Assembly (NCBI RefSeq): GCF_000001735.4
Contig: NC_003076.8
Coordinates: 19,037,835 to 19,101,834, forward strand
Reading direction: 5' to 3'
Length of the DNA: 64,000 bases
DNA from: Arabidopsis thaliana
Taxonomy: Eukaryota; Streptophyta; Magnoliopsida; Brassicales; Brassicaceae
Positions 1 to 64,000 of this stretch are shown here, in pieces. The notes under the pieces were generated by a model. The model worked only from the letters and a program-made list of their open reading frames with translations, had not been told where the DNA came from and ran no database searches. Within the stretch, counting starts at the first letter, position 1. Every line of letters starts with the position of its first letter. The translations under genes were made by a program, and so were the position numbers.

Positions 1-21
1 ACCAATATTAGAATAAGCCAT
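1..21 (-). CDS. Hybrid proline-rich lipid-transfer protein, N-terminal 7 codons only (runs off window)
   Basis: The start codon is the complement of 19-21, and the frame reads MAYSNIG before the window ends. The complete copy at 2120-2503 begins MAYSKIA. The roughly 450 bases upstream of both starts are also alike: both contain an aacatgc stretch and the block acttaatttaaac. This is therefore the 5' end of a tandem paralogue of the next gene, expected to encode a secreted 8-cysteine LTP-like protein of similar length. Only the start of the signal peptide is visible, so nothing can be said about its integrity. Confidence 0.8.
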
Positions 22-1799
22 TGATGAAGAAGTAAAGTTGTAAAGAATTGTCTTCTAACTTACAGTGATACAAAAAAAAAGAATTGTGATCTGTCTTATA
101 GAGATAAAAAAAAAAAACCTAAAAATCTCTGTTTACTATCATTTATCAAGCTTGTGATCTGTTGTGTGAAGAATGGGGATATGGGTTTAGGGTATTTTTG
201 ATGTGTGTTTTTAAATTACAAAATGACAACTAATGAATGAAATAATGTTCATGTGATGATGAATTATTATTAAAGTAGAACGAAATCTTACAACCAGCTG
301 TCAAGATTTATTGAGTTACATGCAGTGCAACATGCAAAAAAAAAATTAATTGAGTGGACAAAGATAATGTTATAACTTAATTTAAACTGTAAACAAATTA
401 AGAACCCATTTTGGGATTAATAGGAGTACTGGAATTCGATCTTTGTTATTTTGTTCCTTTGTGGTTATGCAAAACCCATGATTTGGCCATTATATAACAA
501 TTTTTATACTATTATTAAGGACACTGAATAATATATGAAGTAATATTAGATATTATATAATTTAGGATGTTATAACAAAAACAAATACGAATCAGGGCAA
601 AAAGTTACAAATCAGGCTAACGGTGAAAATGTTCAGTGTAAATCGATTAAAGACTTGATTTATTTAAGCACAACAGATAGGGTTCCAGAGTTTTGTGAAA
701 ACAACAGTTGTAGTTTTAAGCGTTGTTAAATAATTTACATAACTGGTTTAGCGGTTGAAAATAATGTCGGTTTGCTTTTATTTTTTTGGTCCGTACTACA
801 ACGAACTCTAATTTATGATCATTTTTTCGTCTAACGTTTTGTCGGTAGATGACTCTTCGACAAACCATATTATTTTTTGTGCCAATAATAACTTTGACTC
901 CCAAGTTACCATGGATCCTTTGTTGATTTTTTGTAGCTATCGTTTTGTAGCTGATGTTTGTACTTCTTTATGTTATTTATGCTATATTTTCAGCCATATT
1001 ATTCTTATATTTATGACTATTTTGCTCCTTATTTTGTTTTCATGAATAAAACAAGTCTTTGACACAAAAAATGTAGTATTTAAAGAAATTGTTTTCGAAA
1101 ATTACATCATATTTGAAGTTACTTGTCCATCAAACTTTTTTTCTTCTTTACCTTAAGATCCATCTTGTTTAGAAATTTCTCATTAGTTATATTTTGCGCA
1201 GTTTCTTTTACAGCCATTCCGCTCTTTTTTATACTGATTTAACTTGATTTATTTCAATTTTGTAATTTTTTCAATAAGAAAACTTTAGAGATTGAACTCC
1301 ATCAACCTTAGATTTCAAGGAAAAACTAACATTAGTAGTTAATAATGAGACTTTCTTGTACATATATTTTGGTTTTTTTCTTTTCTTAATGCTTTGGCCG
1401 TTTATAATGATTTTATATATTATCGAAATGGGACGACTTTATAACACGTTTAGCTTCTCCTTCCCCCCTCTTTATTTTTATTTCTCAAAATATCACTTCA
1501 GCTATACATTTCATGGGATTTAAATTATTTGCTTCCTAAAGAATTTGCATATTTTAATTTGTTAATATCTGCCTATCTTGGAGACATCGACAGACTGCCA
1601 TATGGTTCGAATAAAAACTTAATCAAAAACAGTCCTAGGTTCGGATTTAATTTTATGTACTTGGTCAAATTTAAGTTCCATGGTTTGTTTGATGGTCTGG
1701 TATAATGCATACAATACAACTTAAATATCTTCTAGACATTATAGCATATCCAATCCATTATTAAGAAGAAGAAAAAAATAAACTGAGAATATTATTTTT
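22..1799. other. Intergenic, promoter side of the partial LTP gene
   Basis: AT-rich DNA. The first 450 bases are the duplicated LTP promoter; two A-runs near 69-77 and 106-117 are absent from the other copy. From about 450 to 1799 I see no gene. The open frames around 716-1045 have no family resemblance and no splice context. Confidence 0.6.
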
Positions 1800-2137
1800 G
1801 AACGATCAACACCTTATTCCATTGATAACATGTAAACAAACTACAACAATGGATAATGATAGAATAGATTCAAACGAGGAATGTTAAAACAAGAAACAAA
1901 TGAAGTTATAACATAATATAGAATCTCTATTTAAAATGTGTAATCTCTAGGCACATTTCAAACAAAGTTGATAAGAGAATAAGCAAAACACTTTTTGATT
2001 TATTTCATTGATGAAGCATAAAACAAATTACAACAATATAAAGATATCATCAAACGAGGAATTTTAAAAACAGGAATGAAATGTGAGATATAGAAATCTC
2101 AATTTAAAATGTGTAATCTCTAGGCACATTTGAAACC
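1800..2137. repeat. Tandem duplication containing the LTP gene 3' end
   Basis: About 160 bases at 1800-1963 are repeated with differences at roughly 1985-2137. The second copy includes the last codons and stop of the LTP gene and its 3' UTR. Both contain the block atgtgtaatctctaggcaca (near 1937 and 2109), followed by ttt(c/g)aaac, the complement of the C-terminal Gly-Phe-Lys codons. The first copy is therefore a fossil LTP 3' end with no gene body attached. Confidence 0.65.
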
Positions 2138-2503
2138 AGATGGAACCTTCTTACCACAATGGTTTAGGACAACGTTCAAAGAAATGGGAACATTAAGGTT
2201 GATACCAAGAACATTAGCCTTTAGGGCAGTGCAAAGACAGACCGCGGCTTCAAGATCAACTAGACCTTTGATAAGAGCGCAACAGTTGGACGTTGGTGGC
2301 AGAGAAACCTTAACCAAATCCAACACGTTAGCACATACCTTAAGTTTAAGAGCGTCTTTACAAGTGGGTTTAGGAGATGGCGTTGCGGGTTTCTTGTGGT
2401 GGCTCTTGGGCGGTGGTGGTGGACAAGGGACTGAAGTCGAGCTGACTAAAGTGAAGAAGATGACATTGAAGATGAGGAGAAGAGCAATCTTAGAATAAGC
2501 CAT
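2120..2503 (-). CDS. Hybrid proline-rich / 8-cysteine lipid-transfer-like protein, 127 aa
   Basis: Single-exon gene for a small secreted protein of the protease inhibitor/seed storage/LTP superfamily (EARLI1/AIR1-like hybrid proline-rich subgroup). Residues 1-25 form a hydrophobic signal peptide. A short proline-rich stretch ([20 protein letters not shown]) follows. The eight-cysteine module spans about 48-126 in the pattern C48, C57, C74C75, C89xC91, C116, C126, which forms four disulfides around a hydrophobic cavity in this family. These proteins act in or at the cell wall; a specific ligand cannot be read from sequence. The first ATG fits the signal peptide exactly. A tandem copy begins at position 21 on the same strand, and the two promoters are homologous. 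Confidence 0.93.
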
Positions 2504-4958
2504 GGAGGAGGAAGTAAAAAGTTATAAGAGTTTGTTTTAGAAGTTATAAAGCTTGAGGTGTGTTGTGTGAAGAATGTGGAGATGGTCTTAGGGTTTTTAT
2601 AGGGCAAAGATTGTGATATTGGTGTTGTATGTTTTCATTACAAACTGACGAGAGGCAACCAAATGAATTAAATATTAGATGAAATAATTCATGATGAATG
2701 ATTATTATTATAATTATTATGTATTGATTGATCTTACAACCTGTTAAGAAACATCAGTTTGCACAACATGCAAAAAATATTAATTAAGTGGAGAAAGACA
2801 AGCTTATCCCTAACTTAATTTAAACCGTAAGCAAATAATGCATTTTTGGACTATACGTGTAATGCAATTCGATTTTTGTTCTTTTCTTCTTTGTGGTAAT
2901 ATGCAAAGCCCATGTGTTCGTTTGGAACGTCCATGTGATTTGAGTAACCTGTGATAACGTTTATTATTTTTTGTGATTAAAGATATCGGATGATAAATCT
3001 AAAAGTTGATACTATAATTTACAAATGGTGGTTACACAATTAATTCAGTGTATACCGATATGTTAATTGTTAAATGTAGTTAACCTTTAATCAAAAAAAA
3101 AGTTCGATATGTATTTTCGAGGAAATAATAAACAACACTATTAATTATGAGTACTTTGTATTGAATTACAATAAATTATTTCGCTAAACTGAAGTTGCTT
3201 ATGATATATACTCCGCCTGTTTTTTCATTTTTTATTTATTTATACTACTTTGTGACTATAAACTTGATTATTAATATTTTCGATTTTTAATTAATTTGAT
3301 TAGGTTATAAAGTTTTCCATAAAATTATTTTGCCTATTTTAGAAGGTTGTGGAATGTTGTGATTTGTGACTATAGCTAGTATATATTATTTAAAACATAC
3401 TTTTTAGTTTTTATTCAAAATACTTTATTTATATTGTGCGAGACGAATTTATGTGAGACGGTTGAATTTGTTTGTCAGTGAAAACTGAAAACGATGATGT
3501 TGTTGGGTTGCTGCTAATGAGTAATGATTGTTGGTTAAGTGATTCGACCGTTGTGGACCGAACTCAACCTAATTAACTCGATCTATAGTAGTCCTTCGGC
3601 TACCGATTGGGAAAGATCCTTCATGAGACAAATGCTTTGTGACTTTAGGTCTCCAATGTGTATTATTTTTGTTATAGGTGTATTATTGTATATTAACTAA
3701 ACTATTCATGCGAACTACAATATATCAATTAACTATATTAACTAGTTTCATTTGCTTTTTTGTGTGCCTGCTTTTATGTATCCAGGGCAAGCCAAGCCTG
3801 TCTAATAATTGTAGTAGCGAGTGGGCCAGTTAGGCCCAATATCTGCAAATTGATATATTGTTGTAAATTTTGGGCTCTCTCTTAAATGCCTTTTACTACA
3901 TACATATTGAACATGATAGAAAAAAGTAATAATACGACAAACATATCATCCTAAATTTGCGCATTTTATCATACTGAACCATCAAGATTGACAGATTTTT
4001 TGAAAAAAAGAAGGCAAAGATTAAATTTTCTTACTCATTTTTCTTTTTCTCTTTATGGTTTGAGGCGATTGAAAAGGTTTGGTTTGTCTTTAGCCTAACA
4101 AGTAGAGATATGTGGCCTTCCAAGTGTCATTGGTCAATTTCTGGCCTTGGATGATAAGAATTCATCATAATTTTCTTATAACCGTTTTCTCATATGATAT
4201 AAAGACACGTTAGTAACATTTTGTCTGTTGATTCAAAGACCATGGATTTGATATTTGTAATAATGAGTTTTGCTTTTGCTAAAATGTGTGTGAGTTCAGT
4301 GTTTCTGATAATTAGCAACCTAATTAGCATTTATTTGAAACTTTTAAAACAACAAATCTTAATGTAAATATGTATAACAAATGATATGACATGTCTTATT
4401 GTCTTGTAAACAAAACACTAGGACATGATTCCCTTTTAAGAAACGACTAAAATATATTAAAATCTTGACGAAAAATAACATTAAACTTCATTAGTTTGGT
4501 CAGAAATTTTAACATTAATAAACGGCCGTCATGAACACAGTGCTATTTTCGTGACCTCTCGTTCTCTGTATTGTCCAATATTCACCATTTATAGTATTAA
4601 ATTCTTACTTAGATTCAACTTTTTGTTTTATTTTTCACATTCTTTTGTTGGTTAGAAATAGTGTGTAAACGCGGGAAAAGTGACGGCAGTTTAACATTAA
4701 CATTATTCGACGTCGGCTGTTCTTTCTTTTTTTTCACGTCTAAACGTAAAGCATAAGAATCGAATCTACTTGATGGTTTCTATCTAACTACAGTTTACGA
4801 ATTTTTTAATAGAACTGAGATTCTTTTTAAAAAAATAAGCTGAGAATCTTAATTCAAAATCCATACTGTTTCTTTTCAAATTTTCCCAGTCGTAGGAATC
4901 AATATATACTACAGCTCTATAATATGACAAAATAGAAAGTAAATACTACTCTAAGTTG
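2504..4958. other. Intergenic, AT-rich
   Basis: The first 350 bases are the LTP promoter, homologous to the upstream copy. The rest holds no gene I can support. An isolated acgcgggaaaag near 4669 resembles an E2F site, but it is far from any gene. Confidence 0.5.
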
Positions 4959-4970
4959 CATCACTTTCTC

Positions 4971-5134
4971 ATTTTTTTTTTTCGAATACTAAGAGGTCTG
5001 GGCCGAAGTCCGTAACTTCCCCAGATCCGAAACCACAATATGTAATATAAGTTTTGTCATAAGCGTCATTTGAACCGGCGACCTCTAAGTTTCACCTAGA
5101 ACCTTTACCAATTGAGCTAACGACACTTTATTTA
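4971..5134 (-). mobile_element. tRNA-derived SINE with perfect 12-bp target-site duplication
   Basis: On the minus strand the element starts with a tRNA-like head. Box A TAGCTCAATTGG is the complement of 5108-5119 and matches the pol III consensus exactly. A degenerate box B, GGTTCAAATGA, lies at 5066-5076. The 3' end is a poly(A) tail (T-run at 4972-4982 on the plus strand). The sequence catcactttctc occurs at 4959-4970 and again at 5135-5146, a perfect target duplication. About 164 bp, typical of Brassicaceae RathE/SB-type SINEs; I cannot assign the family. Confidence 0.88.
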
Positions 5135-5146
5135 CATCACTTTCTC

Positions 5147-6829
5147 TCAGTTGTCATTATACTACTTTCAGTTAATAATAGACTAATACTTTTCAATATA
5201 GTTTCGCAAATACTTCATCAATAAAAAAAAGTTACAAAATGATAAACAAAACGTAAAAAATGCAAAAACAATACAAATAAGTGTTCTTTCATATTTTCTG
5301 TCATTTCGTAAATTTATTTTAGTTTATTCTATGTAGTTTACGTGTGTTTCTGTAACTTTACCAGTCGAAATCACTATAAATCATTGTTAAATATAGAAAT
5401 GGTCAAACACTGATCAGATTTTAAAACAACGTGATGAAAATAAAATTTGGTCAAACAAATGTATTTACGAGAAAAGTCGGTCAACTAAATTAGAAAAAAG
5501 ATACAATGGTCATTGTCTCTTTAAATTCCGAAAGCAACAGACAAAAATGCGGAAAGATGCAAACACTTGTAATTACCATGTTTTGTTTTTATTAGTGAGA
5601 AGTTAGTTAGAGTTTTTGACCCGTAATTAATTTTTATTTTGAGTCAGAGATCAAAGCACATTCACATTTTAATGCCATTTATTACAATTACACACTGTCG
5701 CGTGTATTTCATCTGAAGTTAAAGTCTAGAATAAGTTAAATTGGATTGAATGATTAACCATTGTCAGCATTTAATTTCTTCAATACTCTTGTTTTTCTTA
5801 TGTAATTTTGACTACCTCTCTGACTCTCTCCATTAGTGTACACGGAAAACAAAAATTGTAGTGATTTGTGTTTTCTTATTTATTGAAGTAATTGTACATT
5901 AGTATACACGTTTAGATAGAATCTTAGAGAGGTCATGTTTTTATACTTCTGGTGACTTGGTCGTTATATAACCATTAACAACAACAAAAATTGGTCGTTT
6001 GCTACCACTCTGTCTATGTTGTTGGTCCAGTTGTACATCTTTTCTTAGAGATACAATATATTACATTCAATACTAACGTAAGTTCCATACTTGCATGTTA
6101 TTGTACATGTTAAATATAGGGATATTGTTTTCTAAATTATCTAAAATAATGGCAAATGGAGTGATTGGTCAAATGGTTGACATGAGAGCAGAATGTGCAT
6201 GTCTGAGAGCATATAATCCTTGTTAGCTGTTAATTAGGATATTTCTTTTGCTTGAAGACATTATTAGTTTCACGACCATCACATTCGTTAATATAGCATA
6301 TAAACATGACACATGGATACATCAATAAACAAAACAAATCTATGTATGATATATAATAGTTTACGGTCCATCTATTGGTCCCATTGACTAATTCACAACT
6401 TATTTGATTCATATTTTATATATACATGTCACAACCCATATCACAAAAGATTCCAGAAACACAAATATTTTTAATTCTTATAAATAATATTATCTAAATT
6501 ACCACTTCCTAACTGGATAATGCATATCTAATAATAATGATTTCTAAATGGATAATATATAGTTGCATACAAATATATATTTTCAAGCACTCTTGGCAGG
6601 GGAAATAAATACCAGTATGTGCAAGCTTAATTATACCAAAATAGTAGGTTATTCCTTAGTGGATTGGTAAAACTAAAACAACATGACATTTATTAACATA
6701 TAGCTAGGTTAGTCCATATTTAACCAAAAATTCATAGATGACAAAATATATTAGATTTAAATATTATGATGTGAACAAGATATGTAATATATTGATTTGC
6801 ACCAGTTTGGTGAGTTATCATCTAGGTTC
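5147..6829. other. Intergenic, AT-rich
   Basis: No gene or RNA recognised. A short open frame near 6230-6412 on the minus strand has no features of a real protein. Confidence 0.5.
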
Positions 6830-6844
6830 AAACTCGTATAATAC

Positions 6845-6870
6845 GAACTTTTTGACCCAAAAAAAAAAAA
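6845..6870 (+). mobile_element. Micro-retroinsertion: 14-nt body plus poly(A), 14-bp flanking repeats
   Basis: The body gaactttttgaccc (6845-6858) followed by A12 is flanked by aactcgtataatac at 6831-6844 and 6869-6882, the second copy sharing two A's with the tail. This is the structure of a severely 5'-truncated, target-primed reverse-transcription insertion. The preceding bases (box B-like ggttcaaactc at 6825-6835) resemble a decayed SINE head, so the body could instead be that SINE's own 3' end. Confidence 0.6.
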
Positions 6871-6882
6871 CTCGTATAATAC

Positions 6883-8640
6883 ATTTTGATGACCAAAGAA
6901 AATAATCTATATGGCATATAAAAATATTTTAGGAAAATAGTATGATAGTATAGACGTGTGATCTCTAAAACAAAAGTGGGATAATTAACAAAGACTTAGA
7001 AGAGAGTGACATACATTTTTATTTTTCAACATTCAAATCTATGATCTTTTCTTTTAAAAAGGGAATAGGAGATTTAAGAAAATATAGAAAGAAGGTCATA
7101 AAAGAAAATTAAAATATAACTAAATTATAGTAAAATGGACGTATCTGTTAGAAAAATAGACAAAATAGTCTTTCATATAATGTCAAATGGAAGTTATGAA
7201 CCAATGGTTTATATAAGAAGAGGGATATAAATGACACAGAAATAATAAACTAGTAAAAGAATGGTTTGGACATTATTGGATATGAACAAGAAGAACAAAT
7301 AAACTAAGAGAAAATAGGCAAAAAAAAAACATCGAATTTTTTGTCTGTCATTCAAATAGGTTTAACTACGACAACAAGTGAATATTTTTTGGGTGGGTCT
7401 AGTCGAATATTCTAACCACTACATAGATTGGGAAAGCTAAACTAAGAAGCCTAAGACCAAGCAGAACCGGTTACAGAGTAGCTAAACCGCAAGGACTGAA
7501 ACCGGTTAATGAAGCCGAGCCACATTGGTATGGTACAGCTTTCGTTTTCGCTGACTTCACAAAACTAATCATTATACCTAACTCATCACAGTTTATTTAT
7601 TTATAAGAAAAGAGAAACCGAAATTAAGAATGGACCAATGGATTTCTGTTGGGATAATGGCTTTAACCGGGAACCGGAAAACCCGGTGAGCTCACCACCA
7701 CCCACAGTAACAGTAACCAAGAAAAACAATTGTCTTCCCAATGCACCTGCCACGTGTATAGAGACAGTACAGAAGTGTCACCACGTTTCGACTTTCTGTT
7801 GTTTAAATGACTTGAATACCCTCCGTTATGACACTATTTTACTGTTTGAAGGAAACGCAAGATTGATGAAACGGCGTTTTAATGGGTTGGCAGCGTTTGG
7901 TTGAACCACCTAACAACCACCACTTTCCTTCACACTTATAGTTCCTTTTTTTTTATTTTTTTATTTTATTTTCTGTTGGGAATCTATTTTTTCTTTATTT
8001 TTTTATTAAGCATTTGGTCTTAAACAATTATAAAAATAAAGCTGATTGGTACAAGTATTAAAAAGGAAAAAAGGCTGACTGATAATGGAGTTGATTAGCT
8101 ACAGCTATAGATTAATAATAGCTGAAACCTTTTATTTAATATTTGTTTACTGGAAAATAGTGGTTGTAAATTTCAAACAAATAAAATGTACATCTTTTTA
8201 AATTTAGAACAAATATAACAAAAGTAAACATTAGTTTGTTAGAAATTTTTAAAAATATAAAAATATTTAATTTTTGATTAGACTATTCACTTTTTCTTTA
8301 AATAAGATATATTTTAATATGATTGGATTATACTTTGCTTAAAATCTTGGGATGTTTATGAAATGACTTAAAAATTCTTAAAATAGATCATGACCGCACC
8401 AATCGCAGCAAAACGGTAGGAGCGTTCATTAGACACCTAATTGGCTAATTGATATGGCTTGTGAAGAATTTGGGAACCTTCCCGATATTCACCAATATTT
8501 AATTATAATTTGTTGTTTTCTTTAGAATTTTAATTAGGAACGGCTTTTGTGTTAAAATTACGGTGGCCACTAAAGCATACACGTTTTGGAGTATAAAACT
8601 ATAAATTATACATTCATAACAATTTTTTCCGGTTTTCCAA
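6883..8640. other. Intergenic / upstream region of JMJ13
   Basis: No certain gene. An 88-codon ATG frame at 7638-7904 (+) lies just before the JMJ13 promoter. It has no recognisable domain and low credibility. It contains ccacgtgt (G-box-like) near 7751. Confidence 0.4.
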
Positions 8641-8798
8641 GTTTCTTCCTCTCTCGGTCCTCTTTTAGCATCTCTACAGTTTCTCTCTCCTCTACCGCCG
8701 GAAAAAAAAAACGATTTCTCCGGCCGGTTTTGGTTTCTCCGTTCCGTTAATAGCCTTCGTTTTCTCGTCCTTGGAATCGTCCTCTGGTTGATTTCTGA

Positions 8799-8945
8799 AT
8801 GTTCGTTTGACTCGGCTACGCGGCGATTCGGATCTCCGTGTTTGACTCGGTCCCTGGCTCGTTACGCGGCGTTTTCGTAGAATGTGGTTTACTTTGTTTG
8901 CATGCCAGGCTTTGTATTGAATTCGTGGGGCGAGATCGTGATCTA
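8799..8945 (+). promoter_or_regulatory. Upstream ORFs in the JMJ13 leader
   Basis: The leader before the JMJ13 start has short ATG frames at 8799-8810 (MFV stop), 8882-8920 (12 codons) and 8901-8945 (14 codons). A further out-of-frame ATG at 9049 overlaps the main start at 9054. If this leader is unspliced, ribosomes meet four upstream AUGs, which normally lowers main-frame translation. Confidence 0.5.
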
Positions 8946-9053
8946 GGGTTTCGTCTCTGTTCTTTTGGTTCGTTGCTTGTTGTGGTCGCTTTTTGTTTCT
9001 TAATCCGGCTGAAGAAAACGAAAGTCTACAGAGATAATAGATTACGGAATGAT

Positions 9054-13046
<3,993 letters not shown>

Positions 13047-13768
13047 CGTGACAGCTTCAAGTTTCCTCCTAACTACAATTCTTTTAAATTGGCTGATCTC
13101 TAACAATACAGGAAAAGCAAAAAAAAAAAGGAATCAAAAGCAAAAAAAAATATTCAGTATCTGATTTTATTGTCATTATTTTTTTTAATCATGGGAGAAA
13201 GAAGAAGAAGAAGCAACAGACAAAAGAAGGAAAAAAGCATTTAACCAGCCAAGCCAACCAACCAACCAACCAACCAACACTATTGGTTTCTTTTTAGGAT
13301 TTACCAAATCTTTGATTCTTTGTGCACATCTGTACACACCTTTTTTAATCTCTTCTTGTTCCTTCTTCTTTTCTTACGATGTAAATCTCTTTTTTCTCCT
13401 TTAAGTGGTATTTGTTGTTGTTCATGATTATGCATAGAAATCCCAATTCTCTCTTTAAAAAGATTATGAACAACTTCCACCTACTAGAACCGGAGGAACA
13501 CAATTTTCTTTCCTTGCATACAAAACTTACAGATAAAGCCATCATGTTAGTACACGTTCGAAAGTTTCTTCTCATGCCAATAAAAGTTACCATTAGGTTA
13601 ATAATAATCGGTCCCAACTCCCAACATATTAAGCTACAGAGACACATTCGACAGACAAGAAGCAAAGTACAGATGCCAACTTAAACCAAACTAAAGTCTT
13701 AAGACAACATGAATAAATAGAAAGATCTTTTCCTCAGTAATTTCTTCTCACCCTCACATCCATCATCA
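13047..13768. other. JMJ13 3' UTR and convergent intergenic region
   Basis: Contains A-runs, an (aacc)n microsatellite at about 13246-13277, and the likely 3' UTR of the minus-strand B3 gene. No further gene. Confidence 0.5.
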
Positions 13769-15366
13769 TTAGGGTTTGGAGACAACTAGAAGTAGCTCCT
13801 CCGGTTTGATGAATGTAAACTTGCAGGTATATATCCCCAACAACAAGGGGATACTCTTTAACCAAACATTGCCATCCACCAGAGAAAGCTCCATAACTCC
13901 CCAGATACACCACATTCCAAAATTTCTTCCCATTTGGATGATGGACTTTGAATATTGTTTTCTCAACCGGCATTTGATCCTTAACAGAACTTCGGATCCT
14001 CTACACACTCAAAAAAAGTTTGATTCACATATCAGTTTTTTTTATAAAAACAATCATTGCTCAATACAGAGATTTTGTTTAGAGTGTTTTTATCTTACCA
14101 GATTGTAGAGATATGCTGGCTGGAATACGGCCGTGAATTCTACAGCAGTAGATGAAGAGGCACCTGCCTCATCTCTTCGGGCTCTAACCACTTTCTCGGT
14201 CCTTTTAGATTCTTGGGATTCCTCAGCTGCCTTCTTCCCAAGTTTGAGCTTCCTTCCAACAGATTCAGCTGCGGTTGTCCGGCCACGATTACTTGACTCA
14301 GACACCACCTCTTCCTTCTTGTCATCTTCCCCTTGTTCTGTTCTGAATCTTCTAATACGACCTGATTCATCATCAATAGTAAAAACGAATCAGTTTCTTT
14401 ATAATCTGTTCATTGTTTCATAATCAGAAAAGCAAATCTTACTTGAAGATGCCAAGAAGGCTCTAGGTTGTGGAGGTTGCATCATCTCCTTCCCATCAAC
14501 TCACGGGTTGCTTAAAGATGTTGACAGTAAAGTTCATCTCTCCTTTGTGAGTGAAGGTAATAAACTCACGGGTTCCCAAAGTGTTGTCCCTCACAAACTT
14601 CTCCCATCCAGACTTCTCCATGTAGTAAAATGTCGGGTTTTTGGAGATTCCTACTTCCCAAGAGCGTCCCCATTGCGTTCTTACTTCATCTTACAGGAAA
14701 GCTCTTTGTCCGTGAAGCTTCTCACAAAGTCATAAGGAAGTGCCCGCTTTTGTTTATACAAATAAGATGCAAGAGACAATAATAATAAGAATGTAGTATC
14801 TTCAATTACACACAAAAGACAAACCCAACAAGATATTGAAAAAGAACAGAGCACAAATCTCATCCAGAAGAAACAAAGGTGAAATATAAAGCATACACAT
14901 TCAGACAGAGAACCGAGAGATTCAACAAAACCATGTTCGTTAAAGATAAAAAAAAACTGCCGTGAGGCTATTGAGACCCATATTGACCAAAAGATTCAAC
15001 CTTTAAAACACAGCTCACATTCAGACAGAGAAGCAAAAACAGTAACTTATTTGATACACATAAAGACAACTGACGAAAGATTTAACCTTTCCAAACAAAG
15101 TTAACAAGATTCAAACCTTTACGGCAAGACCCATTGTCATATAACGACAAGATTCAACCTTTAAGACAACACCCATTTGTTACAGAAAACAAAAAGTCTC
15201 AAACTTTCCAAACTATTACAAGAAATCGCCAAAATTAGAAAAACAGAGTTTTGAACATTGTTACCAAGTTCTCTGAAGAAACATCAACACTTTGAAGCAC
15301 CATGAAGAAGCTTTTGTTATTCCTTTCTTCTTTGCACCGAAGATATCCAGGGTTCGTAGTAGCCAT
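13769..15366 (-). pseudogene. Two-domain B3/REM transcription-factor gene, frame broken
   Basis: Deduced exons on the minus strand: 15265-15366 ([20 protein letters not shown]...), 14443-14746, 14099-14361 and 13769-14000. Exon borders are canonical and phases agree. Exon 2 encodes the rest of a REM-type B3 domain ([20 protein letters not shown], then [22 protein letters not shown] and FTHKG in another frame). Exon 3 is a charged linker ([20 protein letters not shown]). Exon 4 begins a second B3 domain ([28 protein letters not shown]). Three lesions: one base missing at about 14683, giving an in-frame TAA; about 10 extra bases at 14498-14507; and +1 (or +4) at about 13829, before a C-terminal [17 protein letters not shown]3/REM proteins are plant DNA-binding factors. 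As read, no full-length product is possible, although shorter products from alternative starts are. I recall a locus here annotated as a B3 family protein. Confidence 0.78.
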
Positions 15367-15833
15367 CGCTTTCGTTGTAAATTTCTTTCTCTCGTCTCTC
15401 TCTCACACTCTCTTCTTCTCTACTTATCTCTCTGATATGAATATGCACCAATCTCTCTACTTATTATTTTCTAACAAATGATTCAGTCAAAAGTGGTCAA
15501 AGTGATAAACTTGTCCTCTCAGACAGAACTTAAGACAAAAGTACAAACGTGAGATCATCTTTTTTTAGATCACATACACAATGACACAAACGTGAGATCA
15601 TCTTTTAGATTACAGTATAGTTCCATATGAACTTGGGCTGAAAATATTGGGCCTATAACTAAAAGACCAATTCATTCTTTCCTCACAACTAAAAAGCCCA
15701 CCAAAACGCAAAAATATCACAAAGCTTTGATTTGGGGTTTAACAAGGGTTACTACAGTTTCCACCATTTCCCTGAAGAAGACGAAGAAGAGGAAGAAGAG
15801 GAAGAAGTCGAAGCTGTTCATCAATCGTCCGAA
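15367..15833. promoter_or_regulatory. Shared divergent promoter between the B3 gene and nMAT2
   Basis: The two divergent start codons are 467 bp apart. The interval contains tgggcc/ggcctat near 15648 and agccca near 15695, GGCCCA-type (site II-like) elements often found upstream of plant genes for organelle proteins. A CT-rich stretch lies by the B3 start. The frame upstream of the nMAT2 ATG stays open back to about 15693 but has no ATG; its acidic run (EEDEEEEEEE) would be leader sequence. Confidence 0.55.
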
Positions 15834-18041
15834 ATGCGTAGAAGCTTCTCTGTTTTGGGTCCTTACAAATGGCTAAAACCTTCTTCTACATATACCAACG
15901 TTTACTGCTTCGTCACAAATCCTCCTCTCATTTCTAACCCTAACAACGGCTCTGCGATTTTCCGATATCTATCTTACTTCGCACCTCAACAACGAAGACA
16001 ACAACAACAAGCACCAGATCCAGATGATCCAGCGAATCTATTGAAAGAAGATGGAGTATCTCTCTGTTCTCAGATGTGGCTTGAGAATTTCAAAGAACCT
16101 GACAAAACCGCTACTAATTTAACCTCGTATCTTCGTAGATTCGAGTTATGGGTATTAGCTTATCAGAAAGTTTGCTGTGATGAATTAGGTGCTTATGTTC
16201 CTCGTAGCTCTATTCAAAGATCAGCTTTAGAGAATTTGTTAGCTTTAAGAAACTCTGTTCTCGATGATCGGTTTAAATGGGGTTCTCGGTTGGATTTCTA
16301 TATTAAATCTCCTAGAGATAAGACCGATTACGAGTCGTTGTCGAAGAGGAAGATTAAAGCGATTTTGACTACTACGCAGCCTACTCCGTTTCAGGATAGG
16401 ATAGTTCAGGAGGTTTTGTTGATGATTTTGGAACCGATATACGAATCTCGGTTTTCGCAAAAATCGTTTGCGTTTCGGCCCGGGAGGACCGCGCATACGG
16501 TGTTGAGAGTGATTCGGAGGAATTTCGCGGGTTATTTGTGGTATGTTAAGGGTGATTTGAGTGTTGTGTTGGATGGAATGAAAGTTGGTTTTGTGATTAG
16601 TTCTTTGATGAGAGATGTTAGAGATAAGAAAGTGATTGATTTGATCAAATCTGCGCTTGTTACACCTGTTGTAACGAGTAAAGTTGAAGATGGTGAGAAG
16701 AAGAAGACTAAGAAGAGAAAATATCAGAAAAAACGGGTTTTGGCTGAGGATGAGCCCAAGCCTGATCCTTATTGGTTAGAGACGTTCTTTGGTTTTGCTC
16801 CTGAGGAAGCTGGGAAGTCTCCGCAGTGGGGACATTGCGGGATTCTTAGTCCTCTTTTGGTTAATGTATGTCTTGACGAGCTTGATCGTTGGATGGAAAC
16901 GAAAGTGAAAGACTTTTACCGTCCTTCGAAAAGCGATGTTATATGGAATAACCCTGAAGGAGAAGCGGATCAAGGAAACACTTCTTGGCCGGAATTTGTT
17001 CCCACGAGTGGTCCTGACAAAACGAGGAAAATGGATTACGTTAGATATGGAGGTCATATCTTGATTGGTGTCCGTGGACCTCGAGCTGATGCTGCAACGT
17101 TAAGGAAAGAGCTTATTGAGTTTGTTGATCAGAAGTATATGCTTAGACTCGACAATGAGAATCTACCCATTGAACATATAACAAAAGGTATAATGTTTCT
17201 TGATCATGTTTTGTGTCGCCGAGTTGTTTATCCGACTCTGAGGTATACTGCGACCGGTGGGAAGATTATAAGCGAAAAAGGCGTGGGAACGCTTTTATCC
17301 GTTACAGCGAGTTTGAAGCAATGCATCAAACAGTTTCGAAAGCTGTTATTTATAAAAGGAGATCGTGATCCGGATCCACAGCCTTGTTTTAGAATGTTCC
17401 ACGCAACTCAAGCTCATACGAATAATCAGATGAATAAGTTTTTGACTACGATTGCTGAGTGGTATCGGTTTGCAGATAACAGAAAGAAAATTGTGAATTT
17501 CTGTTCTTATATTATCCGTGGTTCACTTGCTAAGCTTTATGCTGCAAAGTATAAACTTAGATCAAGAGCAAAAGTGTATAAGTTCGCTAATCGGAATCTG
17601 AGCCTTCCGTTGTTGCAGAAGAAAGGTCAGTCACCAGAATATCAGAATCTCTTAAGAATGGGTCTTGCTGAATCGGTTGATGGACTTGTTTATACAAGAA
17701 TGTCTCTAGTTCCAGAAACTGATTACTCGCCTTTCCCGGGTAATTGGAGGCCCGAGCACGAGAAGTTTCTGATCGAGTACTTAACACTCGATGAACCGAA
17801 AACCTTAGAAGAGCAAAAGAGATTTATTAGAGAGAAAGGGCTCGTTTCGCCTCAGGATTACACATCGATGTTGGTTTGGAACTATAAGAGAAATGCTATT
17901 CCAATGGATCAAGTTTCAATTCTAAAGGATCAACCTTTCTTGTTGGGATCATCAAGTACCTACAACCGCGACAATGATGATCAGAAGAATAAAGAAGAAG
18001 ATGAAGATAGTGAAGATGGGCTTCGCATTGCACGCATGTAA
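15834..18041 (+). CDS. nMAT2: nMAT2, nuclear-encoded mitochondrial group II intron maturase, 735 aa
   Basis: Single-exon gene starting at the first in-frame ATG (MRRSFSVLGPYKWLKP). The basic, Ser-rich, acid-poor N-terminus fits a mitochondrial presequence. A reverse-transcriptase-like region runs from about 120 to 480 with recognisable blocks (PFQDRIVQEVLLMILEPIYE; FAFRPGRTAHTVLRVIRR; WGHCGILSPLLVNVCLDELD). The catalytic YADD position reads YGGH near residue 405, so polymerase activity is presumably lost. Maturase domain X follows (NFCSYIIRGSLAKLYAAKYK). There is no HNH endonuclease. From the literature, nMAT2 helps splice several mitochondrial group II introns (nad1, nad7 and cox2 introns), supporting complex I and cytochrome oxidase biogenesis. 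The acidic C-terminus (KNKEEDEDSEDG) is unusual for a maturase. Confidence 0.95.
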   Translation: MRRSFSVLGPYKWLKPSSTYTNVYCFVTNPPLISNPNNGSAIFRYLSYFAPQQRRQQQQAPDPDDPANLLKEDGVSLCSQMWLENFKEPDKTATNLTSYLRRFELWVLAYQKVCCDELGAYVPRSSIQRSALENLLALRNSVLDDRFKWGSRLDFYIKSPRDKTDYESLSKRKIKAILTTTQPTPFQDRIVQEVLLMILEPIYESRFSQKSFAFRPGRTAHTVLRVIRRNFAGYLWYVKGDLSVVLDGMKVGFVISSLMRDVRDKKVIDLIKSALVTPVVTSKVEDGEKKKTKKRKYQKKRVLAEDEPKPDPYWLETFFGFAPEEAGKSPQWGHCGILSPLLVNVCLDELDRWMETKVKDFYRPSKSDVIWNNPEGEADQGNTSWPEFVPTSGPDKTRKMDYVRYGGHILIGVRGPRADAATLRKELIEFVDQKYMLRLDNENLPIEHITKGIMFLDHVLCRRVVYPTLRYTATGGKIISEKGVGTLLSVTASLKQCIKQFRKLLFIKGDRDPDPQPCFRMFHATQAHTNNQMNKFLTTIAEWYRFADNRKKIVNFCSYIIRGSLAKLYAAKYKLRSRAKVYKFANRNLSLPLLQKKGQSPEYQNLLRMGLAESVDGLVYTRMSLVPETDYSPFPGNWRPEHEKFLIEYLTLDEPKTLEEQKRFIREKGLVSPQDYTSMLVWNYKRNAIPMDQVSILKDQPFLLGSSSTYNRDNDDQKNKEEDEDSEDGLRIARM

Positions 18042-18219
18042 GAAACCAGAAAACTGTTTGACTTTTACTCTTATATCAAGCTTGTATAATTTGATGCCAT
18101 ATTAGCCATTCCCTATCCGGTTTGTTTCGGCTATTGTATGCAAAACACCAAATTTATTAGCATTGGTATTTTCAGAAATAGTTCAGTTATCTAAAGCTTA
18201 TGTGATCTTTAGGCAGATA

Positions 18220-18717
18220 CAATAAAACCTCTATAAATTAATATTCGATAAATTAATAATTTTTATAAATTAATAAACTATTCAGGTTCCGCGTTGGGAC
18301 CAATGTAAAAATTGATACAAATCGATAAATTAATAAGATAATATTTTTTTTTAAAATTTATATAAATATACGATCTCATCAATAGTATAAATTAATAATA
18401 GTATAAATTTACTAATATATATTATAAATATCATATGTAAAATATGACTCTAGTAATGTTTTTCTTCAATTTTAATAATTCTTTGTAGTTTTCAATTCTA
18501 GTTTTTACAACATCAAAAAAATTTTGTATTGCTTTCTAACTTGTAATTGGTTTCATAAGGACTATTGATTATAAAGAACAAACTTCATTTTATATCAAAT
18601 TTTTGTAAGAATTTACAAAATTTGTATAATTTTTATTAATTTATCGATAAATTAATCTCTCTCTAAATTAATAAATTTTCTTGGTGCCAATATTATTAAT
18701 TTATAGAGGTTTTATTG
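18220..18717. mobile_element. Emigrant-like MITE, 498 bp, perfect 24-bp terminal inverted repeats
   Basis: The left end CAATAAAACCTCTATAAATT... (18220-18243) and the right end at 18694-18717 are exact reverse complements over 24 bases. The element is flanked by TA at 18218-18219 and 18718-18719, the target duplication of Tc1/mariner elements. The interior is AT-rich without an open frame. The termini differ by one or two bases from the Arabidopsis Emigrant family (CAGTAAAACCTC...) as I remember it. Confidence 0.9.
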
Positions 18718-18820
18718 TAACTCTCTATTCAAGACTTTGAACGACCATTGCTTCTTACAGTGAATAAGCCCGATTACTCTTAAAGTACATTATCACTATT
18801 GTGTTACCTAACACTTTTGG

Positions 18821-19357
18821 TTATTTCATATCTAACATACTTGTAAAAGCTATAGGAATCAGAACCATGTAAAACAAGACATCGTTCTCTTTCGTAAATG
18901 GAGATTTCACAGCCTTTTTTCTTTTTGTGAATTTAGTTTCGCAACTTCCCGGTGCATCCATTGCAGCACTCATAAGCATGGTAGCTGTTTTGTAATCACG
19001 CGACTTAACAGTGTCTAAAGATTGGTTTAAGGAATCAATAGCTTCGGTATAAAGTTCGAGGCAATCAAGTAACGGCCTCTCCACTTCATATTTATCCTCC
19101 TTGAGAATCTTGTCAACCATTCCTTTCAAGCTAGTCGTTTTCGAAACAGCGTTCTTGGTCGATACGAAGACCAAACCTTCAAGACTCTTTGCGGTTTTGC
19201 TCTGCGGATTCTCTTCGAGAGACTTGACGCAAAAATCATATTTGAGTTTCGGGTCTTTAGTTGTAGCTTTTTTGCAAGAATCCCGAATCAGAGATTGTGC
19301 GGTTGCGAAACAGTTTAAGAGGAGAAAGAACATAACAAGGTAAAGCGAGAATTTCAT
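18821..19357 (-). CDS. Invertase/pectin methylesterase inhibitor family protein, 178 aa
   Basis: Intronless. Start chosen at MKFSLYLVMFFLLLNCFATAQ, a clear signal peptide (about residues 1-21), and the only ATG giving one. The mature four-helix-bundle domain has the four family cysteines, C28, C43, C99 and C139, which form two disulfides. Family motifs include SLIRDSCKKATTKDP and KSRDYKTATMLMSAAMDAPGSCE, and the hydrophobic tail MVLIPIAFTSML is shared with most cluster members. Such proteins are secreted and inhibit cell-wall/vacuolar invertases or pectin methylesterases; sequence alone does not settle which. First of eight same-strand inhibitor-like genes. A conserved upstream block lies at 19471-19500. 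Confidence 0.9.
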   Translation of the reverse strand: MKFSLYLVMFFLLLNCFATAQSLIRDSCKKATTKDPKLKYDFCVKSLEENPQSKTAKSLEGLVFVSTKNAVSKTTSLKGMVDKILKEDKYEVERPLLDCLELYTEAIDSLNQSLDTVKSRDYKTATMLMSAAMDAPGSCETKFTKRKKAVKSPFTKENDVLFYMVLIPIAFTSMLDMK

Positions 19358-19470
19358 TTTTTCTTTTCTGTGCGGAAGCAGAAACAAAGATTATTGAGAA
19401 TCGACTGATGAATAATTTGAAACTTTGTGATCAAATTTATAGTAAAATGAAAGTATGGCTTTTTATAGAA

Positions 19471-19500
19471 TGCTCATGTCACGCTTTACCACTCCGCTTA
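19471..19500 (-). promoter_or_regulatory. Conserved inhibitor-cluster promoter block, copy 1
   Basis: Plus strand tgctcatgtcacgctttacc followed by actccgctta, about 115 bp upstream of the ATG at 19357. Related blocks precede five other genes of the array. Confidence 0.6.
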
Positions 19501-19610
19501 GCTTCATGTGTCCTAATTTTTCGTTTTGACACTCTTTCTTATACGTCGTCGTTTTTGTTTGTTTGTTTTTCCCAAAGAAATAGATTATTTCAGTGTTGAA
19601 AGAACTGGAT

Positions 19611-19635
19611 TTGTCCAAAAAAAAAAAAAAAAAAA
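19611..19635 (+). mobile_element. Micro-retroinsertion: ttgtcc plus poly(A), 12-bp flanking repeats
   Basis: Six bases, ttgtcc, and an A-run are flanked by aaagaactggat at 19599-19610 and 19636-19647. This is a poly(A)-tailed insertion with almost no body, flanked by what looks like a target-site duplication. Confidence 0.65.
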
Positions 19636-20395
19636 AAAGAACTGGATCAATGTCTAGTAAATAAAAATATATGCATTGATCAAATTGTCAAAGAAATGGA
19701 TCAATGTCTAGTTTATCGTTTTGTTGTAGATTAACTCGAAATCTTTTCCCTCTTTGTGTCCTCACTCACATCACATGGACATGATACTGAAAAAGTCACT
19801 AGCTAGATCATTCATCCTACAATTGTTTCACCACATTTACCTTCAACTTTGGAATTCTCTCACAATGAATTACATAAAAGAAACATGGTTATGATATACG
19901 TAGTCAAATCAAAAAATTTAGTTTCTCTTCATGCACCACCATCTTTTTAGAAATCGGAATAAATTGCAATGTTCTTCTTTCTTGAACATATAATATTAGA
20001 CGGCCACCACATGAACGGTCCTAAGGTCAACCAAAACTTTTGAACATCCATCAATATTCTCTATCATTGGCCTCTTTGAGTTATCCCATGACCATGAGTG
20101 GTGACTGGATAAATACTCATTTGGTTTAAGATATTATGTACATACATAATTACTTGGTAACACATAATGTAAGTATACAATATTGATGGATGTTCAAAAG
20201 TTTTGGTGGGTGTAAGTGTACGTATGTGAAGAAATAAATCAGATAGATTTTGATTTATCTAAACTTTCTGTGATCCTTATTCAAGACTTTGAAAATGCTA
20301 CGACCATTGCTTCTAGTGAGCAAGAAAGTTACTCTAAGGTACATTATCAGTACTATTATCTTTAATCCGATGTGTTAATACAATTTTTGGTGATT

Positions 20396-20926
20396 TCATT
20401 TCAACATATTTGTAAAAGCTAGAGGAATCAGAATCATCTGATACAAATTATCGTTCTCTTTCGTAACCGGAGATGGCGCTTTTCTTTCTTTGAATCCAGT
20501 TTCACAAGTACTTGGTGTATCCATTGCAGCACTCAGAACCGTTTTAACGGTTGGGTAATTACGCGATTTAACGCCCGCTAAAGCTTCGTTTAAAGAACCA
20601 ATAGCATCGGTATAAAGCTGAAGGCAATCACGTAACGGCATTGCAGTCATCTTGTTAACTTTCTTCCCCTTGATAATCTTGTCAACAGTTCCTTTCAAGG
20701 TCGTCGCTTTGGTCACGGCGTTTTTCGTCGATGCCATGACTAATCCGGCGAGATCTTTTGCGGTTTTGGCCTGCGGATTGGTTTCGAGAGACGTGACACA
20801 TAGATTGTATTTGAACTTCGGGCTTGTAGCTGTAGCTTTCTTGCAAGAATTTCGAATCAAAGTTTGTCCGTTTGCCAAACCGTTTGAGAGAACAAAGAAC
20901 GTAACAAGGTAAAGCAAAAATTTCAT
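20396..20926 (-). CDS. Invertase/pectin methylesterase inhibitor family protein (type A), 176 aa
   Basis: Intronless; starts MKFLLYLVTFFVLSNGLANGQ, a signal peptide. Four family cysteines at 28, 43, 101 and 141. Ends in the shared hydrophobic tail MILIPLAFTNMLK. Predicted secreted inhibitor of an invertase or PME. Its first ~17 codons (to 20877) are the left boundary of a 2.7-kb tandem duplication; the duplicated N-terminus survives in the chimeric gene at 23311-23595. The conserved promoter block lies at 21075-21102. Its immediate 5' leader is nearly identical to that of the chimera. Confidence 0.9.
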   Translation of the reverse strand: MKFLLYLVTFFVLSNGLANGQTLIRNSCKKATATSPKFKYNLCVTSLETNPQAKTAKDLAGLVMASTKNAVTKATTLKGTVDKIIKGKKVNKMTAMPLRDCLQLYTDAIGSLNEALAGVKSRNYPTVKTVLSAAMDTPSTCETGFKERKAPSPVTKENDNLYQMILIPLAFTNMLK

Positions 20927-21730
20927 TTTTCTTTTCTTTGAGGAAGCAAGAAACAAAGGTTAATGAGACTCGATGATGAAGAAGTTTAGTAACTTGGTGA
21001 TCAATTTATAATGAAACGAAACAAATAATTTAACGGTTTATGATTTGTAACTAACAAAACGGCTCTTTTAGGAGGCTGATGTCACGCTTTACCACTCCGC
21101 TCACGTCGAGTGGCCTAATTGTTCGTTTTAACACTCTTTCTTATACGCTGACGTTTTTTTTTGGCTATTTTTTACTTTTCTTTTTCAAACAAAAGTGTCA
21201 AAAGATATAGAGTTCTAAACGTTTTGTTTTTGGGTTAGACCAGGAATCATTTTGTCGTGGATTAGAACGTTTTGTTTTTGGGGCATATAATGGTTTAATA
21301 GAAAAAAAATCATCACAATGATTCGTAGCAATATCTTTTCCGCGTTATTGCATATCAAAATTTTATGATAATGAATAAGTTAGAGTGGTTTTAGTCCATG
21401 CCAATATTTGCAACCATTCAAAACTATATGTTCCGACTTATTTTTGTTCAATTGGTTGAAAATTTTGAACAAACTTTTAATCACTGAATTTCAACCAATT
21501 TTTATATACACTTTAGTTAACAAAAATCGCGTATTTGCTACTTTAATAAAGATAGTTTGTTTTCTTGTAAGGTTTCTAAATTGTCAATATTATATGTATA
21601 TAGTACCAAAAAATTAAAAGAGATCATATATGTAAAGCGAAATTTTATTTCCATCAATTAGATTCTTTGCTCTCAACTTTCTATAGTAAACAAATTAATC
21701 GATGTTATATGAACCACTTTGATAAATTTA
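20927..21730. other. Intergenic between type A and type B inhibitor genes
   Basis: Promoter of the type A gene, then a stretch duplicated at 23596-24385. A plus-strand frame at 21408-21617 without an ATG is open in both copies, but I see no reason to call it a gene. Confidence 0.5.
21075..21102 (-). promoter_or_regulatory. Conserved inhibitor-cluster promoter block, copy 2
   Basis: Plus strand ggctgatgtcacgctttacc then actccgct, about 150 bp upstream of the type A ATG at 20926. Confidence 0.6.
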
Positions 21731-22255
21731 TTACAACATAGTAGTAAAAGCCAAAGGAATTACAATCGTCTTATACAAAATATTGTTCTCGTTAGTAATC
21801 GGAGACTTCTTTTCTGCTTCCTTGAAATCATCCTCGCAATCGCCTGGAGCATTCAAAGCAGCACTCAGATTACTGTTAGCGCCGTCATAATCACGCGATT
21901 TAATGTTCGCTAAAGCAGTTTTTAAAGAATCATTAGCATCTTTATAAAATCCGAGGCAAAGTTTTAAGTCTTCCACAATATCCTGATATCTCTGGTCCTT
22001 GAGATCCTGTGCAACGATTCCTTTCAGGTTCGTGATTTTTGCCGCAACGTTCTTTGTCGATGCTAGGGCCAAATCTTCGAGAGTAGTTGCGGCTTTGCTT
22101 TGTGGATCTTGCGTAAGAGATTGGACGCAGAAATCGTATGACGATTGCGGGTCTTTCGCAAAAGCTTTCTTGCAAGAATCTTGAATGAGAGTTTGAGCGG
22201 TTGCGAAACCGTTCAAGAAAAGAGAGAAGATCACCAATGAAACCAAGAACTTCAT
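21731..22255 (-). CDS. Invertase/pectin methylesterase inhibitor family protein (type B), 174 aa
   Basis: Intronless; the start MKFLVSLVIFSLFLNGFATAQ is a signal peptide. Cysteines at 28, 43, 100 and 140 match the family's two disulfides. Acidic helix LKDQRYQDIVEDLKLCLGFY and conserved C-terminal AFTTML. Predicted apoplastic invertase or PME inhibitor; published Arabidopsis invertase inhibitors map to this cluster, but I cannot assign a symbol to a copy. The near-duplicate at 24386-24910 differs at about 20 of 174 residues. Unlike the A- and C-type genes, its upstream region lacks the conserved promoter block. Confidence 0.92.
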   Translation of the reverse strand: MKFLVSLVIFSLFLNGFATAQTLIQDSCKKAFAKDPQSSYDFCVQSLTQDPQSKAATTLEDLALASTKNVAAKITNLKGIVAQDLKDQRYQDIVEDLKLCLGFYKDANDSLKTALANIKSRDYDGANSNLSAALNAPGDCEDDFKEAEKKSPITNENNILYKTIVIPLAFTTML

Positions 22256-23310
22256 TTTTTTGTTTTTACTTTGAGAAGAAGTAAGTTAGAATTGATTGAT
22301 GAAAAATATTGTCACTCTGTGTTTCCCTTTAATTTATAGTAAACCAGAGAAAATAATTTTATGGTAAGACTCTTAAATTTGGAAAAGATCCCAATTCAAA
22401 AAATAGATTTCAATCAATATTGAGATATATTCTACATTTACTTAATACTGGTAAGATAATCCTAAATTCATAATTTATTTGTTTGAAATTGGTCAACATG
22501 CAATAATAGTCAACTTGTTTGAACTTTTAAGGTATTTCCATTTTCTAAAAATCATGCATACTGTCAAAATTAATAACTCTTCTACCATTATGCTATTTCA
22601 ACAACATTTTAAGGAAAAAAAAATCAAAGATATTATCTTTTAACATTTATTTCTTATATCATAGATTATTAGATTTATTTGTTTTCCATATATTCACGAA
22701 TTTAGTCAAAGATTTTGAGTGTTTCCAAAATCATATATAACACAAATAAATGAGAACTCTTCTCTCCCATTATGCCATTGTCATCATCATTCTGCATTCA
22801 TCCACATTTGATTTTAATAACAGAATTAAAGATAATATTTTTTAATAATTAGATTATTTATTTAATTGTTTATGCTATTGGTCAACATGCAATAATATTT
22901 TTCATAGCAACTCTCCTCTCTCCATTCCATTGTGCCCACTCTGTTCAAATGTTAGATTATGGATTTATCATTCGATCCCACCTTCGAACCAAATCAAAGT
23001 TTTTTTTGCTGTTGTTTCTGGATTTGGTGTAAAGATTTAATTAAGGTTAATAAAACTTAACGTTTATAAGAAACCATATCAGAAAGAAAAACACACAAAA
23101 AGTTACATTTCTTATCTGTTTTATCATTTATTTTGACAAATGTATTCTTACTTTTATTGTATTTATTGGTTTTTGTAATACGGTAGTGAGTAAATTAGTC
23201 CATGTCATTTATATACTATTACTACGTTAAATATTCTCATTTGAGTCACGTAGGATTCCTAAAAATACACTTGCATATGTTCATACCAAAAAAAAAACAT
23301 GCATGTAGTT
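22256..23310. other. Intergenic, duplicated with 24911-26083
   Basis: AT-rich. Most of it recurs in unit 2, including gttagattatggatttatc and the block around taattaaggttaataaaact. Near 23280 it carries the older copy of a poly(A) micro-insertion (tcatacc plus A-run) whose flanking repeats have partly decayed. No gene. Confidence 0.5.
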
Positions 23311-23595
23311 TCATTTCAGCATATTTGTAAAAGCAAAAGGAATCAAAATCATCTGAAACAAAACATCGTTATCTTTTGTAAATGGAGATTTGAGAGATTT
23401 TTTTCCTTCTTTGAATCCAATTTCGCAACTAGGTGGTGCACCCATTGCGGCACTTATAACCACGCTAGGAGTTTTATAATCACGCGATTTAATGATCGTT
23501 AGAGCTTCCGTTAAAGAATTTGTAGAATATAAATAAAGTTCGAGGAAACCGTTTAAAAGAATAAAAAACGTAACAAGGTAACGCAAAATTTTCAT
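23311..23595 (-). CDS. Chimeric, internally deleted inhibitor gene at the duplication junction, 94 aa
   Basis: Open frame from MKILRYLVTFFILLNGF to AFTNMLK. The first 17 codons and all upstream DNA match the type A gene (20396-20926). From Leu-Glu-Leu-Tyr onward it matches the second half of the type C gene (26084-26578), for example SLTEALTIIKSRDYKT and AAMGAPPSCEIGFKEGK. The seam is between 23545 and 23546, where unit 1 ends and unit 2 begins. The join is in frame and keeps a signal peptide, but the first two helices and three of the four family cysteines are gone. It keeps a promoter with the conserved block at 23747-23773. Expression is possible; inhibitor activity is unlikely. It may be a pseudogene or an unannotated small secreted protein. 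Confidence 0.7.
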   Translation of the reverse strand: MKILRYLVTFFILLNGFLELYLYSTNSLTEALTIIKSRDYKTPSVVISAAMGAPPSCEIGFKEGKKSLKSPFTKDNDVLFQMILIPFAFTNMLK

Positions 23596-23746
23596 TTTTC
23601 TTTTCTTTGAGGAAGCAAGAAACAAAGGTTAATGAGAATCAATTGATGAAGAAGTTTAGTAACTTGGTGATCAAATTTATAATAAAATGAAACAAATAAT
23701 TTAACGGTTTATGATTTGTAACTAACAAAACGGCTCTTTTAGGAGG

Positions 23747-23773
23747 CTGATGTCACGCTTTACCACTCCGCTC
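23747..23773 (-). promoter_or_regulatory. Conserved inhibitor-cluster promoter block, copy 3
   Basis: Duplicate of copy 2 (ctgatgtcacgctttaccac...), upstream of the chimeric gene. Confidence 0.6.
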
Positions 23774-24385
23774 ACGTCGAGTGGCCTAATTGTTCGTTTT
23801 AACACTCTTTCTTATACGCTGACGTTTTTTTGGCTATTTTTTACTTTTCATTTTCAAACAAAAGTGTCAAAAGATATAGAGTTCTAAACGTTTTGTTTTT
23901 GGGTTAGACCAGGAATCATTTTGTCGTGAATTAGAACGTTTTGTTTTTGGGTTAGACCATGGTTTAATAGAAAAAAATCATCACAATGATTCGTAGCAAT
24001 ATCTTTTCCGCGTTATTGCATATCAAAATTTTATGATGATGAATAAAGAATGGTTTTGTCCGCTAGCTGATTAGTCCATGCCAATATTTGCAACCATTCA
24101 AAACTATAGATTCTGACTTATTTATGTTCTATTGGTTGAAAATTTTGAACAAACTTTTAATTACTGAATTTGAACCAATTTTTATATACACTCTAATTAA
24201 CAAAAATCGCGTATTTGCTACTTTAATAAAGATAGTTTGTTTTCTTGTAAGGTTTCTAAATAGTAAATATTATATGTATATAGTACCAAAAAATTAAAAG
24301 AGATCATATATGTAAAGCGAAATTTTATTTCCATCAATTAGTAAACATATCAATCGATGTTATATGAAACACTTTGATAAATTTA

Positions 24386-24910
24386 TTACAACATATTAGT
24401 AAAAGCCAAAGGAATCAAAATCGTCTTAAACAAAATACTGTTCTCGTTGGTAATCGGAGACGTCTTTTTTGCTTCCTTGAAATCATCCTCGCAATTGCCT
24501 GGTACATCCAAAGCAGCACTCAGATTAATGTTAGCGCCTTGATAATCACGCGATTTAATGTTCGCTAAAGCAGTTGTTAAATCATCATTAGCATCGTTAT
24601 AAAATCCGAGGCAAAGTTTTAAGTCTTCCACAATATCCTGATATCTCTGGTCTTTGAGATCCTGTGCAACGATTCCTTTCAAGTTCGTGATTTTTGCCGC
24701 AGCGGTCTTCGTCGATGCTAGGACCAAACTTTCGAGAGTAGTCGCGGCTTTGCTTTGTGGATCTTGTGTAAGAGAATTGACGCAGAAATCGTATGACAAT
24801 TGCGGGTCTTTCGCAAAAGCTTTCTTGCAAGAATCTTGAATGAGAGTTTGAGCGGTTGCGAAACCGTTTAAGAAAAGAGAGAAGATAACCAATGAAACCA
24901 AGAACTTCAT
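24386..24910 (-). CDS. Invertase/pectin methylesterase inhibitor family protein (type B'), 174 aa
   Basis: Duplicate of the type B gene: same length, same signal peptide MKFLVSLVIFSLFLNGFATAQ, same cysteines (28, 43, 100, 140), no indels. About 20 amino-acid differences, several on the predicted surface helices (KNV to KTA near 68-71; KTALANIKSRDYDG to TTALANIKSRDYQG). By eye roughly 38 nucleotides differ, and most change the protein. Predicted secreted inhibitor. No conserved promoter block upstream. I recall published endosperm/seed invertase inhibitors from this array but not which locus. Confidence 0.92.
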   Translation of the reverse strand: MKFLVSLVIFSLFLNGFATAQTLIQDSCKKAFAKDPQLSYDFCVNSLTQDPQSKAATTLESLVLASTKTAAAKITNLKGIVAQDLKDQRYQDIVEDLKLCLGFYNDANDDLTTALANIKSRDYQGANINLSAALDVPGNCEDDFKEAKKTSPITNENSILFKTILIPLAFTNML

Positions 24911-26083
24911 TTTTTGTTTTCACTTTGAGAAGAAGCAGAGAAAGTTAGAATTGATTGATGAAATTTTTGGTCACCCTGTGTTTCAATTTATAGTAAAACA
25001 GAAAAAATAATTTTATGGTAATTGTTGAAAATTTGGAAAAGTTCCCAATTTGAAATAGATATCATTCCATATTGAGATATATTCTACATTTAATGAATAA
25101 TGGTAAGATAGTCACTTTTCATGATTCTTTCCTAAATTCATAATTTATTTGTTTGGAATTGGTCAACATGCAATATTTGCTTTCCATATACGCACGTTCA
25201 AAGTAATTCCATTTTCTAAAAATCATTCATACTTTCAAAATTGATATCTCTTCTACCATTATGCTATTTGAACAACATTTTAAGAAAAATCAAAGATTAT
25301 TTGATTTATTTGTTTTCCATATATTCACAAATTTAGTCAACGATTGTGAGTGTTTCCAAAATCATACATAACAGAAATAAATGAGAACTCTTTTCTCCCA
25401 TTATGCCGTTGTCATCATCATTATGCATTCATCAACATTTGATTTTTATAACAGAATTAAAGATAATATTTTTTAACAATTTGTTCGTTTATGTTTAGAT
25501 TATTTATTTAATTGTTTATGATATTGGCCAACATGCAATAACATTTTTTTAACAATTTGTTCGTTTATGTTTAGATTATTTATATAATTGTTTATGATAT
25601 TGATCAACATGCAATAATATTTTTCTTAGCAACTCTCCATTCCATTGTGCACACTCTGTTCAAATGTTAGATTATGGATTTATCGTTCGATCCCACCTTC
25701 GAACCAAATCAAAGTTTTTTTTCTTGCTGTTGTTTCTGGTCTGGATTTGGTGTAAAGATTTAATTAAGGTTAATAAAACTTAACGTTTATAAAAGAACAT
25801 CAGAAAAAAAAAAAAAAAGTTATATTTCTTATCTCTTTTAGCATTTATTTTGACAAATGTATTCTTACTTTTATTGTATTTTTTTCGGTCTTTGTAATAC
25901 GGAAGGATTGATACGGTAGTGAGTAAATTAGTCCATGTCATTTATATACTTTTACTACGTTAAATGTTCTCTTTGAGACGTAGGATTCCTAAAAATACAC
26001 TTGCATATGTTCATACCAAAAAAACACTTGCACATGTAGTTTCATTTCAGCATATTTGTAAAAGCAAAAGGAATCAAAATCAT
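24911..26083. other. Intergenic, duplicated with 22256-23310
   Basis: AT-rich promoter of B' plus the region downstream of the type C gene. Includes a micro-insertion at 26011-26023 and an internal local repeat (aacaatttgttcgtttatgt at about 25476 and 25549). No gene. Confidence 0.5.
26011..26023 (+). mobile_element. Micro-retroinsertion: tcatacc plus poly(A), about 14-bp flanking repeats
   Basis: tcatacc plus a short A-run between acacttgcatatgt (25997-26010) and acacttgcacatgt (26024-26037), one mismatch. The same insertion is present in the other duplication unit near 23280, so it predates the duplication. Confidence 0.55.
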
Positions 26084-26578
26084 TTAAAACAAAACATCGT
26101 TATCTTTTGTAAATGGAGATTTGAGAGGTTTTTTTCCTTCTTTGAATCCAATTTCGCAACTAGGTGGTGCACCCATTGCAGCACTTATAACCACGTTAGC
26201 GGTTTTATAATCACGCGACTTAATGATCGTTAGAGCTTCCTTTAAGGAATTTGTAGCATCCGAATAAAGTTCGAGGCAATCACGTAATGGTTTCTCACTA
26301 TACATTTCAAATCTATTCTCCTTGAGAATCTTGTCCACAATTCCTTTCATGCTTGTTGTTTTCGACACTGCGTTTTTCGTGGATAACATGACCAACCTGT
26401 CAAGACTACGTGCAGTTTTGCTCTGTGGATTCTCTTCGAGAGACTTGACACAGAAGTTGTAATGAATCTTCGGGTTTTTATCTGCAGCTTTCTTGCAAAA
26501 ATCTTGGATCAAAGATTGTGCAATTGTGAAAGCGTTTAAGAGCAGAAAGAACATAGCAAAATAGAACAAGAACGTCAT
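26084..26578 (-). CDS. Invertase/pectin methylesterase inhibitor family protein (type C), 164 aa, C-terminally truncated
   Basis: Intronless; starts MTFLFYFAMFFLLLNAFTIAQ, a signal peptide. Cysteines at 28, 43, 101 and 141 are intact. After NDVLF the frame meets TAA (complement of 26084-26086). The following codons still encode the family tail MILIPFAFTNMLK. The chimera at 23311, which shares this 3' half, has CAG at the same codon, so the stop arose after the duplication or in this copy only. The protein lacks about 14 C-terminal residues but retains the whole disulfide-bonded bundle and may still fold. The conserved promoter block is at 26718-26744. Confidence 0.85.
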   Translation of the reverse strand: MTFLFYFAMFFLLLNAFTIAQSLIQDFCKKAADKNPKIHYNFCVKSLEENPQSKTARSLDRLVMLSTKNAVSKTTSMKGIVDKILKENRFEMYSEKPLRDCLELYSDATNSLKEALTIIKSRDYKTANVVISAAMGAPPSCEIGFKEGKKPLKSPFTKDNDVLF

Positions 26579-26717
26579 ATTTTTTTAGGGAGTATAGAAA
26601 ATTTGACGAAGAGGTTTTCACTTTCTTACTCAATTTATATTTAAAAAAACTAATAATGTTTAAGGTTTTTTTACCAGATAAGACTTGGTATCTAACACAA
26701 CGGCTTTTTTTTAGAGT

Positions 26718-26744
26718 GCTCATATCACGCTTTACCACTCCACT
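26718..26744 (-). promoter_or_regulatory. Conserved inhibitor-cluster promoter block, copy 4
   Basis: Plus strand gctcatatcacgctttacca then ctccact, about 140 bp upstream of the type C ATG at 26578. Confidence 0.6.
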
Positions 26745-26905
26745 TGTTCGTATGACCAAATTGTTTGTTTTAACTAATAACACTCTTTATTTATATGTTG
26801 TCGCTAATTTTTGGCCTCTATTTTTGTTAAATGTTAAAATAAAAACATTGCGCGATGTCAAAAAAAGAAAGAAAGCATTATGCAACATGTTTTCCCTCAT
26901 GTCAA

Positions 26906-26930
26906 CTTTTTTTTTTTTTTTTTGGTAAAA
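26906..26930 (-). mobile_element. Micro-retroinsertion: TTTTACC plus poly(A), 12-bp flanking repeats
   Basis: On the minus strand TTTTACC and an A-run are flanked by ttgacatgaggg. On the plus strand ccctcatgtcaa occurs at 26894-26905 and 26931-26942. Confidence 0.65.
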
Positions 26931-27073
26931 CCCTCATGTCAATTTTTAATGATATTCATAACGGGAATAAGTCTCCCATGCATGATACAAAACATGATCT
27001 TCTTAATATCAATCTCCAGAAGAAACCTATAATCACTTAGAAAACAAAAGATACGTACTTCGACAAATGAAGA

Positions 27074-27085
27074 TTTTTTTTTTTT
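27074..27085 (-). mobile_element. Pure poly(A) insertion with 9-bp flanking repeats
   Basis: Twelve T's between aaatgaaga at 27065-27073 and aaatgaaga at 27086-27094. It looks like a reverse-transcribed tail with no body; slippage alone would not duplicate the flank. Confidence 0.5.
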
Positions 27086-27618
27086 AAATGAAGAAAATTT
27101 TGCTAACATGTTTATGATCTTACTGACTTTTCTAGAAACCGCGAGTCCATGCTTCCTTTACTATATAGTCTATATTATTGCTTCATTATTCTTGGTCTCA
27201 ATTTGGTGTTCTAGTAATGTTTTCGTTGTTTGGATATTTTCTGAACGATATATCAAAGCTTATTCTTTACGCTCTCGTTTTTAGCACTGGTAAGCTATAT
27301 TGTCACGTATGCAACGAATGAGAATTGAGGGCGTTAATGTCAAAAAATAAAAAAGCATTATGCAACATGTTTTCTTTTTTCATTGGTTCAGAACTTTAGA
27401 TCTTAAAGATGACGTAGATGGCCTCAGAGAGAGAGGAAACTCAAGTTTTGTATAGTAGTTAAATAAATAAGATTGGGAAAAATTGGGGGATGGAGGAAAT
27501 AGACCATTTCTACGTTAACAAAAACACACACATGAAATAGACACATTCAAAAATATTGGACTACTAGTTCTATGCATCAATATATTCATTAAACGTTAAC
27601 CAATTGCTCTTCTACAAC

Positions 27619-28173
27619 CTAGCCGTTAATATGAGCATTGAAACAAAAATAATACGGAATGTTGATCATGTCGAAGAGAACATCGTTCTCTTTCTTCACT
27701 GGAGATATCTGGTGATTGTCATCATTGAATTTCATTTCGCAAGCTCTTGGTTTACCTTTTGCCATATCCATATTTCCTATAAATTTCTCGTAATCCAGTG
27801 TTTTGAGGTATTTCAAAGCTGAGTTTAACAACTCATAGCCCTCAGAATAAAGCTTGAGGCACTCCCGTAAGAACGTATGACTCAACTTATTCTTATACTT
27901 TCTTTCATTCAAAATGTTCTCTACAGTTCCTTTCACTTTTGTTAGGTTTGATATCGCGCTATTAGTACATACCACAGTCAATTCATCAATATTTCTTACT
28001 TTTTGGCTCTCTGGATTCTCTTTGATGGATGTGATACAAAATTTGTAAATGTATGGTTCCGCATATCTTGTATTTTCCTTGCAAGATTTTTGAATAAGAG
28101 AATCCGCCACTCTATTGGCCATGAAACCATTGAGGTGGAGAAAGAGTACAACAAGGTGAATCAAGAATTTCAT
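27619..28173 (-). CDS. Diverged invertase/pectin methylesterase inhibitor-like protein, 184 aa
   Basis: Intronless; starts MKFLIHLVVLFLHLNGFMAN, a signal peptide. Family cysteines at about 31, 46, 105 and 145, with extra cysteines at 69 and 177. It shares the RVADSLIQKSCK / NPESQKVRNIDEL pattern with the gene at 29858-30421, and the two form a subgroup with a longer N-terminus and a polar end (FCFNAHING) instead of the AFTNML tail. The SPVKKENDVLF motif is retained. Predicted secreted. Inhibitor function is uncertain because family residues have drifted. Promoter block at 28298-28326. Confidence 0.85.
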   Translation of the reverse strand: MKFLIHLVVLFLHLNGFMANRVADSLIQKSCKENTRYAEPYIYKFCITSIKENPESQKVRNIDELTVVCTNSAISNLTKVKGTVENILNERKYKNKLSHTFLRECLKLYSEGYELLNSALKYLKTLDYEKFIGNMDMAKGKPRACEMKFNDDNHQISPVKKENDVLFDMINIPYYFCFNAHING

Positions 28174-29857
28174 TGTTATTTGTTTTTGGGAAGCCCAACA
28201 CTAAATGAGACTAAAGAATATTTTTTAATCTAATAAATAAGCAAACAAAAATCTTCTAACATGAGACTGCTATTCAAAGACTTGCTTTTTTTAGATTACT
28301 CATGTCATGCGTTACCACTCCGCTTACTTCGTGGAAATGGTACTTCATTGCCTTCTTTTTTGTCAACTTTTCTTCTTTATGTTAACAATCTCGCATGTTT
28401 ATTTGGAAGTTCTAGAGGGTTACCACAAGGTTGTTCTCTATCTTTGTTATTGTCACAAATTTCCTCTCTAGTCTCATGAGTATAAGACATCAGCTGACGA
28501 TAGGGTCTAGATCATGACATCGTCCATAAAAAGGTTAAATGAGTGAGATTCACCTCTGAACATTAAAAACAGTTTAGCAAAGAACACCATATAAATTAAA
28601 CAATGACTTTACGAAGAACTATATATAAACAACAAAATTAATATAAATCGTCAAAATTGAAAACATACTAGAACTTCTAGATATTGATACTAACATTTAA
28701 GATAGAGAGCAAAAAAAGAAAAAGCCTCAAAATTGGGTTGTATGATAAGGGACTTATTCATTTTCCAATATAGAAAATCAACTATAGTTAAAGGTGTAGT
28801 ATAAGCAATCCAACAACAAGAACAACAACAACAAAAACATAAGAAAAAAAAGTAAAGAGTTTATTGTGCTTTCGAAAATATGAACTACAATTAATACATG
28901 AGGCCCTTCTCCTTAGGTTTTTGTGGAATATGACAAACACATGAAAATTCATCCACATGATTGATTGATTGATTGATTGAGATGATGACTCTTCTTGGAT
29001 TGGCTATAACCGGGTTTACTAGTTCTAACTCAACACCAATTAGCAATAAGTAAAAAGACTCAAATCTTTTATATTATAGTAGCTGGTGTTGAGTTATCTC
29101 CACTTTCAATTTGGGATACTCTAACATCTATAACTAATGCTAAAGTTGCTTCAAATCAGTAGAGTGAATAGAAATGGTACCAAGGACAATGATCTGCAAA
29201 AGTACATAACCATCGAGTTTTGATCTTCATATATGTCAGAAACTAAAGAACATATAGAAATATGTATACTGAACAGAGACTTAACCATCACTAGAAATGA
29301 AAAACAAGGTATATGTTCATCTCTATTGATATATGGCATGAAAGTTTTATTTTATCAAATGAATATCAACTAGCTAGGTTTACTTTCTTTTTCTCTGAAG
29401 AAATAAATTTTCTTTTCATGTGAAGCATTTTATGTGGAAAAGAGACGATTTACCTTCCACTAATTCTCTGTGTGAAGTCATTTCTTAACACTTAAATATT
29501 AAAGTCTAAATTATATCAGGGAAGATATAAGCTAATGAAACGTAGTTTAACATGGCCTTCTTTCATGAATTCACCTCTCTCTTCAGAATTATTCTTAAGA
29601 AGTACTATATATATGTAAAGAAATTTTTTAAAATTGAGAAGTGTGGTAAGAACAAAACTTTTTATTAAATATGTGTTGTAGCTTGTCAAAGAAATTTAGA
29701 AAAGGTGAAAATAGGAGACATGATTTGAAATGGTGCAACATAGATTCATTCCTATCTCGATGAAAGTTGTACGTAAACTCTGACCTTATATTTTTTCATT
29801 AATTCATTGTTGTATAACAAACTAAGAAACATTACCGAGGGGCTGTTAGGCTAGACA
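28174..29857. other. Intergenic between inhibitor genes
   Basis: AT-rich with a (gatt)n microsatellite at about 28960-28979 and a CAA-rich stretch near 28812-28835. No gene or RNA recognised. Confidence 0.5.
28298..28326 (-). promoter_or_regulatory. Conserved inhibitor-cluster promoter block, copy 5
   Basis: Plus strand actcatgtcatgcgttacca then ctccgctta, about 125 bp upstream of the ATG at 28173, retained although this coding sequence has diverged strongly. Confidence 0.6.
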
Positions 29858-30421
29858 CTATACGATGTCTGGCCTTATATGAGCATAGTAATTAAAAGAC
29901 TGAGCAATGTCGACGGTGTCGAATAGAACATCGTTCTCTTTCGTCACCGGAGATTTCTGTTTATTATCGTCATTGAATCCCATTTCACACTCTCTCGGAA
30001 CAACTCTTGCATGACGAATAGTATTGTGGACTTTATCGAAATCCCGCAATTTAATGTACTCTAAACATTTGGTTAACAAGTTAGTGCCCTCAGAATAAAG
30101 CTTAACGCAAACGCGCAACATCTTCTCACTCATTTTACTCGTATACTTTCTGTCCTTCAGAATCCTCTCCACAATTCCTTTCACGTTCGTCATGTTCGAA
30201 ATAGCGTTTTTCACTCCTACTCCGATCAATTCATCGATATTTCTTACTTTTTGACTCTCCGGGTTTTCGCTGATAGATGCAATGCAGAACTTGTAGTAAT
30301 GTGGTTCCGACATTTTTGAAGCTTTCTTGCAAGAATCTCGAATCAGGGAATTTGCAACTCTGTTGGCTGTGAAACCATTTAAAAGGAGAAAGAACACAAC
30401 AAGGTAAAACAAGAGCTTCAT
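29858..30421 (-). CDS. Diverged invertase/pectin methylesterase inhibitor-like protein, 187 aa
   Basis: Intronless; start at MKLLFYLVVFFLLLNGFTAN (signal peptide), the first ATG downstream of the promoter. Family cysteines at about 31, 46, 105 and 145, plus C119. Shares NPESQKVRNIDEL and KENDVLFD with its neighbour at 27619-28173. The C-terminus is polar (FNYYAHIRPDIV), so this pair lost the hydrophobic family tail. Predicted secreted inhibitor-like protein of unproven target. Promoter block at 30551-30580. Last member of the array before the peroxidase. Confidence 0.87.
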   Translation of the reverse strand: MKLLFYLVVFFLLLNGFTANRVANSLIRDSCKKASKMSEPHYYKFCIASISENPESQKVRNIDELIGVGVKNAISNMTNVKGIVERILKDRKYTSKMSEKMLRVCVKLYSEGTNLLTKCLEYIKLRDFDKVHNTIRHARVVPRECEMGFNDDNKQKSPVTKENDVLFDTVDIAQSFNYYAHIRPDIV

Positions 30422-31336
30422 TTGTTTGTTTGGGAAGAACACTAGAGAGAATAGATTAAAGAACTATAGAGAGTTAACTTGTGATCCAATTTATAAGCAA
30501 CCAAAATTTTCCAACATGAAAGTTATTGAAACACATGCTATTCTTAGATGGCTCATGTCACGGGTCGCCACTCCCCTTAAACATAAGGCTACAATTAACG
30601 AAAATTGCGGTGGACCGAAAGCCAACCTCAAAAACATCACAACAACAACAGTTCAAGTTGAAACGTTGTAATGATATCCCAAATTAAAACCAAGTTTGAT
30701 CAATATTGTAATTTGTAATTTCCACGAAATATTAAGGCTATATGTATTAAGATTGCCATTCAAACCAGTAATTAGCATAATATTAAAATAACTAGGCATG
30801 CATTATAGGCGTAACTTTTTGTGGTTTAACTGTAAAATAACTGGAATAAATAGAATATACAGCTAAAATCTTACCATTTACAATAAAATTCATGGAATAC
30901 AATTTTTATTCATCCCTCTACAAAAAAAAAAAAAACTAATTTCAAAGAAAATTAAAGGATTAAATCACTAGTATATTCATATTGCAGTGGAAATTAATGA
31001 AATGACAATAATCCTCTCTAATTCTGTGATTTCTGTCATTTAACTGGAAACAAATGAATTGATTGTTGTGTAACATTATCAAATATCAACTACAAAATGT
31101 ATGTTAACTACAATTGTTCGATATATAATATGTTATTTTATCTATATACTTTCAATACAACAGTTTGAATTTTCATGGAAAAATTAAACATCCCAACTTG
31201 AATTGTTACAAGATCTTGCTTATAATAGGTAGTTATTAAACATATATACCAACCAAACCTTTCTTCTCCTCAACTCCTCCGCAAATAAAACAGAAATAAT
31301 ATTATATTTATATGGTTTTGTGTTTTCTTTTTCTTC
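30422..31336. other. Intergenic
   Basis: Promoter of the last inhibitor gene, then AT-rich DNA and the peroxidase 3' UTR. No gene. Confidence 0.5.
30551..30580 (-). promoter_or_regulatory. Conserved inhibitor-cluster promoter block, copy 6
   Basis: Plus strand gctcatgtcacgggtcgcca then ctccccttaa, about 130 bp upstream of the ATG at 30421; the most diverged copy. Confidence 0.5.
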
Positions 31337-32341
31337 TTAAACGTTGAGATTGTTGAAGTGGTCGCACCTACGTCTCACTTCTCCATCTTTATCGCCCTTG
31401 ACGCCGACCGTGCCAAGTTTCTCCATCGCACGAGCGAAATCCTCAAAGAATGCTGTCTCGTTAGTTGCGTATAGATCCACAAACGGCTTGGTGCTGTTGT
31501 CTTTAATAAGGATGTGGTCAGACGCTAAAAGCCCTAGCCCTCGCTTTAGGTTCTTGAAGTACATGTTGTCGAACTTTCCTGGAGTCATCACGTCGTTAAA
31601 CGCGGCGATTGTATCATCCACGGTGTGGTTTTTGCAAAGATCTTTGAGAGCGGCTGCGAATCGCGGGTTGATTTCTTTATCAGCACGGGATCCGTAGAGT
31701 CTGTCGGAAAACTCTTTGCAGTGAGAGAATCCAATGGTGTGAGCCCCGCTTAATGCTACCATCTCGCGAAGACTAAAACCGTTTTTCTTGAATATCCCGT
31801 GGATGTCAGGAACAGTCTGGTTTGCCATTGGGACATTTCCTCTGACTTTATGAGCTTTGGATTCGAATCCGTCTTTACGACCAAGCTTTACGTCAAAGTA
31901 AGGTCCTCCTACCATTGTGACAAGGTCACGTGTAGCCTGCGCTAGAATATCCGCGCATGATACTACACCAGGACAAGACAACTCGAGAGCTGTCTTGATG
32001 CGGGTGACGATGTCAAAAGCATCTCCCGGGAGGGAATCATTGAGATCATCATCGCGTTCCGCTTTGTTGAACGAGTTGGTCGCGATCAAGACAGATGCAT
32101 CACAACCTTCAAGGAAACAATCATGGAAAAAGAGACGGAGGGTCCCGGCCGCAGTTGTTGGTTGTTGGACTTGTTTGGTTGTAACGGCTTCACGCACAAT
32201 TTTGTGGAAATCAGGACATGTTTTTTGGTAATAGTCCGTTCTCAAGATAGCGACATCAGCCGATATAATTGGTGCAACCACGGCGAGACAGAAGAGGATA
32301 ACAAAGGGATTAAAACCACGAGAGAATTGCATATTCGACAT
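31337..32341 (-). CDS. PER65: Class III secretory peroxidase, 334 aa
   Basis: Intronless. Signal peptide about residues 1-28, then the mature domain. Distal heme pocket: R69, F72 and H73 in LRLFFHDCFLEGCDASVLI. Proximal heme ligand: H201 in ALSGAHTIGFSHC. Eight cysteines at 42, 75, 80, 123, 129, 208, 236 and 328 match the four conserved disulfides. The salt-bridge region SCPGVVSCADILA is intact. Length is normal. The enzyme oxidises phenolics and other donors with H2O2 in the apoplast or cell wall, typically in lignin and wall cross-linking; the individual substrate is unknown. Most plant class III peroxidase genes have introns, so the intronless structure is notable. The symbol is from memory of gene order (At5g47000). 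Confidence 0.93.
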   Translation of the reverse strand: MSNMQFSRGFNPFVILFCLAVVAPIISADVAILRTDYYQKTCPDFHKIVREAVTTKQVQQPTTAAGTLRLFFHDCFLEGCDASVLIATNSFNKAERDDDLNDSLPGDAFDIVTRIKTALELSCPGVVSCADILAQATRDLVTMVGGPYFDVKLGRKDGFESKAHKVRGNVPMANQTVPDIHGIFKKNGFSLREMVALSGAHTIGFSHCKEFSDRLYGSRADKEINPRFAAALKDLCKNHTVDDTIAAFNDVMTPGKFDNMYFKNLKRGLGLLASDHILIKDNSTKPFVDLYATNETAFFEDFARAMEKLGTVGVKGDKDGEVRRRCDHFNNLNV

Positions 32342-34069
32342 CAGATAATAACAAACAATGGTAATTGAATTGGATTTGTGAGAGAGATGTCTACGAGGTA
32401 GACTTCTCTACGATCGATTGTCGTCGAAAGCAATTAGAAACGAAGACGAAGAAAGGGCCTTTGCGACTATTTCATGGCTTAGGAGGTTACTAAGAAGAGG
32501 CTACGTAAAGGATGGTTTTCATTTCCTTATATGTACGTGTGGTTGTTTTTCGTTTATTCTTTTCTATTTTTGTAATTTATCTATTTTTTGTATGGTTTTG
32601 GTTGCTTTGAATTTGTTTTGGTTCTAGAAATTTTCTTATGTTCGACAAATGTGGTAATATGATAGTTGCTTTAATAGGATGCATACACACGTGAAATTGA
32701 TAAATACGAGAGAATAGAAACTCATGTGAAGGAAAAAACTAATATTAATTAAAATTATTCATTTCGCACAAACAAACAAACAAATTAAAATCATTCATAG
32801 TTTATCAACTAAACTTTAAACTTGACGTTATTTTATAATTTTGTTGAATCAACAACCTGTGAAGGTGAAGGTGCCAATGATTGTGACAACATGATGTTTG
32901 GTATGCTTACGTTAATTTGATCCAAGAACAGTTTTCTAGCAAATGTTTGATGAACTAGACTCAAATAAAAATACCTACTCATGTAGAAATCACGCAAGCT
33001 CAACATTATTAGAGATCTGATTGAATTTGATATTTTCGTCAGATTCGTATCAATCTCAATTTTGTATTACATATAACGAGCCTAACTCTCATATGGGGCA
33101 GATCTTTTTGTAAGTTCGAATGAGAGTTATGCCTTTGGTAACATAAATTGCTAGACCACAAAATTACATATTTTCTTATTTAACCTACGCAAAATCGCAA
33201 ATATCTAAGAGTGCAAATGATTTCATAAAGGAATTTAATGGAATAAATATATGAATAAAAAAAAAGAAGATGAATAATGTTATTCAATCAATTCCACCTG
33301 CGACATAGTAAAAAAAAAGAGTTGAATAATTATTATTTTTTAATTTTCACCCTTTTCAATGTAATCATTTAAAAAAAAAAACTTTTTTGTCATCCCAAAA
33401 GTATAGAATTGGAAGAATGGTTTATTATACCACTTTTATTCTTCTAGCTGTACCATTTGCATAATAAGTTTCTCTATACCGGAACCAAATTCTTGTATTT
33501 TCTATATTAAATATTCTAATATGAGAAGTTGAATGTTAAGAATTTTTTTTTACTTATCATGCTATCTTATTATAGAAAATTTGGTTTCTCAAAAGTAGTT
33601 ATTAACATAATCTAATATGAGAAGTTGAATGTTAAAATTAAATATTTACTTAACATGTGAACTTATCATAGAAAACTTTGGTTTCCAAACTTGTTCATAA
33701 TTTTTTTCTAAAATAAAATAGTAAAAAAGTAAATCTAATTCAAATAAAAATAAGATAATCAATTATTTAAAGTGTTAGAAAAATAGAGTGATAAAATAAG
33801 AAATAAACATCATTCAACAAACCTAAATATTTAGAAATATGTAGAAATTTAATTGAAAACCCCAAAAAAATATGAAGGGAGGCTTTGGTGTCTAAAAATT
33901 AGTAATTGGGCCCAATATCTCGTGCGCAAAGCCCATATTACATAGAGCATGGCGCGTATAAATAACATACATCTTATGTATTTATCTCTCTCACGCGCCC
34001 CTCTTTTCTTCTTCATTGACACGGACATTCGTTTCCAATTCTCTCTAATGTTTCACTAAAGCGCATACA
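32342..34069. other. Intergenic between peroxidase and UPF1
   Basis: Divergent promoters. Holds a degenerate direct repeat of about 80-90 bp (aatatgagaagttgaatgtt at about 33519 and 33613). Near UPF1 there are tgggccc (33907) and agcccat (33929), site II-like elements. No gene seen. Confidence 0.5.
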
Positions 34070-34087
34070 TAACCCTAACCCTAACTC
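34070..34087 (+). promoter_or_regulatory. Telo-box pair in the UPF1 leader region
   Basis: ataaccctaaccctaactc contains two overlapping AACCCTAA telo-boxes about 95 bp before the UPF1 ATG. In Arabidopsis these occur near transcription starts of translation-related and growth-coupled genes, often with GGCCCA site II elements, which are also present here. Confidence 0.7.
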
Positions 34088-34174
34088 TCTCGTACTGCAC
34101 AAAAAAAAAAAAAAAATTGAAGAAGAGCGATACGATCGTAACCAGGGAGCTTGATTTCTCCCCTGATTTTTCTA

Positions 34175-37100
34175 ATGGATTCTCAACAGAGCGATCTCTT
34201 TGACACCGCATCGCAGCCGGACACGGTGGCCGACGAGTATACCTTTTTGGAATTCAATACTCAAGGCGATTCAGAGTTCGATTACCAGGATTTTGGATCG
34301 CCGACGGCATGGCCGACACCGTCTGATTCTATTTCCATCGCTGACGTTGCCGATCGTGGTGAAGGAGGAGCTGCCGCGGATCATCATTCTGAGGCTTCGT
34401 CACCTTCGTCCCTCTCTGCCGGTGCCGGGAATGGTGCGAAAGTGGGACGCGGTGGAGTTGGTGGAAGTGGTGGTGTTAGTAGTAGTAGTCAGGTTGATGC
34501 ATTGGCCGCTGGTGTGGGAAATTTGAACTTTGAAGAGACTGGTGATGATGATGGTTTTGATTATGGTAAAAATGATTTCACGGAGCACGCTTGTAAGTAT
34601 TGTGGTATCTCGAACCCAGCTTGCGTCGTTAGGTGTAATGTGGCTTCTTGTAGAAAGTGGTTCTGCAATTCAAGGGGAAACACCTCAGGCTCTCATATTG
34701 TGAATCACCTGGTTAGTAATCATCACTGTAATCTGTTTTTTTTTTTCATCTTCTGGAAGTGTTGTAGTTTCTTGTGTTGTTGTTAAGACATGTGGTCATA
34801 GGTATCTCTGGTTTGGTTTGTTTACTCTACAATTTCCATGAGATAGGGTTGCACGCAATTGAACCTTTCTTAATGGATTTCCTTCTGTTGGTTATTTTTA
34901 AGGTGCGAGCAAAACACAAGGAAGTTTGTCTCCATAGAGACAGTCCACTAGGGGAAACAATTCTCGAATGCTACAACTGTGGGTGTCGGAATGTCTTTCT
35001 TCTCGGTTTCATCTCAGCAAAGACAGATAGTGTTGTCGTCCTTCTCTGTAGAGATCCTTGTCTAAATGTAAATGCCCTGAAGGATATGAACTGGGACCTA
35101 AGTCAGTGGTGTCCCTTGATTGACGACAGATGTTTCCTCCCCTGGCTTGTTAAGGTTAGTTTCTGTCCTTGCATTTTTTCTTACGAAGACATTTTCATGT
35201 GATAGCTTTTATTAATTCTTGTTTTACAGGTCCCATCAGAGCAAGAACAGCTAAGGGCACGCCAAATTAGCGCACAGCAAATAAACAAGATAGAGGAATT
35301 ATGGAAGACAAATCCGGATGCTACTCTTGAAGACCTTGAAAAACCTGGTGTAGATGATGAACCTCAGCCTGTTCAACCTAAGTATGAAGATGCGTACCAG
35401 GTATAGATTTTCTCAGCCTTTTACTTATAAAATAAGTAACTCAATTGATATATTAGAGAAACAGTAAATTCGTCATGCCACTTTTGGAAGAGGTCACTGT
35501 TAGAATTATGCTTCTATACTTATCCTTTCTGGTGGTTTGCAGTATCAAAATGTGTTTGCACCTCTAATCAAACTCGAAGCAGACTATGACAAGGTGTGTA
35601 TTTAGTAATTCATTTTATTTGGATTGATTTTCATGTCCCTTTTATATTTGTTCTGTTGGGACTTATCATCTTAAGTCTGCTGTAGATGATGAAAGAGTCT
35701 CAAAGCAAGGAAAACCTCACTGTTCGGTGGGATATTGGTCTTAACAAGAAGCGTGTTGCATACTTCGTCTTCCCAAAGGTGGTTGAAATCTAGTGGTCGC
35801 TATTAAGCCTTGATTAGAACATTTCCCGATTTAAACTTTTGATGCAGGAGGAAAATGAATTGCGATTGGTACCGGGTGATGAACTACGTCTGCGGTACTC
35901 GGGAGATGCTGTTCATCCATCCTGGCAGTCAGTTGGACATGTGGTATACATCGTTCTTGGTTTTGTTATGTTAGTAGGGTGGAGATCCTGTATTTGAGAG
36001 TGTTTAGGTCTTTACCATAAAATTTTAATAATTCTCCAGATCAAGCTAACGGCGCAAGAGGAGGTTGCTCTTGAACTCCGAGCTAATCAGGTGAGTATAA
36101 TTCTGATGTTAGCTTTGCTTTTGACATCGACTTGCGGAGATATGTTCAACCTCACTTACTCTGTGTGTAGGGAGTTCCGATTGACGTAAATCATGGATTC
36201 AGTGTTGATTTTGTTTGGAAAAGTACAAGCTTTGATCGAATGCAGGGAGCAATGAAGAATTTTGCTGTAGATGAAACAAGTGTGAGTGGGTAAGTCAGTC
36301 ATCGGAAAGCCTAGCTCCTTCTTGGTACGTGTCCATTTGTTACTGCATGCTAATCAACCACTGAATCACTATGTTTCTATTCTTTGAAGTTATATCTACC
36401 ATCAGTTATTGGGACATGAAGTTGAGGCCCAGATGGTTCGTAACACACTACCTCGACGTTTTGGGGTACCTGGTCTTCCAGAACTGAATGCATCTCAGGT
36501 AATCATTGGCTTTCAGCTTATCCAGTTCATGAATAATGTTCGTCGTAAATGTCTTCACGGAATTTTCAGAGTCGTTTTGATCCCGTGTTCCTTGTTAACA
36601 CGATGAATAATATATGTTATCTATATAACGGATTTATAACAGGCTCTATTGTATCCTTGAGCAGGTTAATGCGGTGAAAAGTGTCCTTCAGAAGCCCATC
36701 AGCTTGATCCAAGGTCCACCTGGCACAGGCAAAACTGTGACTTCTGCAGCAATTGTGTATCACATGGCAAAACAGGGCCAGGGACAGGTAAAGCTGATTG
36801 TTATTGATTCCCTCAAGATTGCTTTTTGTGAGTTGACTATCAGATATTTATTATTATTACCTGACAGGTTCTCGTTTGTGCCCCAAGTAATGTTGCTGTG
36901 GACCAACTAGCTGAAAAAATTAGTGCTACTGGGTTAAAGGTAAACTTTTAAACCTCCTAGTTTTTCTATTAAAATTTTGCGTAAGACATGGATACTTCAA
37001 TTTATTGTTCATTTTTGGAAGTTTCTACCATCAAAATTTATTTAAAGAGTATATGACTTCTCTTCAAACTTTCTCTTACTCTAATGTCAGGTTGTTCGCC

Positions 37101-40100
37101 TTTGCGCAAAATCAAGGGAAGCTGTAAGTTCTCCTGTAGAGTATTTGACCCTTCACTACCAGGTTAGTTGACATGGTAGCACGCTTTGGTTCATTTAACT
37201 CTCTGGTTCATTTAGTCCCCTATCTTTCTTTGTTTGAAGATAATTCATATGAATGGTTGCTTTCAGGTAAGACATCTTGACACATCTGAAAAGAGCGAAC
37301 TGCATAAGTTGCAGCAGTTGAAAGATGAACAAGGTATCACATTTCAGTTTGTTATCCATTGTTGACATTTTTGAATTTTCATTTTACATTTCTATGCCTG
37401 TTTCTTGTTGTTGATCTGCTGAAGTTTCTTATTGTGCTTGCACCCTGTGACAATTCAAGTGACCATAGCTTTTACTCTTTTTGCTTTTTATTGTCACTAG
37501 GTGAGCTGTCAAGCAGTGATGAAAAGAAATACAAAAATTTGAAAAGAGCGACAGAACGCGAGATAACCCAGAGTGCTGATGTCATATGCTGCACATGTGT
37601 TGGTGCTGCTGATCTTCGGTTGTCAAACTTTAGATTTAGACAGGTTAACAATATTTACTTATTAATTTTGAGCATCTCTAATTGTACGGAAGTCGAAAGC
37701 TGACATGCCCTTCCTCTCTTATAGGTACTTATTGATGAGTCTACTCAAGCAACAGAACCTGAGTGCCTTATCCCTTTGGTCCTTGGAGTAAAACAGGTAT
37801 TAGGGCTCTCAGTGAACTGACTTGTTTTCGTTATTTGCTATTGATTGCTTACAGAAGTTTTTTTGCTCTAGGTTGTTCTTGTTGGTGATCATTGTCAGCT
37901 TGGCCCCGTCATTATGTGCAAAAAAGCAGCTCGTGCTGGCTTGGCACAGTCTCTCTTTGAACGACTTGTGACTCTTGGTATTAAACCAATCAGATTGCAG
38001 GTACTACATTAATCACTCAGGGAATAAGGAAGATATATCTTATATTCCCTTTCACTGTGTGTAGGACTGTCCACTTAATGTTGTCATATCATATTCTTGA
38101 TTGCAGGTTCAATATCGTATGCATCCAGCTTTGTCCGAGTTTCCATCCAACAGCTTCTATGAAGGAACTCTACAGAATGGAGTCACAATTATTGAAAGGC
38201 AAACAACAGGGATTGATTTCCCGTGGCCTGTTCCTAACCGGCCCATGTTTTTCTATGTTCAGGTATCAAACTTCACATTCGAATTAGTTTAGACCATAAT
38301 GGATCTGGCACCCACCATCACAAATCCATTTAAAGCAAGCTCAATCTGAGTTTTAATTTCTATTGTTTTTTTTTTTAATTTGTAGCTGGGACAAGAGGAG
38401 ATCAGTGCTAGTGGAACATCATATCTTAATAGAACTGAGGCTGCTAATGTGGAGAAACTTGTGACTGCTTTCTTAAAGAGTGGAGTTGTCCCCAGTCAGG
38501 TGAGAGTCTTGAGATTCTTAACTAATAGCTAGTATACTTTCTTTTGGCATCTGTTGACGTTATCAGATTATGTTATCAGATTGGAGTTATAACTCCATAT
38601 GAGGGACAGAGGGCATACATTGTTAATTACATGGCAAGAAATGGTTCTCTCCGACAGCAACTGTACAAGGAAATTGAGGTACTATTATCAAGGTCTGTTT
38701 TAAAAGGTTTACTTGATCCTGTCAATTATTTAAAAAACTCTCGAACCTACAGGTTGCCAGTGTTGATTCTTTTCAAGGAAGGGAAAAAGATTACATCATA
38801 TTGTCCTGTGTGAGAAGTAATGAGCATCAGGTATGTGTGATGCTTTTTCTTCTGTAAAACTCTACAGTTCGTACTCTGTTTAATGATTTCCTTTTTAATG
38901 TGGTGCTTTTTCTCCTGAAAATCAATGTTGGAATTGACATGTAACTACTGGTTATTTGGTTTTCAGGGCATTGGATTCCTTAATGATCCACGGAGGCTTA
39001 ATGTTGCACTTACGCGAGCTCGTTATGGAATTGTTATTCTTGGAAACCCAAAAGTTCTTAGTAAACAGCCTCTGTGGAATGGATTGTTGACACATTACAA
39101 GGTATATAGTGGAAATGAGTTCTTTTACCTGGAATGAGTTATTTTTCTTGTGAAGTTTTGGGATGTTATCCGTTTGAGTCCAGAATTGATTGAGTAATAT
39201 GAATGATTGTATGATACTAAATTTTCTTTTCCTTTAACTGACAGGAACATGAGTGCTTGGTCGAGGGACCTCTTAATAATCTAAAGCAGAGCATGGTACA
39301 GTTTCAGAAACCAAGAAAGGTACCAAATGAACCTCTATGTCTATCAATGTAGATTACAGTGACAGGCATTATGAACATTAATCCTCTTTGGTACTTGTTA
39401 GATTTACAATGATCGGAGACTATTTTATGGTGGTGGAGCTGGCATGATTGGAAATGATAATTTTGGTTCGGGTAACCCTAATGCTGACAGAAGAGGCAGT
39501 CGAGGAAGGGGTAAATGTCCAGTACCCTTTTGTGTCTTGTTTGGTTTTAATGTGCTTTAGCCATGCATGTTTAAACCTTTTCTTCTATTGATTCAGCTGG
39601 TGGTTCCTATCTTCCTTCTGGCCCACCTAATGGTGCTAGACCTGGACTACACCCGGCAGGGTACCCGATACCTAGGGTTCCACTTTCACCCTTTCCTGGT
39701 GGTCCTCCTTCTCAGCCATACGCTATTCCAACTCGTGGACCTGTTGGTGCTGTTCCTCATGCTCCTCAACCTGGAAACCATGGTTTTGGAGCTGGTCGTG
39801 GAACTTCAGTTGGGGGGCACCTTCCGCACCAACAAGCCACCCAACATAATGTTGGAACTATTGGCCCTAGTTTAAACTTTCCCCTTGATAGTCCGAATAG
39901 CCAGCCTTCACCTGGTGGTCCGCTATCCCAACCTGGATATGTAAATACTGCCCGCGTCTCTTTCAAATTTTTATCTTTACATCTAATTTTTGAAGCATTA
40001 GAGCTCGCTTATTTTGTTTTATTCCGGATCATGACGCGATAGGTTACCTTTTCAGGGTAGCCAAGCGTTCAGGGATGGATTTTCTATGGGTGGAATATCT

Positions 40101-41022
40101 CAGGTTGTCTTCTTGTTTAATGTTACTGGGTGATTCGGTTGCAGTGTATCCTACCTTTCTTAAATGTAATCTAATCTTCTTATTACCAATACCATCAGGA
40201 TTTCTTGGCTGATGATATCAAGAGCCAGGGATCTCATGATCCTTACAACATGGCCGACTTTGCTACACAGGTGTAGTTTCTCTTCTTAGATATTTGAAAT
40301 GTCATACTTTGGATAGGATAATAGGATAAATGTCTATCTTTTTTGTGGCGATGGCTGTATTTCAAAAGTTTTGGACCATAATTGTTGTTGGTAGGCCTCA
40401 CCGGGTGGATTTGCTGTTGATTATGCCACACAAGGAGCACATGGGGCGTTTCCTGGAAACTTTATGAATCAGAATTCTCAAGGCGGTTATTCTCGTTTCA
40501 GCGGAATTAATGATTTCATGTCTCAGGTGTGTTTCACTGGACTTACCGTTCCTATTAACACAGTTTTTATACTAACACCTTCACCTGAGCCGTTTTCTTT
40601 GCATATGTAGGAGTATATGGCACATGGAGGTCAAGGTCTTTTCACCCAAGCTGGCTTTATCGACTCATCCCAGGATGATGGACAGCAGAATCCTTATGGT
40701 GTGAACAATCCAAATCTTCAGTCTCAGGTTTGTCCTTCTGATGTGAACAATCCTTATCCTTGATTCGTTGTTTGCGTCAACATATTCAATTAACAAACAG
40801 TTGAGGATTTACAAGTATTCACTATCTTTATCTATATATACACATGTTTCTGGTCAAAAGATGCTAATGACTCTTGTCTAAAATTCGGCTCAGGGTCTCC
40901 CAAATTCGCTCTACTCGCAGCCATTCGCACACTACAACACACAGCCACTAAACCTTTCAGGCCCACAGCAATCTCAACCTAACCAGAGCTCACAAAACCC
41001 AAAACATCCTTACAATGGCTGA
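34175..41022 (+). CDS. UPF1: UPF1 RNA helicase, nonsense-mediated mRNA decay, 1254 aa
   Basis: 29 exons: 34175-34711, 34903-35154, 35230-35400, 35543-35593, 35686-35778, 35848-35943, 36040-36090, 36171-36289, 36390-36498, 36665-36787, 36868-36939, 37091-37162, 37267-37333, 37501-37643, 37725-37796, 37872-38000, 38107-38262, 38386-38499, 38580-38678, 38753-38830, 38967-39101, 39245-39319, 39402-39510, 39597-39940, 40056-40103, 40199-40270, 40395-40526, 40611-40727, 40894-41022 (3765 nt). The ATG is [16 protein letters not shown]. The Cys/His-rich zinc module starts near residue 139 (CKYCG...CRKWFC), the UPF2-binding region. The SF1 helicase core has Walker A GPPGTGKT (510-517), motif II LIDESTQ (DE at about 656), [18 protein letters not shown] and LNVALTRAR. 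The C-terminus is Gly/Pro/Gln-rich with many Ser-Gln pairs. UPF1 is the cytoplasmic ATP-dependent helicase that commits transcripts with premature stops to decay. I recall the alternative Arabidopsis name LBA1. Confidence 0.97.
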
Positions 41023-42714
41023 GGGTGAGAAAGACAAAACTTGGATGCAACGGGTTTATAAACTCTTTTGCAAATTCACCGGCTTGGTTCCATGCTGTTC
41101 ACGGCTCCAAACAAACATCTGGTGACTTCCGGGTGCTTGAAAGATACACGCCTTTCTGGCTCGCTTAACGCAGCAAACAGGTAAATGGTTATGCAAAGAA
41201 ACGGGTACCTAAGTAGCCTGGGGAAAAAAGTCTTCGGTCCGTAAATCCTTTTGGCTTATATGTTTTGTTTTTGCCTTGTATTATTAATATACGCTCATAT
41301 GCTCTATATTATTATAGTCAGATATCTGAAGCCTACCCATATTTAAAATTGGTGGTGGTGTTTAATGGTGATATTGATATGATTTACAAGTTCTTTTGCT
41401 TTATTTGGTTTTTATTTTTTTCACGGTCTGAATTCATGATTTGTGTGCAAGTTTTGGTATCATTGGCTTATGGGCTTGTCCAATCTGAAATTTGTTTTGG
41501 ATTTCTAAGTTTCGTTAAAACTGATTCGACTTGAATTTTATGTTCTCAAAATATCTCTGAGTTGAAGAATTTCATAAAGATTATATTTCCTAGGTTTAGC
41601 CGACATGATTTTGTTGTCCCTATGATTTGTTTTTGAGTAGATAGAAATGGTTGGGCAGCATTGGCTAATGAACACGAACATGTTAAAAAAAAAATTGGAC
41701 ATTAGAATATCATATTACATTTTGGTGTCTTAGATGGGTTCTTCGTGACCTTTGAACACATGTCATGACCATATGCGACTGTGATGAATGAGACTCTTAG
41801 CTATGTGGACCCACAAGCCCAAAAATCTTTTTCGAAGCGACACGAAACGCTCTATGTGTTTCTGGTTTGACCTCAAACAGACAAAGAAACTCTCCTAGTT
41901 TGGCTACGTCCTCTCGAGGTTTTCGTTTTGGCTTTAATTTCAAATACAAAAACTGAAAGAGATAGGAAGTAGAATTATATTATATATTAAGTGGAAGATA
42001 AAGTATCACGAAATGTGAGATGCCGTGAACTTTATACCTGCTTACTAGATTTTTATGATCTAGTTGGCCCTTCTAAATCAATCTCTTAAATTTTCCCTAA
42101 ATATTGGCTTTTGTCACGCCTCAAATTTCTTCTTTTCAAAACTACTGAAACATGCCATAAAAGGAAACAAAAAATAAAAATATCTACCTAACATTTTTCA
42201 ACTCTGTTAAGCACATATCTCATCTAATCCTTAACTATGAAAGATTTCAATTTCATTTCTTAGTCTTCTCATCTAATATTTATTCGGAATATGGACTGAC
42301 ATGAATCAATAGAGTAACCGTCTCGTATATTTTAAACTACATTAGATATTTTTCCCTTAATTTTCTGTCAACAACAAAATTTAGATATTTTGTTTTGAGG
42401 CAATCTTATAATTTTGGTTTTCCAACTATTATCTTTGACCCGCCTCACATATTTTAGTGTAGATATAGTACGGACAAAATAAAAATGGTAACGGTTGCAT
42501 CATACCTGCAAAACTCAGAATGGCAGTCTCGTAATTTATGGAAAAAAACAAAGGGTACTGTAGTAAGACAAGTCATTAAAAATAATAATCTTATCCTATG
42601 GAAACAAAACAATATTTTTCCTACTGAAATTTGTGATTATCTTTATATAGTTGTTTAGACATAAATCAAACTTAATTAATGTGAAATCAAATTACATAAC
42701 TGCTTTCTCCCTAA
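41023..42714. other. UPF1 3' UTR and intergenic
   Basis: UPF1 3' UTR up to roughly 41550, then AT-rich intergenic DNA without a recognisable gene. Confidence 0.5.
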
Positions 42715-43594
42715 TCTTATTATATAAATTATGGTTTTCAAAGTTGCTAATTCGTAGGATTGTGCCACGTGTCAAGTCAAACGATCAGATGTTTACATGT
42801 GTCATTCCAAATTTAACTTTTTTATTCTCTAAAAAAATAGAAAATCTTAAAAAGTAAACAAATTTACATATACTAATTTATATATCTATATATTTATAAA
42901 CAATTAACATTTATTCAACAAAAGGAAAATTAACAAATTTGTCTTTAACTCATGTAATCATAGGTGAAAAATAAAACATTTTGAGAAAAATAGCTTAGCT
43001 TATAGGATTTAACTTTTCAATTATTTTCATTTATTAATTTTAACTCATTTAATATTAATTTGCATGATGTAAAATTAACTTACGAGATTACGACATATAT
43101 ACAAAATATATTTTCAACAATGTTTGGTTTTTAAATATTTTTATGGATTTTTTATTATTATTAATTATTAGCCCTAAGCGTTTGGGTATTCGGATCGGGT
43201 ATTTCGGGTTCGGATTTTTGGGTTTAGAAGTTTATGACCCGTTAAGGTAATTTAAGATTTTAGGTCGAGTTCGGGTTCGAGTTTATTTATATATTGAAAT
43301 ATCAAATTTTGTGTACAAATCTATTAAATTACTTGAAAATTTCAAAAATTTCCAAAACAACACGAGTAGTTTTGCTTGAATATATCTTAAAATACACAAA
43401 ATAACTAAAATATCCAAAACATCCTAATAGTTTCTATATATAAGTATAAATATAACTAATATATACTTATATTTGAGATATGTTTGAATACCTATTCGGG
43501 TTCGGGTTCAAGTTTTTCGGGTTTTGAAGTTTAGACCCGTTCGAATATTTGAAAATTTCGGGTACACCCGCCTAAATAGGCGGGCCTTATCTAG
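42715..43594 (+). mobile_element. Probable non-autonomous Helitron
   Basis: The 3' end has the Helitron signature: hairpin CCCGCC-TAAATA-GGCGGG (43567-43584), then ccttat, then CTAG at 43591-43594, followed by T. Internally there are several gttcgggtt/cgggtattcgg-type repeats (43190-43560). The proposed 5' end TCTTATTATATAAATTATGG at 42715, preceded by A, fits insertion between A and T, but this end is a guess. No Rep/helicase frame is present. Confidence 0.6.
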
Positions 43595-43713
43595 TATAAA
43601 ATAAAATGATTATAAAGCAAAGATTTCAAAAACAAAAAATAAATAGTATTTAATTTTGATGCAGAGGACAGCTGTACATTTGATTTAAGCGTAGCTTCAA
43701 CTCCATAACAGTC

Positions 43714-43732
43714 CTCTCTCTCTCTCTCTCTC
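43714..43732 (+). repeat. (CT)n microsatellite in the leader of the glycine-rich protein gene
   Basis: Perfect CT run in the presumed 5' leader or core promoter of the gene starting at 44171. CT/GA runs are common around plant transcription starts. Confidence 0.7.
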
Positions 43733-43876
43733 ATTCTGAAAGGAAAAAAAAAAGAAAAAAGGAAAGCTAAGTGAAACAGAAAAAGACCATCTCTGACTAC
43801 ACTACTCCTGAAGATCCCAAACAAAAAAGCTTCATAGTGAAAAATTATTCCTTCGTTTTCTCGATTTCTGAATCAG

Positions 43877-44018
43877 GTTTACCATTTTTCTCACTCTCTT
43901 CTCTGCGCTTTCTTCGTTTGTGATGAAACTCTCCTCGCGCTGTGACATTGTTTTTTCCGCTTTCTTAGGTTTTTTCAAAATTTCCTTATGCGATTTTTTT
44001 CTCTCTTTGTTGTTGCAG
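43877..44018 (+). other. Probable 5' UTR intron of the glycine-rich membrane protein gene
   Basis: Donor aatcag|gtttac and acceptor tgttgcag|attttg border a T-rich 142-bp stretch in the leader. Predicted from borders and composition only. Confidence 0.5.
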
Positions 44019-44106
44019 ATTTTGTGAATTCAGATTAGTTTCGATTGTTTGTGGAGTCGTATCGGAATTGAAGTTGATCGACTGAGAATTGCGAGTTTTT
44101 TCTTAG

Positions 44107-44151
44107 ATGTCGTCAGTGTTGTTTTGGTTCTCTGGGATAGTGTGTGACTGA
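44107..44151 (+). promoter_or_regulatory. uORF (14 codons) before the glycine-rich membrane protein
   Basis: ATG at 44107 reads MSSVLFWFSGIVCD and stops 19 bases before the main ATG at 44171. It is out of frame with the main protein. Confidence 0.5.
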
Positions 44152-44170
44152 TTTTTGCTTTTCATTGGTG

Positions 44171-47100
44171 ATGCTTGGACTTGTGTTCTTGTGTGTCCTT
44201 TTGGTCTCTACGCCATGTTTTAGCTTATCACAGTATGGGGTCACTGAATTTGAGAGCTCTGTGAGATTGTTTTCAGATGAAGCTTCTGGAAATTCTACTA
44301 GTTCTCCGATTTCTGTGACTTGTCAAGACCTGGATGGTGTTGGATCGTTGAATACCACTTGTACATTGAACTCGAATTTGCGATTCGATTCCGATGTTTA
44401 TGTATATGGAACTGGTAATCTGAACATACTTGCACATGTCTTAGTTGATTGCCCTGTTGAAGGATGTATGATCACCTTCAATGTATCTGGAACTATTCAT
44501 TTGGGTCAATCAGCAAGAATTGTTGCTGGTTCTGTGGTTTTTTCTGCTATCAACTTAACAATGGATAGCAATTCGTCTATCTACACGACAGCATTGGCTG
44601 GACCACCACCTTCTCAGACTAGTGGAACACCATATGGTATTGATGGTGCCGGTGGAGGCCATGGTGGGAGAGGTGCTTCCTGTGTGAAGAGTAATAAAAC
44701 GACTTATTGGGGTGGTGATGTTTATGCTTGGTCGTCTTTGCATGATCCGTGGAGCTATGGGAGTGAGGGAGGGGTTAAGTTATCCACAAAGAATATCAGA
44801 GGCAAAGGTGGAGGTCGTGTTAAACTCATATTGACGGACACAGTACATGTGAATGGAACTGTTTCCGCAGATGGTGGTGATGCTGGAGAGGAAGGGGGTG
44901 GAGGATCTGGAGGAAGTATCTGTATTCGTGCGGTAAAGCTGTAAGTCCATGCTTCCATTTGACTCCTATGTCCTATCTCAGTCCTTATAGAAATAATTGG
45001 AAGTTGATAGTACTTATCTATTTGGAGCTGCGACCTGACTGTAACAAATTCTTGGGGATACTTTGAAATCAATTTTACTACGGATTTGTCGTGGGAATGT
45101 GTTAAATCAATGTTTTACATGTTAACTTGTTAGTTTTGTTTCGCTTCAATCTGTCTCACCTATCATTTGAATATGTAGGAAGGGTTACGGTAAAATATCT
45201 GCATCGGGTGGGAGGGGATGGGGTGGAGGTGGCGGAGGAAGGATCTCTCTTGACTGTTACAGCATACAAGAAGATGTCAAAGTTTTTGTTCATGGTTTGT
45301 ATTTTTTTTTTGCTTCCTATCAGCGCTCATGCAAGTGACCTAGGTCTTCTACAAGCTGTTTTTATCATCCACATAAATCTCAGTAGTTGTGCTTTCAAGT
45401 AGTTTTAAAACACTTCTGAATTATTGTTTCCCTATAATGGAAAACTTGATGTCCTGTTTCTTGTTTCCTGTGGAATTACTTCTCCATTTTATGCTGTGTT
45501 GAATATTTCATCAGTTCATCCTTACTAACTATGTATTTCCATTGTCTTAACTGCAGGTGGCGCAAGTATCGGGTGCCCCAAAAATGCAGGAGCAGCTGGA
45601 ACATACTTTAATGCTGAATTAGTGAGTTTAAGGGTTGGAAATGATAACATGACTACAGAGACAGAAACTCCTTTGCTCGATTTTCCTACAAGGCCTCTGT
45701 GGTCAAACATCTATGTAGATAATAATGCAAAAGTTTTGGTCCCGCTGCTGTGGACCAGAATGCAGGTCAGTAAATTTCCGGAATGTCTTTTTTTGTTCTT
45801 CTTTTGATATAGTCTTGAATCGTATTTTCTACTCTGATTCTTTTGTGTTCCGTGTAAACCTTTATAATATGAATGGCTTTCTATATTTTTCTTTTTCTTT
45901 TTAAGAGTTGACCTTGCAATTTTCAGTACTTTTTCTTATCAAAGGAGCTTCTATGAGCTTAATAGAAGATCCTTGGTCTCTCTTCCTTTGAATACTTAGT
46001 ATGTTGGCACTACCCCCTATGGTTGTTACTTGTTATTTATTTTTCTGATTCTGAAGGTCGGAGGTCAAATCAGTCTTTATCGGGGAAGCAGCATTGTTTT
46101 CGGGTTATCAAAATATCCAATTTCAGAATTTGAGCTTGTTGCTGAAGAACTTTTAATGAGTAACTCCGTTATAAAGGCAGGTTATTGTTCCTAACCAGTC
46201 AGTAAGAATCTTGTTTGTCTTGTACCGTCCTGTTTTTCCTGTATGTTATGTTAAGTTATATGTCCTTTAATGAAGGTTTTTGGTGCATTACGACTTGTTA
46301 CGAAGATGCTGCTCATGTTGAATTCTGTGATTCAAATTGATGGTGAAGGAAACCCTGCAGTGCCTTCCTCTGTTCTTGAAGTTCGCAACCTTGCAGTTCT
46401 AAAGGTATACTTGAAAATTTTATCATGTCTCTTTTTCTTAATTGGTTGGATTGGAAGACAGATTTTGACTTTTTCTTCTTGTAGGGAAAATCCGTCATTA
46501 CTTCTAATACGAACTTGGGTGTATATGGTCAAGGAATGTTGACGCTATCTGGTCCTGGGGATGCAATTAAAGGCCAAAGACTTTCCTTATCTCAATTTTA
46601 CAACATAACTGTAAGAAGTTATTGTCTTAAAATGTTAATAACTTCCAACTTCTGTTGACTTGTATACCTCTATGTTATTATGAGATCATGTTTCCGTCTG
46701 TTTGTTAACAAACATTTACTTAGACATAGTCATCGGTGGAATGCAAAACTCTCTTTAACAGTTCATAAATTTTGCAGGTTGGACCAGGCTCTATACTTCA
46801 AGCACCACTTGATGATTATGAAAGCAAAAACGCGTGAGTAACACTTCCTATACGTTTACATAATTTATTTTGTGAGGATGATTAGTACTTGACTCAATAA
46901 TTAAAAACGTTTGACAGGGTTACTCAGACCCTTTGTGAGAGCAAAACATGCCCAATAGATTTAATCAGTCCGCCGGATGATTGCCATGTCAATTATACAC
47001 TATCCTTTTCCCTTCAGGTATATTTGATGGTGGTTCAAAAGTATCTTTCTGGCACGAGTTAACTTTTGTGATGTATAGACTTTGTACTACAGACTAGGTA

Positions 47101-50100
47101 GTTACACGAGTAAGGAGTCTACTATCAATAAATTATTAGGCAAATTGAAACTGTTTGCTAATATAGGCCAAACAATTGTGAGTTCCAATATCCTGTAAAA
47201 CCCAGAGTTGTGTGTAGTATCCCTACCTGTGTTACTCTCCTGGAGTAAAAGCAGACTTGAGTGCTACTTAATAATGATTTTCTCTTATATTTAGCGTTGA
47301 ACTTTTCATGATTCTTCAACATTTATTTTTCTAGATATGTCGAGTTGAGGACATTCTTGTGAGAGGACTTGTGAAAGGAAGCATAATTCAAATCCACAGG
47401 GCGAGAACGGTAGTAGTTACTGATGATGGCTTGATAACTGCATCTGGATTTGGTACATTAATTATGAAAACTCACCCTTCTATTCCCCTTTCAGCATATT
47501 CCTATAGCTGTTTGCCTTTTCACTACAGTGGGATTCTCGCTTAGTCATTTTGAGGACCATTCTGTGTATTCAGGAAGATTAATGTGGTTTCTGATTCTAT
47601 ACATAAATTCCTTTGGCAGGTTGCAGTGCTGGGTTGGGGAAGGGACTTTATTCAAATGGGGCTGGTAGTGGTGCTGGGCATGGAGGACGAGGGGGATCAG
47701 GCATTTTCAATGGGAGAGTATGCAACGGAGGACATACCTATGGTGATCCTGATTTTCCCTGTGAGTTAGGAAGCGGAGCAGAGAGTCCAGATAAATCATA
47801 TGGGAATGTGACTGGTGGAGGGATGATAGGTCAGTACTATTGTATTTCACTTTTCTGCTTATATATTTTCTATTATTTTTAGAAAATCTGGTGGCCAATA
47901 CTCTTGAAATAGCTATCTACTCATCTAGCACTGTCAAGTGACATATACAAATTTGTTTTCCACCTTTTCAGTAATTGGCTCCATCCAGTTTCCTCTTTTG
48001 ACTCTTAATCTGCGGGGATCTCTGAGCTCTGATGGTCAAAGCCTTTGGAAGCCAACAGCGAATGGTAACAGATCTTTGGTCGGTGGAGTTGGTGGGGGAT
48101 CTGGTGGGACGATTCTTCTTTTCCTTCAGATGCTTGAACTCTCAAAGAATTCATCTCTATCAGTTCGAGGGGGCCGGGGTGGGCCTCTTGGGGGTGGTGG
48201 AGGTGGAGGAGGGAGACTTCACTTTCACTGGGACATGTTACATACTGGGGACGAGTATTCTCCTGTTGCAATTGTCAAGGGGTCCATTAGTAATAGGTAT
48301 GCACCATTATCATGACAAGTGTAGTAATCTCACTTGTGTGCTTGCTACTTTCTGGGTCATTTGTTTTACTGGGGTAAAGCATGCATATATACGTTGATTT
48401 AGTACTATGCAGCGTCATGGATATGAGAGGATAATGGTATCTTAGTGTGTGATGGTTGAGACTCTGCCTGTACTATTCCCTTATGAATATTTTGGAACAT
48501 TTGGAAGTCTGGGCCTGACAGAAATTTTTTTAACCTGCAAAACCTGTCTTCATGAAATTCTAACACAGACGTTAAATTGTTTTCTTTCTGGTGTCTTCAG
48601 AGGAGGTGCAGGGGACAATGGAGGTCGATTCGGGGAAGAGGGAACAATGACTGGGAAAAAGTGTCCAAAGGGACTCTACGGTACATTCTGCTTGGTAAGT
48701 CTTCTGGTTTATTATGTTGTAGTTACTTCGACACTGTCCATTTATGGCTTACCCTTGGCCAATTCTGCTCATCTTTTATTCTAGCAATTAAATGGGCGTA
48801 ACAAACCACAAAATTAGACAGGCCCAGTAGCGTTCTGTTAGCATAATTGCAAATCTCTGTCTTGTTTGCTTGTGCCTGATACTTCTCGATATATCTGGAT
48901 TCATGTATTCTTCCAGGAATGCCCCATTGGCACTTACAAGAACGTCGAAGGCTCTGACAAACGTCTTTGTACTCCCTGCCCGCCTGAGCATCTTCCAAGT
49001 CGTGCAAAATTTGTATACGTACGAGGTATTTTTTCTAATAGTTCTCTTACTCTTCTATTCCCTGATCTTTTGTTTCTTCTTAATTGGGATGTCTTCTGAC
49101 GGAAGGTGCTTTGAATCTGCAGGAGGAGTTAGCGAACCTGTTTGTCCCTATAAATGTGTATCAGAAAAATACAGATTGCCAAACTGCTATACACCTCTGG
49201 AAGAGCTTGTCTATACATTTGGAGGGCCATTGCCCTTTACTCTTCTTCTATCTTGTGTGGTGGTAGTTTTGGGTCTGTTGCTAAGCACATTAAGTATCAA
49301 ATTGCTCAGGTTGAGTTTCTATGGTGCTAATTCCATTGAACACCAGAGTGCACATTGTTTACCCCATCTTCTGTCACTCTCTGAGGTATCGTGTTGCGTA
49401 AATCATCTTCTTTCAAGTCTTATCTTTTCTCTTTAAGACATATATATGTACACATATTTTCATGTCGACCAAACACATGCCTGTTTCTTGTCATTCCAGG
49501 TTCGAGGCGCAAAATCTGAGGACACGCAAACCCATGCTTACCGTATGTACTTCATGGGTCCAAACAATTTCAGGGAACCTTGGCATCTGCCCTACTCTCC
49601 TCCTGGTGCAATCATAGAGATAGTGTAAGGACATTACTTGACTGGGTTGAATTCTGTTGTGATTATTGTCGTTATATGTTTGAATGAAGTGTTGAACTAA
49701 AAACTATTGGCAAGAATAAAAGAGAATCTATATTGTGACTATGTATGTCATTAATCCCGAGTCCCGTTTTCTTATACTCTTTGCTTATCAATGTGACATC
49801 GTCCTTTGGCTCACTTTATTCCAAGGCATGTCCACTCATAGTTCTGGACATTTCTGATTCGCAGGTACGAAGATGCTTTTAACAGCTTTATTAATGAAAT
49901 AAACTCTACCGCAGCATATGATTGGTGGGAAGGGTCTGTGCACAGCATTCTTTCAGTTCTTGCAAATCCTTGTGCCTGGTCGTGGAAACAATGGCGTCGC
50001 AGGAGAAAAATTCATCGCCTTCAAGAATATGTCAAATCTCAATATGACCATTCTTGCCTCCGCTCATGCAGATCTAGAGCTCTCTACAAAGGGATGAAGG

Positions 50101-51966
50101 TTTGGATTCTTATTAACTAATATAATCATGTAGCTCTAAGTTCTCATTTTGACTGTCTGTGTCCAACGTCGAAGTAGGTTGGAGCCACTCCGGATCTGAT
50201 GGTTGCATACATAGATTTCTTCCTTGGCGGTGACGAGAAGCGTGTAGATATGGTCTCTATTATACAGAAAAGATTCCCAATGTGCATACTTTTTGGAGGA
50301 GATGGAAGTTATATGTCACCCTATAGTCTCCATAGTGATACACTGTTAACAAATCTTCTTGGCCAGGTAAGCTCTCTTTGTCTGCGTGGTTTTTATACCA
50401 AAATCTCCACTCTGAAATCTCCTAAACGCTCTCCAAATGACTATTCCAGCACATCCCACCGAGTGTTTGGCACCGGTTTGTTGCTGGTTTAAATGCTCAG
50501 CTTAGGACTGTGAGGCACGGATCAATTCGGTCAGCATTACTTCCTGTCATTAGGTGGATAAACAGCCATGGAAATCCTCAACTCGAATTCCATGGAGTAA
50601 GAATTGAACTTGGATGGTTTCAAGCTACAGCTTCTGGATATTACCAACTTGGTATCTTGGTTTTTGTTGGCGATTTTCCTCTGAACACTGTAAACAGATC
50701 ACTGTCGTTCAGCAGAAGTGACGACGAGTCCCCTGGGTGAGCCATGATAGATTGTGCTTCTCTTTGATCTAACCTTGCTGTTGTCTCTTTCTTAGAAATT
50801 AAAGGCATTCAACCTGCTTAATCATAAATCTATTTCTAGGAACAACTCTGCATGTCCAAGCAAATCTCTTATCGAGTTGCAGCAAAACTTGATCCAACCA
50901 GGACATGGATTATCTCGGAAGAGGATCAATGGTGGAATCAATGGAGGCCTCATCAATGAGATTTCACTAGAATCTTTGGAGTATCGAAGGGATTTACTTT
51001 TTCCATTTTCTCTCTTATTGAACAACACTCGACCTGTTGGGCGTCAGGTTACATTTTAATCTCTCCTAAATAATTCGTCTTATGATTTGTTTTTACTATT
51101 GTGTTAACATAAGCAAAAACAATTCTTGTGGTTTATGCAGGATACTCTTCTCCGTTTTATTTCCATCCTTCTCCTTGCTGATCTTTCAGTTACGCTACTT
51201 GCATTACTTCAGTTCTATTGGCTTGCCCTTGCAGCCTTTCTTGCTATCCTCCTGATTCTCCCTCTCTCCCTTCTTTGCCCATTCCCTGCCGGCCTTAACG
51301 CTTTATTAAGTAAAGAAATGAGAAGAGCCTCACTTACTCGTATCTACGGCCTGTGGAATGCTACATCTCTAACAAACGTCGTAAGTCAATACAAACGGAA
51401 TTCAAAACAAGTGACCTTGTTTTTTCACTATTGTATCTTAATCGCAAGTATACTGCAGATTGTGGCTTTCATTTGCGGTGTCATTCATTCCGGGTTTTTC
51501 ACTGACGAGCTACCAAACATCTGGAACGCCATAAGGTATTAAATAGTGTTTCTGTTCTCTCCTAAATATTCGCACACCTATCGTAAATTTGGGAATGTTG
51601 GGTTTTGATCACATGATACTAATCTCTAGCATCCATACTATAATCAGTCTTAACCTTAAACGTAAACCCTCACACGTTGTTGGAACTAGAGAGACACATG
51701 TAGAGATCTTCGCCGTTAGATGATTATAGAACATCAAACTTCTTTATTGATTACCCGTATATTGAGTACAAAAATTGTGAGTAAATGATTGGTAATGGTT
51801 TGGCAGGGATGATGATAAATGGTGGGTATTACCAACATTCCTCTTGTTACTCAAGTCAATACAAGCTCGGTTCCTTGATTGGCACGTCGCAAATCTAGAA
51901 GTACCAGACTTTTCTCTTCTTTGTCCAGATCCAGATACCTTCTGGGCATATGAATCTGGAGCTTGA
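44171..51966 (+). CDS. Large secretory-pathway glycine-rich, multi-pass membrane protein, 1447 aa
   Basis: 21 exons: 44171-44940, 45179-45294, 45557-45765, 46057-46176, 46276-46404, 46485-46610, 46778-46833, 46918-47017, 47335-47452, 47620-47829, 47972-48296, 48601-48694, 48917-49025, 49123-49385, 49500-49624, 49865-50099, 50178-50366, 50450-50736, 50840-51047, 51141-51535, 51807-51966 (4344 nt). Signal peptide MLGLVFLCVLLVSTPCFSLS. A long ectodomain has Gly-rich tracts (GGAGGGHGGRG; GRGWGGGGGGR; GPLGGGGGGGGR) and glycosylation sequons. A Cys-rich module resembles GCC2/GCC3 or ephrin-receptor-like repeats (KCPKGLYGTFC, ECPIGTYKNVEG, CTPCPP, CPYKC). One membrane helix (PFTLLLSCVVVVLGLLLSTL), a cytosolic-type region (GAIIEIVYEDAFNSFI), and several C-terminal helices (LADLSVTLLALLQFYWLALA) follow. 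It belongs to a small plant family annotated only as glycine-rich; the function is not known to me. Intron 4 uses GC-AG. Confidence 0.88.
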
Positions 51967-52549
51967 CCATCAACATGATTATAAAGAAAGACCAGCAAAA
52001 GATATATCTTATTTTTCATGTAAATCTTTTAAAAGTACAAAGTTCTTCTCGGTGATAGTTGTTAAAAACAGTTCTCTAGAACATCTGGTTATATATCTGG
52101 TGCTGAATTAGGAGTTCGCCAGATCAATGGTAGTTGTAGAAACTAGAGCGATAGTATGTAATGCTTAATGTTTTGCAACAACATACAAATCTGGAACACA
52201 ATGGTGACTAATGCTAAAACCTAACCGAAGTTTTAATTTAATCAAATATATTTCGTGTTTATACATTAAAGATTAAAAGGTTTCATATTTCCATTACATG
52301 CAATAATGCATGAAGGTGATAAATACAAATAAAGATTGGCCACAAATGGGCTTTAAGTTTAAGCCTTACCCAACTAACAATAGAGAAACTCACTTCACTC
52401 GCCACCGATGCGCGTGAACTTGAGAGTCTGAGAAACACTTGAGCTACAACATTTTTAAGAGTATTCGGATTCTCTCTCTCATCTGCGACGTATAATTTCC
52501 CCAATTTCTCAGAGAGACTCAAAATCACCACCACCACCAAATCGCCGCC
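51967..52549. other. Intergenic and ATP synthase promoter
   Basis: 3' UTR of the preceding gene and the promoter of the ATP synthase gene, with atgggcttta near 52337 (site II-like). No further gene. Confidence 0.5.
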
Positions 52550-54200
52550 ATGTTTAAACAAGCTTCTCGTCTCCTCTCCCGATCTGTCGCCGCCGCATCT
52601 TCCAAATCGGTGACGACTCGTGCCTTTTCAACGGAACTTCCATCGACGCTCGATTCCACTTTCGTCGAGGCATGGAAGAAAGTCGCACCGAATATGGACC
52701 CACCGCAGACTCCTTCTGCTTTCATGAAACCTCGTCCTTCCACTCCTTCTTCTATCCCGACGAAGCTCACCGTCAATTTTGTCCTCCCTTACACATCTGA
52801 GCTTACCGGGAAAGAGGTTCGATCTTTTGGTCACATTTTGTTTTCTTAGGGTTTGATCTATGATTTTGTTCATTGTGGTCTTTCTGTGGATACGTCTGGA
52901 TATTGGATTGTGTGTGGAAATTTGGTTTGTGATTGATTTGTAGATTTGTCAAAAATCTCAAGATTTCGGATTTGATACGCTTTTTATGATTCATCTCAAC
53001 TTATGCAAATGTGCATAATTAGGTCTTAGGACGTTTGATTTTGGTTAGATCTGACGGCGCTACATTTTAGGGTTTTGATAGCGGTACCTGAGTCTAGCAG
53101 CAATTGTTTGCGTTACAATGACGATAATTATTTTAGTTTCATGATTTCTCTCAAAAACAATTTGCAGTGAAACTTGTAAATACACGATCATCTTAGAATT
53201 TACAGGTTAACTATGTGTACAGTATCTGAAAATGTTGCTTGTTACATTCTTTTTCTCAGGTGAGTTTTTTTTGTTAGATTCATCACTGAAAAAGTTGAGA
53301 CTAGTCGATTAATTTACTGCTTCTATATTCTCTGTTGATCAATCATTGAAATGGGATGTTTGAATTGGGATTCTTAAAAGAGGTCTGTTATTGAAATTCT
53401 ATTCATGGAAATGATCCCAATTTTAGTGTTTGTCTGGCTTTTTTGGTTTCGGTTACAATGGTATTCACATATAATGTCTGTTTCGTATATGACCTATTCT
53501 CCACTATTGTTATATGATGTGCTATATGCGTAGACTGAATGTCGATTATAACGCCTTAATTTTTATGAGTTAATCTCTGTAGCCAGTAGTTATACATATT
53601 CATTGTTATTTCATGTAGTATTCAGATTCTTGTAGTACATATGAATATCAGTACGCGTAGATGGTGCATTCGCTGTAGGTAGCTTAAATCCTGCCAGCCT
53701 TTTTTCTTGATGCATTTTCCAACCATCTTGGGCTGCGCTATCATCTTCATATTCTATTTATACAAAATTAAAACGAACCGCTGATCCTAGAGTTTCATAT
53801 CTTATATCTTTAATCATAACTGAAAGCTAATTGGTTTCTCTTCATATACTTGAAGGTCGACATGGTCATCATTCCCGCATCAACAGGACAAATGGGTGTC
53901 TTGCCCGGACACGTTCCAACAATTGCTGAGCTAAAACCTGGCATCATGTCCGTCCATGAAGGCACTGACGTGAAGAAATACTTCTTGAGCAGTGGTTTTG
54001 CATTCCTCCACGCAAATTCCGTCGCTGACATAATCGCGGTGGAAGCTGTGCCGCTTGACCACATTGACCCTAGCCAAGTCCAAAAGGGTTTAGCTGAGTT
54101 CCAACAGAAACTTGCTTCTGCCACAACAGATCTTGAGAAAGCAGAGGCACAGATTGGTGTTGAAGTTCACAGTGCCATCAACGCAGCTCTCTCGGGCTAA
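52550..54200 (+). CDS. Mitochondrial F1-ATP synthase subunit delta' (bacterial epsilon homologue), 203 aa
   Basis: Two exons, 52550-52816 and 53856-54200 (612 nt), separated by a 1039-bp intron. The N-terminus [18 protein letters not shown] is a basic, Ser/Ala-rich mitochondrial presequence with a likely cleavage region at TTRAFST. The mature protein has the family's beta-sandwich ([60 protein letters not shown]) and a C-terminal helical hairpin ([20 protein letters not shown]). It sits in the F1 central stalk, linking gamma to the c-ring, in the mitochondrial inner membrane complex that makes ATP. Plant mitochondrial delta' is the equivalent of bacterial and chloroplast epsilon. The long first intron is typical of highly expressed plant housekeeping genes. 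Confidence 0.96.
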
Positions 54201-55521
54201 AAGAAGGTTTCTTTCTTTATTTCTTCGAAGAAACAAAAAAAAAACTAAATCATTTGGCTTTTCAAGTGATTAGTGAAGTCCCTTTTTACTACTGCAAAGG
54301 ATGGAATATTGATTCTTCTTGTTTAATCGTGTTGGACTTTTGTTTGAATAAATGATTTTGTTTAACGGGCACAAAAACCCACAAAAGTTTCTTGTGTTCA
54401 TATCTCTGCACCTTTGTTTTTGTGTATGACTTTGTTGTGTTGAGAAACTAAGTTGGAATTTCTTTAAGGTTTCGTTTACTAATATTTCTTGTAACACCTG
54501 TTTTAACTTGTCTTTAATCGCTTACTGTGTTTTCTTCTTCTACAGAGCCAAAAATAATAAAGATTGTCGGGTTTTATGTGCGTTTCAATTTGGGAAATAT
54601 GAGACCAAAAAAAAAAAAAAAAAAATCTGTTAAGAAATAGTGAAAAATTGAAGATGGTCGAATCCAACAAACGGTAGTGATGGGATGGATACAACAAGTT
54701 AACGATGAACGCTGAATCCTGAAAAGATTAAACTATAAATGGGCCACTAAGTAAAAAACAATATGGGCTAGTTGAAATCATGAGGAGTTAACGATGGTGA
54801 TGGGATACAACAAGTTAACGATGAACGCTCCTCAAATTTTCCACTCGCAAAGTTAGCGGTTGATAATAACTCGCCTAATTCTCCTCAAATTTTTTTCTCA
54901 TAAGTGTTGCCTTTCGCTAAATCCCAAGAGTAATCATCTTTTATGTTGAAATTCTTATGTTTAAAGACTATCTGACGCTCAAATTAAATTTGTTCAACGA
55001 CTAGACATGTAGTTGGTTTAACGGGAAAATAAATGGTGATAAGTGTTCAAAGCTTGATCGAGAAGTGGTCAGGAACTCAACATTATTTTTTTTGAGATAA
55101 GATGACAATATGATGTTTCCATTGTGGGATTGAAACCCTCTAAACAGCAATGGGACCTCGGAGGATCGACGAAAGAAGAAGAGACAATTGAACGATCGCG
55201 ATCTTCTTCCCAAAATGTAATATGGAAAATGAATTCCATATGATATCTATTTAGATTACGGATTCAAATTTTAAATAACTCCTATCATGATTAATAAATC
55301 AAATTTCGGCGGGTATTGAGTTTGTAAGGAGATGGATAAATTAAATTAGATGATAAGATGATAAATTTAAGCCCATTACATACACAAACATACAATATAG
55401 GAAAGGTGAGTGGGGAGAAGAGAAAAAAAAGGGTATGCAAAGATTCTGATTCCTTACCATATGGGCCAACACAGTCCGAGTCTGACAATATGGTCTTAAA
55501 GACGGAAGAAGTAAGGATTTG
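54201..55521. other. Convergent intergenic region with local repeats
   Basis: ATP synthase 3' UTR, an A-run at 54607-54625, interleaved short direct repeats at 54676-54713 / 54796-54829 and 54828 / 54880, and the LON2 3' UTR. Weak frames at 55001-55571 (minus) look like noise. Confidence 0.5.
54676..54829. repeat. Direct repeat pair (about 34 bp) in the ATP synthase/LON2 spacer
   Basis: gtgatgggat(ggat)acaacaagttaacgatgaacgct occurs at 54676-54713 and again at 54796-54829; the first copy carries an extra ggat. The flank ctcctcaaatttt also recurs near 54828 and 54880. Confidence 0.75.
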
Positions 55522-58500
55522 TCATAATTTAGAGTAGTTGTTCCGCCATGGACAACCTCCTTCGAATGCATTTTCCAGGACGTCTTCCATTCTCTTTGCC
55601 AATATCACCTGTTTCCACCATTCACACCAATTTTAAAACTACTCAAAAACATTTCTAGTGTTTGGTGGTTACCCGGCAGACTAATCCGCAAGAGGTAACC
55701 AGGGTCAAATTAAAACCGGGTATCATATGGACTGAACTAGGCCGGAGTAGCATAGCGCAACATTTCTACCCCCAATGCAATACCGAGAACAAGACTAAAG
55801 GTTGAAGTTAACAACTTACCTCCAGACTGGAAAGTACAGCGGCGGGTACTTCAACTAAGTCTTTCGAGTTCCTTTGCGGTAGAATCACTCTTTTGATACC
55901 ATACCGGTGTGCAGCCAATATCTGTTCATCGATTTAACATATGTTTTGAATTGTCCCAAAAACCATGAATGATGGTACTCAATTTTGGTTTTTATTTTTA
56001 ACCACATGTGAAGCTCCGGGATGCTAGAACTAGAAGCAGCTTACCTTATCTTTGATGCCACCAACAGGCAGAACGAGACCTCTGAGTGTCATCTCTCCGG
56101 TCATGGCTGTGTCTGCTCTAACTCGTTTCTGACTGAACAACGAAACCAAAGCTGTCACCAAAGTCACTCCCGCAGAAGGCCCGTCTTTCGGCACTGCACC
56201 AGCAGGAAAGTGAATGTGGATGTCTCGTCCATCAAGAACATTCATATCCCCTGCAAGTGCCAGCTTAAAATCCGACGCACGAGCTCTTACCTAAAAAACA
56301 TCAATAGATTATCAACTAAAAAGTTCTCAAGTATTTTACAGTCTGTAATGAGCAAGGTTTCAAGTGAAGATAATGTTACCCATGTAAGAGCTAATTGAGC
56401 AGATTCTTTGATAACATCTCCGAGTTGGCCCGTCAAATGCATTTCGCCTTTGCCCACCATAGATGTAGCCTCCACGAACTGGACTTCACCACCAAAAGTA
56501 GTCCAAACGAGACCCACTGAAACGCCAGCTGACGCCACTCGATCAGCGGCTTCACTGTCATCAAACCTTGGAGGCTGCATTGGACCCAACAAAAAGTATG
56601 CGGTTAAGTTTCACAAATTTCACGTTTGTACCACAATTTATAACAGCCATCAATGATTTTCTACTATAAGAACTATTTAGAAGTGAAAACTGAACAGAGC
56701 AGAGGACAGCTTTACCCCGAGGATTTTTTCAAGCATGGTCTCATCCACCACCAAAGCTGAGGGACTCTGGAAGGTGCCTCCAATCTCATGATCATTTACA
56801 CCCATTGGAATAACTTCCATTTCCACTTCGCCTCCTTCGGCCATTCTACCATTAAGCAGAGGAGATGTAAGTTTCTGCACATCTTTGCTCAACGGAAGAC
56901 TTTGTTCATGCTCTGCCACCATCACAGCAGCTGCACGAGCTAAAGCAGCCAAGTTCCTCTCTAGACTACGAACACCGGCTTCCCTTGTATACCTCTGAAT
57001 TATATTCTTTACCATAGCCTATGGCGAGCATACGAAGAAACTGCATAAGTGCACCACACGAGAGACAATTATTGGCATTACATCAAAAATTTCAAAGATA
57101 AAAACCTACCTCTGGAATCTTGAGGAACTCGGAACTAAGCCCATGCTGATCTAGAACTCGAGGAATCAGATGGCGCATAGCTATCTTAAGTTTTTCCTCT
57201 TGCGTATAACCAGGCAACTCAATTAGCTCCATCCTGTCTAGAAGAGGAGGTGGAATAGGTTGAACCCTATTAGCAGTGGCAACAAAAACCACCTTTGATA
57301 AGTCATATGGAACATTCAGATAGCTATTTTTCCGTTAAGGGTAACAGTCAATACAGACAAAAGAGTGACCAACTAAATCAAGCATCACTGGACATCTATG
57401 AACGAATATAGTTGTTGCCTAAGAGTAGGTGAAAAGCACAATTTCAAGATTTAAAACTCATGCAAGAAACTTTCAGCAAGCCTAACAATGTCTGGACGCT
57501 GAATCTAATATTTATATTGAATAAGGAAACATGATAGGATACTGATCATTAAAAGATTTGTTCTGCTCTGGATCCAAAACCTCGAGCAGTGCAGAAGCTG
57601 GATCACCCCGAACGTCTGAGCCTGTTTTGTCAATCTCATCCAACAGCATAACTGGATTGCAAACACCAACCCTCTAAAATCCAAAACATAAGAGTGAAAC
57701 CCAGTGATAAAATATATCATATAACAAACCATCCAACATGACTGTAATCAAACTGGACAATCACATATCATAAGAGCTTCTACTAGGCAGTTTTGCCAAT
57801 TCCTGTTCAGAAAAGCTAAGTAGCAATCATTTTGATGATCTATAACACTTTCTGTCACTTATACTTGTCAAGGACAGACAGAAACTTATCTGCTACAACT
57901 TAGTTCCTGTCCTAAAACAACTCCCCAAGTTCCTCATCAGCATAAGCTAGTTACGTATTCTTAGAAAACAAGACTCACCTTTAGGCCATCAATGAGGCGC
58001 CCTGGCATGCTTCCTATATAAGTTCTTCTGTGTCCTCTAATGTCAGCTTCATCTTTCACACCACCCAAAGATAAGCGAACAAATTTTCTACCTAATGCAG
58101 CTGCAATAGATGATGCCAAAGACGTCTTGCCCACACCTGGTGGACCAACAAAGCACAATACTGGGCCTCTCGCATCTGGTTTAAGCTGCAAACGTTTCAA
58201 TCAAGATAAAATCAGAAACCAGAAACTGAAGATGGGTCACTGTAAAATAAAATAAGACAAACACAACAACCTTTCGAACAGCCAGATATTCAATGATCCG
58301 TTGCTTGACCTTGGCTAAACCATAGTGATCACTGTCAAGACGTTCTTTTGCTGCTTTTAGATCCAACTCATGTTCTTCGCTTGCCTTATCCCAAGGAAGA
58401 TCAGCCAACAGCTCCAGGTAAACTCGTGAACTGTTATAGCCAGGTTGCTGAGGTTGCATCTTTTTTAGACGCCTGCATCAGGAAATGAAAAAGAAAATCA

Positions 58501-60844
58501 CTAATAAAGAAATTAACTCTTCAAGTTGGTCCACAGTCACACACCATCAGCTATTGTGCTCTAGCAAAGTATACCTCAATTCCCTTTGAGCATGCTTCCA
58601 TATGTTTGACGGCATTCCCGCAGCTTGCATCTTTCTTTCAAGTGCAGCTACATCATCTTCATCATCATCGTTGTCACCAAGCTCCTCTTTAATAGCTCTC
58701 ATCTGCAAAAACCAGTTTCATTGCTACACGTCATACCGCTGAAGGAAAATAAGCTCTCAAGACTCAAGTTGACAACCAGAGCCGGAAGAAACCAAACCTG
58801 CTGGCGCAAGAGATACTCCTTCTGAGACTTTGACAACTGGCCCTCCACCTTCTGCGTAATCTTCTCTGCCACGCGAATTGACTGCCATAAGAGAACACAA
58901 CATGACTTTATAATGCCTAGGGGTAAATTAAGGACAGATACCAAAATATGAATATCAAGAGCCAACCTGCAGATGCCGATCAACTAGTTCAGTAGCCTTT
59001 GAAAGTCTTACTTTAAGGTCAACTGAATCCAGCATAGATAGTTGCTCTTCAAAACTCATCTCAAAGCTAGCAACAAATATGTCTGCTAGTTTATGGATAG
59101 GAACTGTCTCCAAAAGCACTTTTGTCCTTCCACCAGTTTTTTGTTTCTGAAACAAGAATCAATGCATGGTTTTACTAATTCAATCAAGAATGATCCAGAT
59201 TCCACCAGATATAGATTATACAATTGCTCCCATGGAAAGAAAAAATCCCAAAGAAGAATCAATTTCATGAAAACAGACACTAATAGCTTCAGCGTTGTCA
59301 ATTTGTTATCTTAGAAACTCTAATGCTGAAGCAAAAACGAAACTTGAAAAAGGAGGAACCAAAACAGAAAGCCGTTTACTTTCACTAGTTACCTGCTCAA
59401 GCACAGAGACAAGCTCCATAGCTGTGGTTTTAAACTGGCGTGACAGTGCTACAAAATCTGGATCTTGTTTTACTTGCTCCAACTCTGCAGATGGCCAGAA
59501 AGGAACCAGCTAAAGACATTAATGAACTACCATGTCGCGTAATGTAATAGAGAAATAAAAGGTCATGACCCAACCTGAAATAAGCCAGAGAGATTATCAT
59601 TACCAAATAAGCTCTAAGTCGAAACTAGTATCTTAGAGAATCTCTAACCCCCAATAATTTTCACAGGCATAAACTTATCTATCTATTAAGCATACACAGA
59701 GCTAAACATATATTGAGATCAAAGTCTCAGAACATATAGGTCCTTACCATATAATTTACAAGACAGGAATTTCTAAACTAGAGAGCAAATTGACAGCAAT
59801 AAACAGTAGTCACTAAAACCTACAAATGAAAAAAATATATCTTACCTGCCTTTGTCATCTCGAGCGATGTAATCCGAGCAACCGAATATGGTCCTCTCTT
59901 TCCAAGCTCCTGAACATTAAACCTGCTCAGACCTTCAAGGACAACCACATACGTAACTCTTCCACTTGGTTTTTCCACCCCTCTTGAAAGATGCAGAGCA
60001 CGAGCTGCTACTCCCCTGAATATTAGAAAAAAAAAAAACATAGCTCAGAATATACTGCGAATCAAACCAAAATAGAAATCAGATCACACATTATTTTGAG
60101 GCACCTTATAAACTAAGTAATCAAAGCATTCATATTATATAAGAGTCTAGCAAGTGCAAAAAGAAACCGAACCTGGTGTGCCATTGAAGATCCTGCTGAT
60201 CTTTAGCATCAGACTTCTGAGCATCTGTTGTACCAACTAGAAATTTCAAGCTTCTTTCTCCAGAATCACTTCCAGCACCTAGGCAAAATAAATCAAATCA
60301 AAACATGTACTCCTATCGAATCAAATTCATCTAGTATCATAATCATGATTGCCAGTACCTGGATTAATCATCGTCCCAATTGAAGAACCCTCGGCATCAT
60401 CACGAACAGGTAAAATGCCAATTAAACCTTTCTCTTCTTTCTGCCATAGCTCTTGCTCCACTAGTGTGACGCTGAATTTGGAAAACAAGTGACCAAACCA
60501 ACAAAGCATAATTCGATGATTAGGCTTACCAAAATGTTGTATATGAAAACGTCTAACCAATTAACGATCAATACTACACAAAATTATTCCTAATTCATAG
60601 ATTTTTTCGCACTATTTTTGATTTTTGGAACTGACTCGAACCAGTACAAGCATCAAATTACCTAAAACAAACGCAAATTCCAGAGGAAGAAGAAGAAAAT
60701 GATCGAAGCGTAAGAATGTTAGGAATTGAGAATTCACCTGCTATGAGAAGTACAACGGATTCGAATAATGGCGCCAGGTAAGAGAACCTTATTCCTGAAA
60801 GGAAGAATCGCTAACCTACTCGGGAGCTCCACTGTTTCCGCCAT
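55522..60844 (-). CDS. LON2: LON2, peroxisomal Lon protease, 888 aa
   Basis: 17 exons on the minus strand: 60738-60844, 60359-60471, 60173-60278, 59846-60015, 59393-59484, 58967-59146, 58798-58881, 58575-58702, 58271-58472, 57979-58185, 57543-57673, 57110-57323, 56716-57018, 56380-56574, 56045-56290, 55820-55921, 55522-55608 (2667 nt). Starts [20 protein letters not shown], with no organelle presequence. The Lon N-terminal substrate domain runs to about 250, followed by a coiled-coil region ([18 protein letters not shown]). AAA+ module: Walker A GPPGVGKT (408-415), Walker B VMLLDEID. Protease domain: catalytic Ser783 in PKDGPSAG and Lys826 in GGIKDK. The last three residues are SKL, a canonical PTS1 for peroxisomal import. 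LON2 is an ATP-dependent protease/chaperone of the peroxisome matrix; in the literature its loss affects matrix protein import and enhances pexophagy. Confidence 0.97.
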
Positions 60845-61735
60845 TAACGTCTTCTTCTTCGAGAAACAAATTCTCTTGTAAATAAGATCGATTTTGATCG
60901 TCTTTTATATTATAATACCGACGCATTTCTTCGTCGACATTATTATATACCTTTATCTGTTTTTTCTTTTGTTTAATACATATTGTAATGAAATTCGTAT
61001 TTAGTCCTTATATTAGTATTTTCATTGAAACAATTACCCCTACTATTTATATATTTAAAATAAAACCGCATTCTTGAAATTAATTGTTACTTCAATAGTT
61101 CGGATTTGATTAGTTAATTAAACAAAATGTAAAATTATTTTACTTTTAACAAAGCAAACTTACTATTTTTTGTATAAAAAATGTATTTTAGGTTCGATAT
61201 CTTTATCAAATTTGTAAAATATTTTTAATTAATCGGCATAAACAACAGTTAGACAAATTGTTATATTCGATTTATTTACACACATGTAAATATTATTTTC
61301 TATATGTTTTATAAATCCTAGTAAAATAAATTAATATTTAGAAAATCGACATTCTTCTCATTGAAATAAGATAGTTGCAAAACATGGATTTTTTTTTATT
61401 TTTTTTTTGCTTTACATCAAATTATTTTTTAATTTTTGTCACCAAGATCTTCCTCACAAATCCATAAAAGACCACAAAATATTATTTTTTCCTCTTTAAC
61501 TAGAACATGATTTTCAATTCAACTTTTTTATTTTGTGGTTTTTTAATCAAATTTCATGAGCTAAACAAATTCTCTTGTAAATAAGATCATGATTTTATCA
61601 AACATTATGTTTTTAACAAAAGTTAGAGGAAGAAAAGTATTGACTGAAAAGATGAGGGATGAAATTGATATTATGGAAATATGGATACTGATATGAAAAT
61701 TCCCAATGATGAATTCATTTATAGCCGTTGGATCG

Positions 61736-61860
61736 ATCGGATAAGATGGGAAAGACAAAAACGAGTGGCATCAGGTAGACAAAACATAAGAAGAAGACCG
61801 AGAGTTCTTGGGACCCATGCTTGTAATAATGCCACGTGTCAGATAAAGATAAGGTGGAAG
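61736..61860 (+). promoter_or_regulatory. G-box / GATA (I-box) cluster
   Basis: ggataagatggg (61739), then gccacgtgtcagataaagat (61831) with two more GATAA motifs, then ctacgtgtta (61877). G-box plus I-box combinations are typical light-regulated promoter modules. The gene they would serve is not in view; the nearest start in the window is LON2 at 60844. Confidence 0.35.
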
Positions 61861-62547
61861 CTGGGGCTTAAATGTCTACGTGTTATATCCACAGCTACTC
61901 CCTACGGTATTCCGTATACATACGCGTCCAGGTATTTTTTATACTACTATTTTCGCATTTTATCTTTTATATGCATGTACGGTTACTGATTTATTTTATT
62001 TTTTAATTCATGGAATTCAGACTTATACATGAATAAAATGGGTGACGAAAATCTTATTCCTGTGATTTTCGTATGTCGACCACGAGAGAAAATAAAAGAA
62101 AAAACAAATTGGGCCTTTCTGAAACAATGAGACTAAGGCCCATTACATTACCCAATCAGGTAATCATAGAGGGAAATGCAATATATGTGTTATTAGGCTC
62201 TAGTGATTTCACTGCGTGAACTGAGTTGATCCATTATCCCATCTTAGCATTCAATAAACAAAGCAACTTTTTGAAGATGCAGCATCTTTCTAGATTAGAG
62301 AAGTTCATATAGAAACAAAACACTAATTAGAAAATGTGTCTATAACAGAGCATTAGAGAGATATCTCTTCTCAAAAAGACCAGTGACTTGATTAGCAACA
62401 CCCACATAATTACTTGTCCTGGAGGAATCCTCATTAAAGGAATAGATGATCAAACAAAAATGAGAGGGAATGAAGATTGCAAGAAAAAACAGATTAACGA
62501 TCTCTCTTCACGTGTCACTTATAACCTTTTCTTTACCAAAAATCAAC

Positions 62548-62549
<2 letters not shown>

Positions 62550-62585
<36 letters not shown>
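62550..62585 (+). repeat. Long poly(A) run
   Basis: About 36 A's followed by gaggatgat. No flanking duplication is visible, so slippage expansion is as likely as an old retroposon tail. Confidence 0.6.
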
Positions 62586-62590
<5 letters not shown>

Positions 62591-62944
62591 TGATATTTTA
62601 CTTATTCATTCCACATAACAGTATATCGTGCTATAACCACATTTAGTGGAATTAATGGTCATTGACCTAATATTCTCTCAATTTATAGCGACACACCAAA
62701 TTATCCTTTTTTAATCTTTTAGATTTCTTCATGGTGCTGATTTTTAGTTCACTTTTATCCATAAGTTACTACTAAATTTTTCTGTTCTACGTACAAATGA
62801 CACATAAGATTGATAAGCTTTTAGATTTATAGAAAGATGATACTTGCATCGTCAATATGGGAGGAGCAATGACTAATCGATGTAAATCCGACATCTTCTA
62901 ATTTTTCGTCTAAATAAATTATTGCATTTTGATGTTTTTTTAGA

Positions 62945-63105
62945 TTAGGAAAAAAAAAACCAAACTTTTGGTCCCTAATTTTCTCGAGATGTCCATAACA
63001 AGTTAAATCAGCCCTCTTCCCACCGTTGAGATTCAAACTCACGTACGATATTGAAGAACTTTTTCTCTAGGCGATCCCCAATTCAGCTACTTGAGGGGTT
63101 ATAAT
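62945..63105 (-). mobile_element. Decayed tRNA-derived SINE
   Basis: The minus-strand head has an exact box A, TAGCTGAATTGG (complement of 63078-63089), and a box B-like GAGTTTGAATCTC (63028-63040), 38 bases apart. A T-run near 62935-62941 would be the tail. Flanks ttttgatg and ctttgacg are only an approximate target duplication. Confidence 0.55.
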
Positions 63106-64000
63106 TACTTTGACGTTTCTTGTTTGATTAACCCATAATTTGTTGTTAAAGCTTGTTGGATTTAAATTATTTTGGCCATACCCTAAAATATGGTTGGTCC
63201 TTGGTCCCCCTCATAAAAGGTTACAAGAATTTAAAGAGAAGTAGAGGATGGATTGATGGTTGAGAGAATCTAACAATAACAACAACAAATAGTATTCTTA
63301 TTTAATGGTTTTCCTTCTTTGCCTTATCAAACCCCATCTTCAAACTTCTCCTTTTATTTTCCACCAATATCACCTTTCGTTTTTTGTTGAAGATTTGGTA
63401 TAGATATTTCAAATCTTACATTATACTTTTTATATGGTACATAACAAAGTATAAATGTATTCTAGTGGTTTTATTGGGTCTATTGATATGGATGAGCAAC
63501 TTCAGTGGACATATTAGTTAAAGATGCTTTATTTATGATTTGTTTTATGCCAAATGCGATAACACATGTTATGAAATGTTGTTTTTGTTGTTAAAATGAG
63601 GAATTTAAATTAGTGACAACGTTTTTACACCCGAAACCCAAATTTAATACAAAAGTTGAACAAAATGAGGAATAACCATACCAGGCAAAAAAAACAAAAA
63701 TGTTAGTGATTTTATATTTATATATCTATATATACATTTTTGCAACCATTTTGTGAAATAAATCAAGTAGTTCGGACTTATTTACAATGGCTACCACTGG
63801 ATTTTAATATTTGTTTTTGATAATTAAAAAAAAAATATTCGAAATAAATATTTGACATTTAACAATCTTCCCTAAATCTCTCCACATTAGTTACTAAAAT
63901 AAAACTTCCAAAATATTTACTATCATTTAATTACTTCAAAATTATCATTTTTGATATTGCTTTTCTCCATGACTATAACAATTCGATTATAATCATCAAA
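63106..64000. other. Intergenic, AT-rich
   Basis: No gene, RNA or element recognised to the window end. Confidence 0.5.

Follow-up and report, generated by a model that had tools for sequence, protein, structure and literature searches.

A chimeric, internally deleted inhibitor frame at the seam of a tandem duplication in an Arabidopsis gene cluster

The window, a stretch of 64,000 nucleotides from chromosome 5 of Arabidopsis thaliana, lies inside an inhibitor gene cluster for which the available parts of three papers list seven genes, AT5G46930-AT5G46990 (PMC8990755, PMC3741192, PMC6274938). Eight cluster frames share one strand (Table 1). Giving the published codes by chromosomal order to L, A, B1, B2, C, D and E leaves one frame over, designated X, whose absence from the seven-gene lists agrees with the initial annotation, which had suggested that it may be an unannotated secreted peptide. 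Our literature search returned no mention of the codes AT5G46945, AT5G46955, AT5G46965 or AT5G46975, and no paper on truncated, fusion or tandem-duplicate pectin methylesterase inhibitor genes combined. X is an eighth, unlisted frame, a status defined by those lists and that search. As a genome query it found nine matches, namely X itself, seven others in the cluster and one on C1; the best after X were C (86%), L (59%) and A (59%). Against the Pfam PMEI profile (PF04043) it scored 25.2 bits, below the curated cut-off of 29, and covered only profile positions 78-150 of 156. The PF04043 matches listed for the genome (112 reported, E up to 0.001) include the other seven cluster frames but not X; domain surveys may omit X because its score falls under the cut-off.

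Table 1. Coordinates in the window of X, its parents, the duplicated units and associated promoter features
Feature	Position	Strand	Description
X	23311..23595	-	chimeric 94-aa open frame, stop codon included in coordinates
A-derived part of X	23545..23595	-	codons 1-17, signal-peptide-like start; identified by alignment with the A 5' end; one-base seam ambiguity
C-derived part of X	23311..23544	-	77 codons + stop; end of second bundle helix to C terminus; runs past the TAA of C
Seam	23544..23546	.	fusion point and tandem-duplication boundary; from BLAST segment ends and codon comparison
A	20396..20926	-	intact 176-aa PMEI-domain gene; AT5G46940 by order; parent of the 5' part of X; Pfam PMEI 103.5 bits
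B1	21731..22255	-	174 aa, in copy 1; AT5G46950, InvINH2, by order
B2	24386..24910	-	174 aa, in copy 2; AT5G46960, InvINH1/AtPMEI12, by order
C	26042..26578	-	parent of the 3' part of X; AT5G46970 by order; open frame stops early, TAA 26084-26086
Duplicated unit, copy 1	20877..23545	.	self-BLAST and alignment
Duplicated unit, copy 2	23546..26276	.	self-BLAST and alignment
20-bp promoter element of X	23750..23769	-	155 bp upstream of ATG; pattern GGAGTGGTAAMGCRTGAYAT
20-bp element sites of L, A, X, C, D	19476-19495, 21079-21098, 23750-23769, 26722-26741, 28302-28321	-	
136-bp identical block, X and A promoters	23689..23824 (X), 21018-21153 (A)	-	alignment

Comparison with its neighbors bears out the proposal that X is an in-frame chimera of the start of A and the second half of C. 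The alignment to the two parents is free of gaps across 285 columns, with 6/50 sites differing from A at the start and 14/235 from C over the remainder. X matches A through codon 17 and takes up C at codon 102, leaving 84 codons missing (X has 94 positions; C, up to and including its TAA, has 178). The type C gene had been placed at 26084-26578; its second half is indeed the parent of the 3' part of X, but the end given for it is a premature TAA, and homology to X extends past this codon to 26042. At the position of the TAA in C, the codon is CAG in X and A and TAC in L, and the C-terminal end that X keeps is cut off in C. Codon 17, at the seam, is TTG in A alone; X, L, C, B1 and B2 all have TTC there. 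The TTG of A therefore appears to be derived, and the position of the seam is uncertain by a single C. Judging from these codons, TTC was probably also the codon of the A parent, and the junction would read TTC-CTC with one ambiguous base; at most one base of microhomology is certain.

The seam is also the boundary of a duplication. Self-BLAST of the region, the comparison suggested with the original claim of a 2.7-kb unit ending within X, pairs 20877-22619 with 23546-25289 (89.4%) and 22849-23545 with 25571-26276 (89.6%); since the pairs end there, the boundary lies at 23545/23546, inside X and subject to the same one-base ambiguity. The two 2.7-kb copies mismatch at 188/2584 ungapped sites (7.3%), plus indels. 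By stretch, divergence is 12.0% at the A/X start and 4.4% on the A/X promoter side (34/771 sites), 6.5% in B coding sequence, 10.9% in B upstream sequence and 8.9% further upstream, and 6.0% in X/C coding sequence. The dS is 0.107 for X/C and 0.095 for B1/B2 over the full frame, similar values that fit one duplication; the former also resembles two of three non-coding stretches (8.9% and 10.9%), and nothing in the coding sequence of X pointed to gene conversion. With around 7e-9 mutations per site and year, a difference of 10% would correspond to some 7 million years, close to when A. thaliana and A. lyrata separated, as a rough guide only. B1 and B2 differ at 34/524 sites (93.5% identity); the accessible text of a published comparison prints 93.5% identity for InvINH2 (At5g46950) and InvINH1 (At5g46960), both of 174 aa (PMC5797552). 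Upstream of B2, copy 2 also contains a sequence of roughly 95 bp directly repeated at 92% identity (25463-25555 and 25538-25632).

An exon structure that restores a full protein had been named as one finding that would overturn the chimera. When the missing segment, taken from three paralogues, was searched for in 23000-24380, we obtained just one 8-aa chance match (E 1.5), whereas in 24380-26600, used as a control, the same queries gave E values of 1e-20 to 2e-56, with the match of C to itself the strongest. Because the 84 codons do not occur in 23000-24380, splicing cannot restore a full inhibitor, and rescue of X by a split exon is ruled out.

What the join removed can be read from the fold model of A (pLDDT 88.6, pTM 0.83), in which helices 59-86, 92-120, 124-147 and 155-173 follow an N-terminal part. 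Residues 18 to 101 have no counterpart in X; they comprise the N-terminal hairpin region, all of bundle helix 59-86 and the initial third of helix 92-120, and include C28, C43 and C101, so that of the four cysteines of A only C141 survives, as X C57. The predicted loss of the first helices and of three of four cysteines is thereby confirmed. X still has the SAA motif (X 48-50), named as a PMEI feature in the available text of PMC8990755, and the hydrophobic C-terminal end. Its own model is poor (pLDDT 61.0, pTM 0.27; helices 2-37, 41-50 and 74-92) and merges the signal-like start and the stretch after it into the single helix 2-37; each model was built with seven window proteins, shallow data that may partly lower the confidence for X yet sufficed for A. 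A search of solved structures with X gave one irrelevant match (E 0.57). X resembles the PMEI/invertase inhibitor family in deriving from two members, in aligning over its full length bar the one 84-codon gap and in keeping the SAA motif, the last of the four cysteines and a hydrophobic C terminus. It differs in lacking the hairpin, the first bundle helix and three of the four cysteines. Among the features expected of a functional PMEI, X has the SAA motif and lacks a domain score above the cut-off, four cysteines forming two disulfides, and a hairpin with a four-helix bundle. Without the hairpin, one and a third of the bundle's four helices and the partner cysteines for both disulfides, the product should, as the models predict, fail to fold into a working inhibitor.

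The suggestion that X might encode a secreted peptide fared less well, retaining in its favor only the hydrophobic start. The usual signal-cleavage position of the paralogues (residue 20) falls past the seam and is missing from X; a candidate cleavage site follows G16, as judged by the (-3,-1) rule. To this are added the poor fold model and the constraint analysis below, in which selection on X was not demonstrated.

The promoter, in contrast, was retained as the initial annotation had proposed: upstream of X lie a 20-bp element, a TATA-like sequence and a leader, with 136 bp identical to A. An identical run of that length was reached in 0/5000 permutations, the copies averaging 7.3% difference, and the block may reflect recent gene conversion or strong promoter constraint. 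The 20-bp element stands 119 bp upstream of the ATG in L, 129 in D, 144 in C, 153 in A and 155 in X. Genome-wide, seven sites match its pattern with at most two mismatches, five of them in the cluster (0 mismatches), one at the C1 paralogue (1) and one on C3 (2), and every one of the six sites within one mismatch stands upstream of a member of this inhibitor subfamily; the reversed control pattern has one genome site. The exact fit in five cluster genes is by construction, as the pattern was drawn from those genes, whereas the site at the C1 paralogue, with the first in-frame ATG 131 bases from the element start, and the near-absence elsewhere are not. E has a weaker site (30555-30574, 3 mismatches, 134 bp upstream), and no element was found upstream of B1 or B2 at up to three mismatches. 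The element appears nearly private to this inhibitor subfamily.

Tests for selection on X itself did not reach significance. X and C differ pairwise by 7 non-synonymous and 5 synonymous changes. In a branch model (77 codons, six sequences) omega was 0.35 on X and 0.63 on the rest, a difference that was not significant, and comparison of the X value with omega 1 gave twice the lnL difference as 2.8, below the usual 3.84. In the C-derived part, with the stop codon of C treated as missing, this model placed every change on X and zero on C; read against A, differences at codons 27, 36 and 81 fall on C, so the excess on the X side is weaker than the model fit suggests. X has altered residues that are common to all five compared paralogues (D/E to Y at 23, A to S at 24, F to I at 3), and errors made while the junction was repaired may account for the changes in codons 22-24, immediately beyond the seam. 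With the four changed sites in these codons counted both in and out, neutral changes simulated under the condition of an open frame gave P values of 0.14, 0.10, 0.10 and 0.07 in four countings, and synonymous changes lay above the neutral mean in all four, though not significantly. Neutral evolution of X is not rejected (P 0.07-0.14), on small numbers.

Survival of the frame was considered separately. Eighteen neutral substitutions would leave start and stop in place and create no premature stop with a chance of 0.42, and the chance of no frame-shifting indel is 0.32, which together give about 0.42 x 0.32 = 0.13. There were 0 gap events in the 285 X-coding columns against 21 in 2006 non-coding columns. 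Aligned B coding sequence shows a lone gap, one column wide, in 525 columns, though both B frames are open, and this is probably an alignment edge. The open frame of X is mildly unexpected, yet it is not evidence of function.

Chimeric genes and pseudogenes arise by unequal exchange in tandem arrays, and X shares with them a 5' part from one paralogue, a 3' part from another and a position at a duplication boundary. An excess of tandem-derived pseudogenes has been described in plants, according to the available text of PMC7935947. A and C flank X in the array, with B duplicated between them. From this layout we infer that an ancestral array A-B-C underwent a 2.7-kb unequal exchange that would have joined the 3' half of C to the 5' end of A, yielding A-B-X-B'-C. 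Unequal crossing-over, as first proposed, thus holds in outline but not in detail, because the two breakpoints are not equivalent: the A sequence ends with codon 17 and the C sequence begins again at codon 102. Such a departure of 84 codons from register, still in phase, sets X apart from the usual tandem-array chimera and makes it an internally deleted frame and not a full-length hybrid. It excludes an in-register homologous crossover alone and points either to an illegitimate exchange, in which repair would join breakpoints without matching homology, or to a homologous A/C exchange followed by a deletion spanning the exchange point. Having inherited the promoter, leader and start of A and the 3' end and 3' flank of C, X is possibly transcribed. 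We consider it quite likely that X is an unlisted chimeric duplicate born of unequal exchange and now a junction relic, for which drift under relaxed constraint would be the most likely fate.

Published observations bear on cluster relatives or the family, none on X itself. According to the accessible portions of these papers, B1 and B2 show expression in 3-day siliques (PMC5797552); the At5g46950 promoter is termed endosperm-specific (PMC3095346), and the upstream region of this gene drives GUS in early endosperm, its array signal in 4-day endosperm not being called endosperm-preferred (PMC1939914); endosperm subtypes are enriched for PMEI-type small secreted proteins (PMC13197225); and protein lists from cell-wall extracts include At5g46940 and At5g46960 (PMC2551616). 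The silique expression and the enrichment in endosperm subtypes, together with the retained 20-bp element, are among the grounds for viewing X as a working half-inhibitor, small and secreted or membrane-anchored, made in seeds from the subfamily promoter and either binding pectin methylesterase weakly or competing with full inhibitors. The SAA motif, the final two helices of the bundle with the hydrophobic C terminus, the indel-free open frame with its lean to synonymous change, and the hydrophobic start with possible cleavage after G16 accord with such a product. Set against it are the lack of demonstrated constraint in branch model and simulation, the poor fold model, the one unpaired cysteine and the lost cleavage position; moreover, X is without the hairpin that is reported to form the AtPMEI1 dimer, and thus has no known dimer surface. 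We regard a half-inhibitor as unlikely. A more specific version, in which out-of-register exchange created in one step a young and selected half-inhibitor, a part-PMEI without a disulfide scaffold but with a seed promoter that competes, secreted or membrane-anchored, with the neighboring full-length inhibitors, seems to us very unlikely.

X could also act as RNA only, its transcript lying close enough in sequence to the A and C mRNAs (14/235 coding sites differing from C, 34/771 promoter-side sites from A) to give or receive small RNAs that tune the cluster. The common strand of all eight frames speaks against this, as does self-BLAST of 15000-34000 (E up to 1e-5), which returned no inverted match involving X, and we hold the idea to be highly improbable. 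Tandem near-repeats are in principle prone to error, and X might be an assembly or sequencing artifact that collapsed two genes; but the copies differ at 188/2584 sites and by indels, which far exceeds error rates, and X has its own substitutions on either side of the seam, so that we find an artifact scarcely credible.

As a junction relic, X would be a neat fossil of an ordinary process, an in-frame hybrid at the duplication seam of a tandem array with both parents still beside it. It adds an eighth frame to the seven listed in papers for a seed-expressed cluster, and, if it is expressed, short-read and array signals credited to its parents could partly be its own. The subfamily-specific promoter element may prove more useful than X itself.

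Two further features of the array deserve mention. The 3' parts of B1 and B2 differ by 16 non-synonymous and 3 synonymous changes (omega 1.4), against 24 and 10 over the full frame (omega 0.64), ratios that would make relaxed or positive selection on this part possible. Downstream of gene A lies a 29-bp perfect inverted repeat (20030-20058 and 20179-20207), possibly the remnant of a small transposon.
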